Positions 1 through 54,262 of a stretch of DNA of 54,262 bases are shown here, piece after piece. This DNA is from a virus: positions 1 through 54,262 of the IMG/VR virus record IMGVR_UViG_3300042935_001150; one strand, written 5' to 3'. The notes under the pieces were generated by a model. The model did no database searches. It was not told the DNA's origin and saw only the letters and a program-made list of their open reading frames with translations. Position numbers and translations under genes: made by a program. How positions within the stretch are numbered: position 1 is the first letter of the stretch; each line of letters opens with the position of its first letter.

Positions 1-23
1 CTTGCTCTTTTACCACTTGCCAT
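1..23 (-). CDS. Start of a gene cut by the window edge
   Basis: Only the first seven codons (MASGKRA) and two bases of an eighth are inside the window. The ATG at 23 is preceded by a good Shine-Dalgarno sequence (AAGGAAG) and, about 40 bases further up, by an exact sigma-70 consensus promoter at 66-94, so this is a real gene start. A basic N-terminus of this kind occurs in small terminase subunits and other DNA-binding phage proteins, but seven residues are not enough to assign a function. Confidence 0.6.
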
Positions 24-65
24 AAACTTCCTTGTAAGGTTGATAAAATTAATCTGCCTGTTTAT

Positions 66-94
66 ATTATAGCAGACCTAGGTTTGCTTGTCAA
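66..94 (-). promoter_or_regulatory. Sigma-70 promoter, exact consensus
   Basis: On the minus strand TTGACA (94-89) is followed by a 17-base spacer and TATAAT (71-66). All twelve consensus bases and the optimal spacing are present. It lies between the last small secreted-protein gene (stop at 103) and the gene starting at 23, giving a leader of about 35 bases. It implies recognition by the host housekeeping RNA polymerase. Confidence 0.9.
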
Positions 95-102
95 ATATAA
101 AT

Positions 103-318
103 TTACTTCTTCTTGGCTTCTTCAACTTTAGTACCTTCAAGTTTTTGGTGCACTTTAATAGTTTTGCACTCTTCTTGAGGTTTACCTGCTTTATCTAAGA
201 TAACTTTACCAGCTTTATCTGTTTTTTCTTTACAGACTTTTTTAGTTTCTGCGGCTTCGCAAGCTAATGCAGAAACAAGTGCAAAACTAGCAATAATGGC
301 TACAATAATTTTTTTCAT
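103..318 (-). CDS. Small secreted (periplasmic) protein with lysine-rich tail
   Basis: The 71-residue protein starts with a classical signal peptide: MKK, a hydrophobic stretch at about residues 4-19, and a likely cleavage site around residues 19-23. The mature part is rich in Lys and Glu, contains two cysteines (in KKVCKEK and EECKTIK), and has a short internal repeat, DKAGK, twice. The start has a clear Shine-Dalgarno (AAGGAA) and overlaps the stop of the preceding gene as ATGA. Small proteins with this KKVC...CKTIKVH layout occur in aquatic phages; I know of no established function. Export to the periplasm is inferred from the signal peptide alone. It closes the run of small membrane and secreted proteins downstream of the lysis genes. 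Confidence 0.8.
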   Translation of the reverse strand: MKKIIVAIIASFALVSALACEAAETKKVCKEKTDKAGKVILDKAGKPQEECKTIKVHQKLEGTKVEEAKKK

Positions 319-533
319 TTCTTTTCCTTAGTTGGTGCAAACTTTTCGCTTGCTGTAAATCCTAATCCTGCAATTACAATATACATCATAGAGTCAAATA
401 GTTTTGTGTCTATGGGATGCCCGAGTACCATTGCTATAAAAGCACCAGCACATAATAAAAATGCTAAAAAAGTAACTACTCGCTTACTACTAACAGTGTA
501 GTCTTCTGATAACATACATTTTAGTGGTTCCAT
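315..533 (-). CDS. Small two-span membrane protein, holin candidate
   Basis: The 72-residue protein has two hydrophobic segments, at about residues 18-39 and 47-62, separated by a short polar turn, and a charged C-terminal tail (ending PTKEKK). A GGAG sequence lies six bases before the ATG. Size, two spans and charged tail fit class II holins, and the gene lies about 1.5 kb downstream of the endolysin and spanins on the same strand. However, similar small proteins (with the segment MMYIVIAGLGF) are widespread in aquatic phages without a proven role, and two other small membrane proteins in this cluster are equally possible holins. The role is therefore inference from topology and location. 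Confidence 0.75.
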   Translation of the reverse strand: MEPLKCMLSEDYTVSSKRVVTFLAFLLCAGAFIAMVLGHPIDTKLFDSMMYIVIAGLGFTASEKFAPTKEKK

Positions 534-989
534 TTAAATCTCCGGGTGCGGTGCTTGTTGAGGAGCAGGCTTACCATTAATGTAAATAATGTTAGTACTA
601 GGAGCACTGGTTCCATTAAAACCTTGAGTAGTAGAAAATCCTGGATTAAACGTAGGTTCTATTTTTACTGGATTAGCTTTAGCATAAGTATTTGAATTTT
701 CTTGTGCTTGTTTAATCATGTCGCGTTTCATGTCCATTTCTTCTTTGCTACCACCAGCTAACATAATTCCTGACAATGTACCTGTTAAGAAAGTAGCAAT
801 TGGAATAATCATTTCAAAAAACTTTTGGTCAATTGGGCTAATAGCGTTTAATGGCTGAGTAATAAAAATAATTGAGTATAGCACTACAAACACAATGCCA
901 GTTAGCGTAAGCGCAAGACAAATGCCAATAAAGAATTTTAGGCGCGCCATTAGCTGATCTTCAGTATAGATAATTGGATTACTTTCCAC
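534..989 (-). CDS. Membrane protein with two spans and a polar C-terminal tail
   Basis: I place the start at the GTG at 989, because AAGGAG stands six bases before it. A longer reading from an ATG at 1067 lacks a ribosome binding site and would overlap the previous gene by 89 bases instead of 11. The resulting 151-residue protein has a hydrophobic segment at about residues 18-43 and a second at about 58-79 (containing ATFLTGTLSGIML), then a mainly polar tail ending in Pro-rich sequence (PQQAPHPEI). The family is common in aquatic phage genomes near lysis genes, but I know no function. Holin, antiholin and virion membrane-contact roles cannot be told apart from sequence. Confidence 0.8.
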   Translation of the reverse strand: MESNPIIYTEDQLMARLKFFIGICLALTLTGIVFVVLYSIIFITQPLNAISPIDQKFFEMIIPIATFLTGTLSGIMLAGGSKEEMDMKRDMIKQAQENSNTYAKANPVKIEPTFNPGFSTTQGFNGTSAPSTNIIYINGKPAPQQAPHPEI

Positions 990-1284
990 AGTTAGCTCCT
1001 TGTTTTTGTTGTACCACGCAAGCACCTGTTGGTGCAACTGATTGATTAAATGTTTGAGTTTGTCCATCTTTGGGAGGTCCTAATCTTGGATCACGTTGGC
1101 CTTTAAAAATATGTTCTGGACAAGTTCGGGTAACGTCACATACAGGTACTTTACAAAAATCTTTTTCCCAGTTTGCAGGGTCTTGACATGGGTATCGAAA
1201 GCTATCTTTACCAAAAAATGCTAAACCTACAGGTATTAACAATAGAGCTATCGCCCATTTAAATAATTTTAAATCATTGTGCAT
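979..1284 (-). CDS. Small cysteine-rich membrane-anchored or secreted protein
   Basis: The 101-residue protein begins with an N-terminal hydrophobic segment (about residues 9-24, LFKWAIALLLIPVGLAFF). A long exported part follows with six cysteines (in YPCQD, DFCKVPVCD, TRTCPE, GACVVQ and ANCGK), which suggests disulfide bonds in the periplasm. The ATG directly follows the stop codon of the small gene at 1285-1434, so translation is probably coupled. Proteins with the RYPCQDPANW...TRTCPEHIF pattern occur in many aquatic phages. The function is unknown; location beside the lysis genes suggests an envelope role. Confidence 0.8.
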   Translation of the reverse strand: MHNDLKLFKWAIALLLIPVGLAFFGKDSFRYPCQDPANWEKDFCKVPVCDVTRTCPEHIFKGQRDPRLGPPKDGQTQTFNQSVAPTGACVVQQKQGANCGK

Positions 1285-1434
1285 TTATAGTCCAATTTTT
1301 CCTAGTAGTAAGTTAACGATTTTGTCTGATAGATCATCTGGTAAGAATTTTAAAAATCCTAAGAAGTATAGTGCTACACATCCGTATACAAATATTTTTA
1401 AGCACATATCAAAGGTTTTTTGATACTCATTCAT
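1285..1434 (-). CDS. Very small single-span membrane protein
   Basis: This 49-residue frame is short but well supported. Its ATG overlaps the stop of the preceding gene as ATGA (1434-1431), and its TAA is immediately followed by the ATG of the next gene, so it exactly fills an otherwise empty 146-base gap. The protein starts with a polar MNEYQKTFDM, has one hydrophobic segment at about residues 11-30 (CLKIFVYGCVALYFLGFLKF), and ends with an amphipathic LPDDLSDKIVNLLLGKIGL. One-span proteins of this size next to lysis genes may be holins, antiholins or pinholins, but nothing specific identifies this one. Real-gene status rests on the coupled overlaps and the sensible membrane topology. Confidence 0.7.
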   Translation of the reverse strand: MNEYQKTFDMCLKIFVYGCVALYFLGFLKFLPDDLSDKIVNLLLGKIGL

Positions 1435-1928
1435 CTGCCACACCTATTACCTGTTTGGCAATATTGCATTAGTTCGTACCCGCCAATAAACATTATAAAT
1501 AAAACAAAAGCGGTTCCGCCAAGTATCATGGCCCATTCATTAAGCTCTTCTTCTTTTTGTTTACGCTTGCGTTCTTGCGCATTAAAAAGTCTTATGTCAT
1601 TAGCGTCATCAGCATCCATTTCTGCTTGGCGTGCTTTGATCTTGTTCCAAACATCAATTTTGCCTGTTTGCATAAATAGCATTTTGAGTTCTTCTTCAAA
1701 GGCTCTGGCTTGTTCTAGTGCCATCTCAATTTGAAGGGCCGTGCCCATGTTGTTGCCTTTTTTACTACTTTTAGCTTCCATTAAAGCTTTAGTAGCTGTA
1801 CTCTTAGCATCAAACATTTTACCGATCATTGGGGCCAATGACCCTAAATCGTTAGCAACTGCGCTTGCTTTTTTAACCATTGAAATGGCTGACTGTATCC
1901 CCGCTAGTGCGGTCATCGGATCTATCAT
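1431..1928 (-). CDS. Phage protein with helical domain and C-terminal membrane span
   Basis: The 165-residue protein has an Ala/Lys-rich, probably helical N-terminal half, a charged coiled-coil-like stretch (about residues 75-130, rich in Lys, Glu, Gln and Arg), and one hydrophobic segment near the C-terminus (about 134-154, AMILGGTAFVLFIMFIGGYE). A short tail follows with two cysteines (YCQTGNRCGR). TAGGAG lies six bases before the ATG. Proteins of this layout (MIDPMTALAG start, helical middle, C-terminal anchor) are common in tailed phages of aquatic bacteria, sometimes found in virions, but a function is not established. It sits just downstream of the lysis genes. Confidence 0.8.
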   Translation of the reverse strand: MIDPMTALAGIQSAISMVKKASAVANDLGSLAPMIGKMFDAKSTATKALMEAKSSKKGNNMGTALQIEMALEQARAFEEELKMLFMQTGKIDVWNKIKARQAEMDADDANDIRLFNAQERKRKQKEEELNEWAMILGGTAFVLFIMFIGGYELMQYCQTGNRCGR

Positions 1929-1937
1929 ATTTATCTC

Positions 1938-2075
1938 CTATCGGCGCTTTTTACGCCATTCTAAACAAATTACTTTTCTTGAGTATACGTCTCCAGTCCA
2001 TGCCCACCTAACACATTCATATTCTTCAGGTTTGGCATAACTTAATGTTATTGAAATTAGCAAAGCGGAAAGCAC
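1938..2075 (-). CDS. Tiny secreted protein with two cysteines
   Basis: A 45-codon frame starts at GTG 2075, three bases after the endolysin stop, and is preceded by AGGAG eight bases upstream, inside the end of the endolysin gene. The N-terminus MLSALLISITLSYAKP is a compact signal peptide with a plausible cleavage after SYA. The mature part of about 30 residues carries two cysteines (YECVRW and VICLEW), three tryptophans and a basic tail RKKRR. The composition is that of a real protein, and the frame ends just before the next gene's ribosome binding site. I recall small ECVxW...CLEW proteins beside phage lysis genes, without known function. A disulfide-bonded periplasmic peptide is the likely product. 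Confidence 0.65.
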   Translation of the reverse strand: MLSALLISITLSYAKPEEYECVRWAWTGDVYSRKVICLEWRKKRR

Positions 2076-2078
2076 CGC

Positions 2079-2693
2079 TTAGGCTCCTAGTACATGCTTG
2101 GCATGTTCATAATGTTTTTTACGATCTTCTAGACCGATAGTACCCCCGTTAATACGTTTAGTTAGGGTTAAAATGTCGTCGGCATCTGCCCACTGATTCA
2201 ATTTGTTTGTTTCCCAAAACCAGCACGCGCTTTGTGCAGCACCTTCAAAGGTTTCCATGTATTCTGATGCGGCTTCAGGTGAAATTTCTATTGAAGCTGC
2301 AAACCAAAAGTAGTTGTCTTTGCCTGTTAGCTGAATTAAACCTCGACCAGAGTATCGATACCCGTCACCTGTTTCAGGTCCCCCATTGCCCATCCTGTTA
2401 GCATAAACTAAATTAGCAATTTTTTCTGGCTTGTTGGCATATTGTGCTGCCATTTCGTCAGTAGGAAAATATTTGCCAAAAATCTTGCGTAATGTAACTG
2501 CACGATAATTTAAATTTTCTTTGATTGCACGAAAATTACCTGACTCGTGAGCACATTGTGCTAAAAACGCAGCCATACGTTGGGGAGTATTGATCTCGTA
2601 ATCTGGTAATAGCTGTACTAAGGCTTTGTGCCAGTACTCTATGTAGGGATTTTTATCAACAATTTGTTTTAGTTGAGCTAGAGTTAGTTCCAT
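2079..2693 (-). CDS. Endolysin, glycoside hydrolase family 19 (chitinase-like lysozyme)
   Basis: The 204-residue protein is a single GH19 domain that would cleave the glycan strands of peptidoglycan at the end of infection. The first catalytic acid is Glu50 in the motif AHESGNF, the second probably Glu59 before NLNYRA, and the family motif RYSGRGLIQLTGKDNY follows at about 113-128. There is no signal peptide or SAR anchor, so export needs a holin. The ATG overlaps the stop of the o-spanin gene (TAATG), placing spanins and endolysin in one coupled unit. The length is normal for single-domain GH19 phage endolysins. Confidence 0.95.
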   Translation of the reverse strand: MELTLAQLKQIVDKNPYIEYWHKALVQLLPDYEINTPQRMAAFLAQCAHESGNFRAIKENLNYRAVTLRKIFGKYFPTDEMAAQYANKPEKIANLVYANRMGNGGPETGDGYRYSGRGLIQLTGKDNYFWFAASIEISPEAASEYMETFEGAAQSACWFWETNKLNQWADADDILTLTKRINGGTIGLEDRKKHYEHAKHVLGA

Positions 2694-2956
2694 TATTTTA
2701 CGCTTTCATAAATGGTTTTTTGTTCACTGTACCAACGCTGCCAAGCTTCTAGTTTAACAGCACACATATAGTACTCTGTGTAATTAACTGTAACAGTTTT
2801 TGCTACATCCGACAGCTTAGCTGTTTCTGCTAATTTTTGCAGATTAGGACAAGGCTCTTGTACTAGTGTTCCGGGCGCTTGCGGAAACTTTGCAATAACA
2901 GGAACAGTTGTGCAAGCACTAAGTAGTAAAATTACTGGTATTAATAAAAACTTCAT
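2693..2956 (-). CDS. Outer-membrane spanin (Rz1-like lipoprotein)
   Basis: The 87-residue protein has a lipoprotein signal: hydrophobic residues 3-12 and a lipobox LSAC with the lipidated Cys15. The mature part begins with TTVPVIAKFPQAP, a Pro-containing stretch as in Rz1 proteins, then a helical region with two more cysteines (PCPN and YMCAVK). The start overlaps the stop of the i-spanin gene by four bases, and the endolysin gene follows with a one-base overlap. With the upstream protein it should form the complex that fuses inner and outer membranes in the last step of lysis of a Gram-negative host. The assignment is from architecture, not from a sequence match I can run. Confidence 0.85.
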   Translation of the reverse strand: MKFLLIPVILLLSACTTVPVIAKFPQAPGTLVQEPCPNLQKLAETAKLSDVAKTVTVNYTEYYMCAVKLEAWQRWYSEQKTIYESVK

Positions 2957-3372
2957 TTCTTTGGTGCCTCTGCTGCTTGGTTATGTACTACGACAAAATC
3001 TTTGGGAATTACGCAGTTAGCATCAAACTTAACAACTTCACGATCTACGTACTTTACAATATCTTGACCGCGTTGTTTGACTATTTGAGTTTTTGTTACA
3101 ATTTTTTCCACAATATCGCTATTAGCCGTTGCAGATTTAGCTTCTGCCTCAGCAACTTTTACTTCTAGATCTTTTATTTTGGCTAGCCATGCATCGTTGT
3201 TTGATATAGCACCTATCATATAAATGCTAATACCAACCGCTGCAACACTTGCTGCTTGAATTAACTGTGCATTTGGCAACAGTTTAACAAACTTAGTAAC
3301 TAAAAATGCAGCTACGCCTGCTAATAGCAGTGCATAAAATATCCAGTTAGGTAAAAATTGTAATATCCACAT
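2953..3372 (-). CDS. Inner-membrane spanin (Rz-like) with two membrane spans
   Basis: The 139-residue protein has hydrophobic segments at about residues 8-27 and 39-56, a coiled-coil-like region at about 62-110 (rich in Lys, Glu, Ala, Val), and a C-terminal stretch with a single cysteine (DANCVIPKDF). The coiled coil followed by a conserved-looking C-terminus, and the immediately downstream lipoprotein gene with ATGA overlap, make it the i-spanin partner. Most i-spanins have one N-terminal span; two spans with an N-out/C-out arrangement are less usual, but similar proteins with the NCVIP motif occur in other aquatic phages. The single cysteine could permit a disulfide-linked dimer. Confidence 0.8.
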   Translation of the reverse strand: MWILQFLPNWIFYALLLAGVAAFLVTKFVKLLPNAQLIQAASVAAVGISIYMIGAISNNDAWLAKIKDLEVKVAEAEAKSATANSDIVEKIVTKTQIVKQRGQDIVKYVDREVVKFDANCVIPKDFVVVHNQAAEAPKK

Positions 3373-3373
3373 A

Positions 3374-4420
3374 TTATTCCATTAATTTAAGATTACTAAG
3401 TAATCGTGTATCACTAGGGGCAAACTCTAGTGCTTTCTTTATAAATTCTACAGCTTCTGTTTTAAAGCCTAAATTCCAAGCTGCAATAGAAGCATAATCG
3501 TATGGCTTTTCAGTCCAAACACTTGGATCCATAGTGTATACTAGTGCTTTATCTGTAATTGCTAGTGCTGACTTACACGCTGAGTAGCAATCTAACCACA
3601 TATTAAGCCTATAAGATGTTTCTGCAAGCCCTACCCAAGGTTCGCGAGTATTAGGTGCTTCAGCAATAGCTAAACGGAACATCTTAATTGACATTTCCCA
3701 ATTACCTAATTCTGAATAACATTTACCTAATAGTCTATAAGCATAGCAACGTTCGTTTACCCAGGTTGCTTCTGGCATTGCTAAATATTTATTAAGATAA
3801 ATAATAGCTTCATCCCAATTACTGTAAAAAGTCAACTCTCGTGCGTGATAGAACGCATTACGAGGACAATGTGGATCTTCTGCAATAGCCAGTTTTAGTA
3901 ATGGCATATACTGTCCACGTGACTTAGTATTATCAGGATGGTGGCTAACTAACAACATGTCAGTTTGCGCGTATATTTCTTTTGTGCGATTGTCTGGGCG
4001 AGGATATTCATGTACTGGGTGATGCCAGTGGTAACCTGTTCTATGATGAATCTTTTCATAGAAAAAGCTAATACCTTGACCCCAGTCAAATTTATAACGG
4101 AGTCTGGTTGTTTCTGCTGTCCATACTCGTTCGATTTCTTCTCGCCAACCTGGCTCTAAGACTTCGTCTAAGTCTAGCGAAATGCACACGTCGTAATCCC
4201 CAGGGATTAAATTTAGTGCAGTATCGCGTGCTTTGTCAAATCGCCAAGGCTTAACTGAAATATTGTATACCTCAGCACCGTATTTCTTGGCTTCTGAAAC
4301 TGTGTTGTCGGTGGAGCCAGTATCCGCAATTAAGATAAGATCAGCATCTATTGCGGATTTACAAAAACGTTCAACAAATTGTTCTTCGTTTTTACTGATA
4401 GCGTAAACTGCTATTTTCAT
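3374..4420 (-). CDS. Family 2 glycosyltransferase with C-terminal TPR repeats
   Basis: Residues 1-110 or so form a GT-A fold: the start MKIAVYAISKNEEQFVERF is the usual first strand and nucleotide-binding loop. DTGSTDNT (about 33-40) is the GT2 signature, and the DLDE sequence near residue 83 is the DXD-type metal and sugar-nucleotide site. From about residue 185 onward there are helical hairpins of TPR type (for example ARELTFYSNWDEAIIYLNKY, LGKCYSELGNWEMSIKMFRL, and the last near FKTEAVEFIKKALEFAPSD). The gene stands between a fibre gene and the lysis genes. It could glycosylate virion fibres, host surface glycans or another acceptor; the acceptor is unknown. No Shine-Dalgarno is visible before the ATG. 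Confidence 0.88.
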   Translation of the reverse strand: MKIAVYAISKNEEQFVERFCKSAIDADLILIADTGSTDNTVSEAKKYGAEVYNISVKPWRFDKARDTALNLIPGDYDVCISLDLDEVLEPGWREEIERVWTAETTRLRYKFDWGQGISFFYEKIHHRTGYHWHHPVHEYPRPDNRTKEIYAQTDMLLVSHHPDNTKSRGQYMPLLKLAIAEDPHCPRNAFYHARELTFYSNWDEAIIYLNKYLAMPEATWVNERCYAYRLLGKCYSELGNWEMSIKMFRLAIAEAPNTREPWVGLAETSYRLNMWLDCYSACKSALAITDKALVYTMDPSVWTEKPYDYASIAAWNLGFKTEAVEFIKKALEFAPSDTRLLSNLKLME

Positions 4421-4447
4421 TTTTATTATTTTGGTTAGTTAAAAAGT

Positions 4448-4464
4448 AGTACTAATTAAGTACT
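4448..4464 (-). terminator. Possible weak terminator
   Basis: The self-complementary hexamer AGTACT occurs twice with a five-base loop, overlapping the stop codon of the adhesin gene, and on the minus strand five T follow two bases later. A six-pair AT-rich stem is weak, so this is only a candidate for reducing read-through into the glycosyltransferase and lysis genes. Confidence 0.25.
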
Positions 4465-5472
4465 GTTGGCGTTAATAGTAAATGTATACGTTCCTATTAT
4501 TGGGCCCTCTGCATAGGCTTCTCTAAGTTGTACTGTATGAGTAGTGGGGCCTTCGGTTACACCATCGTTGCGTGGTTGTATATAAAATTTGCCTGAACCA
4601 TAAGTTTCTTTTCTGGTAGTATTTGTTGGGTTACCATACCCAGGTCGTACTACATTATCAAAGTACTCTGCATTTTTAACGTATATTTTTCCTGCAGGTA
4701 AAGCTTGAACAAATTGTGTACCTTCGTATTTATCATAAGCGTAAGTATAATACTGCGGGCTTGGATAGTTATAATTAATTGTAGTATTGTCAATACTATA
4801 GTATATAAACTGACCATCAGGGTACGGATCTGGATATATTTCACCAGTTGACATATTAATTGCGTTAACTCTAAATTCGTAAGTAGTTCCTTCGTTTAAA
4901 CCATTTTGAGTAATAGTGTTATTCCAAGCAGTATCAAAACTAAACGTTAGCGGTGCACTAGTATCTGCTATACTAATTACGGGGCTTGTAAGTACAACAG
5001 GGCCGCTAAGAGAAGCTTCTCGGATTTCTATTTGAAACGTTTCTGTGCCCTCAGTAGCGTTCTCGGGAATTACATATATTCCAAAACGACCTAGTTCTTC
5101 TCCGTAAGGGTTATTATACCAAGAGTAACCTGGATTGTATACTGATGTTCCCCAACCATTAGAATTAAATGTACCTGAAACTTCGCCGAAATCAGCTGCG
5201 GTTGTTGTTATGTGTTTGATTCTCCAGAACAGTGGTCTGATTCCAGCACCTGCACCATGTACATAAAATGTAAAACTATTGGCATTTAAGTTGTTGCTAG
5301 TTTCTAGTAAAACAGGCGGTACGGTAACTGCAGGAGAATCAGGATATGGTAAACCAGCGTAACCAAAAGGACTACTAACAAAACTATATGCTGCGCCTGA
5401 TGCAGGTATTGTGTTGCCTATGCTAGCAAAACCTAGCGCTTTACTAGCACCTGTAGAAAAAGATAATGGCAT
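4456..5472 (-). CDS. Tail-associated adhesin with Calx-beta-like segments
   Basis: The 338-residue protein has no signal peptide and is rich in Thr, Ser, Tyr, Asn and Pro, typical of beta-structured fibre proteins. Two stretches resemble the ends of Calx-beta repeats: PENATEGTETFQIEIREAS followed by ISIADTSAP (about residues 138-175), and NDGVTEGPTTHTVQLREA near the C-terminus. The same TEG...F motif recurs in the large adhesin at 31277-35155. A strong ribosome binding site (AAGGA) precedes the ATG. It ends the run of fibre genes and probably encodes a virion surface protein that contacts the host or decorates a fibre. The exact role is unknown. Confidence 0.75.
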   Translation of the reverse strand: MPLSFSTGASKALGFASIGNTIPASGAAYSFVSSPFGYAGLPYPDSPAVTVPPVLLETSNNLNANSFTFYVHGAGAGIRPLFWRIKHITTTAADFGEVSGTFNSNGWGTSVYNPGYSWYNNPYGEELGRFGIYVIPENATEGTETFQIEIREASLSGPVVLTSPVISIADTSAPLTFSFDTAWNNTITQNGLNEGTTYEFRVNAINMSTGEIYPDPYPDGQFIYYSIDNTTINYNYPSPQYYTYAYDKYEGTQFVQALPAGKIYVKNAEYFDNVVRPGYGNPTNTTRKETYGSGKFYIQPRNDGVTEGPTTHTVQLREAYAEGPIIGTYTFTINANST

Positions 5473-5481
5473 TAGGTGTCC

Positions 5482-6906
5482 TTATCCAAACTTTGTTTGC
5501 GAAACATACACTCTCCAATCTCCAGGAACTTTAACGATAAACATTACATAAAGATCGCTACCATTACCAGAAACAACAGTAGAACCTCCTTGAAACTGCG
5601 GTGTTACGGTTACACCGTCAATTTTAAATGCTGTAGGATAATAAGTAGTACCGTATAAATTTGTAACAAAAAAGTTTACTGTTATAGATTCATTGTTAGC
5701 AAGAATTGAGCCTAGTGTAGTAAAAATGTCACCACGTACATTTATAACAAAATTACTTGTTGCCTGGTTACTAAAAATTTTAATAGGTGCTTCAAGAACA
5801 TCAAGATTTACCTCTGATGTTTGTGACCAATTAAACGGATCAGTTATGGATACGTTTTCTTTAAAAGTTTTAATTGTTTTGTTGGATATAGATTGCGAGC
5901 CTGTTAGAGTAGCAAAATTACTAGTATTTACTGTAATTGCGGCATAGCCACCACTATTTGTACTTTGTGTTGTTGCAGTAACAGCGGAACCAACAAAGTT
6001 AAGATTAGTAAATGTACCTACAAAACCATCTTCATCCCAAACTGCTACACCTGTTTGTGAACCTGTAGGTCCTGTAATACCTTGGATACCCGTAGGTCCT
6101 GTGGGTCCTGCTATTGTTGAGGCTGCCCCTGTGGGGCCTGTAACACCCTGAATACCTTGAATACCTTGAATACCTTGTACGCCTTGAACGCCTGTTGGTC
6201 CTTGAATACCTTGAATACCTTGAATTCCTTGAGCACCCGTTGGTCCTACTATTGTTGAATCTGCTCCTGCTAAGCCTTGAGCACCTGTTGGTCCTGTAAC
6301 ACCTTGAATACCCTGAGTACCTGTAGGACCAGTAGTACCTTGAATGCCTTGAATTCCTTGAATTCCCTGAGCACCTGTAGGTCCTGTAGGGCCCGTAACA
6401 CCTTGGATACCTTGAATTCCCTGAGCACCTGTAGGACCGGTAGGACCTGTAACGCCTTGAGTACCCTGAGGACCCTGAATTCCGCTAGCACCACTTAAAT
6501 CTGTTGTATAAGTGTATGTTGAACCATTCCACAAATATAATTTTGCATCTTCTGCATTATTACTATTACCAGTATCAATAATTGCAAATTGTCCAGCTAT
6601 AATTCCTGTAGGAGAAGTATCGGCAGTTAATGCAGCAACACTAGGATAAATTTTTGCAATTGCAAAACCTAAACCTGTTGTTCCCGCAGGGCCTACAGAC
6701 CCCGTAGGTCCTGTAGCCCCCTGAATGCCTTGCGCACCTGTAGGTCCTGTAAGACTTGCTGGTCCTGCAATTATTTGATTGGGCCAAGACCCTGTAATTG
6801 TAACATTAGTACCTGCTACGAGTCCTGGAGTAGATGTGCCTGTGCCTCCCTTGGCTACAGGTAGTACCAGTGTAGGGTCAAGTGCGTTCTGAACAATTAA
6901 GGTCAT
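5482..6906 (-). CDS. Collagen-like tail fibre
   Basis: The 474-residue protein starts with a fibre N-terminus containing the LPVAKGGTGT docking motif (about residues 16-25). Two collagen-like Gly-X-Y blocks of the [10 protein letters not shown] type follow (about 52-80 and 140-290), separated by a globular module ([18 protein letters not shown]...) that also occurs twice in the 2099-residue fibre. The last 125 residues form a beta domain containing NFVINVRG and ending QTKFG; it is clearly homologous to the C-terminal domain of the fibre at 18617-21178. A near-consensus promoter (6955-6983) and an AAGGA ribosome binding site precede it, so it can be expressed independently. A trimeric fibre is the expected structure. 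Confidence 0.88.
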   Translation of the reverse strand: MTLIVQNALDPTLVLPVAKGGTGTSTPGLVAGTNVTITGSWPNQIIAGPASLTGPTGAQGIQGATGPTGSVGPAGTTGLGFAIAKIYPSVAALTADTSPTGIIAGQFAIIDTGNSNNAEDAKLYLWNGSTYTYTTDLSGASGIQGPQGTQGVTGPTGPTGAQGIQGIQGVTGPTGPTGAQGIQGIQGIQGTTGPTGTQGIQGVTGPTGAQGLAGADSTIVGPTGAQGIQGIQGIQGPTGVQGVQGIQGIQGIQGVTGPTGAASTIAGPTGPTGIQGITGPTGSQTGVAVWDEDGFVGTFTNLNFVGSAVTATTQSTNSGGYAAITVNTSNFATLTGSQSISNKTIKTFKENVSITDPFNWSQTSEVNLDVLEAPIKIFSNQATSNFVINVRGDIFTTLGSILANNESITVNFFVTNLYGTTYYPTAFKIDGVTVTPQFQGGSTVVSGNGSDLYVMFIVKVPGDWRVYVSQTKFG

Positions 6907-6954
6907 AGATATTCCTTGTAATACTTACGTATTGTAAAATTTTGTTGATTTTGT

Positions 6955-6983
6955 ATTATACACCAAAATAGCTTATATGGCAA
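6955..6983 (-). promoter_or_regulatory. Sigma-70 promoter, near consensus
   Basis: TTGCCA (6983-6978) is separated by 17 bases from TATAAT (6960-6955) on the minus strand: eleven of twelve consensus bases. It lies in a 112-base gap before the collagen-like fibre gene, with a leader of about 40 bases. The rest of the gap holds no gene that I can support. Confidence 0.75.
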
Positions 6984-7018
6984 TACTAAAATTAACCTCG
7001 GTATCCTCGTGTATTTTA

Positions 7019-7408
7019 TTATTGAGGTATTGCCTGGGCTCGTGCTGATATAGGGCTGTAATCTTCCACCCAGCTAGTAGTAGCTTCGTTCCACGTAAAC
7101 ATCTTACCTTCTACAACTAAGATTGCAACAGGTGCTGTCCACAAGCAAGTTTCTTCAACCAAGATCCAGCTTGGGAATGGTTTAGGCGGAATAAATGCAT
7201 CACGACCTGCGTCGTAGGTATAATTAATACCGGCATAATTTTTGCGTAAAGGTATACCACCTAAAGTATGAATACCGCCATATGTATTGTTACTTGTTTG
7301 AATCCATTTTTCTACAGATCCAAATAGCCCGCTGTTAATTACGTCTTGTTCTGCAACAATAACTTGAATTACTATGTTATTGTCATCAATTTGAGCAAAA
7401 TGACTCAT
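7019..7408 (-). CDS. Conserved small fibre-region protein of aquatic phages
   Basis: The start is taken at the ATG at 7408 (MSHFAQIDDNNIV), which has AGGA six bases upstream and lies clear of the preceding gene; a reading from 7447 would overlap it. The 129-residue protein belongs to a family I recognise from cyanophages and other aquatic phages. Its pattern is FAQIDDNNIVIQVIV, then a NTYGGxH segment, LRKNYAGINYTYDAGRDAF, PPKPFPSWIL and a final WNEATTSWVE. Members lie in tail-fibre regions. No biochemical function is known to me; a small fibre-associated or fibre-capping protein is the simplest reading. Confidence 0.85.
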   Translation of the reverse strand: MSHFAQIDDNNIVIQVIVAEQDVINSGLFGSVEKWIQTSNNTYGGIHTLGGIPLRKNYAGINYTYDAGRDAFIPPKPFPSWILVEETCLWTAPVAILVVEGKMFTWNEATTSWVEDYSPISARAQAIPQ

Positions 7409-7416
7409 TCTATTCC

Positions 7417-8937
7417 TTAAAAAGTAATTGACCCCGAGCTGGTCCATGTATATACTCTATACCCGCCAGCCACTGTTATTGTTGGACTACCTGTTGTAGA
7501 GGCTGCGGGTGAATATGAGTCTGCGTAGCGAATGATTACAATACCAGACCCACCACTTCCGGCAGCAGGTCCTGTTCCAGAACCAACTGCTATTGAAGCA
7601 CCTCCACCTCCACCTCCGGTCGCAAATACGCCATTGGCAGCGGTATAAGGACTAGTAGTATTATTAGCAGAACCACCCCCACCATTTCCACCCGTGCCTG
7701 CAGGCCATGTCAGGGTATAGACACCGCCTCCACCGCCGCCAGCTCTAAATACAGAGCTACCCGAAATTGAACTTGCAACACCCACTCCACCAGTACCTCC
7801 AAATTGCATAGTTCCGGGGGTTCCTGGAGCTCCTGCACCGCCGCCACCACCTGCTCCATATGCATCTCCAGTGCCGGAGACAGTGGAGATGCCCCCGACA
7901 TGTCCCTGGTTTGTTGTGGCTGTTCCATTTCCTCCGCCACTTCCTCCGCCACCAGAGCCGCCACCCGATCCAGCATTTGGATATGAAGCTCCACCTCCCC
8001 CACCAATTGAAGTAATTGTCGAGAATATCGAATTGGTACCATTGGGCGCAGTATTAACTCCATCTACTCCTGCTGCACCGCCTGCACCTACTGTGACTGT
8101 GTATGTTGTACCAAAATTAACAGCAACAGCAGACTCTGCAGACCCACCGCCACCAGACGTACCAACACTGGTACGATATCCACCGCCGCCGCCACCGCCG
8201 CCACTAGCGTAACTGGATGTTGATCTTCCTGGACCACCACCACCGCCACCTGCAACAACTAAAAAATCAACTGTGGGTGGCGGATTAACTGGAACCACTG
8301 TTATACTAAAACTGCGATCAGTGTCTTGGTTTTGAGCGTCTGTAGCACGTATTACAAAAGTATAAGTTGTTGCAGATGATACTGTAGGAGTTGTTCCAGA
8401 CAGAATACCTGTACTAGAATTTAGACTAATTCCAGTAGGTAGTGTACCTGAATTTATACTATAGGATACACTACTATCGCTTGTAGCAGAAACTGATACG
8501 TTTATAGAAGCAGACTGTATTGCAGTAACTAAAGATCCTGTTGCTGTTGACCAACTAGGAACACCTGAGTATTGTAGTCCAGGAACTGCTAATGCAGTTG
8601 ACCCATCTGTATTTACAACATAAATAATATAGCTACCGGCTGCTTGAGCAGATGCTGTAAAAGTAATTTGCGTTGAACTAACACGAGTAACTACACTTGC
8701 TAAAATTCCGTTTATCACTACTTTTACGCCAGGATTAAAATTAGTTCCTGTTAATGTAACAGTATCACCTCCTGTGATATTAACTGCAGTATCGTTACCA
8801 GGATATACAATAGCAGAAATGGTTGGAGAATTACCACCACCCCCACTGGTAGAGCCTGTTCCGCCTTTTGTTGCTGGGATAACTCCCTCGGGGCTTAGTG
8901 CCGAGGCGAGTTTTGATAAATAACGTGCAATTGCCAT
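7417..8937 (-). CDS. Adhesin: docking peptide, TIG domain, Ig-like domain, glycine-rich C-terminus
   Basis: The 506-residue protein is modular. Residues 1-35 carry the shared N-terminal docking peptide (LSPEGVIPATKGGTGSTS). Residues 37-128 are an IPT/TIG-like beta domain (GGDTVTLTGTNFNPG...). About 130-215 is an Ig-like domain of the He_PIG type (GISLNSSTGILSGTTP). From about 220 a glycine-rich domain begins (FLVVAGGGGGG) with many Gly runs, ending in GGSGIVIIRY and a short beta tail. The first two domains are nearly duplicated in the next two genes. Glycine-rich C-termini of this sort form polyglycine-helix sandwiches in some phage receptor-binding adhesins, so receptor contact is likely. 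AAGGA precedes the ATG. Confidence 0.85.
   Translation of the reverse strand: MAIARYLSKLASALSPEGVIPATKGGTGSTSGGGGNSPTISAIVYPGNDTAVNITGGDTVTLTGTNFNPGVKVVINGILASVVTRVSSTQITFTASAQAAGSYIIYVVNTDGSTALAVPGLQYSGVPSWSTATGSLVTAIQSASINVSVSATSDSSVSYSINSGTLPTGISLNSSTGILSGTTPTVSSATTYTFVIRATDAQNQDTDRSFSITVVPVNPPPTVDFLVVAGGGGGGPGRSTSSYASGGGGGGGGYRTSVGTSGGGGSAESAVAVNFGTTYTVTVGAGGAAGVDGVNTAPNGTNSIFSTITSIGGGGGASYPNAGSGGGSGGGGSGGGNGTATTNQGHVGGISTVSGTGDAYGAGGGGGAGAPGTPGTMQFGGTGGVGVASSISGSSVFRAGGGGGGVYTLTWPAGTGGNGGGGSANNTTSPYTAANGVFATGGGGGGASIAVGSGTGPAAGSGGSGIVIIRYADSYSPAASTTGSPTITVAGGYRVYTWTSSGSITF
8560..8830. repeat. Duplicated TIG-domain DNA, copy 1 of 3
   Basis: This stretch is closely matched by about 10370-10640 (long runs of identical bases, for example around the AACACGAGTAACTACACTTG segment) and more distantly by about 11990-12260. 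It codes for the TIG domain in three neighbouring adhesins. The first two copies look recently duplicated or kept similar by recombination. Confidence 0.8.
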
Positions 8938-8954
8938 GTGATTCCTTACTAATA

Positions 8955-10745
8955 TCAGTTAGTGTATGTAGTCGAAATTAACTTAATATTGGTTTTTCTA
9001 GTACCCAATTCAATATCAGTACCAACGTTGTATAATCCACCGTTGTCATGCCCCCAGTCTGCAAACCATACGGATCTGTCAGCGTCAACTGATCCAAATA
9101 GGTCGATACCTGATTGTTGTGTACCACTTGGACCAGGGCCTGCAGTAAATGTAGATTTTCCGGCTGGATCAAAGGGCATACCAGTAGTACTGTTCCAAGC
9201 ATTAGTTCCTTGGTAATAAAAAGTAGTACCATTAACAAAAGTGGTAAAACAATCCACAGTAAATAATTGATCGCCAACAGCGTCTTCTTCTGTACCACCA
9301 GCTACATAATAAACTACATTAGTGCTATAGCTTATTGCATTAGCAGTTATTGCTCCTGTAGTCAAGTTTACTTTGCAAAAGTAGGCAGTGGTTGTGCCAT
9401 ATCTACCAATAATAAACTGATTTACACCATCACTAATTGTATATAAAGTATTTGTGGGGGAGTTTGTACCTAAACCGCCACTTAATATTCCAGGCATTGC
9501 TGTACCAGAAAAATTATTGGTTTTGTATGTTCCTGAAGTAAGGTTTATCCAAACCCCGCTATTTGTCAAAGGAAACGTTACTATGGTAGCATAATTACCA
9601 GTTACAGCGGGGGTGCTAATTGGTTTCTGTATAAATGAACCTATTGGATAAGTGACTACTGAGTCAATTTCACTATTTCCAACAGTTGTAGTTGTTCCAG
9701 AAAATTTAGTATATAGATACGAAGTACCATCGCTTGCGGTACCGCCCCAATTGTTGGTATTAAATCTGGCCAATACACCTTTACCATCTGCATCCATAAA
9801 CAATGTATCGTGATCGTCATTATCTCCTTGTAGTATAGCTGATACAGATCCGTCAACATAAGACAAGGTTTGTCCAAGCAAAGAAAAAGCTGATTGTACA
9901 AGAGTAGTACTGCTTGTTTTTCTATAAGAAACTGTAATAGGCGTAGGCGTAGAATTACTGCCTATTGATATATTATACTTTAAATATCCCGAAGTTGGTA
10001 GTTCTGCCATTACTAACGGATTACTTGCAAGTTCGCTTATGTCAGTTACTGCTCCAATTCCTGTAGCATCATAAGTAGTAGTTCCTATTTGAGGTACTGG
10101 GCTAAGATTAACTGTAATACTAAAAGTTCTATCAGTGTCTTGAAACTGTGCATCTGTTGATCTAATAGTAAAAGTATAAGTTGTGGCTGCGGTTACAACA
10201 GGAGTAGTGCCACTTAGTACGCCTGTTGAGCTATTTAATGTAATTCCAGGAGGTAGTGTACCCGATAGTACACTATAAGTAATAGGGGCATCACCAGTTG
10301 CAGCTAGTGTAGTTGTAAAACTACTTTCTTTATTAGGATTACCTATATTACCAGCCGCTGTTGTCCAATTAGGAAAACCTGAATACTGTAATCCAGGAAC
10401 CGCTAATGCAGTTGATCCATCTGTATTTACAAGATAAATAATGTAACTGCCAGCTGGTTGAGCAGATGTTGTAAAAGTAATTTGTGTTGAACTAACACGA
10501 GTAACTACACTTGCTGGTACACCGTTTACTATTACACTAACACCAGGATTAAAATTAGTTCCTGTTAATGTAACAGTATCACCGCCTGTAGTATTAATTG
10601 CAGTATCGTTACCAGGGTATACAATAGCAGAAATGGTAGGGAAGTTGCCTCCTCCACCACCACCGCCTTGTATTGCAGCCGAACCTAAAACACCTTGAGC
10701 AGTAATATTTTGAGCCAATTTAGCTAGATTTTTTGCTTGACTCAT
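8955..10745 (-). CDS. Adhesin: divergent docking peptide, TIG and Ig-like domains, beta-rich C-terminus
   Basis: The 596-residue protein begins MSQAKNLAKLAQNITAQGVL, a divergent form of the shared docking peptide, followed by a Gly run. TIG (about 34-125) and He_PIG-like (about 128-212) domains follow; they are very similar at DNA level to those in the neighbouring gene, a sign of recent duplication. The remaining about 380 residues differ completely from the paralogues and are rich in Thr, Ser and Gly; they look like a separate receptor-binding or beta-propeller-like region, which I do not recognise. AAAGGT precedes the ATG. It is probably a host-recognition fibre component with an exchanged tip. 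Confidence 0.8.
   Translation of the reverse strand: MSQAKNLAKLAQNITAQGVLGSAAIQGGGGGGGNFPTISAIVYPGNDTAINTTGGDTVTLTGTNFNPGVSVIVNGVPASVVTRVSSTQITFTTSAQPAGSYIIYLVNTDGSTALAVPGLQYSGFPNWTTAAGNIGNPNKESSFTTTLAATGDAPITYSVLSGTLPPGITLNSSTGVLSGTTPVVTAATTYTFTIRSTDAQFQDTDRTFSITVNLSPVPQIGTTTYDATGIGAVTDISELASNPLVMAELPTSGYLKYNISIGSNSTPTPITVSYRKTSSTTLVQSAFSLLGQTLSYVDGSVSAILQGDNDDHDTLFMDADGKGVLARFNTNNWGGTASDGTSYLYTKFSGTTTTVGNSEIDSVVTYPIGSFIQKPISTPAVTGNYATIVTFPLTNSGVWINLTSGTYKTNNFSGTAMPGILSGGLGTNSPTNTLYTISDGVNQFIIGRYGTTTAYFCKVNLTTGAITANAISYSTNVVYYVAGGTEEDAVGDQLFTVDCFTTFVNGTTFYYQGTNAWNSTTGMPFDPAGKSTFTAGPGPSGTQQSGIDLFGSVDADRSVWFADWGHDNGGLYNVGTDIELGTRKTNIKLISTTYTN
10370..10640. repeat. Duplicated TIG-domain DNA, copy 2 of 3
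   Basis: This is the counterpart of 8560-8830, with only scattered differences by eye, in the adhesin gene at 8955-10745. A third, more diverged copy lies at about 11990-12260. Confidence 0.8.
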
Positions 10746-10798
10746 TTGTTACCTTTATTATTGATTTGAGACCAAGATATTTTTTGTTTTATTTTCAT
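10742..10798 (-). CDS. Possible leader peptide before an adhesin gene
   Basis: An 18-codon frame (MKIKQKISWSQINNKGNK) has a Shine-Dalgarno (TAAGG) about seven bases before its ATG, and its TGA overlaps the ATG of the next adhesin gene as ATGA. It fills most of the 72-base gap. The composition is plain Lys/Asn/Ile as expected from AT-rich DNA, so only the placement argues for translation, perhaps as a coupling device. Confidence 0.3.
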   Translation of the reverse strand: MKIKQKISWSQINNKGNK

Positions 10799-10817
10799 AT
10801 AATTACCTTACTTTAAC

Positions 10818-12368
10818 TTATACTGGTATACGTCTGACTGCTCTTGTCCACGCCCCATAACTTCTTGGTATAACTTCTTGATGGCCAGCATCAAATCGTT
10901 GTGCTCGCCATTGATCTGTAGACCAATGCTCTGTAGAGCACCAGTATGGGTAGTTAGCGGTGCCTTGTGAAGGTTCAAAATGTTGACCGCCTCCTTGACG
11001 AAATGCTAAAGCAGTAGTTTGGCCAGGCACAGTAGAGGTGTAAGCAGTACCTATTGGTTCTGGAGCAACGGCATTTGTGTGAGTTGCCCCTGCTTGATAT
11101 CCTGTACCATTGCCTTCTGTTGGTTTTAAGAAAAAATATATTGTTTCAAGTTCATTTTTGGCTGGTAAATACCAATCACTATATCCGCCGGTAACTAAAT
11201 TTTGGCAGTATCGTGCCGGATCTGAACCGGTGGCATTGTCAATATTAGCTGTATTAGTTGGCCCATCTATTTCAGATGCGGCATTATTGTTGGTACCGTT
11301 TATAAAAGTTTTACCAAATACTTCTGTTGATTTAGGTGCAACAATTAAATAATGAGTAGCAACGCCGTTATTAGAAGTACTAATTTTACCTGCATAATAT
11401 CCGCCGCCCCATGCTTCGCCTATAACTGAAGGAGCAGGAGCAGGGGTGTTAATACTAGTACTTGCTGCACTTGCACTACCTGTACCTACACTATTAGTTG
11501 CAGTTACAGTAAAAGTGTAGCTTGTACTTCCACTTAATCCAGAAACAGTAATAGTTCCAGATCCAGCTTGAGTTACTGTTCCAGTAAGTCCGCCTGGATT
11601 ACTTGTTGCAGTATAGCTTGTAATTGTAGTATTGCCATTGTTAGCAGGAGCAGTAAAAGCTACAGTTGCAGTATTCCAACTTGTAGCAGTTGCGTTACCA
11701 ATAGTAGGTGCACCTGGTACTGTAAGAGCTATTACAGTTAGACTAAATGGTCTATCTGTATCTTGATTTTGCGCATCTGATGCACGTATAGTAAAATTAT
11801 AAGTAGTAGTAACACTTTCATCTGGTGTTGTACCTGACAATACACCCGTGCTGCTATTAAGTGTAATACCCGTAGGTAAAGTTCCGATTACACTATAAGT
11901 GATTGGAGCGTCGCCCGTTGCAGCAAGAGTTGCAGTAAAACTAGACAATTTATTAGGGCTTCCTAAACTGCCTGAAGCTGTTGTCCAAGCAGGTATTCCT
12001 GAATATTGAAGACCTGGTACAGCTAATGCAGTACTACCGTCCGTATTAACAACATAAAGAATATAGCTTCCTGCGGCATTTGCTGGAGCTGGAAAAGTAA
12101 TTTGAGTTGCCGAAACGCGAGTAACTTGACTAACTTGCGTATTGCCTACTAAAACAGTAATTCCAACGTTAAAATTAGTTCCGTTTATTGTAACAGTATC
12201 TCCGCCTGCAGTATTAGTAGCGGTATCGTTCCCAGTATACGCAATAGCAGTAATAGTAGGAGTGTTGCCTGCACCTGTTGTAGATCCTGTGCCGCCCTTT
12301 TCGGGACTTAGTAACCCTTCAGGAGTTACTCCTAGTGCAAATTTTGTTAGATATTGTGCTATACTCAT
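10818..12368 (-). CDS. Adhesin: docking peptide, TIG, Ig-like, fibronectin III and Lcl/DUF1566-like tip domain
   Basis: The 516-residue protein has the docking peptide (about residues 1-34, TPEGLLSPEKGGTGSTTG), a TIG domain (36-128), an He_PIG-like domain (130-212) and a fibronectin type III domain (about 215-308: VPGAPTIGNATATSW to SGSTSYTFTVTATN). The C-terminal domain (about 315-516) has the hallmarks of the Lcl/DUF1566 C-type-lectin-like family: GYSDWYLPAKNELE, PYWCSTE, and a final AWTRAVRRIPV. Such domains bind ligands in bacterial and phage adhesins and also occur in targets of diversity-generating retroelements. The tip-coding DNA looks richer in G and C than the rest of the gene, suggesting domain exchange. 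AAGGA precedes the ATG. Confidence 0.85.
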   Translation of the reverse strand: MSIAQYLTKFALGVTPEGLLSPEKGGTGSTTGAGNTPTITAIAYTGNDTATNTAGGDTVTINGTNFNVGITVLVGNTQVSQVTRVSATQITFPAPANAAGSYILYVVNTDGSTALAVPGLQYSGIPAWTTASGSLGSPNKLSSFTATLAATGDAPITYSVIGTLPTGITLNSSTGVLSGTTPDESVTTTYNFTIRASDAQNQDTDRPFSLTVIALTVPGAPTIGNATATSWNTATVAFTAPANNGNTTITSYTATSNPGGLTGTVTQAGSGTITVSGLSGSTSYTFTVTATNSVGTGSASAASTSINTPAPAPSVIGEAWGGGYYAGKISTSNNGVATHYLIVAPKSTEVFGKTFINGTNNNAASEIDGPTNTANIDNATGSDPARYCQNLVTGGYSDWYLPAKNELETIYFFLKPTEGNGTGYQAGATHTNAVAPEPIGTAYTSTVPGQTTALAFRQGGGQHFEPSQGTANYPYWCSTEHWSTDQWRAQRFDAGHQEVIPRSYGAWTRAVRRIPV

Positions 12369-12398
12369 TAAAATTCCTTAAAAGGTGTTGAGTTATTG

Positions 12399-12884
12399 TT
12401 ATAGTCCTAGTGTCCAGTTTTGTGTAACTGTAGCCGTAGTACCCGTTGTAAGTACTACTGGATCATTAGATGTTGCCAAAAAGGTGCTTAATCGTTGCAC
12501 ACCACCGACACCCGGCCTTATCATACTTCCTAGCACTTTAGTAGATGGATATAATCCAGTTAGTGTAGTATTTAGTTGTAGACTGGTCAGCTCTGTTGTC
12601 AGCTTAGACACAGCAGCAACACCGGGTATTTTAATTACACCAGATAGTACGGTACCTGGTGCAAGAGTTGATGCAGTAGTGTTGGTTTGTAGACTTGTTA
12701 ACTCAGTTGTTAACTTCAAGACAGCGGCAACACCTGGACGTTTAATTACACCAGATAGTACGGTACCTGGTGTAAGTGTTGATGCAGTAGTGTTGGTTTG
12801 TAAGCTTGTTAGCTCTGTTGTTGACTTGGATAAAGAAAGAACACCAGGTGCAAAAGCTCGGCCGATTACTATTGTATCAGCCAT
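12399..12884 (-). CDS. Tandem-repeat fibre-associated protein
   Basis: The 161-residue protein consists of four copies of a unit of about 36-38 residues, with the pattern PGVAAVxKLTTELTSLQTNTTASTL then PGTVLSGVIK. The first two copies are almost identical, the third is diverged and the fourth is only recognisable. The protein has no cysteine, no signal peptide and no membrane span. Thr, Leu, Ser and Val dominate, consistent with a repetitive beta or beta-solenoid fold. It lies between two adhesin genes in the same direction and probably contributes to a fibre. I do not recognise the family. Confidence 0.75.
   Translation of the reverse strand: MADTIVIGRAFAPGVLSLSKSTTELTSLQTNTTASTLTPGTVLSGVIKRPGVAAVLKLTTELTSLQTNTTASTLAPGTVLSGVIKIPGVAAVSKLTTELTSLQLNTTLTGLYPSTKVLGSMIRPGVGGVQRLSTFLATSNDPVVLTTGTTATVTQNWTLGL
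12640..12825. repeat. Tandem DNA repeat inside the repeat protein
   Basis: Two nearly identical units of about 112 bases each (compare 12640-12715 with 12752-12827, both containing CCAGATAGTACGGTACCTGG) lie in tandem. A third diverged unit is on the left. Such DNA can gain or lose units by recombination or slippage. Confidence 0.75.
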
Positions 12885-12888
12885 GATT

Positions 12889-14124
12889 TTATGCTTTTCT
12901 TAAGAAAAACAGTTCAGGATAACTAGGGCTAGCCGTTCTAACTGGCACATAACTTTGACCATCAATTACGTACTCACTTGCAGTAACATAAAAATTAAGT
13001 CCGCTGCTATTATGACTCATGCCTTTGTAAATTCCTGGTACTTGGCCTGAGCAACCTTGACTACTGTTACCATAATTAAATACAATTGGATATGCTGGAG
13101 GTACTGTTAGTCCAGTAACTGGATCTGTAACTGGAGATTCTGCGGCCCATCCAGAACTACCATTATTACTTGGATATCCCATTGGAAACAATGGTCTTAA
13201 ACCACCACTCATATTAAATTGGTTCTGTGTAGTGCTATTGTAGTTTTGACCAGTAATTGAATTCATGCCTGTGGAATACCACGAGTAAAAGCCTCTCAGA
13301 CTAGCTCCACTTTGACTACCTGAACTATCAATACTTGCCATAAATGCATGAGCCCAATCAGTGTGTTGCGCGTTGCTGTTAACGTGATTGGAAGACCCAT
13401 TGTCTCCACAAAAACCAAAAGTTGCCCAGGCAGGATTGTCTGTTCGTCCTAATTCCCAGCCTGCTTGATTGCGTATACCATAGTACCACATTTGGTGTTG
13501 TTGTGCTAAGATTATATAGTTTGCAGTTATTGCAACATGAATATCATATCCTACACTTGCGTCAAATGGTCGTTGATAAGGATTATTAGTCCAGCTTGTA
13601 TCCCATGGCACTCCTAAACTGGTACCATTATACTGATTATAGTAACTAGGGTCACTACTCCAAGCACTTGAAGCAGGATTGTAGGAGGCGCCATTATGAC
13701 CACACCACATTTGTAATTGTGGATAGCTATCATACTGACTGTTGCTAAAATTATACTGGTTGGTACCAAGGGTCCAACGATACCAAGGCTGACTGCTTTT
13801 TCCTGAATCTCTGTATAGATCAACTCTTTGTCCAGACGCAGTAGCACTATAAGCAGTAGCCGCCGTTATATTATTACTACTACCCACTGTCCAGCCACCT
13901 GCTTCTGTATTACTTAATAGTTTAATACAATTAAAACTAGTATTTTTTGTTGATGTATTCGGATCAACAGGATTTACAGCAACAGGAGTTCCTCCGGCTG
14001 CACATGTTGCAAGTGAATGCAAAGCACACATAAAATTAAAACTTCTACTTTTTGCACTGGCCGCGATACCTGATCCGGAAGTTTGGGCTGCATTCCAGCC
14101 GCTTGTATTGATTATTGCTAACAT
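12889..14124 (-). CDS. Tail-fibre-region protein of unknown function
   Basis: The 411-residue protein has a GGAG ribosome binding site seven bases before its ATG. It is very rich in Ser, Asn, Gly, Tyr and Trp, with about ten tryptophans in the middle third, which often marks carbohydrate-contacting beta structures. There are at least six cysteines. The end (GIYKGMSHNSSGLNFYVTA then DGQSYVPVRTASPSYPELFF) resembles the C-terminal module of large aquatic-phage fibre or baseplate-plate proteins that I have seen without assigned function. No enzyme motif is visible. Location between adhesin genes supports a virion role. Confidence 0.7.
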   Translation of the reverse strand: MLAIINTSGWNAAQTSGSGIAASAKSRSFNFMCALHSLATCAAGGTPVAVNPVDPNTSTKNTSFNCIKLLSNTEAGGWTVGSSNNITAATAYSATASGQRVDLYRDSGKSSQPWYRWTLGTNQYNFSNSQYDSYPQLQMWCGHNGASYNPASSAWSSDPSYYNQYNGTSLGVPWDTSWTNNPYQRPFDASVGYDIHVAITANYIILAQQHQMWYYGIRNQAGWELGRTDNPAWATFGFCGDNGSSNHVNSNAQHTDWAHAFMASIDSSGSQSGASLRGFYSWYSTGMNSITGQNYNSTTQNQFNMSGGLRPLFPMGYPSNNGSSGWAAESPVTDPVTGLTVPPAYPIVFNYGNSSQGCSGQVPGIYKGMSHNSSGLNFYVTASEYVIDGQSYVPVRTASPSYPELFFLRKA

Positions 14125-14128
14125 ATTT

Positions 14129-14971
14129 TTACTCCGTAACTATTGCGTAATCTATTGGGGCGACTATTCGCCGAACACCTGCGGTATTATAAATGCTATC
14201 CATGGCAAATAAACTAGTTCCTATTTTTAATAAGTTAGCAATACCATAAACTTGATTACCTTGTTGTGAAAATTGAACAAATGCAGGATTCTCAATAATC
14301 AGTGCGCTGCCTGCGGTATTTGTTTTTAATGTTGGATTTCCAAGAGTAGTTACAGTAGCAGTCATTGAAGTATATGCACTGTTAGGACCATCAATACTAT
14401 AAACATAAGGCACAACAATATTACTACTTGTCGCAGTAGTATTCATAATACACATTCTCATATTATCAGCATATGTTGCTGTAACTCCATTAGCACCTAA
14501 ATCAAATATACCAAATGTTGCACCACTTGTAAGACTACTAAACCAAATATTTTTAGGAGTTAATACAATGTTTATACCTGACGGAAATGCCGCACTACCA
14601 ATAAAAGTGTTTGGTTTTACGTTACAAGTAAGACTTGAACTATTTAATAGTGTATCAGTTCCTGATGTATAACCTTGTGCAAGCGCAAAATTAGTCCATT
14701 TTGCATCTAACCCTACTCCAGCATCAAATGTTAATCTGAAGTAGTGAGTATACGCAGCGTCTGTGCCATGTACTTTACTAAAAGTATTTGTGGTAGCATT
14801 AACTTTAGTATATGTGCCAGTTGGATATGATCCAGTAAAGGAACTATTTGTTGTATCAGCTCCAGCACTTAGTTGAGCAGTGCTTGTAATAGTACCTTCT
14901 ATAATACCAATTATATCAGCTTTAAACTGAGCGTTGGTTATAGTTGATAACATTCTATATTTAACTAGCAT
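14129..14971 (-). CDS. Tail-fibre-region protein of unknown function
   Basis: I choose the ATG at 14971 (MLVKYRMLSTITNAQ) because AGGAG stands seven bases before it. A reading from 15034 would overlap the preceding gene by 74 bases instead of 11. The 280-residue protein has a short helical N-terminus (ITNAQFKADIIGIIEGTI) and then mostly Thr/Ser/Asn/Gly-rich beta sequence, without cysteine pairs or membrane spans that stand out. It is adjacent to the 411-residue protein and may be its structural partner. The function is unknown. Confidence 0.7.
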   Translation of the reverse strand: MLVKYRMLSTITNAQFKADIIGIIEGTITSTAQLSAGADTTNSSFTGSYPTGTYTKVNATTNTFSKVHGTDAAYTHYFRLTFDAGVGLDAKWTNFALAQGYTSGTDTLLNSSSLTCNVKPNTFIGSAAFPSGINIVLTPKNIWFSSLTSGATFGIFDLGANGVTATYADNMRMCIMNTTATSSNIVVPYVYSIDGPNSAYTSMTATVTTLGNPTLKTNTAGSALIIENPAFVQFSQQGNQVYGIANLLKIGTSLFAMDSIYNTAGVRRIVAPIDYAIVTE

Positions 14972-15260
14972 TTGGTGTCTCCTCATTGGGTTCTGTTGGA
15001 ACTTCGGGCTCAGGCTCAGGTAACGGAAGCTCACCTACTAACATAAATGTATCACTGGTAACTTCTGTTTCTCGAGTATACACTAGCCAATTGCCACGTA
15101 CTTCAGTTACTATACAATTAATTAAATTTGTACCAGCTGCTGTAGCAAAAGCTTCAGTAATATGTGCAACGGGGTTGCTGTCTTCAGGAACAGAAGCAGT
15201 GAATGTGTAGATTCTTGCTGGCTCAGTTCCAAATAATTCTTGTAATTTCTGTAAATCCAT
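14961..15260 (-). CDS. Small acidic fibre-region protein with Pro-Glu tail
   Basis: The 99-residue protein has a compact N-terminal part (MDLQKLQELFGTEPARIYTF, then mixed alpha/beta sequence) and a low-complexity acidic tail (PLPEPEPEVPTEPNEETP). It overlaps the start of the next gene by 11 bases, so translation is probably coupled. It has no signal peptide or membrane span. I do not recognise it; small proteins in this position are often chaperones or adaptors for the fibre genes next to them. Confidence 0.65.
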   Translation of the reverse strand: MDLQKLQELFGTEPARIYTFTASVPEDSNPVAHITEAFATAAGTNLINCIVTEVRGNWLVYTRETEVTSDTFMLVGELPLPEPEPEVPTEPNEETPNAS

Positions 15261-15275
15261 TACTCTAACTCCTTG

Positions 15276-15698
15276 TTATAAATATTTCAATCTAACATAC
15301 AGGTCTTTGGCATCTGTAGCAGTGCCAGCAACGTCAAGAGTTAGATAATCACTTGTTGTTAATGATACGTTAATAACAACTGGTGTCATTATTACCGTGC
15401 CTGTAGGTATTGTAAAAGTTGTATCAATACTTGTACCATTTTTCTTTATGGTAAATGTTAAGCTACCATTAGCAGCACCAGATATATTTGCATACACTGT
15501 AGTTATAGTTACAGCTGCAGGTGAATAAAATCGCGGTACACCTGTAAAAGGAAGCACTATTGTTCCCAACATTGATAAATTAATATATCCACCAGTACCA
15601 CCACTGGTAGTACCTGTACCGCCTTTTGCGGCAGGGATAACACCTTCTGGCGATAAACCCTCTGCTAAATTTGCTAAACGAACGGCTATGCTGCTCAT
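15276..15698 (-). CDS. Short fibre protein: docking peptide plus one beta domain
   Basis: Residues 1-36 are the shared docking peptide (MSSIAVRLANLAEGLSPEGV then IPAAKGGTGTTSGG). The remaining about 100 residues form one small beta domain with alternating hydrophobic and Thr/Ser residues and no Gly-rich or Ig-like modules. This makes it the simplest member of the adhesin family in this window, and it suggests that the docking peptide alone is enough to place a domain on the tail. AGGA lies six bases before the ATG. It follows directly after the bilin-reductase gene. Confidence 0.8.
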   Translation of the reverse strand: MSSIAVRLANLAEGLSPEGVIPAAKGGTGTTSGGTGGYINLSMLGTIVLPFTGVPRFYSPAAVTITTVYANISGAANGSLTFTIKKNGTSIDTTFTIPTGTVIMTPVVINVSLTTSDYLTLDVAGTATDAKDLYVRLKYL

Positions 15699-15699
15699 A

Positions 15700-15843
15700 T
15701 TATTTCCTATTAAAATAAATTAAGGTATCATTGCTATCAGTAATAGCACAGGATTTTTCCCAATAAACTAACCCTGCTAAGTAGTATAAGTACTGAGTCT
15801 TAAACAAGGATTTCAGGAAATAATTCTTTATGTATGTAATCAT
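15700..15843 (-). CDS. Doubtful small frame overlapping the end of the bilin-reductase gene
   Basis: A 47-codon frame starts at an ATG at 15843 inside the bilin-reductase gene, in another frame, and continues through the 100-base gap to a stop at 15700, just before the next gene's ribosome binding site. Its last 30 residues (including LAGLVYWEKSCAITDSNDT) have a protein-like composition, but there is no good Shine-Dalgarno and no known family. The gap holds nothing else that I can identify. Confidence 0.25.
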   Translation of the reverse strand: MITYIKNYFLKSLFKTQYLYYLAGLVYWEKSCAITDSNDTLIYFNRK

Positions 15844-16492
15844 ATGTCTCTGTTTCTGAAAATCCCAGCGATTGTAACACTCTGGGAGTATGTGGATTAC
15901 ATTTTTGTTGTTGACAGTAATAATTTTGCTTGGTAGTAAAGTCATTAGCCGCAACCATATCTTCGTATTTTAGTGCTGGTCGATGCTTAGATATATTGTC
16001 CAAGTAATAAATAAGTGATTTCTTGGAAATTTCTAAAATCACTGATAGTTCAAAATCTGTGTTGATATTACCAGCTGCAACCATACGATTGCTAAATATA
16101 TTACGTGCCCACTCGGGCAGTTCTCGGGGCTTTGCCCACGAAGTTGGTTCTACCAACTCTTGAAAATACTTGCACAGTGGATGTTCGATATCACCAACTG
16201 GCGAAAAATCTAAAAATGCACCAGTTATTTTATTAGTACCGGCTATAATGTCAAAGCCATATATTGGTGCAGTATCATATACATGAGGAAATATACATAA
16301 ATGCATCATGTATAGTTTTTTGCTTTCACAAGCATCTATAACATCTAGGTTAGCTCTACGCGTCCAAGCACTGGAGTAATTTCGTGTATACCATTGAGAA
16401 GTTTGTTCCGGCTCTATTAAAAAGGCTCTAGCTTCAAGTATTTGTTCCAATTCTTGGGCATGTGTTTTTAGTTTACTGAATATTGTGCTCAT
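15800..16492 (-). CDS. Ferredoxin-dependent bilin reductase (PebS/PcyX/PcyA family)
   Basis: The 230-residue protein would reduce biliverdin IX-alpha, using electrons from ferredoxin, to a phycobilin. Family features: FPHVYDTAPIYGFDIIAG (68-85), the core ITGAFLDFSP (89-98) whose Asp95 aligns by eye with the catalytic Asp of the family, RELPEWARNIFS (123-134), and the C-terminal QNYYCQQQKCNPHTPRVL (189-206) followed by FPEIL. Length (about 230) matches phage enzymes. The subtype cannot be settled by eye: the YGFDIIAG...ITGAFLDFSP context resembles the phage PebS and PcyX groups more than cyanobacterial PcyA. The ATG lies 20 bases inside the heme-oxygenase gene, without its own clear Shine-Dalgarno, so the two are probably co-translated. 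Confidence 0.92.
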   Translation of the reverse strand: MSTIFSKLKTHAQELEQILEARAFLIEPEQTSQWYTRNYSSAWTRRANLDVIDACESKKLYMMHLCIFPHVYDTAPIYGFDIIAGTNKITGAFLDFSPVGDIEHPLCKYFQELVEPTSWAKPRELPEWARNIFSNRMVAAGNINTDFELSVILEISKKSLIYYLDNISKHRPALKYEDMVAANDFTTKQNYYCQQQKCNPHTPRVLQSLGFSETETYDYIHKELFPEILV

Positions 16493-17018
16493 TGGCTAGT
16501 TCTGTAAATAAGTCAAAAATCTGTTCAAAACAGTGGTTTGCTTCGGCAGCTAAATCGTCTGATAACTTTTCACGCAAATTTTGTATAAGCGTTTTTCTAT
16601 CAGAAAAATCGTACATACTACCATTGCCTGGAATTTTTGTTTTTATCATTTGACCGCCATACATATCGCCCATATGTCTTACATAAAGGTGAGCAAGCAG
16701 TTGTTGATTAGTTAAATTTTCTAAATAATCAACATACTTTATAGTTGCTGGATAAATTTTAGAAATTGGATATGTAGGTGTTAATTCATTAAAATCGTCT
16801 AAAATTGCTTGAGACCTTTTAATTGTTTCAATGTTTTTTAACAACCCCCGCTGTTCACAAAGAGTTTCCAATTTGTGATATGCGGGTAGTTGGTTGTATA
16901 AGTAATCAGCGTATACTTCTGCAGAAAGCTCACCGCTTACTAAACGTGTAGTAAACGGATGAGCTTCTGCGCGAGTGTGATTTTGATGTGTTAAATCTTT
17001 TAAAGACATAGTTACCAT
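16473..17018 (-). CDS. Heme oxygenase (biliverdin-forming)
   Basis: The 181-residue protein is a small helical heme oxygenase that should open heme to biliverdin IX-alpha, CO and ferrous iron. The proximal ligand is probably His14 in HTRAEAHPF, in the usual helix-1 context. The family signature is LLAHLYVRHMGDMYGGQ with the Gly-rich distal helix (GDMYGGQ) that sits over the heme. It is shorter than cyanobacterial HO1 (about 240) but similar to compact phage and bacterial forms. The start could also be the second ATG at 17009; both lie just after the stop of the cysteine-rich protein. The bilin reductase follows with a 20-base overlap, so product and substrate pass between coupled genes. Confidence 0.95.
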   Translation of the reverse strand: MVTMSLKDLTHQNHTRAEAHPFTTRLVSGELSAEVYADYLYNQLPAYHKLETLCEQRGLLKNIETIKRSQAILDDFNELTPTYPISKIYPATIKYVDYLENLTNQQLLAHLYVRHMGDMYGGQMIKTKIPGNGSMYDFSDRKTLIQNLREKLSDDLAAEANHCFEQIFDLFTELANEHNIQ

Positions 17019-17209
17019 TTACCTTTTGGGCAACTTACAATATCACCCATTCTAATTTTTATTGGCATAAAACAGCCGCATTGGTTACAAATTTTTAAAA
17101 CATTGTTAAAATATTCGCAATCAGAACATAGTTGTTTTCTTTTTTCAACTAAAGAAATATCTAGTTCTTTATTGTCTATTTGTGTGTCCCAGGACCTTGT
17201 ATTTTGCAT
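17012..17209 (-). CDS. Small cysteine-rich, probably zinc-binding protein
   Basis: The 65-residue protein has a flexible N-terminal third and six cysteines in the pattern CSDC, then KICNQCGC, then a final VSCPKGKW. This spacing is that of zinc-ribbon-like mini-proteins frequent in cyanophages and other aquatic phages, where they lie in the tail or fibre region; it is not the CxxCxxC pattern of a bacterial ferredoxin. Its stop overlaps the start of the heme-oxygenase gene, making it the first gene of the bilin cassette or the last of the fibre genes upstream. No function is established. A link to heme or iron handling is only positional. Confidence 0.85.
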   Translation of the reverse strand: MQNTRSWDTQIDNKELDISLVEKRKQLCSDCEYFNNVLKICNQCGCFMPIKIRMGDIVSCPKGKW

Positions 17210-17224
17210 AATTATCTAAAGTTA

Positions 17225-17590
17225 TTAATATCCTGCGTTTGCTTTATAGGGCTCATTTTCGGGGGAAGGATCATAGAAAAAAGCATCTTTTTCTGCTTGT
17301 GTTTTATCACTTAGTGTATATCCTAGTACCCAAACACCATCTAATAATTCAGGAATAGTTTTAATAGCATAATTTTGAAGTCTAGGAGTGTATTCTTGCT
17401 GTGTTGGCATAATTAATTGAACTTCTGCTAAAATATACCCGTGTTGCAAAGCTTGTTCTGTTTGTTCAAACCATTCTTTTAAAGAAAATCTATCATCATA
17501 ACTTGAATTAGGATTTTCTTCTAGTAAATGTTCTTTTGTGTAAGGATACGTCTCAACAATATTATTTTTGATTTTTGCTAATAAATTCAT
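17225..17590 (-). CDS. Small fibre-region protein with YPYT motif
   Basis: The 121-residue protein starts MNLLAKIKNNIVETYPYTKE followed by HLLEENPNSS. This kNNxVexYPYTxxxLxxxNPNxS pattern introduces many small proteins that sit beside tail-fibre genes in aquatic phages, sometimes annotated as fibre-assembly or DUF-containing proteins. The rest (LLDGVWVLGYTLSDKTQAEK) is unremarkable, and no membrane span or cysteine is visible. It lies between the glycine-rich adhesin and the bilin cassette. A fibre chaperone role is inference from position. Confidence 0.7.
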   Translation of the reverse strand: MNLLAKIKNNIVETYPYTKEHLLEENPNSSYDDRFSLKEWFEQTEQALQHGYILAEVQLIMPTQQEYTPRLQNYAIKTIPELLDGVWVLGYTLSDKTQAEKDAFFYDPSPENEPYKANAGY

Positions 17591-17591
17591 T

Positions 17592-18605
17592 TTATAGTGC
17601 CTCTATAATGACAAAACCATTACTATTTGTATGTCCAGTAGTAATACTTGTATTAGTCATGCTTGGATTAACGTAAGAACCGCCTCCGCCTCCATTAGAA
17701 GAACAACACTCATATCCTACACCACCACCACTATAACCACCACCACCACCAGAGCCAGAACTACAACAAGCTCCTGAACCTCCACCACCACCACCAAATC
17801 CACCGTCTATGTTAGTTTGACAACTAGAGTATCCATAACCCCCTCGAAAGCCACCACCGATACCTGCTCCAGAAGTTACGCTTTCAGGGTAGTCAGAACA
17901 ACCACTATGCGCAATTTCATTTCCACCAGTATTAAAGCCAGCACCTGCTCCAGCATTAAAAGAGTAACCACCCATTGAACCCCTGCCGCCACCAGAACCA
18001 CCAGAACCACCAGTACTAGAACCGTTGTTGTTTGTGCCAGCACCACCACTGTTAGTAGTTTGTCCACGCATAGGGTCACTGTTAATTAAACCAGCGTTTG
18101 AATCGCTTAGCCCACCACCACCACCTGCAGCAACATATAAAGTGTTTGTAGCATAGGCATAAACAAAAGAACCACCACCACCACCAGCATTGTAATAATT
18201 AGAACCGGTTGTACTTCGTCTACCCGCCTGGCCGCATACAATAGCTAATACTTGACCACTTAGTAAAGCTATACGGCCTTCAGCTTTTGCACTATACGCA
18301 CCGGCACCATCTCCAGCCGTTGCACCACCTCCGCGAGCACCTTGCGCGGTTATTGCATAAGTACCTGTTTTTGGAGCTGTAAACAACTGAATTCCTCCAT
18401 AACTGCCAGTTACATTAAAAAATGCTGTGTCTAGTGACCACGAAGTGCCGTATGCACTTCGTAGTGTACCTAAACTAGGTCCGTTTCGTCCAATTGCACC
18501 CCCCGGTGTAAAAGTATGGCTTGTAAAAGGGAATAGCGAAGGAGCTGCAGATAGGCGTCCAAAACCTCTAACAGACGCACTACCTATTGTTGTAATAAGT
18601 GACAT
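17592..18605 (-). CDS. Glycine-rich adhesin with ALK/LTK-type Gly-rich domain
   Basis: The 337-residue protein has a short N-terminal part, then from about residue 60 a Gly-rich domain. Its landmarks are IQLFTAPKTGTYAITAQGAR (about 72-91), LSGQVLAIVCGQAG, YNAGGGGGSFVYAYATNTLY and VAAGGGGGL, the layout known from the Gly-rich region of ALK/LTK receptors and from many phage and bacterial surface proteins. After it come long Gly/Ser runs with Cys pairs (ACCSSGSGG and ECCSSNGG). It ends SNGFVIIEAL. Polyglycine-helix packing and receptor contact are likely. AAGG precedes the ATG. The bilin cassette follows one small gene later. Confidence 0.82.
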   Translation of the reverse strand: MSLITTIGSASVRGFGRLSAAPSLFPFTSHTFTPGGAIGRNGPSLGTLRSAYGTSWSLDTAFFNVTGSYGGIQLFTAPKTGTYAITAQGARGGGATAGDGAGAYSAKAEGRIALLSGQVLAIVCGQAGRRSTTGSNYYNAGGGGGSFVYAYATNTLYVAAGGGGGLSDSNAGLINSDPMRGQTTNSGGAGTNNNGSSTGGSGGSGGGRGSMGGYSFNAGAGAGFNTGGNEIAHSGCSDYPESVTSGAGIGGGFRGGYGYSSCQTNIDGGFGGGGGGSGACCSSGSGGGGGYSGGGVGYECCSSNGGGGGSYVNPSMTNTSITTGHTNSNGFVIIEAL

Positions 18606-18616
18606 ATTTAATTACC

Positions 18617-21178
18617 TTATGCAAACTTAGTTAATTGAGCTAAAATTGTAAATGCAGCGCTGGCTGTTTTAATAATAGTAAAATTGTACACATCAACAGA
18701 GCTAGCATTACCTGTAGTAGGAGCGGATCCGCCTGACCATTTAGGGGTTATTGTAACACCATCAACTTGAATACCTGTTGTATAATAGGCGGTACCTCCA
18801 TTAGTATTTACATATACTAAAGTATATGTTTCACCGGCAGCCATTAAGCTATTTAATGTAGTACTGGCATTGCCACGTACATTTAATACAAAATTACCGG
18901 TAGCGCTAGCAGTAGCATATACAATTGATTGAGTAGTTGCATCAATGTTAATTGTTCCGCCTGCACCTGTTCCAGTAAGAGTAACAGCTTCTAATGCATT
19001 TACTAATTTAACACCCATTGCTGCAGCGTTGCCGTTAAAAGTTTGTTTATCAGTAAAAGCCTGTGCTACGCTTCTAGTAGCTACTCGATTACCTGCTTCA
19101 AATAGTGTAGTACCGTGAATGTTGTTCCACTTTTTACTTACAGTACCTAAATCATAAGTTGCATCAGTTGCTGGTTTAGTTTCAGTAGCTACTTGAGTAA
19201 AGTATTGTTTTACAGCATATTCAGTAGGAACAGCAACATTTGAATTACCGCTTAGGGTAGCATCGCTTGAAAACTCACTGATTAACTCGCCTAACTGTGC
19301 GCCGATAGAACCTAGTTTTAAACTGGTCAGCCCGCTTAAGTCAAAAGCATTAGCGTTAAGTGTGGCACGTCCAGTTGCTTGATCAATCTTAAAGTAGTCA
19401 CCTACTCGGAAATTACCGTCTTGATCGGTACTTACATAAAATACGCGTCCTGGAATTACTTCGTCAACTTCTTGGCCTTGAACAGCAGCTTGAGTTGGAG
19501 TACCTGGATAATTTGTAGTTGTAACACCACCAGTTCCAACATTTAAAAAGTCGTGAGCAGTTAAACGAACCTGAGAGTACTTGTATCTGACAACAAAAGT
19601 AGCAGCATCAGCAGATCCTGTTAATTTTTCTTGTGCAAGTACAACCGTAACAACGCTACTAGCACTACTCCACGAACCACTTACAGTTTGAATAACATAA
19701 CTATAAGCGTCACCAGCTATAGTAATACTGCCACCAGCAATAGGACGTGCAGTTAAATTATTAAGAACTAGTACTAAACCTTTTTGATTTTCTAAAGCTC
19801 CAGCACTAATAGTGCCTGTTCCACCACTTGTAAATGTAAGCGTGTTAGTAAGATTAAAATCACCAACAATATCTGTAACATAAACTTTATTAGCACTTTG
19901 TTGTACACTACGAACTACAGCAGTACCACCAGCGCTACTTGTTACAGTATCTCCAACAGCAATAGTACCAGTAGTAATACAATTTAATTGTTTTCCAAAT
20001 ATTGTACCGCTTACAGTGGTTTCTGTAGAATCAAAGCCGTTAGCTGTTGCTCCCCAAGTACCGTAACTATTGTTACCATTAAGAGATCTAATGTATCCAC
20101 CTGCAGTTGCTGAATATCCAAAGTAGCAGTAGTATGTAAAGCATGAGACAATTTCTGATTTAGCATTGTTGTGAATCCAAAATCCAACACCATTATCGCT
20201 GATTACAGTATATTGATGGAAAAGCATTGACTTATAGCCACTAGAATGTGCACTACCATTTACATACGCTCCAATTCCTCCACTTAGAATAGCTGAGCAT
20301 TCTAGTATATAAGGACTACGTGCAGTAATGGGGCTACTTTCATTAAATGCTACTACAATGCCTTTTGGAGTTGAACTAGTAATATCTGCAGGAGTTGCTC
20401 CAGCTGTCCAACCAGTCATACCTTTAAAAGTCATCTTATTAAGAATTGAGCCATCACTCATTTTAAACATTATACTATTAGTGTTTAAATTAGTACCGTC
20501 ATCGCTTAAACCACTTGCTGGTTGTACATTAACTGTACGTTGATTATCACCAACAATAGCTACATTTGGAGGCACTACAATAGGTAGTTGTTCTAAATAA
20601 GTGCCGTTAGAAACTTTAATAGTACCTCCTAAGCCAACTTGAGCAAGATCTGCGCAAGCATACTTAATTGTTAAATAAGGAGTAGCTAAACTTTTACCGC
20701 TAGCTGCGGTATTTTGGCCGTGTGGTGCAACATAACGAACTTGAGCACTTGCAGTAGCACTTAACCATACTGGAGTACCATTATCGTAAGGTACTGTTAG
20801 TGCTTTGCCTTGATTAGTAGTGCTTTGATCTGGTAAAACATTACCAGCGTATAGTGCCCAAAAAGCAGAAGTTTGTGTAGGTGTATTAGCAAGATTGCTA
20901 TTAGCTGTAGAAATATACAGTTTTTCCGAATAAATAACGCCTTCACCAATAGCGTAAGTTGTTCCTGATGAATATACTCCACGAACGTTTACGCCTTCTA
21001 GTAATAGTGACCAATACACTGTATTAGTTGTTAAATTTGCTGCAGTGTTAAGTGGATTTATATACACATATAAATTTCCACCATATTTTACAACATCATT
21101 ATATTCATATGTTGTGCTGCTGCTCCATACACCCATGAAGGATAAACGCAGTTTTCCTAAATCAATAATTTGGCTCAT
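18617..21178 (-). CDS. Tail fibre with carbohydrate-binding-like N-terminus and beta-helix
   Basis: In the 853-residue protein, residues 10-115 contain two copies of a short CBM5/12-like unit (GVWSSSTTYEYNDVVKYGGN and GVYSSGTTYAIGEGVIYSEK). From about residue 147, RYVAPHGQNTAASGKSLATP opens a pectin-lyase-like right-handed beta-helix (DUF1565-type start, then LTIKYACADL and a series of short strands to about 370). Later parts include a chaperone-like ATYDLGTVSKKWNNIHGT motif. The last about 110 residues are a beta domain (NFVLNVRGNASTTLNS...QLTKFA) shared with the fibre at 5482-6906. Similar proteins occur in cyanophages and pelagiphages. It is a structural fibre, possibly with polysaccharide-binding or -degrading activity; no catalytic residues are evident. 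Confidence 0.85.
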   Translation of the reverse strand: MSQIIDLGKLRLSFMGVWSSSTTYEYNDVVKYGGNLYVYINPLNTAANLTTNTVYWSLLLEGVNVRGVYSSGTTYAIGEGVIYSEKLYISTANSNLANTPTQTSAFWALYAGNVLPDQSTTNQGKALTVPYDNGTPVWLSATASAQVRYVAPHGQNTAASGKSLATPYLTIKYACADLAQVGLGGTIKVSNGTYLEQLPIVVPPNVAIVGDNQRTVNVQPASGLSDDGTNLNTNSIMFKMSDGSILNKMTFKGMTGWTAGATPADITSSTPKGIVVAFNESSPITARSPYILECSAILSGGIGAYVNGSAHSSGYKSMLFHQYTVISDNGVGFWIHNNAKSEIVSCFTYYCYFGYSATAGGYIRSLNGNNSYGTWGATANGFDSTETTVSGTIFGKQLNCITTGTIAVGDTVTSSAGGTAVVRSVQQSANKVYVTDIVGDFNLTNTLTFTSGGTGTISAGALENQKGLVLVLNNLTARPIAGGSITIAGDAYSYVIQTVSGSWSSASSVVTVVLAQEKLTGSADAATFVVRYKYSQVRLTAHDFLNVGTGGVTTTNYPGTPTQAAVQGQEVDEVIPGRVFYVSTDQDGNFRVGDYFKIDQATGRATLNANAFDLSGLTSLKLGSIGAQLGELISEFSSDATLSGNSNVAVPTEYAVKQYFTQVATETKPATDATYDLGTVSKKWNNIHGTTLFEAGNRVATRSVAQAFTDKQTFNGNAAAMGVKLVNALEAVTLTGTGAGGTINIDATTQSIVYATASATGNFVLNVRGNASTTLNSLMAAGETYTLVYVNTNGGTAYYTTGIQVDGVTITPKWSGGSAPTTGNASSVDVYNFTIIKTASAAFTILAQLTKFA

Positions 21179-21179
21179 A

Positions 21180-21464
21180 TTATAATACTTTCATAAGTAA
21201 GCGATTTTTCCAGTTTGTGGCATTATCGCCCCAATATAGTTTAACAAGACTTTTTGACCAAAACCATTGTTGGTAACTGTCATTTTTAATTCCTACTTCT
21301 GTTGTAGGATTAGTTGCTGGCAAGCTAACTGGAGTATCACCATTTAGACAATCTAAGTATAGTTTGCCGCTTTGACCATCAACTCTGAATCCATAAAAAG
21401 TTTTATTAACTATGTCTTCTATGGTATCCGTAGCGGCAATTGTTTCTAATGATCCGATTGTCAT
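21180..21464 (-). CDS. Small fibre-region protein
   Basis: The 94-residue protein (MTIGSLETIAATDTIEDIVN, then a Trp-rich end QQWFWSKSLVKLYWGDNATN) overlaps the stop of the preceding small gene by one base and ends just before the beta-helix fibre gene. It has no signal peptide, cysteine cluster or membrane span. I have seen similar small proteins between fibre genes of aquatic phages; no function is known. A cofactor or cap for one of the neighbouring fibres is possible. Confidence 0.7.
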   Translation of the reverse strand: MTIGSLETIAATDTIEDIVNKTFYGFRVDGQSGKLYLDCLNGDTPVSLPATNPTTEVGIKNDSYQQWFWSKSLVKLYWGDNATNWKNRLLMKVL

Positions 21465-21784
21465 TATGACACTCCTTGTAGTATTGAAAAAACTATGTCT
21501 ACACTAGTGTCTGCATCCGCAGAAACAACTAGTTTATCTCCAGTAGATAAAACTGTTTTTCGACTGGCATCTAAAGCAAAAGTTTCTCCTACTTCTACTC
21601 GTTTGCCTTTATGTAGATAAACATCTGTTGCACCTCTTCGCAACTTTAAATTAAAGGGTACAGTGCTCCCTATGAGATTAACCACTGTACCTCCAACTAA
21701 CATTGATTTTTCAGTAGCGGTAAAGGCTACTACTTCTGTAGTGCCTACATTTGTTGAAATTGTATTTATAAATATTGTTGCCAT
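21464..21784 (-). CDS. Small beta-rich fibre-region protein
   Basis: The 106-residue protein has a regular beta-sandwich-like pattern: FINTISTNVGTTEVVAFTAT, VNLIGSTVPFNLKLRRGATD, VYLHKGKRVEVGE, LSTGDKLVVSADADTSVDIV. It lies between the 2099-residue collagen-like fibre and a second small protein, with a one-base overlap to the latter. It may decorate or cap a fibre. Similar small proteins with LKLRRG...GxxLVL recur in aquatic phages, but no role is established. Confidence 0.72.
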   Translation of the reverse strand: MATIFINTISTNVGTTEVVAFTATEKSMLVGGTVVNLIGSTVPFNLKLRRGATDVYLHKGKRVEVGETFALDASRKTVLSTGDKLVVSADADTSVDIVFSILQGVS

Positions 21785-21790
21785 ATTTTT

Positions 21791-24700
21791 TTATCCTAAC
21801 GCTATTGAGAAGACGGTTGCTATATCAGATGCAGTTTGTGCTACCTGTTCGGCACTTTCACCACCACCAGCAGTATCTCCTAGTAGCTCTCTTACAACGA
21901 TTTCATCTCCGTTATCCAATGTTGGTGCAGTAATTGTTAGAGTAGTTCCAGAAACGGTGTAATCAGTAGTAGGTGTTAATATTACACCATTAACTACCAC
22001 AAAAATAGTATTAATAGTACATCCACTATTAATTGTAAACGTATTTGTAATTCCATTTGCTGTAAAAACTTCAGTTACCATACTGTAAGGAGTAGTACCT
22101 TGAGTGCCTGAGGGACCTGTAGGACCTACTACTGTAGAGTCTGCACCAACTGGTCCTTGTGGACCTGTTGGTCCTTGAGCACCTGTTGGCCCAGCTAATG
22201 TAGATGCAGCACCTGCGGATCCAGTTGGCCCTTGTGGACCTGTGGGTCCTGGGACTATTGAATCATTACCTGTAGGTCCTGTAACACCAGCATTGCCTTG
22301 AATACCTTGAACACCTTGAGCACCTGTTGGTCCTATAAGTCCATCATTGCCTGTTGGACCTTGGGTACCTGTTGGACCTTGGATACCTTGTATACCAATA
22401 GATCCTGTGGGCCCTGTTGGACCTTGAATACCTGTAGGTCCTACTTCGCCTGCAACACCTGCAACACCTGCAACACCTGCAACACCAGCTGAACCTGTGG
22501 GTCCTTGAATACCTTGAGCACCTGCAGCACCTGTAGGACCTGTTATACCTTGAATACCAGTAGGACCTACTTGACCTTGAATACCTGCTGAACCTGTGGG
22601 TCCTTGGATACCTTGTAAACCTGTTGCACCTTGAATACCTTGTAAACCTGTTGGTCCTTGAATACCTGCAATACCTTGAGCACCTGTTGGTCCTTGAGCA
22701 CCTGCGGCACCTGCGGAACCTGTGGGTCCTGTAGTACCGTCACCAAGTAATTCTCTTACAACAATATCACTACCATTACCTGGAGCACTTGTCAATGTTA
22801 GAGTATTTCCAGTAACTGAGTAATCCGTTACTGGTTTTAATAACACACCATTAATAACTACTAAAAGATTATTAGTAGCATAACCACTATTGATTGTAAA
22901 TGCTGTAGTAGTACCATTACCAGTAAAAGTCTCGGTTTGAATATCAAACGCAAAACCAATTCCTGTGGGTCCTGTTGGGCCTATTAAACCTTGTGAACCT
23001 GTAGGTCCAACTACTGTTGATGCAGCACCTGTTGGTCCTTGAGCACCTGCAGTACCTTGTAAGCCTTGAACACCCTGTGAACCTGTTGGTCCTTGTGCAC
23101 CTTGAATACCTGTTGGTCCTACAATACCTTGTGAACCTGTTGGTCCTGTAAGTCCGTTAGCACCTGTAGGTCCTGTAATACCTGCAACGCCTTGAGCACC
23201 TGTGGGACCTGCTACTACTGAATCAGCTCCTGTTGATCCTTGGATACCTTGTGGACCTGTTGGACCTACAATACCTTGTGGACCTGTAGGTCCATCACCA
23301 AGCATCTCTCTGACTACGATTTGACTTGTATTATCTGGAGCTGCTGTAAATATTAAACTAGTACCAGATAAAGTATAATCTGTTACGGGCTTTAGCATAA
23401 TACCATTGACAACTACTAATAAGTTATCAATTCCATAGCCAGAAGCTATAGTAAACGCAGTTGTAGTTCCGTTTCCAGTAAAGTTTTCTGTTTGTATAAT
23501 AAAAGGATAGCCATTACCTACTGGGCCTTGAGCACCTGTAGGACCTGTATTACCTTGAGTACCTGCAGTACCTTGAACACCTTGAATACCTTGCGAACCT
23601 GTTGGTCCTGTATCGCCTTGCGATCCTGTAGGACCTACAATACCTTGTGAACCTGTAGGTCCTACAATACCTTGTGTACCTGCAACGCCTTGAACACCTG
23701 TGGGTCCTGCAACGCCTTGAGCACCTGTGGGCCCTACAATCTGTCCAACGTCTAAGTAAGAACTACCTGTCCAAGTATATAAATTACCATCGGCAATAAC
23801 AATATAAGCATCGCCTATACTAGGAGTAGGAGTAGTAGGTAAAGCACCTACTGTAGCAACTTCTCCGCGTATATTTACCGAAGTACCAGGGGCTCCTGCA
23901 ATACCTGTAGGGCCTGTAACACCTTGAATACCTTGTGAACCTGTAGGTCCTACAATACCTTGAATACCTGTAGGTCCTACAATACCTTGTGAACCTGTAG
24001 GGCCTGCGTTTCCTTGTGTACCTTGAACACCTTGTATACCTTGAGCACCTGTGGGACCTGCTGTACCTGCTGTACCTGTAGGACCTGTAGCTCCATCACC
24101 TAATAATTCTCTTACAACAATATCACTGCCATTACCTGGAGGAGTAGTAAATGTTAAGGTAGTTCCGCTAACTGAGTAGTCAACAACTGGTTTTAGTAGT
24201 ACACCATTAATAACTACTAAAAGATTATTAGTAGCATATCCACTATTAATTGTAAATGTTGTGGTAGTACCGTTACCTGTAAAGCTTTCTGTTTGAATAT
24301 CAAAAGCAAAACCAATACCTGCCGGACCTGCAATACCTTGAGCACCTGTAGGACCTGTTAGACCCTGTATACCCTGTGTACCTTGAGCACCTGTAGGACC
24401 CGAAGAACCTGTAGGACCTTGAGTACCTGGTGAGCCTGTAGGACCGGCTACTGTTGAGTCAGCTCCTTGAGCACCTGTGGGGCCTGTAGTACCTGCAACA
24501 CCTGCAACACCTGCAGCACCTTGAGCACCAGTTGGCCCTACAGTACCTTGAATACCTTGAATACCTTGTACGCCTTGAGCACCTGTTGGACCAGCTATTG
24601 TTGAATCAACTCCCTGAGCACCTGTTGGACCTGTAGTACCTTGCGATCCTGTAGGGCCTGTAACACCTTGTATACCTTGAATACCTTGCGTACCTTGAGC

Positions 24701-27700
24701 ACCTGTTGGACCAGTATCACCTTGACTACCAGCACTACCTACAGGACCTGTTGGTCCGTCGCCTTTTAATTCGCGAACTACAATTTCTTGAAGATTTTCA
24801 GGAGCAGTAACAAATGTCAGTGTTGTACCACTAACACTGTAGTCTACAGTTGGTACTAAAATAACGCCATTAGCTACAACGATAACACTATCAGTTGTAT
24901 AGCCACTATTAATTGTAAATGCTGTGGTAGTTCCATTTCCAGTGAAATTTTGTGTTTCTATTAAAAATGGTGAGCCAATACCGCCAGGGCCTTGGATACC
25001 TTGAGCACCTGTGGGTCCTACTGTACCTTGTGAACCTGTAGGACCTATATCGCCTTGGATACCTTGAGCACCTGTAGGTCCTGCAACGCCTTGAGTACCT
25101 TGTAAGCCTGTTGGTCCTGCAACTGTTGAGGAGGCTCCTTGAGCACCTGTGGGACCTATAGCGCCAGTATCACCTTGAGCACCTGCTGAACCTGTTGCTC
25201 CCTGAATACCTTGAATACCTTGCGTACCCTGAATACCTTGGATACCTTGAGCACCTGTAGGACCTATGTCACCTTGTGAACCTTGTGAACCTGTTGGTCC
25301 TGTAAGACCTTGAATACCCTGAATACCTTGAATACCAGTTGGACCTGCAACACCTTGAGCACCTTGAGGACCCTGAATACCACTAGCACCGCTAAGATCT
25401 GTGATATATACATAGTTTGTACCATTCCACAAATACAGTCTAGAATCTTCGGGGTTTTCAGGATTACCGGTATCTATAACTGCGAATTGGCCTGCTATAA
25501 TTGCACTAGGTGCAGTATCAGCAGTTAGTGCCGCTACGCTTGCATATATTTTTGCAATTGTAAAGCCTAAACCAGTAGAACCTGTTGGTCCTGTAGTGCC
25601 TTGTGCACCTGTAGGACCTGTGGGACCTGTAATACCTTGAGTACCTTGAGATCCTGTGGATCCTGTAGGACCTGTTGCTCCCTGAATACCTTGAGTACCT
25701 TGAATACCCTGAATGCCTTGTGATCCTGTAGGTCCTGCGTCGCCTTGAAGACCCTGAATACCTTGAACACCTGTAGAACCTGTAGGACCTGCTACTGTTG
25801 ATGCAGCTCCTTGAATACCTTGTGGACCTGTTGGACCTGTTGGACCTGTAGCACCATAACCAATACTTGCACCACCAACAGATAAAAATCCACCACTAAC
25901 ACTAATTGGCGTACCGCCTAAGTCAATAGTATCAGCAGCAAAGTAACCAGTTTTCCAACGTCTTGTTGGAGAACCAATATTATATACTTGATCTAATGCA
26001 GGTATAATATGGCTACTAACGCTAGTTAAGTCAATTGAGGGGCCTGTTGGGCCTGTAGCCCCGTCGCCAAGCATCTCTCTAACTACAATTTGACTTGTAT
26101 TGTCAGGAGCTATTGTAAATACTAAGTTGTTTCCAGATAAAGTATAGTCTGTTACTGGCTTTAGCAAAATACCGTTGACAACTACTAATAAGTTATCAAT
26201 TCCATATCCAGGATTTATAGCAAATGCAGTTGTAGTACCGTTTCCAGTAAAACTTTCTGTTTGTATAATAAAAGGATATCCAGTTCCTATAGGGCCTTGA
26301 ATACCTGTAGCACCTGTTGGGCCTGCAGTACCTTGAATACCTTGAGTACCTTGAACACCTTGAACACCTTGTGAACCTTGAATACCTTGAGCACCTGTAG
26401 GACCAGCAACTGTTGATGCAGCTCCTTGAGCTCCAGTTGGACCTGTAGGACCAGCAACTGTTGATGCAGCTCCTGTTGATCCTTGAATACCTTGTGGACC
26501 TGTGGGGCCAGTAACACCTTGAGCACCTGTAGGACCATCACCAAGCATCTCTCTGACTACAATTTGACTTGTATTGTCAGGAGCTACTGTAAATACTAAA
26601 TTAGTACCAGATAAAGTATAGTCTGTTCCTGGTTTTAGCAAAATACCGTTTACAACTACTAATAAGTTATCGATTCCATAGCCGGGGGCTATAGTAAACG
26701 CAGTTGTAGTGCCGTTTCCAGTAAAACTTTCTGTTTGTATAATAAAAGGATATCCAGTTCCTATAGGACCTTGAATACCTGTGGGGCCTGTAGGACCTGT
26801 ATTACCTGCAGTACCTTGAATACCTGTAGGACCTGCATTACCTTGAATACCTTGAATACCTTGTGAGCCTGTAGGACCTGCAACTGTTGAGGCGGCTCCT
26901 TGAGATCCTGTAGGGCCTTGAGGACCCTGAAGTCCACTAGCACCGCTGAGATCAGTTGTATATGTATATGTTGTACCATTCCATAAATACAGTTTTGAAT
27001 CGTCTGGATTATCTACATTACCTGTATCAATAATGGCAAACTGTCCAGCTACAATTCCGGTAGGTGCAGTATCTGCTGTTAACGCAGCTACTGTTGAATA
27101 TATTTTTGCTATTGCAAATCCAAGACCTGTAGACCCTGTAGACCCTGTAGGACCTGTAACGCCTTGAATACCCTGAATACCTTGTATTCCCTGAGCACCT
27201 GTAGGACCTGTAACGCCCTGTATACCTTGAATTCCCTGATCGCCTGTAGGTCCGGTAACGCCTTGAATTCCTTGAATTCCCTGATCGCCTGTAGGTCCGG
27301 TAACGCCTTGAATTCCTTGAATTCCCTGAGCACCTGTAGAGCCTGTAACGCCTTGTACTCCTTGAGCACCTGTAGGACCTGTAACGCCTTGAATTCCCTG
27401 ATCACCCGTAGATCCTGCAATACCTGCAGTACCTGCAATACCTTGGATACCCTGAGCACCTGTAGGGCCTTGTATACCTTGAACACCTGTGGGGCCTGCA
27501 GTACCTTGAGCACCTGTAGGACCTACTACTGTTGAGTCAGCACCTTGAACACCTTGAGCACCTGTTGGTCCTGTTGGGCCTACTACTGTTGAGTCAGCAC
27601 CTGTAGGACCTACATCTCCATATCCAGATATTTCTCTGATTACTACTTGCAGTCCTGCTGGAGGAGCAGTATTAAATATTACATTACTATTTAATACTGC

Positions 27701-28090
27701 ATAATCAGTAGTAGATTGGGCAATTCCGCCCATAAAAACTAAAACATTACTAGCACCTAGACCACTGCTAATTGCAAAAGTAACATTTGATCCGTCTGAT
27801 ATATATTGTCTTGTAGTTGCACTAAAAGGAATATTTCCGCTATTATTACTATTAATCCATTCAGTACCAGTATATTGTAGTGATTGTCCTACTACTGGAT
27901 TTACGATGTTTACGTCTAGTAAATCATCTAGTCGAAGTATGTCTTTAAAATATTTAACTGAGTTGTTAGATGCTTTAAAATATATCTTGCCATCTGCATA
28001 GTTAATGGCTAACTCGCCATAGTCGAGATCACCAGCAAGTGGGACTTTGTCCACTACCGACGATTTCTTAAGAATAATCTTATTTGCCAT
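21791..28090 (-). CDS. Giant collagen-like tail fibre
   Basis: The 2099-residue protein starts with a conserved fibre N-terminus ([10 protein letters not shown]...[19 protein letters not shown]). It then alternates collagen-like Gly-X-Y blocks ([10 protein letters not shown]) with globular beta modules. One module ([12 protein letters not shown]...GDGPTG, about 72 residues) occurs eight times, the first divergent and the last forming the C-terminus. A second ([18 protein letters not shown]...) occurs twice, and two others occur once each (a [16 protein letters not shown] unit and an [13 protein letters not shown] unit). Collagen blocks imply a trimer. Pro is rare in the triplets and no prolyl hydroxylase is seen, as usual for bacterial and phage collagens. 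If fully extended it would be one of the longest fibres of such a phage. Confidence 0.9.
22080..27610. repeat. Collagen-type coding repeats with interspersed module copies
   Basis: The region consists of nine-base-periodic Gly-X-Y coding DNA interrupted by module copies at about 22740-22960, 23290-23515, 24095-24320, 24757-24985, 26060-26285, 26535-26762 and 27610-27835 (an eighth at about 21880-22090). The copies at 26060 and 26535 are nearly identical in DNA and only about 475 bases apart. Such DNA is prone to expansion and contraction. Confidence 0.85.
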
Positions 28091-28110
28091 AGTTAGCCCT
28101 AAAAAGGATA

Positions 28111-28132
28111 GGGAAACTTATAGAAGTTTCCC
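28111..28132 (-). terminator. Hairpin between two fibre genes, weak terminator candidate
   Basis: A perfect nine-pair stem (GGGAAACTT / AAGTTTCCC) with a four-base loop fills the short gap between the stop at 28138 and the next start at 28090. On the minus strand the T run is displaced by CTATCC (TTTTT follows five bases later), so termination may be partial. It could instead protect or process the message. Confidence 0.45.
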
Positions 28133-28137
28133 TTTTA

Positions 28138-29835
28138 TTAAAACGATCCGCCGTCAATTGCTGTTAAAGTTACTGCACCTGAAGTAATTGAGAACTGAGT
28201 AGAATCAAAACTTGCTAAACCTTTTACGCTAGTAGAAGCAAAAGGAATTGCACTAGATCCAGCGGCAGTAATTAAACCTTTAGCATTTACAGTAAAGTTA
28301 GGAACTGTTACTGAATCTCCATAACTTCCAACATTACTATTAACAGTTGCTAATGTAAGAGCTCCTGAAACATTTGCCGAACCATTAACACTTGTTAATG
28401 TTGCTGATGCATCCCCAGTTAAACTTAAATCGCGAGCAGTAGCCCATGTAGTAGCTGTTGAAGCATTACCAACCAAAGCACCATAAACATTAGCAACCGT
28501 AAGATCTTTGTTCATATTCCAGCGATTATCAATAGCTGAATATGTTAAGCTTGCCGCTGCAAATGCATCTAGAGAAGTACCTACTGTTAATCCACCACCG
28601 TCACTCAAAATTGCTGTATTTGCAGCGGGTGCTAATTGTAAATTTTTATCAGCAATTGTAACTGTTGTAGAACTTACAGTAGTTACAGTACCATTAACTG
28701 TTAAGTTACCAGTAATAATTGCGTTACCATTTACAGAAATATCGTTAACAGTAGTATTGCCAGCAGTAAGAGTAGTACTAATTGTTAATGCATTTGCAGA
28801 TAAAGCACCTGTAAGTGTAAGTGCACTAAGTTGTGCAGAACCTTCAAGTTCAATTAGTAAAGAATTTGTAGTATCATTAAAAGAAGTTTTTAAACCTGAC
28901 CCAGCACTAATGTTTAGAGTATCAGTTAATAAGTTTACGCTGCCTGCTGCTCCTGTTGTTCCAGCAATATTAAGTGTCGTAGCAATATTAGCTGTTGTTA
29001 CAGCAGTTACTAAACCTTTTTCATTAACTGTAACTATTGGGATTGCTGTTGCAGAACCAAAACTGCCAATATTAGTATTAACAGTTGCTAATGTAAGTGC
29101 TGCTGAAACATTTGCTGCACCGTTAACGCTTGCAAGAGTAGCAGTACCATCGCCAGTCAAGCTAAGATTACGAGAGTTTAACCAACTAGTTGCAGTATCT
29201 GCGTTACCTGTTAAATTACCAGTTACATTGCCAGTTACATTACCAGTTACATTACCAGTTACAGCACCTGTGTGAATACCAGCACTATTACCTGTAAGAT
29301 CACCAGTTACGTTACCAGTTACATTGCCAGTTACATTGCCAGTTACATTACCAGTTACAGCACCTGTGTGAATACCAGCACTATTACCTGTAAGATCACC
29401 AGTTACGTTACCAGTTACATTGCCAGTTACATTGCCAGTTACAGCACCTGTGTGAATACCAGCAGTATTGCCAGTTACATTACCAGTTACATTACCTGTT
29501 AAATTACCTGTTACATCTCCGCTAATTCCACCAGTAACACTACCAGTTACATTACCAATAATGTTTAAATATGCAGTATTACTGCCATCACGCTTGACGA
29601 TAGTACTATTTGTGCCAACACTAGTAGCTGCGTCAACCATGTCCGTATAGCGCTTACCGCCAACGATAATGTGATTTACAGCATTGTCGGCAGTTTCAGT
29701 ACCCATACCAATGTATAAGCGATCACCACCATTTGATCCATTATCTAATAAAGCTGAGTATGCAAGCTCGCCTTGTGCAAGTACCGCGGGGTTTCCACTG
29801 GTCTCACTACGTTTAATTCGTAAAATAGAAGCCAT
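28138..29835 (-). CDS. Tail fibre with NVTG tetrapeptide repeats
   Basis: The 565-residue protein has an N-terminus of a type I know from cyanophage and aquatic-phage fibres: MASILRIKRSETSGNPAVLA, then GDRLYIGMGTE and HIIVGGKRYTDM (about 1-68). Residues 90-210 are made of the tetrapeptide NVTG repeated in runs of two to four and separated by a LTGNSAGIHTGAVTG-type unit. The rest contains two related segments (TWATARDLSLTGDASATLTS and SWLNSRNLSLTGDGTATLAS) and ends with a beta region. A four-residue repeat suggests a narrow triple beta-spiral or beta-prism shaft. AAAGGA precedes the ATG. Confidence 0.85.
   Translation of the reverse strand: MASILRIKRSETSGNPAVLAQGELAYSALLDNGSNGGDRLYIGMGTETADNAVNHIIVGGKRYTDMVDAATSVGTNSTIVKRDGSNTAYLNIIGNVTGSVTGGISGDVTGNLTGNVTGNVTGNTAGIHTGAVTGNVTGNVTGNVTGDLTGNSAGIHTGAVTGNVTGNVTGNVTGNVTGDLTGNSAGIHTGAVTGNVTGNVTGNVTGNLTGNADTATSWLNSRNLSLTGDGTATLASVNGAANVSAALTLATVNTNIGSFGSATAIPIVTVNEKGLVTAVTTANIATTLNIAGTTGAAGSVNLLTDTLNISAGSGLKTSFNDTTNSLLIELEGSAQLSALTLTGALSANALTISTTLTAGNTTVNDISVNGNAIITGNLTVNGTVTTVSSTTVTIADKNLQLAPAANTAILSDGGGLTVGTSLDAFAAASLTYSAIDNRWNMNKDLTVANVYGALVGNASTATTWATARDLSLTGDASATLTSVNGSANVSGALTLATVNSNVGSYGDSVTVPNFTVNAKGLITAAGSSAIPFASTSVKGLASFDSTQFSITSGAVTLTAIDGGSF
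29212..29530. repeat. Short-period repeat array coding NVTG units
   Basis: The twelve-base unit ACCAGTTACATT (with variants ending GCC or ACC) is repeated about twenty times, broken three times by a longer unit containing GCACCTGTGTGAATACCAGC. The array is in frame within the fibre gene, so length change by whole units keeps the frame open. Confidence 0.85.
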
Positions 29836-29847
29836 AATTATATTCCT

Positions 29848-30111
29848 TTAAAACTGACCGGACTCAAAAACTTGCTGTTCCAGCTTGTTTGTTGCGTGCC
29901 ATTTTTCTGTTCCGGCATTGTAAACTAATAAGCTTCCTGCCGCTAATTGGGTTAGATCTATATCTGCTAACCCTTTTAATGTAGTAGGAGTTGGGCCAAT
30001 CATGCCGCCTACAACTACTTTAGTTTGCGATTGCGAAGAAACAACAACAGGTTCCTTCTTTTCTATAATAACTGTATTATTAATTTCAGTTACAATTATT
30101 TCAGTTGTCAT
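29848..30111 (-). CDS. Small fibre-region protein
   Basis: The 87-residue protein starts with an alternating Thr/Ile/Val stretch (MTTEIIVTEINNTVIIEKKE) and has a later DIDLTQLAAGSLLVYNAGTEKW motif. That motif resembles the small segment repeated before many aquatic-phage fibres (DVDLTGLADGQ-type). The start overlaps the stop of the preceding gene by four bases. It ends just before the NVTG fibre and could be an adaptor joining a fibre to the tail. No proven function. Confidence 0.75.
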   Translation of the reverse strand: MTTEIIVTEINNTVIIEKKEPVVVSSQSQTKVVVGGMIGPTPTTLKGLADIDLTQLAAGSLLVYNAGTEKWHATNKLEQQVFESGQF

Positions 30112-30704
30112 CTTGTAACCTCTTTCACTAGACTAATACTTCCGCTTAAGAAAGGTATTACGTTATTTTGGTTATCAGTTAACTCCATTGAGTATACTGC
30201 GGCATCAAAATTAAATGTGCCTGTGATTGTTGAGGGTAATTTTATTGAAATAGTAAAATTTACTGGATCAATAACAATCCGATTATTTGCCGTGGATAGT
30301 TCAGCAATAATTTCTGTAGACTCTAAAGTTTCACGAATCTGCATTAGTGCAGTATATCCAGTTAAGGGTATAGGGGTATTCCAAGATAAAATACCTCCAC
30401 TAGTATATGCCCCATATCCTGCCGAATTTACTTGGTTTAAGGTTACCGAGTTAGAAGTCTTGCTAGTTACTAGATAGTATGCATCATCTGCAATGGTGTT
30501 AATATCTTTCATACCGTTAACACCGGTTACACGTACTCGCCAATTTATTGGCACGCTATGAGTTCCACTAGTAGTAATTACACACGGAGCTGCTAGAGTA
30601 ATACCTGAAATGGGCATATATTGTTTTGTTTCGGACTCCCAGCGAAGAGTCTCTTCAAAGGTACTACCTTGGTAAATTTTATAATTAATCTTTGCTGGTT
30701 CCAT
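30108..30704 (-). CDS. Conserved virion-region protein of aquatic phages
   Basis: The 198-residue protein begins with a recognisable family start (KINYKIYQGSTFEETLRWES, about 5-24). Then come an internal segment of mixed beta strands (APCVITTSGTHSVPINWRVR, NQVNSAGYGAYTSGGILSW) and a C-terminal part with LTGYTALMQIRETLESTEII and FDAAVYSMELT. Close relatives lie next to baseplate or fibre genes in many cyanophages and other aquatic phages; I would expect a baseplate-proximal or fibre-attachment role. It has no enzyme motif. It overlaps the next gene by four bases (ATGA). Confidence 0.78.
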   Translation of the reverse strand: MEPAKINYKIYQGSTFEETLRWESETKQYMPISGITLAAPCVITTSGTHSVPINWRVRVTGVNGMKDINTIADDAYYLVTSKTSNSVTLNQVNSAGYGAYTSGGILSWNTPIPLTGYTALMQIRETLESTEIIAELSTANNRIVIDPVNFTISIKLPSTITGTFNFDAAVYSMELTDNQNNVIPFLSGSISLVKEVTR

Positions 30705-30708
30705 TATA

Positions 30709-31059
30709 TTACCTTACTTTCTTTGCTGCTGCAAGAGTAGCCGACACTCTAAATTTATTTACTTCTTCTGTTAGAGCTACAACTTCGGTTTGTAGTTGCT
30801 GATTCTCAAGGCATAACTGTGCTAGTTGAGAATTTAAAAGAATCATTTCTTGTTGCAAGCGGTTTAATTCGGTTGCCAGTAAGCCGTTTTGTTCACTCAT
30901 GCGCTCTAGCTCTGTATGCATTAATGTAATGACGCTAGTTTCCGCATTAGTACTTTTCCAGTCTTTTAACAATTTCTGAATTCCAACTGAGAAAGCAACA
31001 ACTGCTAACGCAACTAGTGAAACGGTCTGTATGAAACTGTGGTTATCTATCTCCACCAT
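30709..31059 (-). CDS. Membrane-anchored coiled-coil protein
   Basis: The 116-residue protein has one hydrophobic segment at about residues 10-29 (TVSLVALAVVAFSVGIQKLL), a short linker, and a long coiled coil at about 46-105 (MHTELERMSEQNGLLATEL, LNSQLAQLCLENQQLQTEVV) with a heptad-like pattern. It is the first gene after a consensus promoter and has AAGGAG eight bases before the ATG. A topology of one span plus coiled coil recalls i-spanins, but a better spanin pair exists at 2693-3372 and no lipoprotein gene follows here. It may instead be a phage membrane or injection accessory protein; the function is unknown. Confidence 0.78.
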   Translation of the reverse strand: MVEIDNHSFIQTVSLVALAVVAFSVGIQKLLKDWKSTNAETSVITLMHTELERMSEQNGLLATELNRLQQEMILLNSQLAQLCLENQQLQTEVVALTEEVNKFRVSATLAAAKKVR

Positions 31060-31183
31060 AATCAGATCTCCTTATTAGCAGGGGGTTGTATATTTAATTA
31101 TAATCTAAACGGCGAGTCTGCCTTTTGGATCTAGGTAAAAGCTTGTCAAGAAAAAATATTGAAACGTTCTGACATTTTGGTAT

Positions 31184-31212
31184 ATTATACCACAAGGGCG
31201 GGGTATTGTCAA
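31184..31212 (-). promoter_or_regulatory. Sigma-70 promoter, exact consensus
   Basis: TTGACA (31212-31207), a 17-base spacer and TATAAT (31189-31184) on the minus strand. It stands immediately downstream of the terminator at 31222-31250 and starts the large fibre operon. The leader to the ATG at 31059 is about 118 bases and holds a second TTGACA (31149-31144) without a matching -10 box. The 217-base gap contains no gene that I can support. Confidence 0.92.
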
Positions 31213-31221
31213 TGCAAAAAA

Positions 31222-31250
31222 ATACCCTGCCCAAAGAATGGACAGGGTAT
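31222..31250 (-). terminator. Intrinsic terminator after the large adhesin gene
   Basis: An eight-pair stem (ATACCCTG / CAGGGTAT), extended inward by two more G-C pairs across a mismatch, is followed on the minus strand by seven T. It lies 27 bases after the stop of the gene at 31277 and overlaps no gene. It separates the tail operon from the fibre operon. Confidence 0.9.
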
Positions 31251-31276
31251 AGTTTTTGCGAAGGTTTAGGTTTTTT

Positions 31277-34200
31277 TTATGTGTATACTTTAAAAGTCGG
31301 TGTAGTAACGTATGATTGTCTTTGACTTCCTGTAGTAGTTCCCGTCATAGTTCTAGCTGAAAGAGTTGCGTTCAAGACATTTAATTGTCCTGGATTTGCA
31401 GGTCCTGTGTAGTATGCACTATTTGTGCCTATTATCAATTGAATATTTTCACCCCCTGTACCATTTCCGCCCGGAGGTCCAACAGCCCCAGTAGTAGAGG
31501 TTATATAAAAACTACCGTATGCTCCAGCAGTTAACCTTGTATTAACATAAGTATCTGAAGTTATTGGTCCACTAAAGTTAATAACGGCGTCAACGGTTTC
31601 TCCAGGATAATACTCTCCGCTAGTCATAACAACTGATGTAATTGTTGGTGCTGGTCCAGCAACTGTATAACCAGCTATTGTAAAACTAAAACTTTGTCCA
31701 GTACTTACATTAATAGTTACATCTTGTGCCGGAACAGTAGTTGTTGGAAAACTTGTTGTAACACCTATCCAATTCTGAGTACTAGCATCGGTATTAATAG
31801 TAAAACTAGAAGGGCTTATACTTACACGACCTGCTCCTGCACCAGTTGCGTACACAGATACAGATACTCCATTAGCATTAGTTGAATTAAGATAAAAATT
31901 GAGTCCTACACCATTATTAACAGTACCCGACCAAGTATTACCAAGGAAGTATGATGGAGGCGATCTTGAAGTATCATTGAACGTAACACTTGTAGATGCT
32001 TGTCCGTTATTTAGTGCAATAGTAAAATATTCTGTACCTTCAGTACTTGAGTCTGCGGTTACGCTATAATTCAGTACACTGCCATTACTAATAGTACCTG
32101 TTAAACTAGCGCCGGCAATGTCAGCAGAGGCAACACCTGAAATATTATAGCTAAAACTTCCACCTTGATTTGTACTAAAAGTAATTGAAAAACTACCTCC
32201 TTCATTTACACTTGATACAGATCTTGTTAGTGAATACGTTGCTGGCGTTAAAGAAGTATCATTGAATGTAACACTTGTAGATGCTTGTCCATTATTTAGT
32301 GAAATATTAAAATACTGCGTACCTTCAGTACTTGAGTCTGCTGTTACACTGTAGCTTAGTACACTACCATTACTAACAGTACCTGTTAAGCTAGCACCAC
32401 TAATATCCGCTGATTCAATACCTGTTATAGTATATCCAAAACTACCTGCTTGATTGGTACTAAAAGTAACTGAAAAGCTGCCTCCCTCATTTACACTACC
32501 TACTGAAGTAGTTAGTGAGTATGTGGGAGGTGTTAAAGAAGTATCATTGAATGTAACAGTTGTGGAAGCTTGTCCGTTATTTAATGCAATATTAAAATAT
32601 TGTGTACCTTCAGTAACACTATCTGCTGTTACACTGTAACTCAACACACTACCATTAGTAACTAATCCTGTTAGACCAGCTCCGCCTATATCCGCTGATT
32701 CAATACCTGTTATAGTATAACCAAAATTACCTGCTTGATTGGTATTAAAAGTAACTGAAAAACTACTTCCTTCATTTACACTAGTTACGGATCGTGTAAA
32801 TGAATACGACGGTGTTAATGAAGTATCGTTGAATGTAACACTTGTTGAAGCAAGTCCGTTATTTAATGCAATATTAAAATACTGTGGACCTTCAGTAGCA
32901 CTATCTTCTGTTACGGTAAAACTTAATATACTGCCGTTACTAACATTGCCTGTTAGGCCTGCTCCGCCTATATCAGCTGATTCAATACCTGTTATAGTAT
33001 AACCAAAACTACTTGCTAGATTGCTATTAAAAGTAATTGTGAAACTACCTCCTTCATTTACACTAGCTACTGATCGTGTAAATGAATAGGTAGGTGCTGC
33101 TAAAGAAGTGTCGTTAATGGTTATATCACCACTATAGTAAGTACTACCATCAACTGTTGCTGCAATTCTAAAATATTCAGCACCTTCAGTTGTAGTATCA
33201 GCCGCTGCTGAGTATGTAACACTTACATTTCCCGCAGAATTTGTTGCACCTATAGCAAAACTAGTAGTGTTTAAGGTAACATCAGATACTCCACTTAAGC
33301 CGCTAGTGGGTGCAACTACTGAAAAACTTACAGACTTATTTGCTGCATAGCTATAATTAAACTGTACTGAACCACTTGCACCCTCATTAAATGCTGATGT
33401 TGTTCCAAAACTATAAGAGGAGGCAACATTAACTAAAGTAATTGTTTTAAATGCTACTTCAGTTCCACTAGTACTTCCGGTTCTAAGACTTATTCTTACT
33501 GCAGTATTGGCTGTAGCTATGCCTGCTGTAAAACTTACATTGCTAATAAAAGTGTCTGAAGTTACGCTTACGGTACTTGAACTAGGCGTTACTAAAGCGT
33601 TGTCTGTTGTTAAATAAAGCGTCGTACCATTTACATTATTAGCACTAACAGTTACAGGGTATGATTCTGATTCATTCCAATTGTCTGTAGCTGCTAGAGA
33701 ATAACCAGCAGCTTTACTAGTATCATTTACAATGATATCGCCGCTAGTTCCGCCTACCTGTATTCCATCTACTGTTGCAATAAGACGAAATGCTTCCGGG
33801 CCTTCCGTCGCCGAATCAGCAACTGCCGAGTATTGTACATTTATAGATGTTGCAGCATTACCGCTAACTACCCAACTGCCTGTTAATAACGCTCCGTCAC
33901 TTGAACCAGAAATACTCGTTAATCCAGCACTAGGTCCTACTACTGAAAAAAGCACAGTTTTGCCGTTAGCACCTGTAGCATTAAAAGTAGTAAAACCTGT
34001 TGAGCCTTCGTTTACGGCTCCAGGAGTTGACCAGCTATAAGATGCGCTTAAGCTAGTATCGGCAACTGTTATATTTATAAACTGCGACATTCCATCTAAA
34101 CTCAGTTTAAATATTTCAGTACCTTCGGTTAAGTAATCGTTTGCAAATGTAAACGTAGCGGTTGCAGAATTATTGTAAATAATAAATGTACCAGTAAGTC

Positions 34201-35155
34201 CGCCTGCAGTTAAGTCCGCTGTAGATATGCCTGTAACAGTATAAGCAAAAGGACTCTCATTTGCAACGTTCTGAGTTGTAAGAGTTACTGTAACACTAGT
34301 ACCTTCACTAGTACTAGTACTAGTGGATGTAAGTTGATACTGTGGATTAGTACCTGTTCCAGTACCTGCTCCAGGTGCAGCATATAAATTTGCATCTGCA
34401 ACAATTATACCTAATCCTTGTCTGTTACCACTATTGTATATTGTTTGGGTATAGGGCCAAGCGTAGTCTTCGTCTGAGTAGTAAACTTGTACTTCTTTCG
34501 TCTGTACACTAGTGCCTTGTCGCCTAAACATTGCTTCGTAAACAAATTCTAAGTGGCTTGTTGTCCTTTTAAAAATTCTTAAAGCAGTATAGTTAGGCAA
34601 CATAAAAATAGGATTAGTTGGCATAGCCAAACTAATGGAGGTAGGTAACCCTTGTGGGCCCGTCGGATCCTCCCAAAAAGTAAAACTATCACTAATCGTA
34701 TATGGGGCTAGCTGTACATTATTACTGTCAAATGTTTTAGTACCGGCAGCATTAAAAAGTCGTAGTCCATAAGTTTCTGAGCTAGTAGGTAAGCTGCTAA
34801 TAGCAAACAAATACCCGGTTGGTAATGTATAGGTTAGGTTAGCTCCCAGGGAGTTTGCATAAACCCATAGCGTTAGATAACCTCCCATACTTGTAGTAGA
34901 TGTTTCAAAATTATACCAAACATCATCCGCAGTATCTGGTAAGGTCCACATAACTATAAAATTACCGGGGGCTGTTACAGTTGAGGTTCTGTATTCGCGT
35001 TTTACATACCCACTATGAAAGTAAGTGCTGCCTGCTTCTTCTGAATACACAGTAGGACTAAACTCAAGCTTTTGTGCAAAAGCAGGAGAAAAGTATTCGC
35101 TATCTATTAAGAGTTCGGAATCATCATTTATTATTCTAAGGCCATAAGTTGCCAT
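31277..35155 (-). CDS. Large adhesin with Calx-beta-type repeats
   Basis: The 1292-residue protein starts MATYGLRIINDDSELLIDSE, a tail-tip type N-terminus also seen in the 104-residue neighbour. Residues 1-270 form a lambda-like minor tail region (FHSGYVKREY; GLRLFNAAGTKTFDSNNVQL). From about 280 to 1120 there are roughly nine beta repeats of Calx-beta type, with VNEGGSFTITF near the start of each, a TEGxxYFNIAL strand, and VTFNDTSL at the end. Four of these (about 83 residues each) are nearly identical. The C-terminal 150 residues form a different beta domain (PTITSVVMTSGEYYPGETVD...). Calx-beta repeats often bind calcium and stiffen adhesins. The protein probably projects from the tail tip. 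Confidence 0.85.
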   Translation of the reverse strand: MATYGLRIINDDSELLIDSEYFSPAFAQKLEFSPTVYSEEAGSTYFHSGYVKREYRTSTVTAPGNFIVMWTLPDTADDVWYNFETSTTSMGGYLTLWVYANSLGANLTYTLPTGYLFAISSLPTSSETYGLRLFNAAGTKTFDSNNVQLAPYTISDSFTFWEDPTGPQGLPTSISLAMPTNPIFMLPNYTALRIFKRTTSHLEFVYEAMFRRQGTSVQTKEVQVYYSDEDYAWPYTQTIYNSGNRQGLGIIVADANLYAAPGAGTGTGTNPQYQLTSTSTSTSEGTSVTVTLTTQNVANESPFAYTVTGISTADLTAGGLTGTFIIYNNSATATFTFANDYLTEGTEIFKLSLDGMSQFINITVADTSLSASYSWSTPGAVNEGSTGFTTFNATGANGKTVLFSVVGPSAGLTSISGSSDGALLTGSWVVSGNAATSINVQYSAVADSATEGPEAFRLIATVDGIQVGGTSGDIIVNDTSKAAGYSLAATDNWNESESYPVTVSANNVNGTTLYLTTDNALVTPSSSTVSVTSDTFISNVSFTAGIATANTAVRISLRTGSTSGTEVAFKTITLVNVASSYSFGTTSAFNEGASGSVQFNYSYAANKSVSFSVVAPTSGLSGVSDVTLNTTSFAIGATNSAGNVSVTYSAAADTTTEGAEYFRIAATVDGSTYYSGDITINDTSLAAPTYSFTRSVASVNEGGSFTITFNSNLASSFGYTITGIESADIGGAGLTGNVSNGSILSFTVTEDSATEGPQYFNIALNNGLASTSVTFNDTSLTPSYSFTRSVTSVNEGSSFSVTFNTNQAGNFGYTITGIESADIGGAGLTGLVTNGSVLSYSVTADSVTEGTQYFNIALNNGQASTTVTFNDTSLTPPTYSLTTSVGSVNEGGSFSVTFSTNQAGSFGYTITGIESADISGASLTGTVSNGSVLSYSVTADSSTEGTQYFNISLNNGQASTSVTFNDTSLTPATYSLTRSVSSVNEGGSFSITFSTNQGGSFSYNISGVASADIAGASLTGTISNGSVLNYSVTADSSTEGTEYFTIALNNGQASTSVTFNDTSRSPPSYFLGNTWSGTVNNGVGLNFYLNSTNANGVSVSVYATGAGAGRVSISPSSFTINTDASTQNWIGVTTSFPTTTVPAQDVTINVSTGQSFSFTIAGYTVAGPAPTITSVVMTSGEYYPGETVDAVINFSGPITSDTYVNTRLTAGAYGSFYITSTTGAVGPPGGNGTGGENIQLIIGTNSAYYTGPANPGQLNVLNATLSARTMTGTTTGSQRQSYVTTPTFKVYT
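31960..33100. repeat. Four near-identical Calx-beta coding repeats
   Basis: Units of about 250-280 bases recur with sequences such as AATGTAACACTTGT and CCTGTTATAGTATA at a fixed period. Copies have diverged mainly at silent positions, so the repeats are recent or homogenised. They code for the second half of the large adhesin. Confidence 0.8.
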
Positions 35156-35163
35156 GTTTGCCT

Positions 35164-35478
35164 TTATTTAACAAAAATATATAGTACTGTGGAATCGTAA
35201 TAAAACTGTGGAATACCTGCAGCTATAGGTTGATTCTCTATAAAAGTTATTGTGGGAATTCCGCCAGGATAACTAACTGACCAGCTATGTGCTCCAGGTA
35301 TTAGTTGCATTGGCCTAATAGTTCTACCTGAATATTGTGGGAAAGACACCGCTGGCTTAGTACCAGGAGTGCCAGTCTTTGCGTATTCATATTTCTCACC
35401 AAAAACTCCACTTTTGGTGGAGTTTTGTAGGACTATAGTAGAACCGTCGCTTTTAAAAGTTTGTAATCCATAAGCCAT
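35164..35478 (-). CDS. Small tail-tip protein
   Basis: The 104-residue protein begins MAYGLQTFKSDGSTIVLQNS, the same YGLxxxxxDGSxxL start as the large adhesin that follows (and, more loosely, phage minor tail proteins of the DUF6453 type). The middle (YSGRTIRPMQLIPGAHSW) and end (QFYYDSTVLYIFVK) are beta-like. It overlaps the stop of the preceding tip protein by one base. It is probably a small tail-tip component or an adaptor for the adhesin. Confidence 0.75.
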   Translation of the reverse strand: MAYGLQTFKSDGSTIVLQNSTKSGVFGEKYEYAKTGTPGTKPAVSFPQYSGRTIRPMQLIPGAHSWSVSYPGGIPTITFIENQPIAAGIPQFYYDSTVLYIFVK

Positions 35479-37685
35479 TAGCTTAAATCTCCAAGCACAA
35501 CTCTGCGAACGTTGTTAGCCCATATTTCAATTTTATTATCGTATAAGCGTATTCTATCTGCACCTGTTGTATTGCCAATACTTAAACGTAATGCATCAAT
35601 AGATCCAGTAGTAATTTTACCGCCATTAACAGTAGTTGAGTTACCGTTAATATCTCCTGCCGCATCACCTACTCTAAGAAATCCAGTTTTTATACTACTG
35701 GTCTCAATAGAGTTAGTCTCAATTTTACCGCCATTAATAGTTGTAGTTCCACTATTAATATCTGAGGCTGCATTACCTACTTGTAAAAATTGAGTAGTTA
35801 ATTTATCTGCACTAATCGAACCAGTTTGAATTGATCCACCATTAATTTGTGTAGTTGTATTTACAGAGCCATCGCCATTAGTAGTACCTACTTTAATAAA
35901 TTGAGCATTTAATCTATCTGCATCAATAGTTCCAGTTTTTATCGATCCACCATTAATCTGTGTAGTTGTATTTACAGATCCGTCTGGATTAATACTTGAT
36001 ACTTTAAGTGTTCCGCTAAGATCTAAATACTGTGCAGCTATAGTACCTGTTGTAATTTTATTACCATTAATAGTAGTAACATTAGTGCCAAAAGCATCAT
36101 TCATGTTACTAAATGTTACTAAACCAGTAAAGTTTTGGAAAGTAAAAGGCTCACTAAAAACAATAGACTTTGGGGTTACACTTTGGTAGGAAGGCTCTAA
36201 AACTGTGAAACTGCAGGCCCATACTTTAGTACCTGCTACAGGAGTAGCGGTATTAACAGCGGTAGACCAAGCTGGATCTAATCCAGTAAAAACTCCTGTA
36301 CCATATGTATAGTCAACAGACGTAGTAGACGGTTTAAGTGGTGCGTCTGCTTGAGCAGTGTTATAATAAATATACCCACTAGCTGTTCTAGGACCTGTGC
36401 TGCCAAGACTTCCATCAGTAATAACTGGTAAAGTTACTGTAGCTGTTATTACCGTAGCTACACCAGCAGTGGTTTGGCCTGTTGCTGTACAACTATAATT
36501 ATTAGTACTTACTGTAGCGTAATCACCAACAGGTACAGTGTAGCTATTTGAAGTAGCTCCGCTAATATTTGTATCGTTCTTTTTCCATTGATAAGTAACT
36601 GCAGGTGTTGATTTAAAACCTAATGTTGTAGTTTGCAGTATAATACCTGTAGTCGGATACAGTGTATTAGTATTATCTTTTCTAAATACAGCACCGTAGT
36701 TACTGATAGTAAACGAAGGTGTTGCTGGACCTATAGGACCGTCGTCAATTCGGGGTATTTGTACAGAGGCAGTAATACTAGAAAGGTTACCTCCAAGATC
36801 AAATCCTGTAGCAATTGACGTATATACATGGCTAGTAGAATCTGCGTAATCACTAGCTGGGACTGTATAGCTATAACTTGTTGCACCTGGAATAACTACA
36901 TTATCTTTTTTCCAAACAAAAGTTGGTTGTGGAGTAGATCTAAACTTAGAATACCCACTATCAAGTACAATACCCGCTGCTGGATAGACCACACCATCTA
37001 AATCACGTCTAAACGCTGCGCCGTAGTTACTGATATAGTAAGTTGGCGGTACATACGTAATAGGAATAGTTATTGTTTTAACAATAGGTGTAGTTAAACC
37101 TGTGCCAGTTACACTTAGAGTTACGCCTACACCTGTACCGTTTGTTGAATTAGGTGTAATAGTAATACTGGAGCCAGTACCTGTTGTTGGTGTTGCTCCA
37201 GTAATTGTCCAGGCATAGACAGGATTAGTAATTCCTGCTATAACTGCTGTTAAAGTGGCATTGGTTGGTGTAAAGGTTGTCTCATCACTTTTTACAAAAC
37301 TAGTAAAACCTGAAATATCTACAATTTGCGAAGTTGCAGCTGTAGGTGTAGCTGTTAGCTGACTAGAAACAGTAAATACTTCTTCCTCAATATCACTAAT
37401 AAAGGCGTACTTAACGTAATAAGGAGTGCCAGATGCTAAAGCTATTCCGTCCGCTAACTTAGGAATAACTATAGACAAGCTTAAGCCATCAAATACTTGA
37501 TTAGGATTTACATTAGCAACTCCAAGTGCGTTAAGAGTATCTACAGGCGTAAAGTTAGATGTGGCCGAGCACCACACCTTTACCTTAATTAAGTCGTCGC
37601 GAATATCCGTTAAACGGATAGTATCGTACGGTGTATCTAATTTTAATATTAACGAATTTACGCCCGCTGATAAGGTTGCTGCCAT
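35478..37685 (-). CDS. Tail-tip fibre protein with gpJ C-terminal-type repeats
   Basis: The 735-residue protein has an N-terminal beta region (1-210), then two Ig-like segments that are internal repeats (YYISNYGAAFRRDLDGVVYP and FTISNYGAVFRKDNTNTLYP; each ends YSYTVPASDYADS or NSYTVPVGDYATV). A linker (ASGYIYYNTAQADAPLKPST) and then a series of short repeats follow: NGNKITTGTIAAQYLDLSG, GGSIKTGTIDADRL, GGSIQTGSISADKL, ETSSIKTGFLRV. The last type is typical of the C-terminal stalk of lambda gpJ and related central fibres. It directly follows the K-I-J fusion gene and looks like the distal part of gpJ encoded separately. Confidence 0.85.
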   Translation of the reverse strand: MAATLSAGVNSLILKLDTPYDTIRLTDIRDDLIKVKVWCSATSNFTPVDTLNALGVANVNPNQVFDGLSLSIVIPKLADGIALASGTPYYVKYAFISDIEEEVFTVSSQLTATPTAATSQIVDISGFTSFVKSDETTFTPTNATLTAVIAGITNPVYAWTITGATPTTGTGSSITITPNSTNGTGVGVTLSVTGTGLTTPIVKTITIPITYVPPTYYISNYGAAFRRDLDGVVYPAAGIVLDSGYSKFRSTPQPTFVWKKDNVVIPGATSYSYTVPASDYADSTSHVYTSIATGFDLGGNLSSITASVQIPRIDDGPIGPATPSFTISNYGAVFRKDNTNTLYPTTGIILQTTTLGFKSTPAVTYQWKKNDTNISGATSNSYTVPVGDYATVSTNNYSCTATGQTTAGVATVITATVTLPVITDGSLGSTGPRTASGYIYYNTAQADAPLKPSTTSVDYTYGTGVFTGLDPAWSTAVNTATPVAGTKVWACSFTVLEPSYQSVTPKSIVFSEPFTFQNFTGLVTFSNMNDAFGTNVTTINGNKITTGTIAAQYLDLSGTLKVSSINPDGSVNTTTQINGGSIKTGTIDADRLNAQFIKVGTTNGDGSVNTTTQINGGSIQTGSISADKLTTQFLQVGNAASDINSGTTTINGGKIETNSIETSSIKTGFLRVGDAAGDINGNSTTVNGGKITTGSIDALRLSIGNTTGADRIRLYDNKIEIWANNVRRVVLGDLS

Positions 37686-37694
37686 ATTTATTCC

Positions 37695-40600
37695 TTAAAC
37701 AATGGTTTTAATTTTAATTGTAGCATACGTACTTGTCTCACTATAGTTATTAGTTTTGTCTAGTATTCTACACTCTACCTTGTAATCGATTCCTGTTTCT
37801 GAAATACGAGGTATAGGTACACTGGATAAATCTAGCTTACCCTGTCCCTGACTTTGTACTTCTGGAATGATTGGAGTAGTATCCCATAAATCTGTAGTAA
37901 CAGTACTTTTATACAACCTATAAGCATATGCTTTAAAGTCGCTAGGCTGATTTGCCGTAATGGGGTCTACCACAATATAAGTAGTTTCTAAATCTATTGC
38001 AAGTGTTGGTGAATCATTAAAATTCTTGTTTTTACCATCATTGGTAAAAGCATAATCAATAGACCAGGGCCCTGCAATTTCATTAGTATTGCCTAAATAT
38101 CTTGCACGTATTTTATATTTTAACCCAGAAGTTAAACCATCAAAAGTATAACCACTTGTTTCTTTATTAACAATATGTGTTTCGCCAGGATTAGAAGAAA
38201 AAGCTGGTATGCTTCCTTCAATAATATCAAACTGTACACGAGTAGCTATTGCGGGTAAATCACTGGGATTTGTAAAAGATACAATAGCTTTATTTTGATA
38301 AGTACCAGAGGCTATTTCACTACTTACTGTACTACTAGTAGTTACACTATTTATAATAGGTGCTTTAGTAATAGTATTTTTTATTAGTGGAATATTGTTA
38401 GTAATTAAATTAGGGTTGTATACTACTAAACCACTTAAGTCCATAGTATAAATATCTGGAGAATAATCTACTAGTGTTAATCTAGCACTGTAGTTACCGC
38501 TTGGTTCAACACCAACGACTATACACTCTTGTGTTGATATAGTACTTAAACCTATCATAAATAAGTTATCTGATTCTACACCATCTGCTAAAGCTATTGT
38601 AGGTACTGTGATTGTCGTAGTATATCCAGTTGTGCCACTATACGTAAAGGTTCTGCTAACACTTCCACTACCAGTTGTGGTAGTTAAATAATTAGTTCTA
38701 ATTAGTATAGTATAAGCGGTGCCACTGGTTAAAAGTACAGGTTCACGTAAAGTTAAACTAGTACCCGTAATACTATCGCCTACTCCTGTGCCTAAACGAC
38801 CGCTTCCAACGCCCCACTGTGGTACGCTGTGACTAATTTTTACTTTGTCACCGCGAGTACACACTAAATGCTCAAAGTCTACGTTAACCGTATATGTTTC
38901 GGGGCGTAATTTAAGTTGTGCAAAATGCCATCTAGCTAAGCGAGTAGCTTGGTCAATATTAGTTACGCCAGGTAAACTTAATTGCTCAAATAACTCAGCT
39001 CCTTTTACAGAACCACTTGTTGTAGGGCCGTATCCGTAATTATAAACAATAAATTCGCGTACTTGATATGCATTACTTTCGTCATTAATGCTAACACGGA
39101 AAGCGTGTGGCAAAATGGGCAAAACTTTAGTTGACTCAAATCCCCAGCTATTATGCTCAGTAAAATGCTGGACTGTATGTGATCTAGGAGTATCAATGAT
39201 TACGCCCCATTTACCATCAATGTATGAAGGGCTAGCTTTACCTGCTGCACATATATCACGTAGAGTATCCATTACGCTTTGAGTACTAGTTAGTACTCCA
39301 TTATATGCAAATTTAGGTGCGTATACTCCAGTACCTGTTCCGGTAACTCCACCAACGACTTGTACTTCAAAACTGTCGCCAATACCATATACAATACCAC
39401 TAGTACCAGCTAAAATATTCCAATCAGCTTGCGTAGTAGTACCTAGATTACTAATAGTATACGAGCTACCTTTAACCATGCTTGGGGTAGCTACGGTCTG
39501 GGGTACTGGATTACAAAAGTTATGCCATGTAGTTAAGTTATCTATATCTAGCTGTGAAAGTTTTACTCGGAAAGCATTTGCTGGGTGTGTTAGTACATAA
39601 ACAAATAAACTAGCAGGATTGTTAGTAGCCCTTAAGTTTTCCCAACTACTAGTACTTCTTTCATAGTCCCAGGTAACAGTTTGTACTAACGCATTAATAC
39701 CATCTATTTGTCCATTAACTTTATTACTACTTTGAACGCGCACAGCTGTTTTAGCCAGATAACATCCAGGAGGATTTATCATAGGCTGTTCTTTACTGTC
39801 ATAACCTATTACACCACTTAATACGGCTTTGTGAAATTTTTTCTGGTCAGCTTCATCTTCAGTTTCGTCACTAGTTGTACGACGAACACGTACTTGATAC
39901 CTTGCTCTTGCTAAGTTTTCTACTGAGTGTACCCAGTTAAAAGCATCTTTACGTTTTTCAAACCAAGCACCCTCACCAAAGGTAAGAATAGTATTTTGGC
40001 TTGCAGCAAGATTTAATCCATTACTAGCAAAATAAGTAATCTTAGCTGCGATTCCCATATCATTGCTTTGATTGTCTACGCCACTTAGTGTAATACTGTG
40101 CAGTCCGGCTTTTAATTTAATAACGCCTTTGATACTGTCAATTGAGTTATTGTCTCCTGACTTAGGAATCTGTACTGCACGTACTCCATCAATTAATATT
40201 TCACCTTGATCGTCAGCAGCAGCTTCTACTGTGTAGTAGCCATCATAAGGAAAGTTAAGATTAGGTATTACCTTAACCCACGACCCGCCATAACCGCTTG
40301 CAGCAGGTGTAGTATACGCAGTACCCCAAACACCATAAGTACTCAAAAAGCTTCCCCATTTACCACCACTGCTTTTACGAACAACACCTCCAGCAGATAA
40401 AGCATCTAAACTAGTCCAAATAAGTTGTTCTGAAGCGGAAGGATCTGCACCACTGCTTTGGGAGTAGACCCTACCTGCCATAATTTTAATAGTTTTAACG
40501 GCCGGAGTTGACCAAGTAATACTATCTCCGCTACCAGAAAGTTCTGGAGTACTAACGTCGCTATAAGTTAATCCAGTTACTCCACTGTATCCAGTTATAT

Positions 40601-42383
40601 GGTTTGTAAGCAGTGTATAAGTACCCTGACTATCTTGATAAAAAGTATAAAGGGGCAAGTATCCAGGAGGAATTTCTGGCAAATAGCCTTTTGTAACATA
40701 GCTGTTTGTCAACGAACTATATCCTGTATTTGCATACAACGCCTGTAGATTAGTGCTAGCATTATAACCTAAAACGTCTGTGGGTGCTCCGTCAAATTTA
40801 GCAGTACCTCCGTTAGGACTTAAACAAAAAGTTGTATAGCGAAACAATGCTAAACCACTATCGCTGGCATCTGTTGGTGGAGTTAGTTCATATAAAGTAA
40901 ATGCCGTAGGATCGCTGGACTGATAGTCATAAATGCTTAGTGCGGCGCTAGTATCATTTTCTGACCATGTTGCTGTAGTATAAGGTCGCATCTGTATTTC
41001 AATTTTACAGCTAGTTGCACCTACAGTACCGTTTTTAGTATTAATTTTTCGCATGCCTTCTGGAAAGGACAGCACAACATCTACAGCATCACAAGTTTGG
41101 TCTAAATCAACTTGTTGCCATCTGCTGTAAAGCATAAATCCACCGGAAACATTTGTTGCATTATTTGTTAGTTCTAGATTTACAACTTTTGGTTCAACAT
41201 CACGTCCGTATAAGGTATTAAAGTCGTCTATTAAAGCACCAGCAGCATAATTCTTAGCGTAACCTTCTATTGTAACTGGACGCGGCACAGAAGCAGGTTC
41301 GCCTGTATAAAAGTCGAGAATTGGCCTTGTGCCAATACAAATATCATTAACTGCAAGAGGTCCGAAACCCCATACAATAGCAGTATTTAAAACATTGGTT
41401 TCAGTAAGCGACTCAACATAAGGATTGGCTCCAAGCACACCAGTAAAACGAACTTTGCCTAGGACTACAGGGATTGCTCCGTACAAGTTTGCTTGATTAG
41501 CAGCACCTGAAAGCAAATTTAGTGCATTTGCACTACCAGGATCGTTTGATTTTGGTGGGCGAATAGGTGCAATAACATTAGACAGAATCATTGCTGAAGA
41601 GCTAATAAGAAGGCTACCTACTAGTTGTGCATTAGCACCCGTAACTCCGACCATGCCGGCAGCTGTCTGAGCACCTGTTAATCCTGTAGTAGGATCTACA
41701 TAACCAGTAATAACAAACGCTGCGATCATTATCAACATACGTGTGGTATTATTACCTTGAGCAACAGTTTTATAAGAAAGTTCTTGTCCAGCTTTTACGC
41801 GTGTAGTTTCCCAATCTGCTTTAGGTACAATTACACCATCCAACATTATGACAATTTTACCAATTAACTCTGTTCCAGAAGTATACTTAGTTTTTACAAA
41901 CTCCACAAAGTCTTGTATAGTAGTGCCGGCCGCGGTCCAGTCACGATGTGCACGCAGCTTTAATGGGTGTGGTGCGCCAATAGCTTGCACCTGGGCTTGA
42001 GGCGCGTATACATAAAATCCAACAAAGCGGTTTTTCCACTTAATGTTATTTAGTGACTCAATCACGGAGTCACTACCTATGCGGCAATGTAAAAACTTGT
42101 TATCGCCCACGTATATGCCCACGTGCATAGGCTCACCAAAAATATTGAAAAGACACAAGTCTCCAGTATTTGGTGTGGTAATTTCTTCCCAGTTATCTTT
42201 GTAAAGATTAACTGCTTGTGAAATATACGGATCAGTCCCACCTACATATTCGTCACCATAGCTAGGAAGCTCTATATTATATTCATTCTTATAAAATAAA
42301 CAAGCTAATCCCCAGCAGTCAAGACCAGCTGTAGTTCTGCCATTATCTAAATATGGTAACCCAATATATTTATCATAATTCAT
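37695..42383 (-). CDS. Tail-tip protein: NlpC/P60 peptidase fused to gpI- and gpJ-like parts
   Basis: The 1562-residue protein joins what lambda encodes as K, I and J. Residues 1-125 are an NlpC/P60 peptidase with Cys23 (GLDCWGLACLFY), His87 (MHVGIYVGD) and His99 (FLHC) as the triad, able to cut peptidoglycan peptides during DNA entry. Residues about 135-335 are gpI-like, with two hydrophobic stretches (TRMLIMIAAFVITGY and VGSLLISSSAMILSNVIAPI) and GAIPVVLGKVRFTG. The rest is gpJ-like tip with a PA14-like insertion suggested by YYTVEAAADDQGEILIDGVR, and fibronectin-like segments in the last 250 residues. The ATG overlaps the previous stop (TAATG). Confidence 0.88.
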   Translation of the reverse strand: MNYDKYIGLPYLDNGRTTAGLDCWGLACLFYKNEYNIELPSYGDEYVGGTDPYISQAVNLYKDNWEEITTPNTGDLCLFNIFGEPMHVGIYVGDNKFLHCRIGSDSVIESLNNIKWKNRFVGFYVYAPQAQVQAIGAPHPLKLRAHRDWTAAGTTIQDFVEFVKTKYTSGTELIGKIVIMLDGVIVPKADWETTRVKAGQELSYKTVAQGNNTTRMLIMIAAFVITGYVDPTTGLTGAQTAAGMVGVTGANAQLVGSLLISSSAMILSNVIAPIRPPKSNDPGSANALNLLSGAANQANLYGAIPVVLGKVRFTGVLGANPYVESLTETNVLNTAIVWGFGPLAVNDICIGTRPILDFYTGEPASVPRPVTIEGYAKNYAAGALIDDFNTLYGRDVEPKVVNLELTNNATNVSGGFMLYSRWQQVDLDQTCDAVDVVLSFPEGMRKINTKNGTVGATSCKIEIQMRPYTTATWSENDTSAALSIYDYQSSDPTAFTLYELTPPTDASDSGLALFRYTTFCLSPNGGTAKFDGAPTDVLGYNASTNLQALYANTGYSSLTNSYVTKGYLPEIPPGYLPLYTFYQDSQGTYTLLTNHITGYSGVTGLTYSDVSTPELSGSGDSITWSTPAVKTIKIMAGRVYSQSSGADPSASEQLIWTSLDALSAGGVVRKSSGGKWGSFLSTYGVWGTAYTTPAASGYGGSWVKVIPNLNFPYDGYYTVEAAADDQGEILIDGVRAVQIPKSGDNNSIDSIKGVIKLKAGLHSITLSGVDNQSNDMGIAAKITYFASNGLNLAASQNTILTFGEGAWFEKRKDAFNWVHSVENLARARYQVRVRRTTSDETEDEADQKKFHKAVLSGVIGYDSKEQPMINPPGCYLAKTAVRVQSSNKVNGQIDGINALVQTVTWDYERSTSSWENLRATNNPASLFVYVLTHPANAFRVKLSQLDIDNLTTWHNFCNPVPQTVATPSMVKGSSYTISNLGTTTQADWNILAGTSGIVYGIGDSFEVQVVGGVTGTGTGVYAPKFAYNGVLTSTQSVMDTLRDICAAGKASPSYIDGKWGVIIDTPRSHTVQHFTEHNSWGFESTKVLPILPHAFRVSINDESNAYQVREFIVYNYGYGPTTSGSVKGAELFEQLSLPGVTNIDQATRLARWHFAQLKLRPETYTVNVDFEHLVCTRGDKVKISHSVPQWGVGSGRLGTGVGDSITGTSLTLREPVLLTSGTAYTILIRTNYLTTTTGSGSVSRTFTYSGTTGYTTTITVPTIALADGVESDNLFMIGLSTISTQECIVVGVEPSGNYSARLTLVDYSPDIYTMDLSGLVVYNPNLITNNIPLIKNTITKAPIINSVTTSSTVSSEIASGTYQNKAIVSFTNPSDLPAIATRVQFDIIEGSIPAFSSNPGETHIVNKETSGYTFDGLTSGLKYKIRARYLGNTNEIAGPWSIDYAFTNDGKNKNFNDSPTLAIDLETTYIVVDPITANQPSDFKAYAYRLYKSTVTTDLWDTTPIIPEVQSQGQGKLDLSSVPIPRISETGIDYKVECRILDKTNNYSETSTYATIKIKTIV

Positions 42384-42949
42384 TAGAATAGTCCTGGAAA
42401 ATAACTAGGAGTAAAGTTAAAGCTAGGAAATGGTTCTGTGTTATAACTAACCATACTTAAGTTTAAGTTGACGCTTTCAGCATTGTACGTTGCTGATGTA
42501 ATATAAAAATCTGTGAAAGTTGCTTCTACATTATCAATATTACTAGAAACTACTAATTCAATTAAAACTTTAGTTCTTATACGTAAGTGATCTCGGATAA
42601 GAGTTATTGTTTCTGGCGAAACAAAGTTTAGTGAAATTGAACAGTCGCCTAAGCCAGTTTGTTGGTCAGTAGGCAAGTTTAGGGTCATTGGTAAAAATAT
42701 AAAATCTTTTGTGCGACTAGTAACTCCGTAAATAACTTCATCATCAGTAGTTATTACAGAGTTATCGGTTGTTACTGACGTTATGCGTTTTGTATAATTA
42801 TCTGATAATCTAATAGGCACAGTAGGAGCGGCAGGATCAGTGCTACCATTCGGATCGTAAATTGTAAGCAGCATTATAAGCTGTTCATCTGTTTCAGATG
42901 AAAACATTGCTTTAATTGCTGCTGGTGATAGTCTACTTAATCTGCTCAT
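42383..42949 (-). CDS. Minor tail protein, DUF1833/gpL-like
   Basis: The 188-residue protein matches by eye the DUF1833 type of minor tail protein: PIRLSDNYTKRITS, DDEVIYGVTSRTKDFIFLPM near residues 70-88, and a middle strand set ending in VEATFTDFYITSATYNAESV. In gene order it takes the place of lambda gpL, between gpM and the NlpC/P60 protein. It should form part of the tail-tip ring between tail tube and central fibre. One-base overlaps with both neighbours show tight coupling. I see no iron-sulfur cysteine cluster of the kind lambda gpL has. Confidence 0.82.
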   Translation of the reverse strand: MSRLSRLSPAAIKAMFSSETDEQLIMLLTIYDPNGSTDPAAPTVPIRLSDNYTKRITSVTTDNSVITTDDEVIYGVTSRTKDFIFLPMTLNLPTDQQTGLGDCSISLNFVSPETITLIRDHLRIRTKVLIELVVSSNIDNVEATFTDFYITSATYNAESVNLNLSMVSYNTEPFPSFNFTPSYFPGLF

Positions 42950-43314
42950 TATGGTAGTATTTCAAATTTTAAAGACGTGCTCCAGTATCCTGGTGCTAAA
43001 TACTGTAGTTTAAAAAACTCACTGTCCCCGCTGGGCATAATGCGAACTTCTACAGTTGTGCCTTTTCTTGGATGTGGAAAACTAAATCGTTTAGTTCCTG
43101 CTAGAGTAGTATTAATAAATGTTTCTAGTGTTGTAGTTTCTGCAGTTGTCATTATAAAACTCAGGTCCATTGTATTAACTCCGGAACTTCTGCGTCGCTG
43201 TTTAGCTGGACCAGAGTCCATGGGTGAGCGAATAATGCTCACACCAATAGACTCTGTAAATCCTTTTTGTGGTACCTGCGGTAAAGCTTGGGCTGACCAT
43301 GCTGGAATTGGCAT
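42949..43314 (-). CDS. Minor tail protein, gpM-like
   Basis: The 121-residue protein has the pattern of tail-tip proteins of the gpM group: WSAQALPQVPQKGFTES, then IIRSPMDSGPAKQRRRS (about 27-43), a hydrophobic strand set (TMDLSFIMTTAETTTLETFI), and the end SFPHPRKGTTVEVRIMPSGD...YWSTSLKFEIL. It follows the tape measure gene by two bases, as in lambda-like phages, and would sit at the tail tip on the distal end of the tube. No enzymatic role is expected. Confidence 0.82.
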   Translation of the reverse strand: MPIPAWSAQALPQVPQKGFTESIGVSIIRSPMDSGPAKQRRRSSGVNTMDLSFIMTTAETTTLETFINTTLAGTKRFSFPHPRKGTTVEVRIMPSGDSEFFKLQYLAPGYWSTSLKFEILP

Positions 43315-43316
43315 AC

Positions 43317-46300
43317 TTATCTCCTTACTAAAGCAGGCTTATTATTAAAGTTGCTTGATATTGATTGCTGTACTGGACTACCTACACGGCTTACTTCGCT
43401 TGCAACCATATCTCCAATAATAACTTCTATTTTACGATTTCCACGTGAATCAGTGGTTTCCTTGGTGGTAGCACGTTCACTTCCAAAGTTGTTAACAACT
43501 ACGTCAACGTTTCCGCCTCCACCGCCTGCGCGAACTCCAAGATTGCCGTTGCTATCACGCTTTAGGGGCATAATAGCTTCAGGACCTGCTTCACCCATTA
43601 AGCCTGTACCTTGTGCAAACTTAAACAGTGTTGGAGAGCTTACAACTGAATTGGTAAACATTCCGCCTTTGGCAAACTGCGTTAGGCCAGTGTCGAACAC
43701 ATTACCTTTTGCAGAAGCTACAGGGTAAGCTCCAGGTCCGGCATCTAAACTACCTGTTGCTGGGCCGAATAAAAAGTTCCCGATAGAAGGTCTTAAAAAT
43801 GCCCACAATGATTCTGTTTGCATTTTAAGTTCTACGCGTAAAATACCTTCAATCATACCGTCTATTAGACTCTTGAAACTGAGTTTACCTGTTTTAGTAA
43901 ACTCTACAATTGCATCAGTCATACCTTGAAAACTGTTTTTAAATACTTCTTCGTACTGTGATTGACGATCTACTAGTGAGGCAGTAATATTAGCTGTTTT
44001 AAGTTTTGCTTGATAATCTCTTTCAGCCGCCTGATTTTCTAAAGCAGCTCTAGACTGAATCATGCTATACTGTCCACGCATTTCATCAGATTCTTCGTCT
44101 TTGCCTGCTAGAACTTTTCTAGAATACTCTAGTTGTGCTAAGAATCGAGTCTTTTCAATTTCTTTTAATTTCTGTGTTAAGTCTAATTCTGCTTGTTGTG
44201 CAGTTAGTTCAAGAACTTTTGCAGCGGATTGTTGTGTAGTTAATGCCCCTTTTGAAGTTAAAAGATTTAGTTCTTCTCGGGCTGCGCTAATACTATCAGT
44301 GCCAATATCATAATTAGCTTTAGCAAACATCATTTTCATTTCTTCTGCTTGCACACGCTCAGCATCAAATTTTGCTGCTTGTGCCAACATTGCGTTATAC
44401 TCTGCAGTTCCTACTACTGTGGCTCCAGTTACTGATCCAAGTGCTTGTGTTGTACCTTGAGTTTGTCCAATTTTATTAAAGGCGCTGCTTGTTACTGCTC
44501 CCGGAACACCAAAGCGTCCAGCAATACCTACTTGAACATTCTGTTGGGCAGTAGGTAATACTTCCAACATACGACGACGTTCTTCAATATACTTTTTAGC
44601 TTCTAATTCTATTTCAGCTATTTTAACTTGATTGCCTATAACTCCTGCCTGAGTTTTAGCATATGCTAAGTCTGCTTCTTTTTTTGCAATTTCTGCGCTT
44701 AAATTTTCTTTAGCAACTACAAAAGCTATTTCTGCTAAACTATTTGCTTGTTTAAGGTTTACAAGTTTTTCTTTTTCTTCTGCTGCCAAGTTGGCCAAAA
44801 ATGCTGACTGTTTATTTTGTAGAAGTCGTTGTACAGCAGGGTCTTGTCTATCCTCTGCTGTTATTCCTTTAACGTTAGATGTTTCTAATACTCTTTGAAT
44901 ACGGGTTTTAGAATCTAGCTCTTTTTGAGCCGCAGCCATTGCGTCTTCTCGTGCACCTGGAGTTCTATATGCTCCTGCTGATACGCCTGCTAAAGTTTCT
45001 TGAGCGTTTCTAACATCAATAGAGGCTTTTAAAGCATCTATTGAGTTAACTATATTTATTTGCGATTTTAGCAACTCTTTTTCTACTTGTATACCAGCTT
45101 TTTCTAATCTGCTTGATTCTATAATAGATTCTACAGTTTTTACAGGTAAAGATGCTATTACTTGCTGTTGAGTGTTAATTCTTAGTTGCTTTTCTTTTAA
45201 CTTAAATTCTGCTAAAACTTTATCTAAGGCCTCTGTGCTTGCTTGGGCTAAAGCTTGGGCAGCTTGTTTTCCGAGTGCCGCTATTTCAGTATTAGTTCTA
45301 CCAATGACTTCTTTGTACTTCTTAATAGATTCATTTAGTTGAGACTCGTCTGCTCTCAATAGTATAGTTGCTTGCATCCATTGATTTGCACCTACTAATT
45401 TTTCTTTAATTTTAGCCAAAGCATCTTCAGTAGCTTTTAAACCTACTTGCGCAGCACCCTGCTCTTGCCTTATTTTTTTAAACGCAGGTGCTAAGTCGCT
45501 TATAGTATTTACAGCTGAATTTGGTAAAAATTGTAAATTAGCTGTACCGCTTAAAACTTTCTCAAACTCTGCAGCACTTCCTAAAGCGTTATCAAAAGCA
45601 TCTTTTAATGCAAATAACCCTTTAACACTAGTATTTAAAAATGCTTGCATTGGGCTTTGCCCGTACACAGCATTAGAAAAAGTTAGGAAAGCTTCACTTG
45701 TAGCTTTAGCTGTTTCTGCTACGTTTTGTGTAACCGACTGACCGGCTTTAAGTACCTTATCTGTTTCGGCTAAAATTTTGCTGATTTCTCTGGCTTTTTC
45801 AACTACTTTTTCAGTAGGTACTAGATCAAGACCTTTTTCAATGTCTAATGTGCCCAGGCTACTTATTAGTTTTTTCTCTAAATTATCTCTAATTTCGCCA
45901 GCTGGCGCTGTTGCAATTGCTGCATTAATACTGCTGGTAAATCCTTTAGTAAATTGTGTGCGAATATCTCCGCCCCAAATAGTTTTCCAACCGTCTATAA
46001 ATTTGTCAAAACCACTAGCAGCTGCATTTGCCTTTAATAAGTTAGTAGTGGCTGTATCTATATCATCAGCTAAATTGCCGAAAGCATTTGCTTTTGCATT
46101 TAAACTTGCAGTAGTTAATGTACTACCGTATTTTTCTGCTACAGCTATAGCAGTTTTAGTAGACTCAGATAAGCCATCTATACTAGATTTAAGAGTATCT
46201 GTTTCTTTTCCGTTTTTAGAAAAGGCAAAGTTTAAAATTCCAAAAACTACTATAGCAATTTCTAAATATACTAAAGCCCCGCTAAGGGATCTACCAAGTT

Positions 46301-47930
46301 GACTTGCTGCGGTTCCAACTGACAGAAGCGCACCAGTTGTTACAGTTTTAAACTTATCAATTCTGTTTAAGTCTTTATTTGCCATAGTTTCTTTGTAGAA
46401 ACCACCAAAACCAGCACCTAAACCTTGAGTAGAAACACGTTCTCCGACACCCGCTAGTAAAGTTAATCTAGTTGCTTTTGCACGCTCTTGTGCTACAATT
46501 TTTTCTCGCTGCCATTCTTCGCTTAAAAAACGAGATCTTTTATCTGCTTGGTTTTGAACCGCATCATTAGCTTGTACAATATCTTTTGATGTTGCAACCA
46601 TCTGTAGCTGAATAGCTTGTATGCCTCTAAGACCTTCTACATGCTTTTGAGTACTAGCATTAGTACTATCTTGTTTTTTAGTAATTTCGCCTTGTAAGGA
46701 AGCTAACTGTCGAGTAGTTAACAATTCTCCTGAAGCAATAGCTTTTGATAAAGCGCTATTACTTTTTAACTCATTTTGTTCTTTTAAAAATGACTTACTT
46801 TTTTCAGCATAAATTTGTTTTTGAGTATCTAAGGCTGATTCTAATTGAGGTAAACGTACTCGTGCTTGTGCACGCTGAACAAAAGCTTCTCCAAAACTAG
46901 TATTAATTTCCTGAGCTCTTTTTGCGGCATCCTCTGCTGCAAACTTTAAACCAACCCTCCAACTTGCTAATGCCGGTAAAGCTTGTTGAGTAATTTTTAT
47001 TGCTGCTGCTGCAATAGCAATACCAATTAAAGCTGTATTATCAGCTAAAAGTTTGGCAATAGGCGCAATAACTGTATTGATTACGCTAAGTATTTGTGTA
47101 GCAACATTTTTTAAACTAGCCAATAGTTTATCATACGGATTTGCGGTGGCGGCAATTTCGCCAAACTTTTGACGACCTTCTGCTAACACTGCGTTTGCAA
47201 AAGCTTGACGTCTTTCAAAATCTGTTAGTGCAGACTCTGTTTTATTTACTGAACGCGCGTAGTCTTCGGCAGCCTTGCCTACTTTTGTAAACAGCCCCAG
47301 TTCATCTAATAGTTCAGGCTCAAGTTTACTAATACCGCGTGTCAAACGACTAACTGCATCCGACATATTTACACCTAAAGCCTGACTTGCACCTTTAGCT
47401 ACTACTCCTAGTTCCATGAACTGTTTTTTAGTTAAACCGCTAGAAGTTGCTTTTGCGGTAGCTTCCATAGCTTCGCGTAAACTAATAGATCCATCGCTAG
47501 CTGCTGCGAATTGCTTAGCTAAACCACCCAGAGCAACGCCACTAGCTGCCCCCAGTTGGTCTAGTCCACGAATCATGTTGGTAGTATCCATAGCATCACT
47601 TAATGCTTTAAAAGCCGCACTTACAGCAAATACATTGGCTGCGTAAGTAGCATATAGGCGTACTAATCCACCAAGACCCTGTGCTTGGTTTGCAAAGTCT
47701 CGTCCGCTTGCTCCAGTAGATCCCATTGATCCACGAGCACGACCATACTCTATATTTTCACCTGCGCTAAAGCTGGCTGCAGCTGCTTTACTACCAGATT
47801 TAGTACCAGTAGTATATTGCTGTGCTTTTTGTAATTCTTTATTTAAACCTTTGACATCGTTAGTACGCTGTTTGATACTATTCGATTGATCTTGTAAGCT
47901 TAAATTAATATTAACTTGATTTGATGCCAT
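43317..47930 (-). CDS. Tail tape measure protein
   Basis: The 1537-residue protein is long, helical and low in cysteine. The N-terminal third has the usual tape-measure segment FANAVLAEGRQKFGEIAATA followed by a hydrophobic stretch (ALIGIAIAAAAIKI, near residue 300). A second hydrophobic stretch (YLEIAIVVFGILNFAF, near 560) may insert in the host membrane at injection. Long coiled-coil regions fill 600-1350, and the C-terminus has the common gpH-type end: FAKGGMF, FAQGTGLMGEAGPEAIMPLK and then Gly-rich VDVVVNNFG. It sets tail length (about 230 nm expected). GAGGAG stands five bases before the ATG, and an exact consensus promoter lies upstream. Confidence 0.95.
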   Translation of the reverse strand: MASNQVNINLSLQDQSNSIKQRTNDVKGLNKELQKAQQYTTGTKSGSKAAAASFSAGENIEYGRARGSMGSTGASGRDFANQAQGLGGLVRLYATYAANVFAVSAAFKALSDAMDTTNMIRGLDQLGAASGVALGGLAKQFAAASDGSISLREAMEATAKATSSGLTKKQFMELGVVAKGASQALGVNMSDAVSRLTRGISKLEPELLDELGLFTKVGKAAEDYARSVNKTESALTDFERRQAFANAVLAEGRQKFGEIAATANPYDKLLASLKNVATQILSVINTVIAPIAKLLADNTALIGIAIAAAAIKITQQALPALASWRVGLKFAAEDAAKRAQEINTSFGEAFVQRAQARVRLPQLESALDTQKQIYAEKSKSFLKEQNELKSNSALSKAIASGELLTTRQLASLQGEITKKQDSTNASTQKHVEGLRGIQAIQLQMVATSKDIVQANDAVQNQADKRSRFLSEEWQREKIVAQERAKATRLTLLAGVGERVSTQGLGAGFGGFYKETMANKDLNRIDKFKTVTTGALLSVGTAASQLGRSLSGALVYLEIAIVVFGILNFAFSKNGKETDTLKSSIDGLSESTKTAIAVAEKYGSTLTTASLNAKANAFGNLADDIDTATTNLLKANAAASGFDKFIDGWKTIWGGDIRTQFTKGFTSSINAAIATAPAGEIRDNLEKKLISSLGTLDIEKGLDLVPTEKVVEKAREISKILAETDKVLKAGQSVTQNVAETAKATSEAFLTFSNAVYGQSPMQAFLNTSVKGLFALKDAFDNALGSAAEFEKVLSGTANLQFLPNSAVNTISDLAPAFKKIRQEQGAAQVGLKATEDALAKIKEKLVGANQWMQATILLRADESQLNESIKKYKEVIGRTNTEIAALGKQAAQALAQASTEALDKVLAEFKLKEKQLRINTQQQVIASLPVKTVESIIESSRLEKAGIQVEKELLKSQINIVNSIDALKASIDVRNAQETLAGVSAGAYRTPGAREDAMAAAQKELDSKTRIQRVLETSNVKGITAEDRQDPAVQRLLQNKQSAFLANLAAEEKEKLVNLKQANSLAEIAFVVAKENLSAEIAKKEADLAYAKTQAGVIGNQVKIAEIELEAKKYIEERRRMLEVLPTAQQNVQVGIAGRFGVPGAVTSSAFNKIGQTQGTTQALGSVTGATVVGTAEYNAMLAQAAKFDAERVQAEEMKMMFAKANYDIGTDSISAAREELNLLTSKGALTTQQSAAKVLELTAQQAELDLTQKLKEIEKTRFLAQLEYSRKVLAGKDEESDEMRGQYSMIQSRAALENQAAERDYQAKLKTANITASLVDRQSQYEEVFKNSFQGMTDAIVEFTKTGKLSFKSLIDGMIEGILRVELKMQTESLWAFLRPSIGNFLFGPATGSLDAGPGAYPVASAKGNVFDTGLTQFAKGGMFTNSVVSSPTLFKFAQGTGLMGEAGPEAIMPLKRDSNGNLGVRAGGGGGNVDVVVNNFGSERATTKETTDSRGNRKIEVIIGDMVASEVSRVGSPVQQSISSNFNNKPALVRR

Positions 47931-47985
47931 CTGTACTCCTCTTTAGGGTTGGTGGCTAAAACTTTTAATAGCTTGACTAGTGTAC

Positions 47986-48014
47986 ATTATAACATGCAAC
48001 CACACTTTTGTCAA
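47986..48014 (-). promoter_or_regulatory. Sigma-70 promoter, exact consensus
   Basis: TTGACA (48014-48009), 17-base spacer, TATAAT (47991-47986) on the minus strand. It stands between the terminator of the chaperone genes and the tape-measure gene, with a leader of about 50 bases. It uncouples the tape-measure/tip operon from the head and tail-tube genes. Confidence 0.92.
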
Positions 48015-48035
48015 ACCAAAAAATTTTTAACGTAA

Positions 48036-48068
48036 AAAAGCCTGCCAATTTTTAGTTGGCAGGCTTTT
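48036..48068 (-). terminator. Intrinsic terminator after the tail chaperone genes
   Basis: A perfect 13-pair stem (AAAAGCCTGCCAA / TTGGCAGGCTTTT) with a seven-base loop is followed by a T run on the minus strand (six T including the stem end). It overlaps the last codons and stop of the gpT-like frame. A T run on the other side as well makes it potentially bidirectional, but no plus-strand gene needs it. Confidence 0.92.
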
Positions 48069-48444
48069 CCATCTTTTTCTTATTATTGATTTCGTCTGAT
48101 CTTACAGCATCAATCATACGTATTAGCATGATAATAAACTTCTGCTCAGATTGCTCAATCTCTGTTGCTTCTAAAACATCTTTTACACCTATCAAAGACT
48201 TGCCTAAGTAGTTACCATTCATAGTATCCCACTCATCTCGTAACATTCGATAAGCATTAAATGCTTGTTGTACCTCTATTGGAAAGTCTTCAAATTCCAC
48301 GGGGATCTCAGACTCAATAGGGTCTGAGCCCATCGTTTCGCACATTTCAAAATACGCTTCTTTGGTCATACCAAGACCCATATTCTGAATATAGTTGACC
48401 AACTGTGCGTTTACTTGCTGGAGTTGGTCGTCGAAAAGTTTCCC
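48052..48444 (-). CDS. gpT-like extension of the tail assembly chaperone, reached by frameshift
   Basis: This frame has no usable start of its own: the first start-like codon, TTG at 48402, has no Shine-Dalgarno. The frame is open from 48459, and it is entered in the -1 direction at the slippery heptamer at 48438-48444. The extension adds about 128 residues (LFDDQLQQVNAQLVNYIQNM, MTKEAYFEMCETMGSDPIES, and a helical end with EQKFIIMLIRMIDAVRSDEI). In lambda the gpGT fusion binds tail-tube protein and tape measure during tail assembly and is absent from the finished tail. Position between tail tube and tape measure, frame relation and heptamer all agree. The fusion would have about 259 residues. 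Confidence 0.88.
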   Translation of the reverse strand, partial: GKLFDDQLQQVNAQLVNYIQNMGLGMTKEAYFEMCETMGSDPIESEIPVEFEDFPIEVQQAFNAYRMLRDEWDTMNGNYLGKSLIGVKDVLEATEIEQSEQKFIIMLIRMIDAVRSDEINNKKKMEKPAN

Positions 48445-48830
48445 AGGTCTGAAACCTGTTCACTGATAAATCCGTCAAAATTACTAGAATTTTTCATTAA
48501 GTACAGCGCATTTTCAGGCGTATACTCTAGTTCGTCATCCATGTTTTGGCCTTTTAAGTCAACCGGAGCTAGTTGCTCAAGATAACTTAATTTAAACCCT
48601 TTCCACCCTTTAACAGCATTCTCAACATATAGTTGCAAGAATAAATCTTCATTAAATTCTTCTGCTGCTTGACGGTTTTTGAAGCTTGTTTTGGTAGACT
48701 TCTTACGAATCGACAAAAGTGTTTCACGAGATAAAAATGCCAAATCAACAACAAAACCAGGCATCCCAGGATATTCTACCTGTACTGATTTAGAAGGAAC
48801 TAACAGTGTTTTTAAAGAGAGAGTAGTCAT
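48411..48830 (-). CDS. Tail assembly chaperone, gpG-like
   Basis: The 139-residue product of normal decoding has a short beta start (TLSLKTLLVPSKSVQVEYPG, VVDLAFLSRETLLSIRKKST) and a helical body (QAAEEFNEDLFLQLYVENAV), ending NFSTTNSSK. In this position (after tail-tube protein, before tape measure) a gpG-type chaperone is expected; it keeps the tape measure soluble and recruits tube subunits. Eight codons before its stop the slippery sequence at 48438-48444 sends a fraction of ribosomes into the gpT-like frame. No Shine-Dalgarno precedes the ATG, so initiation may be weak. Confidence 0.88.
   Translation of the reverse strand: MTTLSLKTLLVPSKSVQVEYPGMPGFVVDLAFLSRETLLSIRKKSTKTSFKNRQAAEEFNEDLFLQLYVENAVKGWKGFKLSYLEQLAPVDLKGQNMDDELEYTPENALYLMKNSSNFDGFISEQVSDLGNFSTTNSSK
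48438..48444 (-). promoter_or_regulatory. Programmed -1 ribosomal frameshift site GGGAAAC
   Basis: The zero frame reads CTG GGA AAC; slipping by one base re-pairs as GGG AAA, after which reading continues CTT TTC in the gpT-like frame. This has the X XXY YYZ form and differs from the lambda site GGGAAAG in the last base only. It lies in the overlap between the two frames, which has no stop from 48459 onward in the -1 frame and stops at 48411 in the zero frame. Confidence 0.88.
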
Positions 48831-48853
48831 TTTATAATAATAAGTTTAAAAAG

Positions 48854-48879
48854 AGAGACTGGAGATCAACCCAGTCTCT
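48854..48879 (-). terminator. Intrinsic terminator after the tail-tube gene
   Basis: A nine-pair stem (AGAGACTGG / CCAGTCTCT) with an eight-base loop is followed by CTTTTT on the minus strand, starting 20 bases after the stop of the tail-tube gene. It should keep tail-tube transcripts in excess over chaperone transcripts. Confidence 0.88.
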
Positions 48880-48898
48880 ATAAAAATGCAGTGGCTAA

Positions 48899-50083
48899 TT
48901 AAGCTGCTGCGTAATAAGAAACTTCGAGTTCATTCTTGGCTTCAATATCGTAAGCACCGCCTACAGCTGCACCTTGTGGGTTCAGAGTAATTGAAGTAGA
49001 AATAACTTGTTCAGAAGTAATAGTTGGAATTGTCAACATAGTTGTTGGCATTGACAAACTCATGCGGTTTGCATTATTTGATCCACCTAAATCAACTGTT
49101 ACTGCAAATTTGTTTTCTGTAGAGCTTGAGCTAGCAGTTAACAAGTCGCTTAACAACTGAGCGCTTTCATTTGTACCTGTCTTTAAATAAGCAGTTACAG
49201 TAGCAGAAATAGCACGTGAGCCAGTAAAATAAGTAATAGGCTGATTAACCACACCCAAATTAGCAGGTGTCAGATATGTCAAACTGTTATTGATAGTAAT
49301 GCTACCACCAGTAATAGCTACAGTATAAGTTTTAGCAGTTAATCCGCCAAAGGCCAATGCAGCAATGCTCATTGTAGACAACTTGTTAGCAATATACTTA
49401 GCATCAGTATCTTTGTACTTAGCTACTCCGGCTAATCCGCCGCTTAAAGCAACAGTACCAGCACTAGGAGCTGCGATTGTGACAGAAGCTAATTGACGCA
49501 TTGAAGTACCTTTACCAGCCCAGGTAACAGAAGCAATTGCATCTAAACCAAAGTCAATAGTAGCAGAATCAACGGCGCAATTATCAATTGCATAAGCAAC
49601 TGCTTCAAATACAATAATTAATCCAAAGGCTTGTAGTTGGTGAGCGTTAGACTTATCAAAAGCAACTTTAGAAACTGGAGTAAGACCTGGAGTAGCTGTC
49701 CAACCAGCGCCTGCACCACCAATAGCTGTAGTTCCGGCCATGGCGTTCCATAACACTGACTCTTCGCAAGCAATATAGTCATCTGCATCAGCAGCAACGT
49801 TAATTACAGTGCCTTCTTCAAATTTAGGGCGAATATAAGTAGCAAAATTCCAATCAACTGGCTCTAAGCTAGTGTTGAAACTGCGTTGACCGCGAATAGG
49901 TGTTGCACCTGCTTCGTTTAAGGTAACTGTTTCAGTACCTGTATTTTGTGAGAATGAGAACCCGTCTTGAACTTGAATCTCAAACGTATTTGTAGCGGTA
50001 AAACCTGTAGCGGCTACGCGATTACTTGTATCCAGATTAGTCGTGAAAAATACGCGACTATTGCGAATTAAATTTAATGCCAT
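48899..50083 (-). CDS. Major tail tube protein
   Basis: The 394-residue protein fits a tail-tube subunit: MALNLIRNSRVFFTTN start, a beta-rich N-terminal tube domain (TNTFEIQVQDGFSFSQ, GQRSFNTSLEPVDWNFATYI), and a long C-terminal part with Thr/Ala/Ser-rich strands (LTYLTPANLGVVN, YFTGSRAISATVTAYLKTGT). It is larger than lambda gpV (246), so it probably carries extra domains in the middle or at the end. It lies after the tail terminator and before the frameshifted chaperones, the classical position. A strong Shine-Dalgarno (AAAGGA) and its own terminator at 48854-48879 fit high expression. The 84-base gap upstream holds no promoter I can defend. Confidence 0.88.
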   Translation of the reverse strand: MALNLIRNSRVFFTTNLDTSNRVAATGFTATNTFEIQVQDGFSFSQNTGTETVTLNEAGATPIRGQRSFNTSLEPVDWNFATYIRPKFEEGTVINVAADADDYIACEESVLWNAMAGTTAIGGAGAGWTATPGLTPVSKVAFDKSNAHQLQAFGLIIVFEAVAYAIDNCAVDSATIDFGLDAIASVTWAGKGTSMRQLASVTIAAPSAGTVALSGGLAGVAKYKDTDAKYIANKLSTMSIAALAFGGLTAKTYTVAITGGSITINNSLTYLTPANLGVVNQPITYFTGSRAISATVTAYLKTGTNESAQLLSDLLTASSSSTENKFAVTVDLGGSNNANRMSLSMPTTMLTIPTITSEQVISTSITLNPQGAAVGGAYDIEAKNELEVSYYAAA

Positions 50084-50167
50084 ACTCTTTCCTTTATGAT
50101 TTTTTGGAAATACTTAAGCACTGTGACTAGATATTTATCTGTTGTCGTACTTGTATAAATCCGAGAG

Positions 50168-50608
50168 TTATACTAATGCATAGCGCACTTGTAGATTGAT
50201 TTCACCGACACCATAAGGAGCTAATAGCCCTTCGTCAGTAGTTATTGACTGAATTAATATTTCAGTAGTTGAAAGGTTATTAGTAACGTCATATACTAAT
50301 ACACGATTATTGTTGATTACAGTTTCAAGATCGTTTATTAAATCTTCTAACTGCTGCTGGGCTTCGTTTTCGCTACGTACGTATACTTTAACACTAATGT
50401 TTAAAAAGCCCCAAGTAAAGTCGGCCGGATGATACTCACGTATTTCTGTGCCTGCTGTAAGATACACACAAGGGAAGTCTTGAACTTCATCCCAAAACTT
50501 AAGTTTAGGATAGCTGTTATCAAATAGATCTGAAGTATACGGAGCATTTCCATCTATTATTTTAAATTTTTCAGCTAAGGCTGTTACAATACTAATTCTT
50601 TTTGTCAT
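50168..50608 (-). CDS. Tail terminator protein (gpU-like)
   Basis: The 146-residue protein has the alpha/beta layout of tail terminators: helical start (TKRISIVTALAEKFKIIDGN), FPCVYLTAGTEIREYHPADF, the beta strand and helix WGFLNISVKVYVRSENEAQQQLEDLINDL (about 66-94), and a C-terminal strand GVGEINLQVRYALV. It caps the tail tube and joins it to the neck. It overlaps the neck gene by four bases and precedes the tail-tube gene. Confidence 0.82.
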   Translation of the reverse strand: MTKRISIVTALAEKFKIIDGNAPYTSDLFDNSYPKLKFWDEVQDFPCVYLTAGTEIREYHPADFTWGFLNISVKVYVRSENEAQQQLEDLINDLETVINNNRVLVYDVTNNLSTTEILIQSITTDEGLLAPYGVGEINLQVRYALV

Positions 50609-52224
50609 AGTGATACTGCCCTTAAATTATTAGATACTACTTGTTGTGCAATTTCTCTAATTGATTTAGAGATTAATAATTTGGGGTCTCTGGTTGCCGG
50701 TATGGACTGACGTCCGCCAGCGCTAAATGTTGCATATGGATTTTTCATATATGAATAAAAAGCAGTAATAAAACCATCACGACTACTTGTTAAACGTTCT
50801 ACTTGTACGGTACTAGCAAATCTACCAGTTCTATAATTAAGAACATTCCTACTACCACCATCACCCATGTTGGCACTTATTACATCTTGAAGTTGACTAT
50901 TTATTAAAGCTGTTAAACTAAAAAGATTTAAACTAGTTTGATTACTTGTAGCCGCTTTATTAGCACTTGCTTTTAAGCCACCAGATTTAGTTTTTGCAGT
51001 AGCTTTAGCATCTGTTTTTAGTAAGGCATGCGTTTTAACAGTACCTTTGGCTTTAGCCGTAGAAGTTTTTACAACTCTTGGAGACTTATTACCTTTTAAA
51101 TTTTCTACAAGTAAATCATTTATATACTCAGATAAAGAAGGAGAGGCTCCAGTATTTATACCAGTATCGTCTAATAATCCGCCTTTGAATTTATTTCTTG
51201 CCTGTTCTGCAATAGTCGGTAAAATAGTATTGCCAATATAGGCTTTAATTCTTGCTAACTCTTGTGTACGCAAAGTATTTGTATTAAATGCTGATGGCAT
51301 TGTTACTACAAATGAAAATTGCATATCTAGCATTTTTCCTGCTTTTTCTGTAAAGTTTTGTTTAAACTTTATTTCGTAATTAGCGTCTAAATATAAGTCA
51401 GCTATTGCTAACTCTAATCCTTCGGACTTTTCTTTACCTGACAGCAGAAACTGTCTTTCTTGTGCTAAAGGCATATTAATACCTATTAGCTTATCATTTA
51501 CATCAAATGCTGCAGTATGTCCTGCATTAATAAAATCACCGATAGTAAAACGATTCTGCGTACTAGAAGAAGCACTATACGGTTTTAATTCAATATCATA
51601 ACTCTTGGAAAATGCTTCTCGCAGAGCTTTATTTAAAGCTGTATTTACTTTTTCTACAGCACCATTAAAAGTTGGGGCTATTACAACATAAGCATTTTTG
51701 CCTAAATTTTCTACAATAGAAGCTGCGTCTGACGCTATAAAAACACCTAAGGCTTTTCCTTGTGTTCTGAGCTTAAACTGAAAAGTTGTTGTAGCATTTC
51801 TATACCCAATATAACTTGAACGTTTTGCTAGAGTATTTACTAAACTATCAAAATCTTTTTCTACTTTAGCAATAAAAGGCAGAAAAGGTTTTTGCGGTAT
51901 AGTTAGCAATGCTGTTTCAATTGTATCGTGCAAAAACTTAATTAGTTTTTCTTTTTTAGGAAACCTAGACTTTATGTAATCATCATTACCTGAGAAATTA
52001 CTAAAGCCTAAATTAGCAGCTAGTTCTTTTACTATTAGATCTATATCTACAATATAAAAAGTAGGTAAATTAGCATCAATAAGGTCACGTAACTTTTTTG
52101 ATTCTAGTTTGGCAACATCAAAGTCCTTATACAATGCACTTTTCTGAACCTTAGTATTTGCAGCAGCTAAAGCACTACCAGATATCATGTCTAATAATCT
52201 GGAGAAATGAAGCTTTCTTGCCAT
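50605..52224 (-). CDS. Large neck or head-closure-region protein of unknown family
   Basis: The 539-residue protein sits where lambda-like phages encode a small neck/tail-completion protein (gpZ/gp10-like, about 110-190 residues). It is far longer. The N-terminal two thirds are helical and mixed (MARKLHFSRLLDMISGSALA, FLPFIAKVEKDFDSLVNTLA). A basic, Lys/Ala/Thr-rich linker lies near 385-420 (TAKAKGTVKTHALLKTDAKA). The C-terminus has a tidy domain: LNYRTGRFASTVQVERL, FYSYMKNPYATFSAGGRQ and PKLLISKSIREIAQQV, which looks like the gp10-type neck fold. I therefore infer a gp10-like C-terminal domain with a large N-terminal extension. The start overlaps the connector stop by one base. Confidence 0.7.
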   Translation of the reverse strand: MARKLHFSRLLDMISGSALAAANTKVQKSALYKDFDVAKLESKKLRDLIDANLPTFYIVDIDLIVKELAANLGFSNFSGNDDYIKSRFPKKEKLIKFLHDTIETALLTIPQKPFLPFIAKVEKDFDSLVNTLAKRSSYIGYRNATTTFQFKLRTQGKALGVFIASDAASIVENLGKNAYVVIAPTFNGAVEKVNTALNKALREAFSKSYDIELKPYSASSSTQNRFTIGDFINAGHTAAFDVNDKLIGINMPLAQERQFLLSGKEKSEGLELAIADLYLDANYEIKFKQNFTEKAGKMLDMQFSFVVTMPSAFNTNTLRTQELARIKAYIGNTILPTIAEQARNKFKGGLLDDTGINTGASPSLSEYINDLLVENLKGNKSPRVVKTSTAKAKGTVKTHALLKTDAKATAKTKSGGLKASANKAATSNQTSLNLFSLTALINSQLQDVISANMGDGGSRNVLNYRTGRFASTVQVERLTSSRDGFITAFYSYMKNPYATFSAGGRQSIPATRDPKLLISKSIREIAQQVVSNNLRAVSL

Positions 52225-52790
52225 TATGTAAAGTCCGCCACGTATTGATCTAAAACACGCTTAATTGTAGCGGGTAAGTTAGTTGATGCAACGTAATTAA
52301 TTTGTGTAGTATTAGGGTTTAAATCGCGGCTACTGTGTACAGCCCCGTTATTTCTTGAATAGTACTCGACTAAATCTAATACTGCTAACTTTAAGTCGCC
52401 TGGGATTGGATCAAATCCGCCAAAATAACTTACACGATATCCATTAATTAATTCTGGAAATCCACCAGGAGCCAGACTAATTACAGAGTCGCCTTTTATA
52501 ACCCAGTCTTCGAACTTTACTAAACTTGTATACGTTTTACCATAATCTGAACTATATGCTACTGAAGATACACTTACAACGGGAGTTTCTTTTAATAAGA
52601 TCTCTTTAAATCCACCATCAAAAACTTCAACCTTTATATCGCTGTAGTAATCTACAAAAGTGCGACGGCAGTATGATTTTACCAAGTCACTGACTTTAGG
52701 TATTAAGAAATCTATTTCTGCGTCTGAATTTGTACTAGTAATCCCCATGTAAGATTTGTACTCAGATTTTGTTATTAAATCTATTGCCAT
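52224..52790 (-). CDS. Head-tail connector (adaptor) protein
   Basis: I place the start at the ATG at 52790 (MAIDLITKSEYKSYMGITST), which has GAGG five bases upstream. An apparent longer frame to 52862 runs through the terminator hairpin and must be rejected. The 188-residue protein starts with the helical domain of gp6-like/Phage_connect_1 adaptors (LITKSEYKSYMGI, DAEIDFLIPKVSDLVKSYCR), a beta middle (PVVSVSSVAYSSDYGKTY), and a helical end (DLKLAVLDLVEYYSRN, PATIKRVLDQYVADF). It would sit on the portal and receive the neck protein. It follows the capsid gene after a terminator. Confidence 0.85.
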   Translation of the reverse strand: MAIDLITKSEYKSYMGITSTNSDAEIDFLIPKVSDLVKSYCRRTFVDYYSDIKVEVFDGGFKEILLKETPVVSVSSVAYSSDYGKTYTSLVKFEDWVIKGDSVISLAPGGFPELINGYRVSYFGGFDPIPGDLKLAVLDLVEYYSRNNGAVHSSRDLNPNTTQINYVASTNLPATIKRVLDQYVADFT

Positions 52791-52800
52791 AAATACCTCA

Positions 52801-52839
52801 CTTGTTTTATAAAGGCACAATATACCTTTATAAAACAAG
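52801..52839 (-). promoter_or_regulatory. 15-pair hairpin competing with the capsid terminator
   Basis: CTTGTTTTATAAAGG (52801-52815) is perfectly complementary to 52825-52839, with a nine-base loop. In the RNA its 5' arm uses bases 52834-52839, which are also part of the stem of the terminator at 52834-52857, so both cannot form fully at once. The structure ends one base before the connector's ribosome binding site region. This is an attenuator or antiterminator layout by sequence alone. Confidence 0.7.
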
Positions 52840-52857
52840 ACCCCGAAGGGTCTTGTT
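52834..52857 (-). terminator. Intrinsic terminator after the capsid gene
   Basis: A ten-pair stem (AACAAGACCC / GGGTCTTGTT) with a UUCG loop on the minus strand is followed by TTAT after the TT of the stem. It lies 18 bases after the capsid stop. It should give capsid message in excess over connector and neck message. Confidence 0.9.
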
Positions 52858-52875
52858 AACAATTACACTAGCAGA

Positions 52876-54243
52876 TCAGGTTGCTGTGTACTTGTGTGCT
52901 GCAACAGCGTTACCTAAATTAGTAGTAACACGTGTCATGCCGGTACGGAGGCTAGCCACCATAACGCGACGTTGTGTTTCAACCAATTCTTGGGTATCAA
53001 TGCGGAGACCGCGCTGGTTACCAACGATAAAGTTGCCTGGGTGCAATGCAATAGCGCCTGCAACACCAGTACCTGGGGAAGCGAACTCTGCAGAGACCAA
53101 CACAGGGCTTCCACCGATTTGACCGATTTGACCGGTTAACAGTGTAGCTTGTGTACCAACTTGGTTCATTGTTTGGAAGGTTGTGTCTTCCAGCAATTGG
53201 TAATAAGTATCAGTATTAATGATATAAATTACTTCTGATGGATCCAGACCCCATGCACCTAAACCTTGACGCAATGTGCGAAGCTTAGCAACGTTCATGC
53301 CGGCGGCAATAGTGTTACCAGTAGCAGTGGTGTTAGTAGCCCAGTTTGCCAAACCTTTGACAGGGTCGGAACCAGAACCAGCACCTAACAAGAAAGCCTT
53401 GTCAACGGCGCGAGCAACACGACGAATCATACCGTCACGAATCATTGGCATCAAAGCGATCAAAGAATCTTCTTCTTCTTCGTATGCGGTATACTCGTTT
53501 GTAGCAAGTTTATAAGCATTCAAAGTGATTTCTTTGAAAGCGTGGGTTTGTGTAGCACCAGCAGAAGCGCCAATAGTTGATGTACCAGGAGTAGCAGCAA
53601 CGTTACCAAACTCAGCGTTAGTAACCCAAGTAGCAGTTCCTGCTTCTGGATTCACTGGCATGGTCATCACATTGGTTTGCATAGCAATGTTGCGGAAAAT
53701 AGGAGCAACAACTAAGCGACGACGAACTTCATTTTCCATGTTTAATGAAACTTCAAGTTCCCAAGTACCAGTTGTACCTGAAGGCTGGTGAGCACCGTAT
53801 TTTTGTACTAGTTCACGACCAAATTTTGTGCCGTCCAATGACTTACCAGCCATCTTAGCCAACATAATTGCTTTTTCTTTGTCAGCGTAAGCCAAAACGT
53901 CTTTGCTGTCTTGGAAAGACATTTTTGATTTTGTGATTGCTTCGATTTCAGCAGCTTTTTCTTTCAAAGAAGCCTCTAAACCAGCGATAACTGATTTGCT
54001 TGAATCTTCAGCAGCAGCTAAACGCTTCTCAACTTCGGCCATCAAGCGCTCAGCACCTGTGTCGCCAGTAGAGATAGAAGCAACAGCGGCTTTAACGCGT
54101 GCATCTAATTCGGCTTCTGATTTGTCAGCAGCGGCTTTTTCGGCCAATGCTTTTGCCTGTGAGTCGGCGATGGCTTTAGCAGTGAGCTCAGCCGCTTTGT
54201 TAGCTGCATCAGCCAACATTTGTTCTAATTGTTTAGGATCCAT
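52876..54243 (-). CDS. Major capsid protein, HK97 fold
   Basis: The 455-residue protein has an N-terminal helical, Ala/Lys/Glu-rich region (about 1-105), typical of the HK97 delta or scaffold domain removed or retained before maturation. The HK97 capsid domain follows from about 150: TWELEVSLNMENEVRRRLVV, APIFRNIAMQTNVMTMPVNP, FKEITLNAYKLATNEYTAYE, a helix DGMIRRVARAVDKAFLLG, and the P-domain strand GNFIVGNQRGLRIDTQELVE, ending with a strand near AHKYTAT. AAGGA stands before the ATG. The gene looks richer in G and C and in frequently used codons than its neighbours, as expected for the most abundant virion protein. A protease and portal should lie beyond the right edge. Confidence 0.94.
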   Translation of the reverse strand: MDPKQLEQMLADAANKAAELTAKAIADSQAKALAEKAAADKSEAELDARVKAAVASISTGDTGAERLMAEVEKRLAAAEDSSKSVIAGLEASLKEKAAEIEAITKSKMSFQDSKDVLAYADKEKAIMLAKMAGKSLDGTKFGRELVQKYGAHQPSGTTGTWELEVSLNMENEVRRRLVVAPIFRNIAMQTNVMTMPVNPEAGTATWVTNAEFGNVAATPGTSTIGASAGATQTHAFKEITLNAYKLATNEYTAYEEEEDSLIALMPMIRDGMIRRVARAVDKAFLLGAGSGSDPVKGLANWATNTTATGNTIAAGMNVAKLRTLRQGLGAWGLDPSEVIYIINTDTYYQLLEDTTFQTMNQVGTQATLLTGQIGQIGGSPVLVSAEFASPGTGVAGAIALHPGNFIVGNQRGLRIDTQELVETQRRVMVASLRTGMTRVTTNLGNAVAAHKYTAT

Positions 54244-54262
54244 TTCCCATTCCTTTTTAATT

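Follow-up and report, generated by a model that had tools for sequence, protein, structure and literature searches.

The window analysed here is a 54,262-nt stretch, the linear metagenomic fragment IMGVR_UViG_3300042935_001150, which holds two overlapping genes on its minus strand. The upstream gene (16473–17018) encodes a heme oxygenase (HO) family member of 181 aa, and the downstream one (15800–16492) a putative PcyX-type ferredoxin-dependent bilin reductase of 230 aa, the two reading frames overlapping by 20 nt. A preliminary description of this DNA had named both enzymes at these positions, quoted their motifs and noted the overlap; Pfam, a PDB search and AlphaFold folds agree on the two families, the motifs are present and the overlap is confirmed. 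The start of HO overlaps by 7 nt a small Cys-rich ORF (17012–17209; 65 aa, DUF6171-like, phrog_13558), which is preceded by a 121-aa ORF (17225–17590) for which no family match was found. Further upstream lies a tail-fibre gene (18617–21178), of which residues 1–670 form the core of the fibre family linked to HO–PcyX. This core is 1.6 kb upstream of HO, placing the pair in the tail-fibre region as first proposed. Next come two genes that travel with the fibre, encoding proteins of 94 aa (21180–21464, directly upstream) and 106 aa (21464–21784). All these genes share the minus strand, as do the T5-like backbone markers from the major tail protein to the capsid protein (48899–54243) and an endolysin gene with two small genes (2079–3372; endolysin 2079–2693), which form the lysis-side border of the fibre/HO–PcyX interval in T5-like relatives. 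A 2099-aa collagen-like fibre with many GPTGxQG repeats is encoded at 21791–28090 of the same late region. The Cys-rich protein shows a CxxC...CxxCGC...C pattern and is a candidate zinc-ribbon or electron-carrier protein; a similar Cys domain is found at the end of a 231–264-aa protein directly upstream of HO in two other loci, L097 and L098.

Profile searches against the HO and bilin reductase families put both proteins far above the Pfam cut-offs. The HO matched Heme_oxygenase (PF01126) at 1.3e-17 and 64.8 bits (cut-off 23), and the PDB sequence search found bacterial HOs as its nearest relatives (2e-7). Its AlphaFold model (pLDDT 94.4) gave HmuO/HO-1 as the best fold matches. It retains the proximal His (His14) and a distal helix with GDMYGG, and in an alignment of 26 phage HOs the residues His14, Gly117, Asp118, Gly121 and Gly122 are invariant. 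Moreover, dN/dS values mostly between 0.04 and 0.24 indicate strong purifying selection. The protein is thus a member of the HO family, with a predicted activity of converting heme to biliverdin IX-alpha.

The reductase matched Fe_bilin_red at 2.5e-20 and 73.5 bits (cut-off 31), and in the PDB sequence search phage PcyX (5owg) scored 4.3e-51, whereas PcyA reached only 6e-11. The best fold match of its AlphaFold model (pLDDT 89.1) is also 5owg. His64 and Asp81 correspond to the catalytic pair His88/Asp105 of PcyA and are invariant in all 87 aligned rows, whereas Asp50 occupies the position of PcyA Glu76, as does Asp55 of PcyX, a residue named as PcyX-specific (PMC11480375). This gene is likewise under strong purifying selection (dN/dS of 0.04–0.11), and its frame is uninterrupted in over 80 distinct sequences. 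By homology, it is a predicted ferredoxin-dependent bilin reductase, whose nearest characterised enzyme is PcyX. The expected His at the position of PcyA His74 is absent and replaced by Asn48. His at this position, a trait seen in our alignment and not a published defining trait of PcyX, is found in PcyA, PcyX 5owg, Pelagibacter phage Mosig and most phage relatives; Asn occurs in 27 of the 87 rows, all of them in the clade of the window or in L097/L098. In PcyA, one water molecule is shared by His74 and the catalytic His88 (PMC9800206). Given that Asn48 replaces a conserved His, activity and product could differ, and the natural His74-to-Asn variant offers a probe of proton transfer in bilin reductases. 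According to the literature searched, the Asn in this clade appears to be new. The phages of L097, L098 and L100 carry the Asn independently of the T5-like clade; in these loci HO and reductase are separated by about 876 nt, with an unassigned 286-aa gene in between (10593–11453 in L098).

The phylogeny suggested as a check in the preliminary description places the window reductase in a clade of its own, but phage vPcyA-type enzymes bearing Glu at position 76 nest within the PcyX-like sequences, so that the product is not fixed by phylogeny. Owing to Asp50, we lean towards phycoerythrobilin (PEB) as the likeliest product, with less certainty than for 5owg because of Asn48.

A peptide-pattern scan of IMG/VR retrieved 76 loci via the reductase and 66 via HO. 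Overall, the two genes co-occur in 131 of 138 loci, and in 124 of 130 they stand in tandem, adjacent or overlapping, most commonly by 20 nt. In a few loci one gene intervenes; in L043, for example, it resembles a 2OG-Fe(II) oxygenase gene, and in L158 it encodes a carbon-nitrogen hydrolase. The pairing as such is already known, since marine and freshwater phages with hemO–pcyX cassettes have been published (PMC11480375); among isolated phages, both genes were found only in Mosig. Taken together, the active-site residues, folds, purifying selection and overlapping frames are as expected for functional enzymes, and the short heme-to-phycobilin pathway claimed at the outset is right as judged from enzyme families, residues and folds.

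As the record is a linear metagenomic fragment, a chimeric assembly, or a pair of decayed and functionless host genes, has to be weighed. The order fibre–HO–PcyX–fibre is kept, with the same junctions, in L001 (100% identical) and L002 (98%, from a different metagenome), which are separate IMG/VR contigs, and about 130 further loci have the HO–reductase pair. A chimera, the refuting condition named at the outset, was thus not borne out and is rejected; together with the low dN/dS and the many intact frames, these contigs render either explanation extremely improbable. A bacterial source of the pair was likewise rejected, on the basis of a search that was not exhaustive and used patterns favouring phage-like sequences: the scan of GTDB species genomes gave only five MAG loci, mostly on short contigs, one of which had phage-like surroundings that included a cell-wall hydrolase; of 385 sampled class-mates, 2 exceeded the cut-off; and plasmids gave no match. 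L158, a 335-kb contig filed under a Neomarinimicrobiota MAG, carries HO, the carbon-nitrogen hydrolase and the reductase near IMPDH and a cell-wall hydrolase; its presence in a bacterial MAG is probably due to the binning of a large phage contig.

The carrier had been described as lambda-like, which proved wrong. Its capsid and tail-tube proteins match those of T5-like phages of Aeromonas, Klebsiella, Salmonella and Vibrio. In G002, a close relative of 99.7 kb, the terminase shares 50% identity with that of Vibrio T5-like phages, and an NAD-dependent ligase and a tRNA array are present; no tail sheath was found in the T5-like records. The clear lambda-type match of the window phage is its J-like tail protein, which accounts for the lambda-ordered impression. 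Judged by its head and tail genes, the window phage is classified as a T5-like (Demerecviridae-like) siphovirus. The same tail-tube gene was found in 11 related HO–PcyX records, many other records being short fragments. In a 128-kb T5-like relative, ARAGORN detected a tmRNA gene inside the tRNA array (119473–119888 in G001; 19473–19888 in L143).

Five T5-like relatives that possess the tail tube (G435, G436, G454, G455 and G459) are devoid of the bilin reductase. Gene maps of four of them (G454 not included) show that the tail-to-lysis order is kept while the cassette is missing. G435 and G436 are also without the fibre of 18617–21178, and G455 and G459 retain only traces of one small fibre-companion gene. 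The cassette is an accessory module in a T5-like siphovirus lineage, which appears to be new with respect to the literature searched.

HO–PcyX is nearly always linked to one tail-fibre core across unrelated phage backbones. The core was found in 48 of 55 HO–PcyX loci having at least 8 kb of upstream sequence, the seven exceptions being four Glu-bearing vPcyA-type loci plus L059, L073 and L101. In the reverse direction, three different fibre seeds, with no other gene as bait, retrieved 122 distinct viral contigs, and fibres were clustered at 95% DNA identity for independent counts. Where at least 8 kb of sequence followed the fibre, 40 of 41 clusters contained HO/PcyX, and a 6-kb cut-off gave 45 of 49; the seeds all came from HO–PcyX-bearing phages, and more distant fibres are under-sampled in these counts. 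In 90 loci, HO lies 1.5–8.8 kb downstream of the fibre core, and in none upstream. The carriers of fibre and HO–PcyX comprise T5-like phages, sheath-bearing phages (G016, G019, G432 and G478) and others, the terminase of the other carriers being about 25% identical or undetected. The distances between these genes correlate only partly (Mantel r of 0.55 for HO–reductase, 0.45 for HO–fibre and 0.28 for reductase–fibre), suggesting that HO, reductase and fibre genes recombine yet remain together. Between L004 and L013, the reductases are close (dS 0.29) and the HOs distant (dS 1.19), a contrast in which HO seems to have been swapped by recombination beside a conserved reductase. The fibre link appears to be previously undescribed in the open-access literature, to which the search was confined and in which absence is weak evidence. 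The preliminary view that the finding is unusual was too strong with regard to the pairing, which is published (PMC11480375) and also lies in the fibre/neck region of Mosig; what does remain unusual is that the carrier is T5-like, that the active site has a derived Asn and that the pair is linked to a single fibre family.

Such linkage raises the idea that HO–PcyX is a functional partner of the fibre family, with bilin or heme breakdown acting in fibre maturation, as a cofactor, in virion colour, in photoprotection or in receptor recognition. The association in 40 of 41 fibre clusters across backbones speaks for it, the more so as reductase and fibre identities track each other only weakly and the association thus persists despite recombination; if true, a partnership of this kind would account for the spread of the pair with this fibre to unrelated phages. 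However, the cyanophages P-SSM2, S-CAM1/3 and S-SSM7 have a distant fibre core (about 36%–41% identity) with no HO/PcyX beside it, and HO-bearing phages share no invariant fibre Cys that other phages lack, for which reason a bilin-binding Cys of the linked fibre was rejected. As shared hosts together with hitch-hiking in the hypervariable fibre region offer a simpler account, we regard a role in the virion as improbable.

The genes around the pair bear on its use. In a Pfam census of 68 genes directly upstream of HO, 23 encode a tail assembly chaperone and at least 7 a 2OG-Fe(II) oxygenase, and sugar-modifying enzymes recur, indicating that the pair is located at the end of a fibre and fibre-assembly unit. 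2OG-Fe(II) oxygenase genes abut or overlap HO in unrelated phages (L137, 8334–9570; L043, 8247–9997; L068, 8757–9407; also L008, L024 and L080). A promoter scan gave promoter-like sites in numbers no higher than chance.

It is possible, if doubtful, that what the phage gains is the Fe2+ of host heme, set free at a late stage of infection to supply its Fe(II)/2-oxoglutarate oxygenases or metalloproteins, with the reductase serving only to remove biliverdin; iron supply has been discussed in this context (PMC11480375). Consistent with this, a 2OG-Fe(II) oxygenase stands directly upstream of HO in the census fraction given above and in Mosig, and L008, L024, L043, L068 and L080 are examples; Mosig also has a ferrochelatase in the HO neighbourhood. 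Near HO, 2OG oxygenases make up 19 of 531 ORFs against 5 of 631 (Fisher p 0.0013), an enrichment biased by seeds partly chosen near HO. Against it, a seed-based search found no such oxygenase near HO in the window, and iron release alone leaves the strict conservation of the bilin reductase unexplained. HxH motifs with fibre-bound iron have been reported for T4 fibres; this motif is absent from all tail-fibre proteins of the window, and iron bound to the fibre in that manner was rejected.

Somewhat less probable still is that a host photoreceptor or biliprotein takes up the bilin as its chromophore, by which the phage would retune host light sensing. Phage PcyA and HO can assemble functional Cph1 phytochrome (PMC11480375), and bilin-binding globins exist in heterotrophs (PMC10151467), but no phycobiliprotein gene exceeded the cut-off in 34 related records and no link to light genes was seen. 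psbA was found in 0 of 48 related records, in line with the initial remark that photosynthesis genes are absent. Based on these counts and on the identity of only 26%–34% between the reductase and cyanophage PcyA, a photosynthetic or cyanophage origin was rejected. A phage-encoded ferredoxin or AlaS partner was also rejected, as Fer2 ferredoxin and AlaS each occurred in 0 of 32 related virus records; host ferredoxin is assumed instead.

Gene identity, residues, predicted folds, selection and linkage enable us to propose a putative model, which we consider likely: in a T5-like aquatic phage, the pair serves as an auxiliary-metabolism cassette that leads from heme via biliverdin to a phycobilin and travels with one fibre family. 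HO and reductase would be expressed late with the tail-fibre genes, to judge only from their position. HO would open host heme to yield biliverdin, Fe2+ and CO. Afterwards, the overlapping reductase, probably translationally coupled, would take biliverdin to the phycobilin using host ferredoxin, and this consumption may pull the HO reaction forward. Cassette and fibre would form an island exchanged between unrelated phages, probably through shared hosts. The benefit might lie in the turnover of heme and iron or in supplying a host protein with a bilin, neither of which is favoured by the data. A T5-like lineage in which some members have the cassette and others do not, combined with the tight fibre link, provides a handle on the reason for bilin genes in phages of non-photosynthetic hosts: sister phages can be compared and hosts found via the fibre, which bears on a use of the pair in iron supply, in light sensing or in the virion.

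Among the closest known systems is the phage hemO–pcyX cassette (Ledermann 2016/2018; PMC11480375), with PcyX represented by EBK42635 (PDB 5owg). It shares with the window the gene order, the Asp at the PcyA Glu76 position, phage carriage and the lack of photosynthesis genes; its PcyX makes PEB, and a freshwater phage HO makes biliverdin (PMC11480375). However, the published marine carriers group with myoviruses, so a T5-like siphovirus is a different type of phage carrier, and the window reductase differs in its own clade, in Asn replacing His74 and in the lack of AlaS from the related records. Pelagibacter phage Mosig EXVC030M (MT647606) resembles the window in having HO and then PcyX in overlapping frames downstream of a related fibre; in contrast, it belongs to Kyanoviridae, possesses a tail sheath and carries 2OG oxygenases and a ferrochelatase between fibre and HO, its reductase and HO being about 46% and 33% identical to those of the window, respectively. 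The freshwater CB_2-type vPcyA/HemO is likewise an HO–reductase pair of freshwater/peat phages, of which the CB_2 enzyme makes PCB and is without the PcyX Asp (PMC11480375); the loci here with Glu at that position (e.g., L104 and L121) are without the linked fibre. Cyanophages with PebS/PcyA and ho1 also encode bilin biosynthesis, via reductases distant from that of the window. Finally, the window phage and its close relatives have in common with T5-like phages (Demerecviridae) the capsid, tail tube, terminase, NAD ligase and tRNA arrays, whereas protein identities of only about 30%–50%, the J-like protein and the collagen-like fibres set the window phage apart, which likely represents a separate aquatic lineage from the known T5-like phages.
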